This document shows, piece after piece, positions 1-27,824 of a stretch of 27,824 nt of DNA. Below the pieces are notes generated by a model. It ran no database searches. It saw only the letters and a program-made list of their open reading frames with translations, and was not told the origin of the DNA. Both the position numbers and the translations under genes were made by a program. Origin of the DNA: a virus; IMG/VR virus record IMGVR_UViG_3300017773_000099, positions 1 to 27,824 of that record. One strand, written 5' to 3'. Position 1 is the first letter of the stretch; every line of letters begins with the position of its first letter.

Positions 1-2
1 AT

Positions 3-767
3 TCTGAAGTAGAATTTCACCCAAATAAAACTGGTAGATTTAAGTTATCTTGGATACCACCGGTTAGTATGCAAAACAATATAATTGTTAAGAACGGAAT
101 TAAATATCCAGGTAATAAAGACTTAGGGGCTTTTGGTTGTGATAGTTATGATATATCTGGAACAACCGATGGTAGCGGTTCAAACGGGGCGTTGCATGGG
201 TTAACAACATTTAGTATGTTGTCTGAAGTTCCATCTAGCCAATTTTTTTTAGAATATGTAGCTAGGCCACAAACCGCTGAGATATTTTTTGAAGATGTTC
301 TTATGGCAATGATATTTTACGGAATGCCAATATTAGCGGAAAACAATAAACCTAGATTATTATATCATATTAAAAGAAGAGGCTACAGAGGTTATTCAAT
401 GAACAGACCTGATAAATCTCGTAATAAACTTTCTGTAACTGAAAAAGAATTAGGTGGCATACCTAACTCATCTGAGGATATAAGACAAGCTCATGCAGCA
501 GCTATTGAAAGTTATATTGAAAACCACGTTGGTTTAAAAGAAAACGGAGAATGTGGTAAAATGTATTTTCAAAGAACACTTGAGGATTGGGCTAAATTTG
601 ATATTAATAAAAGAACTAAGTTTGACGCATCTATAAGTTCTGGACTAGCTATTATGGCTTGTCAAAGGCATTTATATGCGTCTAAAAGCACACGCGAAAT
701 TAAAAAAATAGATTTTGGGTTTTCAAAATATAATAACTCGGGATCAAATAGCAAAATAATACAATAA
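3..767 (+). CDS. terL: Terminase large subunit, C-terminal nuclease part (5'-truncated by window edge)
   Basis: This is the C-terminal part of the ATPase-nuclease that cuts concatemeric phage DNA and drives it into the prohead. The frame is open from base 3, so the gene begins outside the window; the internal ATG at 69 is not the start. The visible 254 residues look like the RNase H-fold nuclease half. A GCDSYD segment near 138-155 supplies the likely first metal-binding Asp. An acidic EDVLMA stretch lies near 288-305, and a KFDAS segment near 618-632 gives a third Asp. RPQTAEIFFED and NNKPRLLYH segments match, from memory, terminases of marine and crAss-like phages. The Walker ATPase motifs must lie upstream. 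The portal gene follows 4 bases after the TAA stop, the usual packaging gene order. Phage terminase is a confident call; the exact family is less so. Confidence 0.86.
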   Translation, partial: SEVEFHPNKTGRFKLSWIPPVSMQNNIIVKNGIKYPGNKDLGAFGCDSYDISGTTDGSGSNGALHGLTTFSMLSEVPSSQFFLEYVARPQTAEIFFEDVLMAMIFYGMPILAENNKPRLLYHIKRRGYRGYSMNRPDKSRNKLSVTEKELGGIPNSSEDIRQAHAAAIESYIENHVGLKENGECGKMYFQRTLEDWAKFDINKRTKFDASISSGLAIMACQRHLYASKSTREIKKIDFGFSKYNNSGSNSKIIQ

Positions 768-771
768 CAAC

Positions 772-2640
772 ATGGCAGAAGCTAAAACATCTACCCAATT
801 TCCCAGCCAAACCGTATCTGACGCTGTAAAGCGTACCAAAGAGTACGGTATGGAAGTGGCCCGCGGTATTGAACACGAGTGGTTTAAAAGATATTCCGGT
901 ACAGGAAGATTTACACAAAACCAACGTGAATTTCACAAACGAAGGTTATATGCAAGAGGTGAGCAGTCTATACAAAAATACAAAGATGAGTTTTCTGTAA
1001 ATGGAGATTTATCTTATCTTAATCTAGACTGGACACCTGTCCCTATTATTCCTAAATTTGTAGATATAGTTGTAAATGGTATGCAAGATAGATTGTTTAC
1101 TGTTAAAGCTTTTGCGCAAGATCCATTAGCTACAGAAAAGCGTACTAAATACGTGGAGTTAATGCAGCAAGAAATGGCTACCCAGGGTTTAATGGCAGAA
1201 TTAAACGGTGCACTAGGCGTTGATGTAAGAGAAATAAGCGAAAATCAATTACCTGGCTCAACGGAAGAGCTTGAGTTACACATGCAACTTGGCTACAAAC
1301 AAAGCATTGAGATAGCAGAAGAACAAGTAATTGAAAACACATTTCAAAGAAACAAATATCCTGAGCTAAAGAAACGAATTGATTACGATCAAACCGTATT
1401 AGGCATTGCCGCTGCAAAACACACTTTTAATAATACGGACGGAATAAAACTAGAATACGTTGACCCTTCTAATTTAGTGTATTCTTATACAGAAGATCCT
1501 AATTTTGAAGATTGTTATTATTTTGGAGAAGTAAAACGTATAAAAAGCAACGAGCTTAAAAAGCAATTTCCAAATATTTCTAATGATGACCTTAAAAGCG
1601 TCGTAGAAAAGTCTACTAACTATAAAGAGCACGACCAGTTTAATGAAGAAGCTGACAGAAATACATTATCTGTATTATACTTTAATTGGAAAAGCTGGGA
1701 AAAAAGTGTATATAAAATAAAAGAAACATCTACTGGAGCCAAAAAAGCAATTAAGAAAGACGATACTTTTGATCCACCTAAGGATCAAAGAACCCGATTT
1801 GAAAAAGTTGCACAAGCGAGAGAGGTTATATATGAAGGGGTCTTAATACTAGGAGCAAACAAGCTTTTAAAGTGGGAGAAAGCGTCTAATATGGTTCGCC
1901 CATCTTCAAATATTAACAAGGTAATGATGAATTATGTTGTTAGTGCTCCAAGAATGTATAATGGTAAGATTGAGAGTTTAGTAAGCAGAATGATTACGTA
2001 TGCTGATCTTATTCAACTTACTCATTTAAAATTACAACAAGTAATTCAAAGAATGACACCATCTGGTGTTTATTTAGATGCTGATGGATTAGCCGAAATT
2101 GATTTAGGAAATGGCACAAGTTACAATCCTCAAGAAGCTTTAAATTTATATTTTCAAACCGGTTCAGTTATTGGTAGATCAATGACCGTTGAAGGAGATA
2201 TGAATCCCGGTAAAATACCAATTCAAGAGCTTCCTGGCGGGGGCGGCCAACAAAGCGCGCTGCTTATACAGTCATACAATTATTATTTAAATATGATACG
2301 CGATGTGACCGGGTTGAACGAAGCCAGAGATGGTAGTGACCCAGACCCATACGCATTAGTAGGCGTGCAAAAATTAGCCGCTGCTAATTCTAATACGGCA
2401 ACAAGGCATATATTACATAGTTCTTTATATATAACAGCTACTTTAGCAGAAGCTATAGCTATAAGAGTTAAAGATGTATTAGAGTTTCACCCGCAAAGAG
2501 ACGCGCTTGTTACGAGCATAGGTCAGTTTAGCGTTGGGGCTTTAAAAGAAATGGAAGATTTGCATTTACATGACTTTGGTGTATTTATTGAACTTGACCC
2601 AGACGAAGATGAAAAACAACTGGTTGAACAAAATATTTAA
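772..2640 (+). CDS. Portal protein (main part)
   Basis: The portal forms the dodecameric ring at one capsid vertex through which DNA enters and leaves. The 622-residue product follows the terminase directly. It has a segment at residues 82-104 (core DWTPVPIIPKFVDIV) typical, from memory, of crAss-like and marine podovirus portals. A conserved stretch at about 507-525 (RDVTGLNEARDG) is followed by a Leu/Ala/Asn-rich helix ending near TATRHIL. Such a motif usually follows the long wing/stem helices of portals. The start at 772 is preceded by an A-rich stretch with no Shine-Dalgarno. The gene ends in TAA, and the next codon in the same frame is an ATG opening a 158-residue helical protein. That protein reads like the missing portal C-terminus, so the gene may be split. 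Portal identity is firm; whether 622 residues is the native length is open. Confidence 0.85.
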   Translation: MAEAKTSTQFPSQTVSDAVKRTKEYGMEVARGIEHEWFKRYSGTGRFTQNQREFHKRRLYARGEQSIQKYKDEFSVNGDLSYLNLDWTPVPIIPKFVDIVVNGMQDRLFTVKAFAQDPLATEKRTKYVELMQQEMATQGLMAELNGALGVDVREISENQLPGSTEELELHMQLGYKQSIEIAEEQVIENTFQRNKYPELKKRIDYDQTVLGIAAAKHTFNNTDGIKLEYVDPSNLVYSYTEDPNFEDCYYFGEVKRIKSNELKKQFPNISNDDLKSVVEKSTNYKEHDQFNEEADRNTLSVLYFNWKSWEKSVYKIKETSTGAKKAIKKDDTFDPPKDQRTRFEKVAQAREVIYEGVLILGANKLLKWEKASNMVRPSSNINKVMMNYVVSAPRMYNGKIESLVSRMITYADLIQLTHLKLQQVIQRMTPSGVYLDADGLAEIDLGNGTSYNPQEALNLYFQTGSVIGRSMTVEGDMNPGKIPIQELPGGGGQQSALLIQSYNYYLNMIRDVTGLNEARDGSDPDPYALVGVQKLAAANSNTATRHILHSSLYITATLAEAIAIRVKDVLEFHPQRDALVTSIGQFSVGALKEMEDLHLHDFGVFIELDPDEDEKQLVEQNI

Positions 2641-3117
2641 ATGGCTTTGTCTAGGGATCAAATACATTTAGAAGATGCTATTGACATTAGACAAGTAAAA
2701 AATATAAAATTAGCTAATCAATTATTAAAATATAGAAGAGCTAAAAAGCAAGCTTCAGATCAACAAATAGCAGAGCGTAATATTGCAGCACAATCAGAAG
2801 CAAACGGTAAAGCTGCTCAAGCGGCAGAATTAGCAAAAGCTCAAGCCGAAACAGTAAAAGTAGAGGCTAAAATGAAATTATCCGAAGCTCAAACCCAATT
2901 TGATATTAAAAAATTAGAAGTTGAGGCTGCGACTAAAAAAGAGTTAATGCAATTTGAATTTGATTTGAACACTAAACTAAAAAGAATGGAGCTAGATAGC
3001 AAAGAAAAAATTGATATGCAAAAAGCTCCTTCTAATCCAGAGCCTAAAAAAGGTTTTGAATCTAGTGGTAATGATGTGCTAGGCGGAATTGACTTAAGTA
3101 GGTTTGAACCAAGATAA
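2641..3117 (+). CDS. Coiled-coil protein, probable detached C-terminus of the portal
   Basis: This 158-residue protein begins on the ATG that directly abuts the portal stop codon and lies in the portal frame. Its first 35 residues (with EDAIDIRQ and KLANQLLKYRR) are helical. Residues 40-130 form a long Ala/Lys/Glu/Gln-rich coiled coil without Pro or Gly kinks. The C-terminus is a flexible Pro/Gly tail. From memory, crAss-like and related marine portals end in such an extension, with a Gln at the position now occupied by TAA. I infer either a split portal made as two chains or a nonsense mutation with immediate restart. Alternatively it is an independent minor head or chaperone-like protein. 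There is no separate start context; translation would depend on reinitiation at the TAA-ATG junction. Confidence 0.6.
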   Translation: MALSRDQIHLEDAIDIRQVKNIKLANQLLKYRRAKKQASDQQIAERNIAAQSEANGKAAQAAELAKAQAETVKVEAKMKLSEAQTQFDIKKLEVEAATKKELMQFEFDLNTKLKRMELDSKEKIDMQKAPSNPEPKKGFESSGNDVLGGIDLSRFEPR

Positions 3118-3146
3118 AATTATTAATTATTATATATTATTAAATT

Positions 3147-4367
3147 ATGAGTGAATGGAAAATTAAAGGCGTTGTAGATGGCGAAGAAGCTAAAACAGCG
3201 CAAGAGCAAGAACAAGCTGTACTTGATAAAGCTGTAGAAAAAGGCGATATTAGCCCAGAAGCCGCTGGTCAAGAAGCAGACGATATTCCAAAAATTAATT
3301 TAGACGAATTAAACAACCCAAACGATGCCGTTCAAGAGCGAAAAACAGAGGAGGTTTCTGTGGAAAATGAAACCGGAAATAGCGAAGAAGTGGTCGAAAA
3401 AGTACAAGAGCAAGACGAGGCCGAAGAAACTAAAGACGAAAACTCGCCGCTCGAGCTTGTTACTGAAGAAGAAGTTGAAGAGGTAAACAAAAATGTACCA
3501 AAGGTTGATCAAAACGCTGCTAAGGTTAATGAACAACCTCAACAGCCACAAGTAGAAATACCAGAAAACGTTGATAAACTATTAACGTTTATGGAAGAAA
3601 CCGGTGGAACTTTAGAAGACTATGTTAATTTAAATCGTGATATTTCGGCTTATGATGATGGGGAAGTATTGCGCGAATATTATAAACAAGCAAAACCTTG
3701 GGATGGTCAAGAAATTAATGAGTACATGGAAGACAACTTCTCGTTTGATGAGGATGACGACCCAAGAGAAATACGCTCAAAGAAAAGAGCATTTAAAGAA
3801 GAATTATTTAACGCAAGAAAGTTCTTAGAAGGAAACAAAGAGAAATATTATGCTGATCTCAAGTTGAGAAAGCAACAGGATATTCCTCAGGAGTACCAAG
3901 AGGCTTTTGAGTATTATAATGAATATCAAAAGAGCACAGAGTCTAACAAACAACTAACAGAAACTTTTTTACAAAAAACAGATAATGTATTTAGTGAAAC
4001 TTTTAAAGGTTTTGATTTCCAAGTTGGAAGCAATAAATACCGCTATAAAGTTTCAAATGTTGAAGAAACAAAAACTCAACAAATGGACATTAATAATTTT
4101 GTATCAAAGTTTATTGGAGACGACGGAAGTATTAGTGACGCTAAGGGATACCACAAAGCTTTATTTGCAGCTAGAAATGCTGACAAATTAGCAGAACATT
4201 TTTATGAGCAAGGCCGTGCCGACGCTCTTCGCAATTCCGCTAAGGAGGCTAAAAATATAAATATGGACCCAAGAAAAGAAGGCGTAATTAAAACTAACAC
4301 TGGTCAAAAATTTAAAGTTGTTTCAGGAGATTCTAGTTCTAAATTGAGAATGAAACTAAAAAAATAA
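3147..4367 (+). CDS. Capsid scaffolding protein (putative)
   Basis: A scaffold guides capsid protein into a closed prohead and then leaves. This 406-residue product sits between portal and major capsid genes, where scaffolds normally lie. Residues 1-135 are strongly acidic and of low complexity (Glu, Asp, Gln, Val), apparently disordered. Residues 140-340 are helical, with acidic segments such as YMEDNFSFDEDDD followed by a basic RSKKRAFKEE stretch. The C-terminus is basic and ends KLRMKLKK. An acidic body with a basic C-terminal tail that contacts capsid protein is the usual scaffold arrangement. No protease motif was found, so it does not look like a fused protease-scaffold. A 29-base A/T-only gap precedes the ATG. 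The call rests on position and composition, plus a remembered resemblance to marine phage scaffolds. Confidence 0.65.
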   Translation: MSEWKIKGVVDGEEAKTAQEQEQAVLDKAVEKGDISPEAAGQEADDIPKINLDELNNPNDAVQERKTEEVSVENETGNSEEVVEKVQEQDEAEETKDENSPLELVTEEEVEEVNKNVPKVDQNAAKVNEQPQQPQVEIPENVDKLLTFMEETGGTLEDYVNLNRDISAYDDGEVLREYYKQAKPWDGQEINEYMEDNFSFDEDDDPREIRSKKRAFKEELFNARKFLEGNKEKYYADLKLRKQQDIPQEYQEAFEYYNEYQKSTESNKQLTETFLQKTDNVFSETFKGFDFQVGSNKYRYKVSNVEETKTQQMDINNFVSKFIGDDGSISDAKGYHKALFAARNADKLAEHFYEQGRADALRNSAKEAKNINMDPRKEGVIKTNTGQKFKVVSGDSSSKLRMKLKK

Positions 4368-4384
4368 CTTAAAAATTTATTACA

Positions 4385-5815
4385 ATGGCTATAACAACTG
4401 GCATTGAGCACTTAACTCCTTCATCTACGAAAGGAGCATTATTTCAAGGTAACTATATTACCGATTTTGATTTTACAAAACAATTTTTACCTGATGTATA
4501 CGAAAAAGAAGCTGAGATCTACGGAAATCGTTCTATCTCTTCTTTCTTACGTATGGTATCAGCGGAGATGCCTTCAACATCTGACGAAATCCGTTGGATT
4601 GAGCAAGGGCGTTTACACACACGTTATGACAACGTAGCTATTGCTGCAAATATATTTACAGTAACATTTGATGCTAATGCTGACGGTAAAGCACACGAAG
4701 CTGGAGCTGCGCCTGTGTTTAGAGCTGGTCAAACAGTTATGGTACAAGGACAAACATCTGCTGGCGCTGCAACGGGGCCTGTGTTAAAAGGTGTTGTTAC
4801 AGTAGCTGGAGCTGCTGCGGCAGGAGATACAGGAACATTTACTGCTGTATGCTATAGTGCTGCTGATTGGAGTGGCGTAACTGGTGCTGCATCATATGAT
4901 CACGCTACAGTTTTAGCTTATGGTTCTGAGTTTGCTAAAGGAACAGAAGGAATGCTAGGTTCTTTAGATTCTGACTATAGCTCTTATACAAACAAGCCAA
5001 TTATCTTAAAGGATAACTACGCTGTAAACGGTTCTGACACCGCTCAAATTGGGTGGATTGAAGTTACTTCTGAGAACGGAGCTTCTGGATACTTATGGTA
5101 TTTAAAGTCTGAGCACGAAACTCGCTTACGTTTTGAAGATTACTTAGAAATGTCTATGGTAGAGTCTGTGAAAAAAGCTGCTGCTTCAACACTTTCTTCT
5201 GACTATACTGGATCTGAAGGTTTCTTCGCGGCATTGGAGTCTCGCGGTAATGTATATAGCGATCTTTCTGGAGATTTAGCTACCAATATGACCGGCTTTG
5301 ATAACATCTTAAAGCAATTAGACAAAAACGGTTCTATTGAAGAAAACATGATCTATAGCAACCGCGCTTTATCTTTAGCTATTGATGACGCTTTAGCGGC
5401 TAAAAATTCTTATGGAGCTGGAGGTACTTCTTACGGAGTATTTAATAACTCTGAAGATATGGCTTTAAACTTAGGCTTCTCTGGTTTCCGTCGTGGATCT
5501 TATGACTTTTATAAGACTGACTGGAAATATTTAAATGACTTTGCTACACGCGGAGGATTTGGAGATGTTGAAGGAACTATTATTCCTGCGGGTACCTCTA
5601 CTGTGTATGATCAAGATCTTGGTAAAAACATCAAGCGTCCATTCTTACACGTACGTTACCGTTCATCTGAAACAGATGATAGAAAAATGAAAACTTGGAT
5701 TACCGGCTCTGTTGGAGGTGCTTATACTTCTACTAAAGACGAAATGCGAGTTAATTTCTTATCTGAAAGATGTTTAATTACGCAAGGAGCTAATAACTTC
5801 TTCTTATTAAAGTAA
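4385..5815 (+). CDS. Major capsid protein
   Basis: This 476-residue protein is the best candidate for the shell subunit, presumably with an HK97-like fold. The N-terminal arm is followed by an EIRWIEQGR segment. An Ala/Gly/Thr/Val-rich beta segment at about residues 95-175 looks like an insertion or decoration-type domain. A block with GSEFAKGTEGM, NKPIILKD, GSDTAQIGW and ETRLRFEDYLEM then resembles, from memory, major capsid proteins of marine and crAss-like phages. Arginine codon use supports high expression: by my count 16 of 19 Arg codons are CGN, mostly CGT, whereas the next gene uses AGA/AGG for 7 of 11. Seventeen bases of A/T-rich sequence separate it from the scaffold. A strong terminator follows, suggesting that its transcript is partly uncoupled from downstream genes. 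Confidence 0.87.
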   Translation: MAITTGIEHLTPSSTKGALFQGNYITDFDFTKQFLPDVYEKEAEIYGNRSISSFLRMVSAEMPSTSDEIRWIEQGRLHTRYDNVAIAANIFTVTFDANADGKAHEAGAAPVFRAGQTVMVQGQTSAGAATGPVLKGVVTVAGAAAAGDTGTFTAVCYSAADWSGVTGAASYDHATVLAYGSEFAKGTEGMLGSLDSDYSSYTNKPIILKDNYAVNGSDTAQIGWIEVTSENGASGYLWYLKSEHETRLRFEDYLEMSMVESVKKAAASTLSSDYTGSEGFFAALESRGNVYSDLSGDLATNMTGFDNILKQLDKNGSIEENMIYSNRALSLAIDDALAAKNSYGAGGTSYGVFNNSEDMALNLGFSGFRRGSYDFYKTDWKYLNDFATRGGFGDVEGTIIPAGTSTVYDQDLGKNIKRPFLHVRYRSSETDDRKMKTWITGSVGGAYTSTKDEMRVNFLSERCLITQGANNFFLLK

Positions 5816-5828
5816 TCAATTAATATAG

Positions 5829-5860
5829 CCCTCCGCTTTTGCGGGGGGTTATTTTATCTT
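5829..5860 (+). terminator. Rho-independent terminator after the capsid gene
   Basis: An 8-bp G/C-rich stem (5829-5836 with 5841-5848, one G-T wobble) closes a TTTT loop and is followed by a T-rich tail (TTATTTTATCTT). It starts 13 bases after the capsid stop. Because the next gene begins at 5874 on the same strand with no clear promoter, it probably acts as a partial terminator. That would keep capsid mRNA more abundant than downstream tail mRNA. Confidence 0.8.
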
Positions 5861-5873
5861 ATTAAATTATATT

Positions 5874-6599
5874 ATGAAAAATTGGGAAATTAAGGACAGA
5901 ACTTATGTTCTTAAAAACGGATTATCTCCGTTAACTTATAAAATTAAAAGTTCAAACCTGTTATGGTTTGACGAAGGGAAGGGAATTAATAGAGAATTAA
6001 GATATGCAACAAACCAAAAGTCTTTGTTTGTAGACGAACAGGACGGGTTTGCACAATTGCAACATATAATTTTTAAAGATGGGTCGTTAGTTGTCCCTAG
6101 GACACAACCTCAGTTACAACAATTACTATCTTTATATCACCCTGACAGATTAAATTTATGGGAAGAAATTGACTTTGTTAAAGAAGCCGCTGATGATATT
6201 AGCGTTTTTGAGCTTGAAATTGAAGCATTAAAGCTAGTTCAAGAATTAGACATAGAACATTTAGAAGCTATTTTAAGAACAGAAATAGGTTCTGATGTGG
6301 TTCGCATGTCGTCAAAAGAAATTAAGCGCGATTGCTATATGTTTGCAAAAAATGCGCCTAAACTATTTATAGAGGTGGCAAATGATGAAGACATTAAATT
6401 GCGCAATTTAGCGAATAGATGCGTAGAAGCAGGTATTGTTAAATTAACAGATGACAATACAGTATTCAAATGGGCAACAAATAATAAAAAAATTATGACA
6501 GTGCCTTTTGACGAACACCCATATGCAGCGTTTGCACGATTCTTAAAGACAGATGAAGGCGTAGACGTTATGAAAGCAATTGAAAAGAAACTTTCATAA
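5874..6599 (+). CDS. Conserved-looking phage protein of unknown function, downstream of capsid
   Basis: I do not recognise a named family in this 241-residue protein. The first 90 residues look beta-rich, with features such as LLWFDEGKG, NRELRYATNQ and a FVDEQDG turn. They run into a helical acidic middle (about 95-150, LELEIEAL-like leucine spacing) and a mixed C-terminus ending in a basic amphipathic helix. There is no signal peptide or membrane segment. It lies between the capsid gene and the first adaptor gene, where head-completion, head-decoration or minor head proteins are common in podovirus-like operons. A structural or assembly role is therefore the likeliest inference. Its Arg codons are mostly AGA, unlike the capsid gene. 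A terminator lies just upstream and a hairpin in the gap downstream. Confidence 0.5.
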   Translation: MKNWEIKDRTYVLKNGLSPLTYKIKSSNLLWFDEGKGINRELRYATNQKSLFVDEQDGFAQLQHIIFKDGSLVVPRTQPQLQQLLSLYHPDRLNLWEEIDFVKEAADDISVFELEIEALKLVQELDIEHLEAILRTEIGSDVVRMSSKEIKRDCYMFAKNAPKLFIEVANDEDIKLRNLANRCVEAGIVKLTDDNTVFKWATNNKKIMTVPFDEHPYAAFARFLKTDEGVDVMKAIEKKLS

Positions 6600-6608
6600 A
6601 ATACCAGG

Positions 6609-6632
6609 CTATAACTATTCAGTTAGTTATAG
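6609..6632 (+). promoter_or_regulatory. Perfect 8-bp hairpin in the gap before the adaptor genes
   Basis: Within the 55-base gap 6600-6654, the arms CTATAACT (6609-6616) and AGTTATAG (6625-6632) pair perfectly around an 8-base loop. No T-run follows, so it is not a standard terminator. A second possible stem uses TTAGTT (6623-6628) with AACTAA (6635-6640) and overlaps the first, so the two cannot form together. It could be a transcript-processing or stability element, or an operator of dyad symmetry. Function is unknown. Confidence 0.4.
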
Positions 6633-6654
6633 TCAACTAATTAATAAATAACAC

Positions 6655-7374
6655 ATGGTAGGAATAGATAGAGTATATCAAACAGTACAAAAAATTCTGA
6701 ATAAAGAACAACGGGGTTATTTACCACCTGTTGAATTTAACCTTTTTGCAAATCAAGCACAACAAGAGATATTTCATAGCTATTTTTCACTACGTAATAT
6801 TGTAGACACAAATAGCTCTGATTATTCTGATATACAAAAAAATGTTGAAGAAAAAATTTCCTTGTTTGAAAACGAAACAACAATTGAAAAAGGAACTTTT
6901 ACTAATCCAGCAGGAGGAACTACTAATCAATATTATGGGTATCCATCTAATTTTTATCATCTTGTTTCTGTTATATATCCAAATGATTATAGAGCCGAAG
7001 AAGTTTCTGCTAAGCATACTACATACGTTAAAAGATCTAAGTATACTAAGCCATCTGATAAAACACCTATATATGTTAGACACGAAGGTGGTTTGGTGGC
7101 AATGCCAGACCCTGAAATACCAGCGGGGGGAAGCTCGCCAAGTATAACAATAAATTATGTTAGAATACCTAATGAAGTTGAATGGGATTATATTATGGTT
7201 AATAGCAAACCGTTATATAATGCATCTACATCAACAAATTTTGAACTACACTCATCCGAAATAACAGAGCTGGTATTAAAAATATGTCAATATGCTGGAG
7301 TAGCTGTTAAAGCTATTGACGTGGCTCAAGCAACCGCACAAAAAGAACAACAAGTAACTCAATCTGAACGATAA
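6655..7374 (+). CDS. Head-tail adaptor / ring protein (first of two)
   Basis: This 239-residue protein is a likely ring component below the portal. It opens with a helix (DRVYQTVQKILNK), then QRGYLPPVEFNLFANQAQQEIF, a pattern typical of phage connector proteins. A beta-rich middle contains YYGYPSNFYHLVSV, and later segments include ITINYVRIPNEV and FELHSSEITELVLKI, leading to a C-terminal helix. From memory, similar proteins accompany ring proteins in crAss-like and marine phage operons. It overlaps the next gene by one base (TAATG), which suggests coupled translation and a shared complex. No Shine-Dalgarno precedes the ATG. Adaptor identity is inferred mostly from motif pattern and neighbours. 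Confidence 0.6.
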   Translation: MVGIDRVYQTVQKILNKEQRGYLPPVEFNLFANQAQQEIFHSYFSLRNIVDTNSSDYSDIQKNVEEKISLFENETTIEKGTFTNPAGGTTNQYYGYPSNFYHLVSVIYPNDYRAEEVSAKHTTYVKRSKYTKPSDKTPIYVRHEGGLVAMPDPEIPAGGSSPSITINYVRIPNEVEWDYIMVNSKPLYNASTSTNFELHSSEITELVLKICQYAGVAVKAIDVAQATAQKEQQVTQSER

Positions 7375-8321
7375 TGGCTGAATCTAAACAAAACTATACT
7401 AATAAAGCATATTACGCTGATTTTGAAAACAGACCTGCTGATGTGCCAGCAGACTTTGAGGGCTTAGGCTATTACCAAAGGTCAAGCTTGCAAGATATTA
7501 TTGACAACTTTATTATTTCATATATAGGAGATGATAAAATATTAAATAAAGTTCCGGACTATGAAGTTTCATTTTGGGCCCAGCGCGGTCTCCAGGAGTT
7601 TAGCTACGATGTCCTACATTCAGAAAAAAGCGTAGAGATAGAGTTGGGCAGTGCTTTGCAATTTCCATTGCCGCAAGATTATGTAAATTATACAAGAGTA
7701 TCTTGCATCGGGCCAAACGGCGAAAAACACACTTTGCTCCCGGTTAAAGGTGCAAATGACCCAACTGCTATATTACAAGATTCTGATTATAGTTTTTTAT
7801 ATGACAGCGAAGACGACACGCAAAAAGCGGCTAAGTCTGAACTAGCTACAAGGTATCAAGATCGAACAAATTCCGCAAATTCGCAAGAGGCTCAAAACTA
7901 CTATAGTAATAATTATAATGGCGATAATTTTTCGTATTTTAATAAACGCTATGGCAGCAACCCAGAGTCCATGAACAGCGCTAAAACTTTTTTTGTTGAT
8001 ACAGCGAGGGGTATAATATTTTTTGACGGGTCTTTTGGTAATCTAGAAGATAATATAATCGTTTTAGACTATATTTCTGATGGCTTATCAGATAGCGGTG
8101 ATCTAACTAAGGTCTATATTCCAAAGCTCGCTGAAGACGCTCTATACGCTTTTATTTTATATAATTTATGTAAAGTTAGACCAGCGTCAGCGTCATTAGT
8201 TCCTTTATACAAAAAAGAAGCTTCTGCAAAGTTGCGTAATGCAAAAATAAGATTAACTAATTATAGATCTGAAGAGCTTGCTCAGGTAATGAGAAACAAA
8301 GCTAAATGGATTAAACACTAA
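7374..8321 (+). CDS. Head-tail adaptor / ring protein (second, tail-tube-like)
   Basis: This 315-residue product resembles the P22 gp4 / T7 gp11 type of adaptor that joins portal to tail. A motif near residues 38-80 (DIIDNFIISYIGDDKI, then FWAQRGLQEFSYDVL) is followed by FPLPQDYVNYTRVS. That series is, from memory, very widespread in marine phage structural proteins. A polar Asn/Tyr/Ser-rich insertion follows at about 160-205. The C-terminus has a helix pair (LAEDALYAFILYNLCKVRP) and a basic tail. The ATG overlaps the stop of the upstream ring gene, and the nozzle gene starts 5 bases after its stop. The order ring-ring-nozzle supports the assignment. Confidence 0.66.
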   Translation: MAESKQNYTNKAYYADFENRPADVPADFEGLGYYQRSSLQDIIDNFIISYIGDDKILNKVPDYEVSFWAQRGLQEFSYDVLHSEKSVEIELGSALQFPLPQDYVNYTRVSCIGPNGEKHTLLPVKGANDPTAILQDSDYSFLYDSEDDTQKAAKSELATRYQDRTNSANSQEAQNYYSNNYNGDNFSYFNKRYGSNPESMNSAKTFFVDTARGIIFFDGSFGNLEDNIIVLDYISDGLSDSGDLTKVYIPKLAEDALYAFILYNLCKVRPASASLVPLYKKEASAKLRNAKIRLTNYRSEELAQVMRNKAKWIKH

Positions 8322-8326
8322 TAAAT

Positions 8327-11300
8327 ATGCCGGAAATTAAAAACACGTTTTTAGCTGGGCGCTTAAATAAAGATTTAGACGAACGCTTAATTGGATCCGG
8401 AGAATACCGAGATGCGCTTAACATAAACGTAGTGTCTTCCGAAAGCGATGATGCTGGTACAGTTGAAAACCTTATGGGCAATCAAATAATTTCAGCTGGT
8501 TCTAATACAATACCCGCTAATGCTAAAGTTATTGGTTCTGTTGAAGACGAGGCTAATGATAGAATGTTTTACATTTTAACTTCGCCATCGTATGACGGTA
8601 TATATGAATTTAATCAAACTAATAATACAATATCAGTATTAATAAGAGGAGATTTAAATCTTTCAGATGATTATCCAATTACAGGCATAAATATAATTGA
8701 TGATTTATTGTTTTGGACGGATGACTTAAATGAACCGCGTAAAATTAATACGGAAACATGGAAAGACGCCAACCACGTAAGCGTTCCTACTAAAATATTT
8801 AATAGAGCTTTTTCTGAAAGAGATATTACAGTAATAAAAAAACACCCAAAAGAAAAATTAAGCTTTGAAGTAAGCACTGATCCTGATGCAGACAAACTGC
8901 CATTTGAAGAAATATTCCCACAATTTGGTTATAGATGGAAATATTCGGATGGTGAATATAGTCCATTTTCTTTTTTCACTGAGCCTATATTTGTGGCAGA
9001 CGAATATAGTGCTTTAGATCACTATAAAGAAGGGTATAATGAGGCCGTTAGAAACATTGTAACAGAAATAACAATAGGTAATATTCCTAGAGGTCCTGAA
9101 GATGTTATTTCTATAGATATTCTATATACAGAGTCAATAAGTGCAACAATATATACTCTTAAAACTATTCTTAAAAAAGATTGGGGATATGGAAATGGTA
9201 TAGAATATATAGATGATCAAATATTTACAAAAAGATCTTTTTACTCTGCAATACCGGATAATCAGTTATCAAGACATTTTGATTCAGTGCCATTAAGAGC
9301 TAAAGCGCAAGAAATAACTGCAAATAGGCTTATATATGCAAATTATCTACACAATTTTGAACAACCAAAAACAGCTTCAATATCTGTATCACAACAACCA
9401 ACTGATTCAAACAATGGACTAAGTGTTAAAAGTTTTAGAGATTATGAAATAGGTTTAGCTTATGAGGATCAGTACGGAAGACAAGGTGCGCTTATAACAG
9501 GAGGGGCTGGTTATACTACAAAGTTTAGTACAAATAAAAGACAAACGCTAGACGCTAAAATAATAAGCACAGCTCCTAGCTGGGCAACACACTTTAAATA
9601 TTACATAAAAGATTCATCACAAGATCATCATAATTTTGTTTGTTATAATACATTTAACGACGGTGATGAAGCTAAAATAAATAGCGAGTTTATTTGGTTA
9701 CAAATACCTTCCTCTGAAAGAAACAAAATTGATGAAGATACATTTATAATACCAAGAAGACATACTCATAGCCCAACAGGTATTACAACAGGTGATGGTT
9801 CAAACCAATTAGGTTTTGTTACGCCACTAAATAATGTTAACATTAGAAATGTAAACGTAGCGTGGGAAGCTGATACAAACACTAAAGATAGGGTTTGTTG
9901 GGCACCTGGAAATGGAATTGCTGGGGGACCAGACTGGTATGATGGGTCTGGCCAACAAGACGATGTAAACGGTATGTCCCAGTCTAACCCCGAGGCTATA
10001 TTTACATGTGCAGTTCCCGGTAAATACACATTTGAATTCGAGGGTGAACTAGAGTGGTTCGGTGAAAACCAAGCTAGTAGTGGATATGTAAAAACCGCTT
10101 CTAGTTTTCAAGTAGCTAGAAATGGCCAAACGTTTAATGATTTAGGGGTTAATTTTGAGAAAGATCCTAGATTTAAAATAGCTGAGTTTACAGGGAATGG
10201 ATCGGGGGCTAATTTAGCTAGAGATTATAGGTTTTACTCTATAATGTCTGTTGATTTAGAGGCTGGCGATAAGATAAGACCTGTAATTGGGAGGTATAAG
10301 TGTAAAAGAAGAAAACGAGTACATGTTGGCATAAAGCAAGCTGAGTTTAGAACAGCTTCAACACCACCAGATCCTAACCAAAACGCTGATCCTGCTGTTG
10401 AAAAATTTAATTACGTTGTAAAAAACTTTTCAAGACATAAGGTTTTAGAAATTGAAAGTGAAGCACCTGATATTGTTAAGTCGCAATTACCAGTCGATTT
10501 AAGAAGGTTAGGGGCAACGGTTAAATTTACTAATGATGTCCATAGTAATAAAAACAGAATGTTTTTAAATACAGGCTTTAACGTTGGACATAATCAATTA
10601 GCAACTTCAAGCGATTACAGCGAGCAAAGTAAAGAATTATATTACGAAGCAGATCATAACCAACAAGGTTTGACTACAGCTTCTTTTATAATAGGACTTA
10701 ATTCTGTTTTAGGGTTAGCTGGTTTACCAGGTTTAGAAGTTTCAAACGTAGAACAAGGCCAATATGATGAAGCGCAGGTTATAGATGTTTCAGGTGTTGA
10801 AGGTGGTTTATGGTTTGGAGTAGGCGCTGGAGTTGTCCCAGAAACAGGAATAGCAAATAAAGTTAAAATAATGGAAATTGCTGTTGGATATTCATTTAAT
10901 GCGGATCCCGGTAGAGACTTTAATAGAGATACTATTAGGTTTACATTAGAAGAACCAATTGGTACAGACCCATTTGGTCAGAATTTTGCTATACACAAAG
11001 GAGATTTAACTGAAAATGCCTTAAAGAACTTATCTGGGTCTTTCTTTGTTAAAGTTAAAAGAGCAACAAATAATGAATACTCTTGGGAGGATTATAGCTC
11101 TGGCAAAGTGAAACCATTAGACGCATTACCAACAGGCCAATCTGTTTTTAATGAAGATAACGAGGTTCAAACGCTAAAAGCTATATGGTTTGAAACAATA
11201 CCCGCTATTGAAAAGAGTAATTTAAACTTATTTTGGGAAGCTAGTGAATCAATACCGATAGCACAACACGGTGATAGAATACAATTAGACTTTTACAACT

Positions 11301-12544
11301 GCGTAGCTATTATTGATGACGGCGTATTTATTGAAACACAAAGAATATTTGATCAATTTAACTCTGTTCAAATGACAAAAGGTGTTAGAGTAAATGTACC
11401 TCAAGAAAACTATGAGCAAGAGCGTAGAAAAACCGGTCTTATATACTCTGGTATTTTTAACTCTAGAACAGGCACTAACAGATTAAATCAATTTGTTTAC
11501 TCTGATGGTATAACAAAAGATCTTGAGCCTAACTATGGAGGTATACAAAAACTGCATACAAGAGACACCAACTTGGTTGCTTTATGTGAAGATAAAGTAT
11601 TTAGCATTATGGCTGATAAAGATATTTTATTTAACGCCGATGGCAACCCCCAAATCGTTGGCTCAAGAAATGTATTAGGTCAAGCAACACCTTTTGTGGG
11701 TGAATTTGGAATAAGTAAAGAGGCCCAATCGTTCGCCAGCTACGCTAATAGAATGTATTTTGTTGATAGTAGTAGAGGCTCTGTAATAAGATTGTCTACA
11801 GATGGCATTACGCAAATATCAGAGGCTGGTATGACTGATTTCTTTAGAGATAAACTAAAAAATAATGTAAATAAAATAATTGGAAGCTATGATTCTTATA
11901 GTGGAAAATATGTATTAACATTAGATGATTATAGTTTAACTTTTTCTGAGAAATCAAAAGGATGGGTTAGTAGAGTTTCATACAAACCAGAAAATGCTAT
12001 TTCATTAAATAACATATTCTACACTTTTAATAGTGGTAATTTATGGCAACATAATGTAGCATTTGCAAATCGTAATAATTTTTACGGAGTGCAATATCAG
12101 TCTACGTTGACAACCGTATTTAATCAGGAGCCTTCAAGTATAAAAGCTTTTAAAACTATTAACTATGAAGGTACAAAAGGATGGGAGGTGCCATTAATAT
12201 TAACCGACCAACAATCTGGATCTATTATTGATTTTGTTGCTAAGGAAGGTAAATGGTATAATAATATTAATGGAATAAGTAATAAAAACCTTATAAGCAA
12301 AATAGATAATCTAAACTCTACAAACGGAACAAACGGGGCTATTGATTTCTTTAAAGACGATAAAATTAAACGTAAAACTTATAATAGTATACAAAGCAAA
12401 AAGGTATATACATTTGTTGACGAAGACTCTTTGCACAACGACCATTTAGGTATTGGCAATTTAACCGGAGTAACACTAGTGGATGGCACAACAGCACCGT
12501 CACCAATAACAGGCCAAGGGACTATAACCTTTAATATAACATAA
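8327..12544 (+). CDS. Tail nozzle / stabilisation protein (P22 gp10-like, T7 gp12-like) with an inserted domain
   Basis: This 1405-residue protein would form the distal tail tube that stabilises DNA in the filled head. The N-terminus (NTFLAGRLNKDLDERLIGSG, then EYRDALNINV and GTVENLMGN) is the hallmark, from memory, of crAss-like stabilisation proteins. Repeated beta segments with WTDDLNEPRKIN, ANRLIYANY and a C-terminal VFSIMADKDIL ... FVDSSRGSVIRLS region fit a propeller-like body. The segment SERNKIDEDTFII (to residue 478) would normally run straight into SRHKVLEIESEAPD (from residue 702). Here about 220 residues intervene, with a beta-sandwich look (GKYTFEFEGELEW, AGDKIRPVIGRYK). I infer an inserted jelly-roll domain. 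The next gene, a giant fibre, starts one base after the stop. Confidence 0.8.
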   Translation: MPEIKNTFLAGRLNKDLDERLIGSGEYRDALNINVVSSESDDAGTVENLMGNQIISAGSNTIPANAKVIGSVEDEANDRMFYILTSPSYDGIYEFNQTNNTISVLIRGDLNLSDDYPITGINIIDDLLFWTDDLNEPRKINTETWKDANHVSVPTKIFNRAFSERDITVIKKHPKEKLSFEVSTDPDADKLPFEEIFPQFGYRWKYSDGEYSPFSFFTEPIFVADEYSALDHYKEGYNEAVRNIVTEITIGNIPRGPEDVISIDILYTESISATIYTLKTILKKDWGYGNGIEYIDDQIFTKRSFYSAIPDNQLSRHFDSVPLRAKAQEITANRLIYANYLHNFEQPKTASISVSQQPTDSNNGLSVKSFRDYEIGLAYEDQYGRQGALITGGAGYTTKFSTNKRQTLDAKIISTAPSWATHFKYYIKDSSQDHHNFVCYNTFNDGDEAKINSEFIWLQIPSSERNKIDEDTFIIPRRHTHSPTGITTGDGSNQLGFVTPLNNVNIRNVNVAWEADTNTKDRVCWAPGNGIAGGPDWYDGSGQQDDVNGMSQSNPEAIFTCAVPGKYTFEFEGELEWFGENQASSGYVKTASSFQVARNGQTFNDLGVNFEKDPRFKIAEFTGNGSGANLARDYRFYSIMSVDLEAGDKIRPVIGRYKCKRRKRVHVGIKQAEFRTASTPPDPNQNADPAVEKFNYVVKNFSRHKVLEIESEAPDIVKSQLPVDLRRLGATVKFTNDVHSNKNRMFLNTGFNVGHNQLATSSDYSEQSKELYYEADHNQQGLTTASFIIGLNSVLGLAGLPGLEVSNVEQGQYDEAQVIDVSGVEGGLWFGVGAGVVPETGIANKVKIMEIAVGYSFNADPGRDFNRDTIRFTLEEPIGTDPFGQNFAIHKGDLTENALKNLSGSFFVKVKRATNNEYSWEDYSSGKVKPLDALPTGQSVFNEDNEVQTLKAIWFETIPAIEKSNLNLFWEASESIPIAQHGDRIQLDFYNCVAIIDDGVFIETQRIFDQFNSVQMTKGVRVNVPQENYEQERRKTGLIYSGIFNSRTGTNRLNQFVYSDGITKDLEPNYGGIQKLHTRDTNLVALCEDKVFSIMADKDILFNADGNPQIVGSRNVLGQATPFVGEFGISKEAQSFASYANRMYFVDSSRGSVIRLSTDGITQISEAGMTDFFRDKLKNNVNKIIGSYDSYSGKYVLTLDDYSLTFSEKSKGWVSRVSYKPENAISLNNIFYTFNSGNLWQHNVAFANRNNFYGVQYQSTLTTVFNQEPSSIKAFKTINYEGTKGWEVPLILTDQQSGSIIDFVAKEGKWYNNINGISNKNLISKIDNLNSTNGTNGAIDFFKDDKIKRKTYNSIQSKKVYTFVDEDSLHNDHLGIGNLTGVTLVDGTTAPSPITGQGTITFNIT

Positions 12545-12545
12545 T

Positions 12546-15500
12546 ATGGCTAACTATACTTACACTACAAATAGCATAACGGGTACCGTCGGAACAACCG
12601 CTGGTACCCAGACGGCAATACTAATGTTATCACCTAAATCAGGGTATAGACTTGTTGCTTCAGACTTTTCTATTGCTAATACAGCTAATTTAGAAAATAT
12701 AGTTGTAACTCAACAGGGAGCTAATGTTAGAATTACATTTGATTTAGTTGATACAATATTATTTGATAGTGAAGATGTTGAATTAGATATTAATATATCT
12801 GGAGACGCTAGAATATCGGTAATACATTTTGACGGTGATTTAGATTTTAATAACGATCCTAATGATGGTTATGATTTTATAGTTACCGACAACGACGGCA
12901 ACATATCTGATGATGGTGCTTTAAATGTAGACACTGATGGCGAGCCTGGAGATACCAAAACTGTTGGTACTGTTATAATTACAACCGGTGATGGACAAGA
13001 ATTGCCTGAAGATGATAACGGACCTATTGAACCAGACGTTGACTTACCTTCTCCATATTCGTTAGGAGATGGTGTTTTAACAGATGATGGCTGGGTATTT
13101 GACATTATAGTTACAATACCAGACGATGACACAACTGGCCAAAATGATGCAGTAACAACAGATGATATAACAGGAGTTGGTGATACCGTTTCTACCGGCC
13201 AATCGTCAACAGACACTAAAGATGTTGAATGGATAAAAGTTGATACGAGCGGTTTAGACGGATTAAACGGAGGATTTATACTAATCACAGCCGCAGGCGA
13301 TCCGGGAGCTTCTGGATCGTTCTCATTAACTCCTACGGTTGAACCAGCTGGTTCTTCTGCAACTTATGATGTAATATCCGGCACACTAACACTAGATTCG
13401 GAGGGGAAATTTAAAAAAATAGTTAGAATACCAAGCGCAGCTGGAGATGAAAATGTTGGAAATGCAATATGTACTCCAGAAACACCAGATGATGTAGATG
13501 ATATAGTTTGGGATTTTGATTTTAACGAGGATTCTGATACAAATCCAGTAGATATTACTGATTTACCTGACCCAATAAAATTAAAAAATGAAAGTAAAAT
13601 TACAATAAGTTTTATTTCTCCCGATTCTAATATACCTCAGCCAGTTGATGGAGGGGCAACTATTGGTTCTGATTGGAGATATAATGTGATATTGGGACCT
13701 AAAACAGAAGGTAGTAAAAGCAACGGAGGCGTAATAAACATTGAGGTGCCGCCGCCTTCTGGGGGTACTTGGACTTTAAATGGTACTTCTGCCGAAAACA
13801 CCGCTAATGAGGTTAAAATTATTGAAAGTGAAGAAATAATATTAAGGACTGAAAATGCAGACCCTAATTGTGATTTTTGTAGAGGAAAAGCTATAAAACT
13901 TTCAAATGGTAATTTATCTTTATTTTTAGAATTTTCAGAAGGTGTTTTTCAGAATGGTGATTCATTATACGAAATACCACTGGCGGCCAACATAGCGTAT
14001 ACTGAACCAGCGGTAATATTAAACTTTAGTGATGGAGCAAACTATACAGTTGATGATTATCAAATAGTTTATTCAGGCACAGCTGGCGGTTTAGTTACAG
14101 GTGCTGATTTATCAGTTACTTTAACAGCAAACAGTGGTTATACATGGCATGATACAGATTTTGTAGCAAATATCGCTAGCTTTGTTGCAAATGGTCATTC
14201 AAACTCAAATATTGCCTCTGTAACTGTTACGCCGACCGTTGCTAGTTTGCAAGGAGCGGCTTATACAACGCCAACTTCAACAATTACTATTGCATGGACA
14301 TTAACAGGCAACTACGCAAACACTCCTGTAGTTTATGATTTTACACCAACAGGCGGCCCAAAAGCTGTAGCAAACGTTAATTTTAACGAGGGCGATAATT
14401 TTGAAGGCGCTAACAACGGTGCTACTAATTACACGATAAACAATATACAAGAAATAACAAGTGTTGAAGGAAGACCATATTCTGAAGCATACACATTAAC
14501 AGCAAACACTGGATTAATATTTGGGACACCACACAACACAACTATTGCTGTAACATCTGGCTCTGTTACCGCACCAACCGGTACAGGCGCTACATTAACA
14601 GGTACAATAACTGGAACAATTCCATCTTATGACACTATAGTTAACATAAATTTAACTGGTAAAACCGGTATTGATACAGACGGTGATGGTATATTAAATG
14701 AGGATGACACTGATGATGATGGAGACGGGGTGCTAGACGCTAATGATGCATTCCCATTAGATCCTACAGAAGACACCGACACAGACAGCGATGGAACCGG
14801 CGATAACGCTGATACCGACGATGATAACGACGGTGTAGTCGACACAGAAGATGATTTTCCGTTAGATGATACAGAAGATACTGACACAGATGGAGATGGT
14901 ATTGGAGATAACGCCGACACTGATGATGACGGTGATGGAACTCTTGACAGCGAAGATGACTTCCCACTCGACGCAACAGAAGACACTGATACGGACGGGG
15001 ATGGCACTGGAGATAATGCTGATACTGATGACGATAACGATGGTGTAAGCGACACTGACGAAGTGGCTGACGGGACAGATCCGCTAGACGCTGATTCAGA
15101 TGATGACGGAACAGGTGATGCAACCGACGTTTTCCCTAATGATCCAAACGAGGACACTGATACCGATAGCGATGGTGTTGGAGATAATGCTGACACTGAT
15201 GACGATAACGATGGTGTTTCTGACACAGATGAGGTTGCAGATGGCACTGATCCATTAGACGCTGATTCAGATGATGATAGCGTCAACGACGGTGAAGATG
15301 CTTTCCCACTCGATCCTAACGAAGATACAGATACTGATGGAGATGGTACAGGTGACAACGCTGATACAGATGATGATGGGGACGGAGTTTTAGATGGCGA
15401 TGACGCATTTCCATTAGACCCAAATGAAGATACTGATACTGATGGTGACGGGACTGGTGATAATGCCGACACAGACGACGACAATGATGGGGTTTCCGAC

Positions 15501-17510
15501 ACAGACGAAGCAACTAACGGCACTGACCCACTGGATTCTGATAGTGATGATGACGGTACTAATGATGGCCAAGATGCGTTTCCATTAGATCCAGATGAGG
15601 ATACTGACACCGACGGTGATGGCATTGGAAATAATGAAGATACAGACGACGACGGAGACGGCTTCTCTGATACAGAAGAAATATCTGAAGGATCAGATCC
15701 TTTAGATCCACAAAGTATACCTACGGAATTAAACTGGTATGAAGGAGATGGACAAACATTATTATCTAGCCCATTTAATTTAGCTTGGAATAGTAGTGGT
15801 TATACAACTAGGGCATATATAGATAATGCCGGGTTAACCCCTAGTGGATGGTCGGCTACAACAACAACACCGTTTACTACTAATCCATCATCTACTAACG
15901 CTGATTCAGACGATCTTCTAGGAAATAATGATATACTCCAGGTTATAACAAATGGGTCAAACACAAGTATTACAGATACTGTTTCTAGGAATGTAGTTTT
16001 AACGTCAAATGCAACATCATCGCTAACACAAACAGTAGTGTTTATACAAGCGGTGGCCCCAGTTTCAGCCACAACAAATAACAACCCATTACAAACCGCT
16101 GTATCAAATACAAGCGGAGTTGATGGAGAAGGAACATTTACGTTTACAACAAATGATAGCTGGGTTATAGAAGGATTAGATACTAGTAAATTTACTACTA
16201 CTGATGCCTTGACCGGAACTCCAGGTACATATACAATAACGTTTGAAAATGTCGCAGATTCATTCTCTAATGTGGTCGATCAAATAACTTTTAGGACGAC
16301 TACTACATCGACTACTGCTGGTGATCCTATAACCCCAATAAACCAAACGGTTACAATTACTCAGCAAGCAAGCACTATATCTGTAACAACAGATTTAGAA
16401 AGTGAAGCAATAGGAGTTGAGTTGGTAGATTTTCCCGACCCTGACGACGAAACTTTTACATTAACTCATAATACAAATGTAAACATTGCTTTTGCTCTTA
16501 CAGGGAGTAGTTCGTTTGGGCTTAAAGTTTATGTTGATGGATCTTTAATTAATGGGCCTAATGGAGGAGTAGCAGGCAATGTTAATGTTGTTTCTTCTAG
16601 CTCTCCAACAACAATTCGAGTGGAAGCAAGCACACAAAATACAACATCTAGTGCTCGCACAGGAAATGTGGTTATCAGTGGAACTGGGTTTACAAGCATA
16701 GTTATTCCCGTAACCCAGGCTGCTGCTATGCAATCAGCAACTTCAGCGTCATTTGCTGTACCTGGGACCAATACGAGCGTAAACGCGTATATTTATACAG
16801 GGATTGGCTATTCCAACCGGACTAGGGTTAGGGGTCTTTCAGGCGGAAGTTGGTATATTGGCTCTGCAGGTGGAGTCCAGGTAAAAGACGATGACCCAGG
16901 ATACCCTAATGGCAGAAGAGTTGACGGAAGGGGAAATGAAGGCTTTGATGTTGCATCGGATCTAGCGGGGTCATCGGGTCTTTCCACGCATGCACCGGCT
17001 ACTAATACTATAAACATAACCCCCGGCTCCGCTAACTCTACCGTGCTAGCATCAGCTACTACAGCTTTAGGTTACCCTAAGTTTCAAGTTGAAAATTCTG
17101 GAGGAACAGTTATAGGAACTGCTACTACTGACCAACCAACATCTGGTACCAATCCCACGAACGATTACACCGGGGTTACTAGGCCATCAACTTTAGTAAA
17201 TTCAAGTGCGGTTTCAGTAGCCAGTGGATCAACTATAAATATTACGCTTAGAATGATTTCAAACGGCTCTGTAGGAACAACACCTGTTGGTCAATTTGAG
17301 CCAGCACAAAGTGGAGGAACTCAAGACCCTGAGGTAAGACCGCTTTCTGCTCCAACATTTTTTGGTGGCAACGGTTCTTTTACCCTTACACAATCTAGCT
17401 ATGGAGTTATAAATGTTGAAATAGATGCAACAGGTGTAACCGCTGGATCATATGGTCTTTCTGTAGGAAATCCAACTTATGGAATTAGAGTACCAATAAC
17501 AGTTACATAA
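12546..17510 (+). CDS. Giant tail fibre / adhesin with Ca-binding-type repeats and BACON-like domains
   Basis: This 1654-residue acidic protein is a multi-domain surface protein, probably the receptor-binding fibre. Three related beta-sandwich copies are suggested at residues 1-92, 487-605 and 609-706. They share an L-T/S-x-x-S/T-G-Y or similar core. Residues 93-486 are beta-rich and Asp-rich, with one CDFC pair. Residues 710-1057 hold eight Asp-rich repeats of thrombospondin type-3 style (DTDGDGxGDNAD). Residues 1061-1395 look like three BACON-like domains in tandem, each ending in a T-x-x-x-x-Q strand (TVVFIQ, TVTITQ, IVIPVTQ). The rest, to 1654, is Gly/Ser/Thr-rich beta sequence with no recognised family. 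No signal peptide is seen. Position after the nozzle and the domain types suggest host-surface binding, perhaps to polysaccharide and perhaps Ca-dependent. It could also be a long appendage without receptor contact. Confidence 0.72.
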   Translation: MANYTYTTNSITGTVGTTAGTQTAILMLSPKSGYRLVASDFSIANTANLENIVVTQQGANVRITFDLVDTILFDSEDVELDINISGDARISVIHFDGDLDFNNDPNDGYDFIVTDNDGNISDDGALNVDTDGEPGDTKTVGTVIITTGDGQELPEDDNGPIEPDVDLPSPYSLGDGVLTDDGWVFDIIVTIPDDDTTGQNDAVTTDDITGVGDTVSTGQSSTDTKDVEWIKVDTSGLDGLNGGFILITAAGDPGASGSFSLTPTVEPAGSSATYDVISGTLTLDSEGKFKKIVRIPSAAGDENVGNAICTPETPDDVDDIVWDFDFNEDSDTNPVDITDLPDPIKLKNESKITISFISPDSNIPQPVDGGATIGSDWRYNVILGPKTEGSKSNGGVINIEVPPPSGGTWTLNGTSAENTANEVKIIESEEIILRTENADPNCDFCRGKAIKLSNGNLSLFLEFSEGVFQNGDSLYEIPLAANIAYTEPAVILNFSDGANYTVDDYQIVYSGTAGGLVTGADLSVTLTANSGYTWHDTDFVANIASFVANGHSNSNIASVTVTPTVASLQGAAYTTPTSTITIAWTLTGNYANTPVVYDFTPTGGPKAVANVNFNEGDNFEGANNGATNYTINNIQEITSVEGRPYSEAYTLTANTGLIFGTPHNTTIAVTSGSVTAPTGTGATLTGTITGTIPSYDTIVNINLTGKTGIDTDGDGILNEDDTDDDGDGVLDANDAFPLDPTEDTDTDSDGTGDNADTDDDNDGVVDTEDDFPLDDTEDTDTDGDGIGDNADTDDDGDGTLDSEDDFPLDATEDTDTDGDGTGDNADTDDDNDGVSDTDEVADGTDPLDADSDDDGTGDATDVFPNDPNEDTDTDSDGVGDNADTDDDNDGVSDTDEVADGTDPLDADSDDDSVNDGEDAFPLDPNEDTDTDGDGTGDNADTDDDGDGVLDGDDAFPLDPNEDTDTDGDGTGDNADTDDDNDGVSDTDEATNGTDPLDSDSDDDGTNDGQDAFPLDPDEDTDTDGDGIGNNEDTDDDGDGFSDTEEISEGSDPLDPQSIPTELNWYEGDGQTLLSSPFNLAWNSSGYTTRAYIDNAGLTPSGWSATTTTPFTTNPSSTNADSDDLLGNNDILQVITNGSNTSITDTVSRNVVLTSNATSSLTQTVVFIQAVAPVSATTNNNPLQTAVSNTSGVDGEGTFTFTTNDSWVIEGLDTSKFTTTDALTGTPGTYTITFENVADSFSNVVDQITFRTTTTSTTAGDPITPINQTVTITQQASTISVTTDLESEAIGVELVDFPDPDDETFTLTHNTNVNIAFALTGSSSFGLKVYVDGSLINGPNGGVAGNVNVVSSSSPTTIRVEASTQNTTSSARTGNVVISGTGFTSIVIPVTQAAAMQSATSASFAVPGTNTSVNAYIYTGIGYSNRTRVRGLSGGSWYIGSAGGVQVKDDDPGYPNGRRVDGRGNEGFDVASDLAGSSGLSTHAPATNTINITPGSANSTVLASATTALGYPKFQVENSGGTVIGTATTDQPTSGTNPTNDYTGVTRPSTLVNSSAVSVASGSTINITLRMISNGSVGTTPVGQFEPAQSGGTQDPEVRPLSAPTFFGGNGSFTLTQSSYGVINVEIDATGVTAGSYGLSVGNPTYGIRVPITVT
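14673..15716 (+). repeat. Eight Asp-rich thrombospondin type-3-like repeats, coding
   Basis: Eight units begin with D-T-D-G/S-D-G-x-G-D-N-A-D-T-D-D-D or a close variant. Two unit sizes alternate: about 35 residues, and about 57 residues carrying an extra DEVADGTDPLDADSDDD-type segment. The order is three short, two long, one short, one long and a terminal variant. Codons differ between units (for example GATACAGACGGTGAT versus GACACAGACAGCGAT), so the repeat is strong in protein but blurred in DNA. The Asp spacing fits Ca binding. The long antisense open frame here is a by-product. Confidence 0.88.
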
Positions 17511-17516
17511 TAACAA

Positions 17517-17840
17517 ATGGAGGAATTAAAACTAACATTTAATAATAAAGTAAACGTGTCTCTCGTTCCGGGAGACACTGTTTATTACTTAGACGGTACA
17601 AGCATTGTAACACTAGGCTCATGCACATCAGTAGCTGAGGATAGGTTATCATGTAATGTAAACCGCGATTTAGAAGTAGCAGCACCGGCTGTTAGTAATT
17701 ACATATTTTTTTCAAAACCAGCAGAAGCAGAATTATCTGGTATTATTGGTTATGAAGCAACAACTACAATTATTAATACAAGCACCGATCGTGCAGAATT
17801 ATATTCTATTTCAAGTGAGGTGTTTCAATCTTCTATTTAA
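17517..17840 (+). CDS. Small virion-associated protein of unknown function
   Basis: This 107-residue protein has a beta-rich N-terminus (KLTFNNKVNVSLVPGDTVYY), two Cys residues at about 39 and 46, and a C-terminal part with YIFFSKP, then GIIGYEATTTIIN and TDRAELYSISSEV. I recall similar short proteins with an FSK ... AELF/Y ... GSE-like C-terminus in many marine tailed phages next to tail genes, so it is likely a minor structural protein. There is no membrane segment or signal. It starts 6 bases after the fibre gene and overlaps the next gene by one base (TAATG), so its translation is probably coupled to that of both neighbours. A fibre accessory or attachment role is possible but unproven. 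Confidence 0.5.
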   Translation: MEELKLTFNNKVNVSLVPGDTVYYLDGTSIVTLGSCTSVAEDRLSCNVNRDLEVAAPAVSNYIFFSKPAEAELSGIIGYEATTTIINTSTDRAELYSISSEVFQSSI

Positions 17841-18244
17841 TGAAATTAAAAGTAAGAAAACTTATTGAAACAGACTGGAACTTTTTGCCTAAATGGTGGG
17901 AAGAATATAACCAACCGGTACCACAAAGAGACTTTTTACCAGATAATGGGCTAGGTGGCTTTATGGTATGCAAAGAGCATGACCCAATCGCGGCTATGTT
18001 TCTTTATACAACAAATTCAAAAACTGCAATTCCAGCTATAGTTATATCTGATAAATATTATAAGGATAACGATAGAAGTGATGCATTACAGTTATTGGTG
18101 GATTTTACAACAGACTTCGCGGAAGATCTGGGGTATAAATATTCATTTACCTGGGCTAAGCCCGGTATATTATTAGAAAAATACGAACAAACAGGTTTCA
18201 CGGTAGATAAAACGCCGAGTTATGAATTAATAATACAATACTAA
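17840..18244 (+). CDS. GNAT-like acetyltransferase fold protein, degenerate
   Basis: This 134-residue protein has the layout of a GNAT N-acetyltransferase. It opens with a beta strand and helix (KVRKLIETDW, then FLPKWWEEY). A central strand pair (GGFMVCKE, then AAMFLYTTN) precedes a loop and a helix (RSDALQLLVDFTTDFAEDLG). The C-terminus is typical (EKYEQTGFTVDK, then YELIIQY). The acetyl-CoA pyrophosphate loop normally reads Q/R-x-x-G-x-G/A. Here the best match, DRSDAL, lacks the Gly, so activity is doubtful. It lies inside the virion operon, overlapping the preceding stop and one base ahead of the ejection gene cassette. Small GNAT-like genes in phage structural regions are familiar to me, but their substrate is not known. 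A structural or chaperone use of the fold is an alternative. Confidence 0.58.
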   Translation: MKLKVRKLIETDWNFLPKWWEEYNQPVPQRDFLPDNGLGGFMVCKEHDPIAAMFLYTTNSKTAIPAIVISDKYYKDNDRSDALQLLVDFTTDFAEDLGYKYSFTWAKPGILLEKYEQTGFTVDKTPSYELIIQY

Positions 18245-18245
18245 T

Positions 18246-18872
18246 ATGGGATCAATCATAGGAGGAGCAGCGCAAGTGGCTGGATCACTTGTAGGTGGTG
18301 GCGCTCGAAGACGAGAGCAAAGAGCCGCTAGAGCTGAATTTCAACAACAAAGAGATGCTTTAGCAAACACACAGTTTACTAACCAATTTGCAGGGCTAGA
18401 AAATGTAGCAGAAGATTTAACTGTAAACCAACAGGCAAGTCAATTCCAAGCACAACAAACCGATGCTGCTTTAGCGCAAGGTTTAGACGCTATTGTTGCT
18501 AGTGGCGGTGGTGGCGGTGGTGCACAAGCTATAGCACAAGCCGCTTTGCAATCAAAACAAAATATATCAGCTGATTTAGCTAGGCAAGAACAAAAAAACC
18601 AAGCAATTAGAACTCAAGAAGCGTCTAGGTTGCAAACGCTAGAAGCTAGAGGCGCAGACGATTTACAACTACGCCAATACTCACAAAGGCAACAATTAAC
18701 AGGTATGGCTAAAGGAAGATTAGACGCTGCTAATTTAGCTAGAGAACAAGCAACACAAGGTTTAATAGGTGGAATAGGACAAATAGCTGGAGGCTTAGTA
18801 ACAGGAGGAGCATTGCCAGGTGGTGATGCTATAGACGAAAAAATTGGAGGAGCAATTAAAGGTTTATTCTAA
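18246..18872 (+). CDS. Internal virion / DNA-ejection protein A (T7 gp14-like by position)
   Basis: This 208-residue protein has short hydrophobic Gly/Ala-rich ends (SIIGGAAQVAGSLVGGG and GLIGGIGQIAGGLVTGG) around a long Gln/Ala/Arg-rich helical core. A six-Gly run lies near residue 87. Small proteins with amphipathic or membrane-active Gly-rich ends and Gln-rich coiled coils are typical of podovirus ejection proteins such as T7 gp14 and P22 gp7. These leave the capsid with the DNA and enter the host envelope. Position supports this: it opens a set of three genes of rising size before the end of the operon. Its stop overlaps the next start (TAATG). The family match is by architecture, not recognised sequence, so another virion role remains possible. 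Confidence 0.55.
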   Translation: MGSIIGGAAQVAGSLVGGGARRREQRAARAEFQQQRDALANTQFTNQFAGLENVAEDLTVNQQASQFQAQQTDAALAQGLDAIVASGGGGGGAQAIAQAALQSKQNISADLARQEQKNQAIRTQEASRLQTLEARGADDLQLRQYSQRQQLTGMAKGRLDAANLAREQATQGLIGGIGQIAGGLVTGGALPGGDAIDEKIGGAIKGLF

Positions 18873-20968
18873 TGAGCAACAAAATAAATAAGCAGTTAAA
18901 AAAGGGAAGCCCTTTATTTGACTTAGGACAAGGAATATCAAACCTTATAGATTTTGAATCTATAGGTAGAGCCAGTAATCCCAATAGATCTACAGGCACC
19001 GATTTGTTAGGAAGAGGTATGATACACTTAGGCTCTTTGTTTTCTAAAATGGACGAAGACTTTGATCCAGGTGAAAAAATACCAGAAGAAATACAAAAAC
19101 CTGTTATAAGTGAGGAGCAAAGAGAAAGAACAAAAGCAGTTATTCCTGGTGTTAAAATTCCAATAAAGGATTTTGAATTGCCTTCAGATAGTAAATATCC
19201 TATAGTAACAACTATACCAGAAAAGAAGAGACCACCAGCAGACCCACCAGCAGACCCACCAGCTCTAATTGGGGATATTAACGTTGATACAACCACCCCT
19301 ACTGAAACTGCTAATAATATATACGATTCTACTACGCAGTCTTACACGGGTACAATGCAAGATGCTGGTAGCTTAGGGCCTAAAAGCAGAACTCGAAGAA
19401 AAGCTGAAAGCGGCAAATCTACAAATATACAAGGAGAAATAGCTGGAAAAAGAGCAGCGGCAACTGCAGAAGGAGGGTTTTTTAGTAATTTAGGAGACTA
19501 TATTTCAAGTTTATTCAGACTTAGTCCTGAGGAATCTAGCCCATTAGAAAGGCATTTTAATGATAACCCTGGCCAATTAGAAGCTTTTAAAGCTTTAAGA
19601 TATAAAAGAAAGCATAAAAGGGAGTCTCCTTTACGTAAAATTGCGCATTTGCATGCTTCACCTTTTGTTAAAACAAATGTTGGACCAGGAAGTCAAACAC
19701 CTAATATGCAAAACGTTGATTACCGTTATGCACAAAGAGCATATATACCTAGCTATGCAGAACAAGGGTTTGGGCAAGCAGCCGCTGAAGGTTTTAACTT
19801 AGCCATTGATAGGTCTAATTACAAGAAGGCTGTTCAAGCTGATTACGATAAAGAAGTCGAAGACACAATGGGTGAGCTTGTCATTGATACCGATTACGCA
19901 GGTGATGCTTTTAATAAACAAAAATTAGATTTTGGTTTAGACTTAAAAAAGCAAGCTTACAATGACATGATTGACTACACTAAGGGAAATATTGATTTTG
20001 CTGAAAAACAATTTAGATTAGAAAAGTATAAAAACAGAGCAAAAGTAGTTGAATCCGCAGGTAACGCTTTAGCTCAGCTAGCAGAACAAGTGCAAACAGA
20101 TAAAGGTATGCATGATTTAGGAGCTTCTAAACCAGAAATTGTAGCTTTTTATAATACCTTGAGAGAAAACCCGGGGTCTTTTAAAATGGAAACAATTGAT
20201 GGGCAAGAATATATTGTTGGTAAAACAATGGTAGACGGCAAGCCTGCTGATGATGTAAAATTACCATTAGCACAAATAGCAAGTGGTAAGGCAGGTTTAA
20301 AGTTAGTTCCAAAAGTTAATTCTCAAGTGTACGTTGATGCTGCTAATAAAACAGCAAGTGGATATATAAAAGAGTATGCAACAAAATACGGTATTGGTAA
20401 AGGAAACGTTCCTTTTGATCAAATAAAACCACGAATAGAACAATACTTTATGTCTGTTATTGGGCAAGATGAAACTAAGTTGCGATCATTAGCTTCGCAA
20501 TTAACTGATGGTAAATTTGATTACGATGGTTATGAGCAAATGATTAATACAAAAGATCCTGATCAAAAGAAAGCTAATATGCAAGCTATGCAGATGGACA
20601 TTGTTCAAGATTTAATGCAAGACTTTCAGGCGCAATATTTTCCAGAATCTGTAACTACTATAGTTGACCCTAGTAAAACGGGTATTACACCAGCTAGCGC
20701 AACAAAAGAAGGTACTGTTGACGCTAGAAATAGAAGAGATACAGAAGCTTACGCTGCAAAGGTTGATTCACTAGGTGAAATAACGCCTGAAAACGTTTCT
20801 AATCTAATTGCTTCTGGTGGCGGTAAAGTTACAAATGCTAGATTTGATGAACAAGGCAGGCTTCAATTAAAGGTTGGTAAAACGCAGTACTCGTTATCAG
20901 CCGACCCAGCAATAAGAAGACAACAACTTATATTAATAATGGGAGGAAAAGAACAATACATAAAATAA
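18872..20968 (+). CDS. Internal virion / cargo protein B (T7 gp15-like by position)
   Basis: I do not recognise a named family in this 698-residue protein. Residues 1-200 look disordered and charged, with a PPAD repeat at about 121-131 and a basic patch before 205. A very basic stretch (RYKRKHKRE) lies near residues 245-253. Residues 270-400 are helical, with coiled-coil-like segments (FGLDLKKQAYNDMID, QFRLEKYKNRAKVVE). The C-terminal 300 residues are mixed alpha/beta, including an EYIVGKTMVDGKPADD turn and a helical DIVQDLMQDFQAQYF segment. No membrane helix stands out. It lies between a gp14-like and a gp16-like gene, overlapping the first and one base from the second. The likely role is packaged cargo that forms part of the ejection channel. 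The basic patch could bind DNA inside the head. Confidence 0.52.
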   Translation: MSNKINKQLKKGSPLFDLGQGISNLIDFESIGRASNPNRSTGTDLLGRGMIHLGSLFSKMDEDFDPGEKIPEEIQKPVISEEQRERTKAVIPGVKIPIKDFELPSDSKYPIVTTIPEKKRPPADPPADPPALIGDINVDTTTPTETANNIYDSTTQSYTGTMQDAGSLGPKSRTRRKAESGKSTNIQGEIAGKRAAATAEGGFFSNLGDYISSLFRLSPEESSPLERHFNDNPGQLEAFKALRYKRKHKRESPLRKIAHLHASPFVKTNVGPGSQTPNMQNVDYRYAQRAYIPSYAEQGFGQAAAEGFNLAIDRSNYKKAVQADYDKEVEDTMGELVIDTDYAGDAFNKQKLDFGLDLKKQAYNDMIDYTKGNIDFAEKQFRLEKYKNRAKVVESAGNALAQLAEQVQTDKGMHDLGASKPEIVAFYNTLRENPGSFKMETIDGQEYIVGKTMVDGKPADDVKLPLAQIASGKAGLKLVPKVNSQVYVDAANKTASGYIKEYATKYGIGKGNVPFDQIKPRIEQYFMSVIGQDETKLRSLASQLTDGKFDYDGYEQMINTKDPDQKKANMQAMQMDIVQDLMQDFQAQYFPESVTTIVDPSKTGITPASATKEGTVDARNRRDTEAYAAKVDSLGEITPENVSNLIASGGGKVTNARFDEQGRLQLKVGKTQYSLSADPAIRRQQLILIMGGKEQYIK
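19232..19264 (+). repeat. Short 12-bp tandem repeat encoding PPAD
   Basis: A 12-base unit (CCACCAGCAGAC) is repeated 2.75 times in frame within the 698-residue cargo protein, giving PPADPPADPPA at residues 121-131. The copies are identical at DNA level, so it is young or slippage-prone. It lies in an apparently disordered linker. Confidence 0.8.
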
Positions 20969-20969
20969 T

Positions 20970-23900
20970 ATGGAAGAAGAATACATGACAAATCCTAATT
21001 TGGAGAATGGACAATCGCAAGATATTTCACAACTAGGAACTGAGGAAGATGATGTTCAACCATTTGATCAATCTACATTAGATCAACTTGAAGAGCGTGC
21101 GCTCAAACAAAGAGAGGCTGAAGAATTTGAAACAGCTGTAAAGATTAGAAGACAAGGAATAAAAGAAGCAGCCGAACAATATGATCTACCTGAGTGGTGG
21201 GTCAATAAATTAACTGGCTTTAAAGCGTCTTTAGTTAGCATAGGCGAAAATTTTAATAGCCTTATTGAAGACGCTGTAGTTGATACATATGATGAACTTG
21301 TTGGTGGTAATAGGAGTGCTGAAGAAAAGAAAGTTTTAGCAGATCAGATATTTAGCTTAGGGGGTATTTTACCTAATACAGAAGAAGAGCGGTTAGAAAG
21401 GTATGGCATTGATCCGGAGGTTGATCTTGTTGCTTCAAAAGTTGATTATGGCACTGTAATAGATGAAAACACCGGCCAGGTAAGACAAAAAGACTTTGTT
21501 GATTTAGTAGGGGAGGGCGAGTATAAAGCAGCTGCAGACGACTTAGCCGCTAATTTATTTCAAGCGGCCCCTTCTGTTCTTATAGCCATGACTGGTATAG
21601 GTGGAGTAGGTGTTTTAGGCGGTTCAGCTGCGGGGCAGAAAGCAAAAGAAATTGATAAAAAATACGGAACTGATATTGACTATAGCCAAAAGTGGGCTGA
21701 TGCAGCTACTACTGGGGCTGGTGAATTTGCTACAGAATTAGTAACATTTGGCTTGGCTAAAGGATTAGGTAAAGTCTTTACTAAATATGGAGCGGATTCT
21801 GTGCCAAAAGTTCTTAAACAGTTTGGGGATGTTGCTTTTGGATTTACATCCGAAGGTGCTTCTGAGATTGGAGCAGACGCTATAAGCAGAGCTGCAGATA
21901 AATATTATTTAGGCGACGATAAAGCTTTTGAAGGATTTGGTCGAGCATCTGTAGTTAACGGTGTTGTTGGTGGTATAATGGGAGCTGGTATGTCATTTAT
22001 AAATAATGGCCGACCTACAGGAACTATTGCGCAGAAAGTTGTAACGCCGGCGCCAATTAGAAATGCTCAAAAGAAAGCGGCGATAGAAATACAAATGTTG
22101 CAAAATGAAATAGAGAATGCAACAAGTAAAGAGGCTGCAGATATACTTAGCCAACAGCTTAGAGATAAACAAAATTCATTACGTGATTCAAACAAGATGG
22201 TGCAAAACCAACTTAGTAATTTATCTGATGAGCAATTAAAAAGATTAGCTGAGGTTAGTGGTAAAATAGCTTTATATGAAGACATGGTTAATGACGATAG
22301 TTATGATGATGCTTCAAAAGGTTTATTTAGATCACAAATTGCTGAGTTAGAAAATGAAAAAAATACAATATTTTCTAATCCAGATATAACCGATATTAAG
22401 AAAGCGGAACCAGTAAGCAAGAAGAATGTTGAGTTATCTAAGGAAGCACAAGATCTATACGAAAACAACAGCAACCCTACGGTTATTGCAGATAAGCTTG
22501 GCGGTATTGCAGGTACTGTAGCAAATAGAAAGTGGAGCTTAGTTGCTCCTGATTTACAGGTTGGTACTTATCAAGACTTTTTATCAGCACTTAAGTTTGG
22601 CAAAGGTGGTATTGTAGATATGGTTCGCACATATAATAAAGAAAAAAACGATTCTATAGCCGCGTATGTTGCATCATTGATGGATAAAAGAGCTGATAGA
22701 ATCATTGGGAAGTTTACAAAAAGAAAAGCAGATACATCTGTAGATACGGCTAGGGGAATCATGGCTGAAGAAACTGGCCCCACAGCCGCGGAGCTTGCTG
22801 ATAGGCTAACAATACCTCAAAACGCAATTGAAAAAGCAGCTACTAATGCTGAATTATTCAATTTAAAGCTTGACAAGATATCTAATATTAAAGACTATGT
22901 TACGCAACAAAAAGATTTCTTTAAAACATATTTAACTCCTGAAATAAAAAGTTTTTTAAAACCAAAAGGATCTCAATTAGAGAAACAAAAGGCTTTAAAG
23001 AACTATGTTTATAAAAACGTAGATACCCTTAAGGAATTATATATGGCAGCACCAGGGCTGAATAAGGTGCGTTCTGGGCCAATTGCAACGTGGAGCATTA
23101 CGCCTCCAACTAATAAAGAGTTTGCGGATTACATTATGGGTGAAGATTTAGATTTATCCACAGCTAAGGGACGCAATGCTTTAAACAGCAGAAAAGACAA
23201 GGTTGCGGAAAGAATTGCTGACAGTATAGGACAAAAGGCTTGGCAAGAGTTTGTTGGAAGTAACAAAGAGGCTCAGGAAAATATATCAAATCTTAGTAAA
23301 CAACTTATTGAAAAAACATCTGAAAGTATATATACACCTAAAGATATTATAACAAAAATAGGTGACCCGGCTGTATTTACTAAAAAGGCAAAAGCTTTAG
23401 CTAAAATAGTTGTTGATAATAAGGGCTATGATAATGATGCATTTAATAATGCAGCGTTTGGCCCTTTTACCAAAAGCTTTATAAAAAAAATGTGGGACAA
23501 TGGTGACCTTGTAGGCAAAACTTATGGCGGTATTATATATGAGGACGCTTCAAAAGCATTTTTGAAAGCAGCTGGAATTAATGTGTTGGAGGTACAATCA
23601 GGAGGCTTTGATAGTACTGTTCCTGATTTGCAAATACAAGTTAAAGATGGAAGGCTTTTAAACGTAGAATATAAATCTAATAAAGGAGATAGATTAGGGC
23701 AGTTCACAATTCAAATTCAACCAGATGGTAATATTGTTTATATTGAAAACAGAAAGGAGATAGATATAAATGAATACCCAGGAGGAGATGTGATAAATAA
23801 ATTTATTCAAAATAAATTTAAAAACAAATCTTTCAAGCAAGTAATTGATAAAATAAATGAAATAGAAAACAGAACAGGTACTGATAAAATTACAGCAATT

Positions 23901-26900
23901 CCATTTGGTACAAAAATAAAGCAAAATACTTGGGATCAAATATTAAAACTGCCAGCATACAGAGAATTAGTAGAAACAATAGAAATACCTATTGAAGCTG
24001 TAATAAAACATTATACTGGTAAAGGGCCTGATAAATCTTCTTTTTTAATACAAATAGGAGACAGTGGGTTATATCACTTTAAACAGCCTATAAAAGGTAT
24101 ACCATCTAAAAAGTTTGAAGGTAATGTTGTTGCAAGGTTTAGATTAAAAAGCGGAGGAGGTATGTCTAAAACAGGCTCAGCTTCGTTTAGTTATACGGCA
24201 GAGCTAGGGTTACAAGGCAAATTTGAAAAATCTGATTTTAATTTAGATAATAAAGAAAACCTTGCAGAATTTGCCGCTGCAGTTGATAATATAAAGCCAG
24301 AAGATAAACTTAGTTTTCAATTAAGAAAGCAAGAAGCGTTAGAAGGTTTAAGAGACCCTAAAGAAAAACAAATAAATAGCGCTTTAGCTAACCATTTTGA
24401 AACAATAAGCAACATACCAGCTACAGAAGACGCGTCTAGAACATTAACAGCTATGCTTGAAAATGCCTGGCAGGGAACAGTTGATAGCACTACAAATAAA
24501 ACCACAGCTAATCAATATTTGCAAGACGAGCTTGGCCTTACCGAAGAGCAAGCTAAATCTGTTACCGCTAGAACAAATGGGTTTCAGCATGGTAATTTTA
24601 TTTTTATAAATAAAGACACCGCGAATATGGATACTATGTTTCATGAATTCCAGCATATATGGAATAAAATAGTATACCAACGTTCACCCCGTGTTTTTAA
24701 CGCTATTTATGAAAAAATAAAAAATGAAGCTCCCGAGCTTTATGCAAAACAGGTTAAAAGAATCAAAGAGGCTGGCTATAATTTTAAAGAAGACTCTTTT
24801 GAATGGAAGGATGAAGTCATAGCCGGTTTAGGTGGATTAAATGCTGCTAAAGAATTTAAGACCGACGCTCAGAAAAAATCTTTCATGGATTTAATGAAAG
24901 AGTACTGGGATATTGTAAAAAAATTCTTAGGCATAACTAAAATGGCTAAAGACAAATCACTTCAGGATATGACTGTTGAAGAAGTTCTTGATGTTATGAC
25001 AGCTGAGGTATTAAGCGGAAAGCCTGGCTCTGTATTATCAAAAATGAAACCAGAAAGCTGGTTAAAAACTAGGATAATAAAAGCGGATCCATCTTTTAGT
25101 ATTGCAAAAGATAAACAGTTTCAAGGTTTACAAGCATTAAAAAATGAATATAGAAAATCTAAGGATTTAACCAAAGCAATAGAGGCTGGGTATAATGCTG
25201 TAAAAGATTCATATTCTTTAGAAACATGGGCCGAATTTGTTGAAAGTGCCGTAAAAGAAACTAACGTAAATAATAGTAAAACATTATACATAGCGAAAGC
25301 AACGTGGTTGGCTAGCAATGAAATATCACTAGATAATATAAAAGAATTACAAGATTTGAATTTTACTGAAGAATTAAATCGTAAAGCACGTAATCTTATA
25401 TATACAACTAAAAGCAAAGGAAAACCAACAAAGTGGTTTATACCACCAAATGCTGAAGATTTTAGAGGGTTACTATACACGTTATTCCCTGATGGCAAAG
25501 CGGGCAAAGAGGCTAAAGAGTTTTATACTAAATATATTTTAGATCCTTATCATAGAGGGGTGCAGGCTGCAAACCAAGAAGTTGTTAATAAACTAAAAGC
25601 TGTTTCCGAAATAGTTAAGGATGTAGATATTAATAAAGACATCGAGGGAACACCATATAATATTGGCACTGCTGTTAAAGCTTACAATTGGGTACGTAAT
25701 GGTCAAGATCCATTGCCAAATTCAAAAAGCTCACGGAAACAAGATATTATTGACAGAATGATCGCAACTGTTGAAAGTAACCCTAAACTAGTTGAGTTAG
25801 CTGATTTCTTAAATGATAATGTTGAAATAAATTACAGCGATAGAATGCTTACGGAAAGTTTAGGACAAACAATAATGTCTGAAGTGCAAAAAGGCGTAAG
25901 ATCTAAACATTTAGAAACATTCGCTAGAAACGTAGATGCTATTTTTGATCAAACTAATTTAGACCAATTAGAAAAACAATTTGGTAAAAAATACGTTCAA
26001 GCACTAAGGGGCACTATTAAACGTATGAAAACGGGTCGTAACAGATCTGGGTTAGACGCACAAAGTAATGTATTTGCCAAATGGCTAGGACGTTCTGTTG
26101 GGTCTACTATGTTTATTAACCGCAGATCTGCTTTATTACAAACTATTTCTTTTATAAACTTTATTGGTAAAGACAACAACAACTTATTCCAAGCTACAAG
26201 AGCTCTCGCTTCATCAGAAGCAAATGCCGTATTTAAAAAGCTATGGACTAGTGATTATCTTGTTAATAGGCGTACGGGTGCAAAGTTTGATGTGCTTGCT
26301 GACGAAATTGCTGGTGAAGAAAATATAATTGACAAGATATTAAACGCAGGTTTCTGGCCAACAAAAATGGCAGATAGTATGGCTATTGCTTTTGGTGGAA
26401 CTCCTTTCTATATAAATACTAGAGACGCTTTAATTAAAGCTGGCATGAGTAAGAAAGAAGCTGAAGCTGAAGCAATGCAACAATGGATAGAATCTGCTGA
26501 AGAAACTCAGCAATCATCTGACCCATCTAAAATATCAGAAATACAAGCGTCTACTGTTGGTAAAATTATATATGCGTTTGCTAATACACCTTTTCAATAT
26601 GCAAGATACGCAAAAAGAAAGATGCAAGATATTGCCAGTGGCAGATCTAAAAATCTTCGCAAAGATATAGGATCTATATTTTACTACACAGTAGCACAGG
26701 CTGTAATGTTTAATATGCTGCAGAGCGGTTTACTCGCTTTAATTATGTTTGGTGATACTGATGATGAAGAAAAAATTGATGAGTTACAGCTTCAAGCGAT
26801 TGAGCGTTCATTAACTTCGTTTTTAAAGTCATTAGGTAACCCTGGAGCTGTTACAGCCGCAACATATGCTGTATTAAAAGAGGCTATGCAAGAAAGAACT

Positions 26901-27602
26901 TCTGGCGAAAAAATAGCATTGTCTGCTACTGAAATATCTCCACCGCTTAATTCCAAGCTTAAAGATTTAAACTCTGCCTATTGGGCGTCTAAATATGATG
27001 ATTATTTAGGTGCTATGGGTAAAGTTGGTTCTTTTGTTGGCGTACCTTTAGATAATATTTTAGCTATTACAAATTCATTAGCCGGTTTATTTAATGATCA
27101 GCTTGATACTTGGCAAAAAATAATGTTGCAATTAGGTTATAATGAATACGAAATTGCCCCTGATGTTGCCAAAGCTAAAAGAAAGAAAAAGAAAGAGCCT
27201 GAATTTAAAGAGGATACTTGGAATGATAGTGAATGGGATAATGCAGATGATTGGACAGACGAGTGGAAAGATACTCCTGTTAAAAAACTTGAAAGAGGTG
27301 TAGCTGGAGTCGCCAATAGAGATGGGTCAATAGAAGTAGACCCTAATTTATCCCCTGTTGAACGTGAAAAAACAATTGCTCACGAAAAACAACATGTAAA
27401 GGATATAAAAAACGGCAAGTTAGATTATGATGATGACTACGTTTACTGGAACGGTAATAAGTATAAGAGAAAGAATGGCAAGATATACTATAATGGAAAA
27501 TGGTATATTGAAGGCCATAAAGATTTACCGTGGGAGAAGAAAGCATATAATGCTGAACCTTCAACCGCAGAAGTTAAAAAGAAAATAAAACTTTATAAAT
27601 AA
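20970..27602 (+). CDS. Giant polyvalent ejection protein: nuclease-like and two zinc-peptidase-like domains (T7 gp16 position)
   Basis: This 2210-residue protein is the largest gene and ends the operon, where T7 places gp16. I infer a protein packed in the head and injected with DNA. Residues 30-110 are helical, with membrane-like segments at about 200-222 and 328-345. A coiled coil spans 366-440. A PD-(D/E)XK nuclease-like domain lies at about 855-915 (E858, D886, E900, K902). A zincin-like HEFQH motif is at 1225-1229, with E1282 as possible third ligand. A segment near 1489-1535 (FIPPNAEDFRGLLY) is familiar from marine phage giants. Residues 1672-1977 resemble large polyvalent protein domains, with hydrophobic helices near 1900-1925. 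A second HEKQH site is at 2138-2142, with E2189 or E2196 downstream. No lysozyme or transglycosylase motif was seen. An alternative start is Met6. A terminator follows at once. Confidence 0.7.
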   Translation: MEEEYMTNPNLENGQSQDISQLGTEEDDVQPFDQSTLDQLEERALKQREAEEFETAVKIRRQGIKEAAEQYDLPEWWVNKLTGFKASLVSIGENFNSLIEDAVVDTYDELVGGNRSAEEKKVLADQIFSLGGILPNTEEERLERYGIDPEVDLVASKVDYGTVIDENTGQVRQKDFVDLVGEGEYKAAADDLAANLFQAAPSVLIAMTGIGGVGVLGGSAAGQKAKEIDKKYGTDIDYSQKWADAATTGAGEFATELVTFGLAKGLGKVFTKYGADSVPKVLKQFGDVAFGFTSEGASEIGADAISRAADKYYLGDDKAFEGFGRASVVNGVVGGIMGAGMSFINNGRPTGTIAQKVVTPAPIRNAQKKAAIEIQMLQNEIENATSKEAADILSQQLRDKQNSLRDSNKMVQNQLSNLSDEQLKRLAEVSGKIALYEDMVNDDSYDDASKGLFRSQIAELENEKNTIFSNPDITDIKKAEPVSKKNVELSKEAQDLYENNSNPTVIADKLGGIAGTVANRKWSLVAPDLQVGTYQDFLSALKFGKGGIVDMVRTYNKEKNDSIAAYVASLMDKRADRIIGKFTKRKADTSVDTARGIMAEETGPTAAELADRLTIPQNAIEKAATNAELFNLKLDKISNIKDYVTQQKDFFKTYLTPEIKSFLKPKGSQLEKQKALKNYVYKNVDTLKELYMAAPGLNKVRSGPIATWSITPPTNKEFADYIMGEDLDLSTAKGRNALNSRKDKVAERIADSIGQKAWQEFVGSNKEAQENISNLSKQLIEKTSESIYTPKDIITKIGDPAVFTKKAKALAKIVVDNKGYDNDAFNNAAFGPFTKSFIKKMWDNGDLVGKTYGGIIYEDASKAFLKAAGINVLEVQSGGFDSTVPDLQIQVKDGRLLNVEYKSNKGDRLGQFTIQIQPDGNIVYIENRKEIDINEYPGGDVINKFIQNKFKNKSFKQVIDKINEIENRTGTDKITAIPFGTKIKQNTWDQILKLPAYRELVETIEIPIEAVIKHYTGKGPDKSSFLIQIGDSGLYHFKQPIKGIPSKKFEGNVVARFRLKSGGGMSKTGSASFSYTAELGLQGKFEKSDFNLDNKENLAEFAAAVDNIKPEDKLSFQLRKQEALEGLRDPKEKQINSALANHFETISNIPATEDASRTLTAMLENAWQGTVDSTTNKTTANQYLQDELGLTEEQAKSVTARTNGFQHGNFIFINKDTANMDTMFHEFQHIWNKIVYQRSPRVFNAIYEKIKNEAPELYAKQVKRIKEAGYNFKEDSFEWKDEVIAGLGGLNAAKEFKTDAQKKSFMDLMKEYWDIVKKFLGITKMAKDKSLQDMTVEEVLDVMTAEVLSGKPGSVLSKMKPESWLKTRIIKADPSFSIAKDKQFQGLQALKNEYRKSKDLTKAIEAGYNAVKDSYSLETWAEFVESAVKETNVNNSKTLYIAKATWLASNEISLDNIKELQDLNFTEELNRKARNLIYTTKSKGKPTKWFIPPNAEDFRGLLYTLFPDGKAGKEAKEFYTKYILDPYHRGVQAANQEVVNKLKAVSEIVKDVDINKDIEGTPYNIGTAVKAYNWVRNGQDPLPNSKSSRKQDIIDRMIATVESNPKLVELADFLNDNVEINYSDRMLTESLGQTIMSEVQKGVRSKHLETFARNVDAIFDQTNLDQLEKQFGKKYVQALRGTIKRMKTGRNRSGLDAQSNVFAKWLGRSVGSTMFINRRSALLQTISFINFIGKDNNNLFQATRALASSEANAVFKKLWTSDYLVNRRTGAKFDVLADEIAGEENIIDKILNAGFWPTKMADSMAIAFGGTPFYINTRDALIKAGMSKKEAEAEAMQQWIESAEETQQSSDPSKISEIQASTVGKIIYAFANTPFQYARYAKRKMQDIASGRSKNLRKDIGSIFYYTVAQAVMFNMLQSGLLALIMFGDTDDEEKIDELQLQAIERSLTSFLKSLGNPGAVTAATYAVLKEAMQERTSGEKIALSATEISPPLNSKLKDLNSAYWASKYDDYLGAMGKVGSFVGVPLDNILAITNSLAGLFNDQLDTWQKIMLQLGYNEYEIAPDVAKAKRKKKKEPEFKEDTWNDSEWDNADDWTDEWKDTPVKKLERGVAGVANRDGSIEVDPNLSPVEREKTIAHEKQHVKDIKNGKLDYDDDYVYWNGNKYKRKNGKIYYNGKWYIEGHKDLPWEKKAYNAEPSTAEVKKKIKLYK

Positions 27603-27604
27603 AA

Positions 27605-27648
27605 AAAAGGGATGATACCATTACGGCGTCATCCCTTTTATTATTTTA
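27605..27648. terminator. Bidirectional rho-independent terminator between convergent genes
   Basis: A perfect 11-bp stem pairs AAAAGGGATGA (27605-27615) with TCATCCCTTTT (27629-27639) around a 13-base loop. The + strand continues TTTTATTATTTT, and the minus strand reads CCCTTTTTTTT. Both convergent transcripts can therefore end here. It begins 3 bases after the last virion gene's stop and ends near the stop of the minus-strand gene. Confidence 0.85.
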
Positions 27649-27824
27649 TAATGTTATGAAATACCCTATAACTCCTCCGAGTATAGGGCCAATTATTGCC
27701 CACACTTTATAGACTTTAATAACATTATTTTCTTCTGAAGTATAAACATTATCATCTGTATTGAGATTAAATGCTTCTAATTGTTCTTCGAGTTCTTTGA
27801 TGCGTGTTTTAGCATCAGCAAATG
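27646..27824 (-). CDS. Small membrane protein, C-terminal fragment (5' end beyond window)
   Basis: The minus strand is open from the right edge to a TAA at 27646-27648, giving 59 visible residues. An N-terminal coiled-coil-like stretch (AKTRIKELEEQLEAF) leads through a polar linker to a single hydrophobic C-terminal helix (VWAIIGPILGGVIGYFITL) that ends the protein. A tail-anchored membrane protein with a short coiled coil is plausible. Small lysis-related or holin-like phage proteins can look like this, but nothing diagnostic is visible and I do not assign it. It is convergent with the virion operon and shares its terminator, so it belongs to a separate transcription unit, possibly an early or lysis module. 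Confidence 0.65.
   Translation of the reverse strand, partial: FADAKTRIKELEEQLEAFNLNTDDNVYTSEENNVIKVYKVWAIIGPILGGVIGYFITL

What the first reader, a model, noticed from the sequence alone, without database searches (positions are those of the whole stretch)
20970..27602. Giant injected 'polyvalent' protein combining a nuclease-like site and two zincin-like sites
One 2210-residue ejection-position protein carries a PD-(D/E)XK-like site, an internal HEFQH site and a C-terminal HEKQH site, separated by helical and membrane-like regions. Large polyvalent proteins of phages and conjugative elements (class described by Iyer and colleagues) are thought to enter with the DNA and counter host defences. 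This protein fits that plan and sits where T7 encodes gp16. I infer a multi-tool early-infection effector that may cut host DNA and host or phage proteins, or open the envelope. The exact combination is the best candidate here for an undescribed system.
Basis: partly seen in the sequence, partly recalled or inferred. Interest (0 to 1): 0.75.

Follow-up and report, generated by a model that had tools for sequence, protein, structure and literature searches.

The report
Modular giant phage ejection-type protein
A marine Bacteroidetes phage carries one 2,210-residue protein, probably packed in the virion and ejected at infection, that joins a conserved scaffold to a DNA-cutting-type domain and two metalloprotease-type domains, and related phages carry other enzymes in the same place; this is a new variant of the known 'polyvalent protein' theme.

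Summary
The ORF at 20970-27602 encodes 2,210 aa with a PD-(D/E)XK signature (E858, D886, E900, K902), HEFQH (1225) and HEKQH (2138). None looks accidental. The four nuclease residues are invariant in 57/57 sequences that cover them. The domain matches a stand-alone cyanophage family (hhalign 97.8%, E 1e-12). Both HExxH sites are invariant among aligned relatives, and both peptidase domains model confidently. The nuclease domain modelled poorly.

The window is a fragment of a marine flavophage-type podovirus with a crAss-like muzzle. The giant follows two smaller genes, as crAss001 gp47 follows gp45-46. It resembles T7 gp16 by gene order only. About 25 IMG/VR relatives share a ~620-aa helical core with shuffled enzyme modules: the nuclease in eight distinct giants, a HAD/polynucleotide-phosphatase-type domain in five. 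The full combination with two zincins was seen only in the window's clade (three members).

Verdict: a polyvalent-type (Iyer class) probable virion cargo protein, a new variant of a known kind. Iyer et al. report only ParB-like DNases in polyvalent proteins, though PD-(D/E)XK domains in crAss-like giants are published. Ejection, substrates and anti-defence function remain inference.

The parts
20970..27602 (+). giant ORF, 2,210 aa, modular virion-cargo/ejection-type protein
   Evidence: synteny in relatives
20970..22109 (+). residues 1-380: fast-evolving N-terminal region with one weak hydrophobic stretch at 199-217 (window 21564-21620)
   Evidence: (matches only L035, L006 and, from about residue 166, L050 and L054), (omega 0.56 against L006)
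22110..23438 (+). residues 381-823: helical 'mid' module shared with 14 relatives
23439..24254 (+). residues 824-1095: PD-(D/E)XK-type nuclease domain; E858, D886, E900, K902; C-terminal IQIGxxGLY...F...R block
   Evidence: hhalign 97.8%, E 1e-12 to the cyanophage family; P-SSM2 Q58MG2 by structure, E 3.8e-5; 57/57 invariant
24399..25229 (+). residues 1144-1420: zincin-like metalloprotease domain 1 (HEFQH 1225-1229, third ligand candidate E1282)
   Evidence: (15 relatives plus Gundel_1), (pLDDT about 77-91 around the site; M34 zincins Z 4.9-5.7)
25230..27179 (+). residues 1421-2070: conserved helical core, best-conserved part of the family
   Evidence: (20 IMG/VR relatives)
27267..27599 (+). 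residues 2100-2210: C-terminal mini-zincin-like domain (HEKQH 2138-2142, E2189 in LPWE)
   Evidence: (phrog_16532 E 6.5e-7, phrog_87 metallo-protease E 4e-4), (pLDDT about 75-89; XacN1 ORF071 hhalign 95.6%)
18872..20968 (+). 698-aa protein, second gene of the putative cargo trio (position of crAss001 gp46 / T7 gp15)
   Evidence: family conserved in IMG/VR relatives
18246..18872 (+). 208-aa protein, first gene of the putative cargo trio; homologous to Gundel1_72 and phi38:1 gp99 (both annotated as structural)
   Evidence: (E 4e-9, 3e-4)
8327..12544 (+). crAss-type muzzle (tail tip) protein, places the phage
   Evidence: (PF25731 E 9.6e-20, PF25729 E 1.5e-12)

Best explanation
The giant is a virion cargo (ejection) protein of a marine flavophage-type podovirus, built as a polyvalent protein. 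A conserved C-terminal helical core of about 620 aa, with the two genes before it, would serve packaging and ejection. Attached modules would travel with it: a PD-(D/E)XK-type nuclease, an M34-like zincin, and a C-terminal mini-zincin. Most likely order of events: the protein is packed near the portal, leaves ahead of or with the DNA partly unfolded, and refolds in the cell. Zincin domains then process the polypeptide or cut a host protein, and the nuclease acts on DNA at entry (host or resident-element DNA, or ends and branches of the incoming genome). Shown by sequence: modules, conserved catalytic signatures, constraint, gene order, module exchange. Inferred: virion location, ejection, all substrates, all timing.
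For: Gene order: muzzle-fibre-small-small-208 aa-698 aa-giant in the window, repeated in relatives. The same muzzle-then-cargo order in crAss001 gp44-gp45-gp46-gp47, where gp45-gp47 were found in virions by mass spectrometry (PMC10172136). Counterpart giants are annotated 'structural protein' in Gundel_1, phi38:1 and elemoA. Shared core in 20 IMG/VR relatives plus five in a second clade. Nuclease: hhalign E 1e-12 and 57/57 invariant residues. Zincin 1: confident local fold and M34 matches, agreeing with Iyer et al., who linked the N4 vRNAP zincin to the same fold class (PMC5512222). C-terminal domain. Constraint. Module exchange: HAD/PNK-type domain in five relatives, with module order reversed in L052.
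Against: No protein of this family has been shown in virions by data read here; the basis of the 'structural' annotations is not stated in the records or in the papers searched. Sequence comparison finds no homology of the giant to T7 gp16 or crAss001 gp47. Some relatives lack zincin 1 or the nuclease, so neither is essential to the scaffold. The stand-alone nuclease relative in cyanophage P-SSM2 sits beside purH genes, not virion genes, so an entry function is not intrinsic to the domain. Nuclease model confidence is low.
Confidence: 0.6

Rival explanations
1. The nuclease domain serves the phage's own DNA rather than the host's: it trims or resolves ends, branches or recombination intermediates of the incoming genome, while the zincins only mature the giant during assembly.
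For: The same nuclease family exists as a stand-alone gene in a metabolic region of cyanophages; the exchange slot in relatives holds a polynucleotide-kinase-phosphatase-like HAD domain, which also fits DNA or RNA end processing; Iyer et al. offer replication start as one use of polyvalent DNases (PMC5512222).
Against: A physical link to a virion-type scaffold is not needed for a replication enzyme; the nuclease is absent in many relatives, so it is not essential to genome processing.
Confidence: 0.25
2. The giant is mainly a structural/ejectosome protein; the zincin and nuclease modules are assembly-stage processing or remnant domains with no role in the infected cell.
For: The core is the best conserved part; annotations in relatives say only 'structural protein'; processing of virion proteins by phage proteases is established knowledge.
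Against: Catalytic residues are invariant across deep divergence and dN/dS is low, which argues against remnants; modules are swapped for other enzyme types, unlike an assembly protease.
Confidence: 0.1
3. The giant is not in the virion at all; it is an intracellular late protein translated next to tail genes.
For: No mass-spectrometry evidence was found here for this family.
Against: Conserved position after tail and small structural genes in the relatives examined; crAss001 proteins at that position are in virions (PMC10172136).
Confidence: 0.05

Closest known systems
Polyvalent proteins of phages and conjugative elements (Iyer et al. 2017, PMC5512222)
   Same: Several unrelated enzyme-type domains in one large protein, zincin-like metallopeptidases, late/virion gene neighbourhood, core shared with a gut-phage protein that carries InPase.
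   Different: None of the Pfam polyvalent-associated (LPD) domains was found in this protein. Its DNase is of PD-(D/E)XK type, whereas Iyer et al. [quoted passage not shown]
crAss001 cargo proteins gp45, gp46, gp47 (PMC10172136)
   Same: Same gene order behind a homologous muzzle; giant third protein; gp47 has one HExxH (HEAFH, residue 2157).
   Different: No detectable sequence homology. gp47 is annotated as RNA-polymerase-associated; the window giant has no DxDxD outside the C-terminal peptidase loop.
Crassvirales giant transcription-block proteins with PD-(D/E)XK domains (Yutin et al. 2021, PMC7886860)
   Same: PD-(D/E)XK nuclease inside a giant protein of a Bacteroidetes phage.
   Different: There the giants belong to the RNA polymerase block; here the scaffold has no polymerase signature. 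Homology between the two nuclease domains was not tested.
Stand-alone cyanophage protein PSSM2_192 and phrog_26930
   Same: Full-length homology with the window nuclease domain and identical catalytic signature.
   Different: Single-domain protein of 225 aa outside the virion genes; function unassigned in PHROGs.
Giant structural protein Gundel1_74 of Tenacibaculum phage Gundel_1 (Pachyviridae)
   Same: Same place relative to the 208-aa homologue, zincin-1-type domain and part of the core.
   Different: No nuclease and no C-terminal mini-zincin found; carries a weak GNAT match instead (below Pfam cut-off).
T7 gp16 and N4 gp50 (ejected giants of podoviruses)
   Same: Large last protein of an ejected set; N4 gp50 also has a zincin-type HExxH domain (PMC12633501).
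   Different: No homology to T7 gp16 found and no Pfam transglycosylase hit; no polymerase signature, unlike N4 gp50.

Membership tests
Polyvalent proteins (Iyer et al. 2017) | two or more domains of unrelated biochemical type in one polypeptide | tested here: met
   nuclease-type plus two zincin-type modules plus helical core
Polyvalent proteins (Iyer et al. 2017) | encoded next to virion/late genes (phage type) | tested here: met
Polyvalent proteins (Iyer et al. 2017) | packed in the virion and delivered with the DNA | not testable with these tools
   only database annotations 'structural protein' in relatives
Polyvalent proteins (Iyer et al. 2017) | homology to known polyvalent domains | tested here: inconclusive
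   no Pfam LPD family at E <= 1; core homologous to a gut protein with InPase; HMM scans can miss remote members
PD-(D/E)XK nuclease superfamily | E ... (P)D ... (D/E)xK active-site signature conserved in the family | tested here: met
   E858, D886, E900, K902 invariant in 57/57; hhalign to cyanophage family
PD-(D/E)XK nuclease superfamily | alpha-beta-beta-beta-alpha-beta core fold | tested here: inconclusive
   predicted helix followed by strands in that order but pLDDT about 40-50 over the site; no PDB relative by sequence or Foldseek
PD-(D/E)XK nuclease superfamily | metal-dependent nuclease activity | not testable with these tools
   needs purified protein
Zincins, domain 1 (M34-like) | HExxH plus a downstream third ligand | tested here: met
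   H1225, E1226, H1229, E1282 invariant in 14/14; E1282 as the ligand is inferred
Zincins, domain 1 (M34-like) | zincin fold | tested here: inconclusive
   confident local model; the seven best VIA-align rows are M34 zincins, Z 4.9-5.7, rmsd 4.0-5.3, next row 4.0; Z below 8, so supportive and not conclusive
Zincins, C-terminal domain | HExxH plus a downstream third ligand | tested here: met
   19/19 HExxH and near-invariant LPWE; phrog_87 metallo-protease E 4e-4; XacN1 ORF071
Zincins, C-terminal domain | zincin fold | tested here: inconclusive
   pLDDT 75-89 with active-site helix and strands, but the fold search barely covered this part
T7 gp16 homologues | detectable sequence homology to T7 gp16 | tested here: not met
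   hhalign probability 0.3%
Crassvirales virion RNA polymerase | DxDxD catalytic motif conserved in the family | tested here: not met
   only DYDDD at 2152 inside the peptidase domain; not an invariant motif in the core

The most novel reading that the evidence does not exclude
The conserved core is a general ejection chassis of a large group of marine Bacteroidetes phages, onto which enzyme cassettes (PD-(D/E)XK nuclease, HAD phosphatase, metalloproteases) are exchanged, so that each phage lineage delivers its own entry toolkit, much as polymorphic toxins exchange tips. In the window's clade the kit is a DNase with two proteases.
Probability: 0.4. Interest if true: 0.75.

Novelty: new variant of a known kind. 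Interest (0 to 1): 0.55.

Why it matters
If right, marine Bacteroidetes phages, relatives of the crAss group by their tail tip, deliver exchangeable enzyme sets through one conserved giant protein. That gives a defined scaffold, a defined exchange slot, and catalytic residues to mutate. It would also give a first function lead for a widespread unassigned phage nuclease family (phrog_26930) and add a PD-(D/E)XK DNase to the polyvalent repertoire. The cultured relative Gundel_1 makes virion content and zincin function testable; a cultured carrier of the nuclease is still needed.

Tried and rejected
T7 gp16, crAss001 gp47, gp49 and gp50 as sequence homologues of the giant, and gp45-gp47 as homologues of the two smaller genes: no match. 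Sequence search of PDB with the giant, nuclease, cyanophage family, zincin and core alignments: no relevant relative. Foldseek on both models: no PDB match with E <= 0.001; no nuclease or T7-core fold stood out, which shows nothing either way. RNA polymerase in the giant: no conserved DxDxD. The first relatives search with the single protein failed because of its patterns; the neighbouring 134-aa gene gave the relatives. I first took the nuclease for a recent gain of the window's clade; the search with the joint alignment refuted that by finding a second deep clade. The idea that mass spectrometry of phi18:1 supports the phi38:1 annotation was dropped: phi18:1 is described as a 39.2-kb phage unlike phi38:1 and the record's note could not be traced. 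The 97 and 264 nuclease hits are counts from pattern scans, not a census.
Full report
WHAT IS THERE. The ORF at 20970-27602 on the + strand is open for 2,210 codons. It carries HEFQH at residue 1225, HEKQH at 2138, and a PD-(D/E)XK-like signature: E858, P885-D886, E900-Y-K902, Q911. Two HExxH motifs are not expected by chance at this composition (0 of 20,000 shuffles). The region called membrane-like is weak: one borderline hydrophobic stretch at 199-217 and none or one in the relatives scanned.

THE PHAGE. The window is a whole IMG/VR virus record of 27,824 bases, a fragment. It holds the end of the large terminase, portal, capsid and tail genes, and a muzzle protein with the Crassvirales muzzle families PF25731 and PF25729. 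The closest annotated portals are MW202828 (53.6%) and Maribacter phage Panino (51.6%); the others are phages of Flavobacterium, Cellulophaga and Tenacibaculum. I infer a marine flavobacterial-type podovirus. The host itself is not shown.

POSITION. Behind the muzzle and a fibre-type protein come 107 aa, 134 aa, 208 aa, 698 aa and the giant. The order about 200 aa, 450-830 aa, giant repeats in most relatives. In the L048/L050/L054 group the first gene is larger, 404-462 aa. A profile of the 208-aa family finds Gundel1_72 (E 4e-9) and phi38:1 gp99 (E 3e-4). crAss001 shows the same order, muzzle gp44, then gp45, gp46, gp47. These cargo proteins were found in crAss001 virions by mass spectrometry and are proposed to be ejected partly unfolded (PMC10172136). 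The giants of Gundel_1, phi38:1 and elemoA are annotated 'structural protein'; I could not trace the evidence for that. The T7 gp16 comparison holds for gene order only.

RELATIVES AND MODULES. Pattern scans brought about 25 related giants, some of them near copies. Per segment: the core 1421-2070 and the C-terminal domain occur in 20 IMG/VR relatives, the mid region in 14, zincin 1 in 15 plus Gundel_1, and this nuclease in L006 and L035. Zincin 1 is absent in L013, L040, L042 and L056. A second clade (L079, L081, L082, L093, L105; L080 looks like a copy of L079) has the same core (33-40% identity in the pairs listed), the nuclease directly before it, and a HExxH site near residues 580-650 instead; it lacks the C-terminal domain. 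That HExxH region is only weakly linked to zincin 1 (hhalign probability 50%). On the core tree the nuclease needs two changes, and one origin is not ruled out. In other relatives the slot holds different material, including a HAD-type domain with FDDTL and a TAR motif in L041, L052, L053 and L058 (phrog_415 polynucleotide kinase in those four records plus that of L007). The order of two slot modules is reversed in L052 compared with L058. A human-gut protein (MT836673) shares the core (E 2.7e-9) and carries InPase. LPD3 and LPD23 also matched one member each of the set; they probably belong to the same protein, but L006 and L007 were not excluded for them.

NUCLEASE. tblastn found a weak match (E 0.1) in cyanophage P-SSM2. 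The whole stand-alone protein has the same layout, and profile comparison gives 97.8% probability, E 1e-12, over 210 columns. Foldseek against viral models ranks the P-SSM2 protein third (E 3.8e-5). Its family, phrog_26930, has no assigned function. Across 59 non-identical sequences the four catalytic positions are invariant wherever covered. AlphaFold gave only pLDDT about 40-50 over the site, because only three close sequences could be used, so the fold is argued from homology and signature.

ZINCINS. Domain 1 models well around the active helix. The seven best VIA-align rows are M34-type zincins, anthrax lethal factor chains and PPEP-3, Z 4.9-5.7, against 4.0 for the next row. Iyer et al. 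report a link of the N4 vRNAP zincin to the same fold. This is a shared fold, not a shared function. The C-terminal domain resembles small stand-alone phage proteins (XacN1 ORF071, hhalign 95.6%) and phrog_87 metallo-protease.

CONSTRAINT. dN/dS against L006 and L035 is about 0.06-0.1 for nuclease and zincin 1; dS is near saturation, so this is a rough guide.

MECHANISM. I commit to a virion cargo protein of the polyvalent kind: a conserved core for packing and ejection, with enzymes attached for use at entry. Self-processing or host-protein cleavage by the zincins and DNA cleavage by the nuclease are inferred. The nuclease substrate is open: host DNA, resident elements, or the phage's own ends.

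NOVELTY. Polyvalent proteins, their zincins, and ejected giants are known. PD-(D/E)XK domains in some giant transcription proteins of crAss-like phages are also known (PMC7886860). Iyer et al. [quoted passage not shown]

Noticed in passing
window 772-3117: The portal reading frame is interrupted by an in-frame TAA (2638-2640) directly followed by ATG. All 13 related records searched match the full portal; 12 have an uninterrupted frame and one (G018) has a TAG inside. Nonsense change, split gene or assembly error cannot be told apart.
   Followed up: partly
window 12546-17510: 1,654-aa protein with four TSP3 repeats (PF18884, E 2.5e-13). Relatives have a similar N-terminus (L006, L009, L013) or a quite different 1,018-1,066-aa protein in that place: likely a variable fibre.
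   Followed up: no
window 17840-18244: 134-aa protein, 84-91% identical in ten relatives, matching phrog_17252 of unknown function; its sequence looks GNAT-like by eye only.
   Followed up: no
L041, L052, L053, L058, L007 (slot of the giants): HAD/polynucleotide-kinase-phosphatase-type domain in the giants (phrog_415, E 5e-10 to 5e-13), in place of the nuclease.
   Followed up: partly
L059 and loci: Stand-alone members of the nuclease family are common in phage contigs of IMG/VR (97 and 264 pattern-scan hits) and have no assigned function (phrog_26930).
   Followed up: partly
L017:35444-40933: Panino giant is annotated 'tRNA methyltransferase', apparently from one domain at 381-599 (phrog_4752, E 1.7e-16).
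   Followed up: no
window residues 625-740 of the giant vs L006: 99% identical block inside a protein that is about 70% identical overall, suggestive of recent recombination.
   Followed up: no
L075 gp47, residue 2157: crAss001 gp47 has a zincin-like HEAFH site with a plausible downstream acidic ligand; no statistical link to the window's domains.
   Followed up: partly
L076 (PBPJ01000015.1): A Woesearchaeota MAG contig from the Red Sea encodes the core (51% identity), probably a misbinned phage contig.
   Followed up: no
L055:4415-10392: The related giant frame is broken into ORFs of 1,401 and 557 aa.
   Followed up: no
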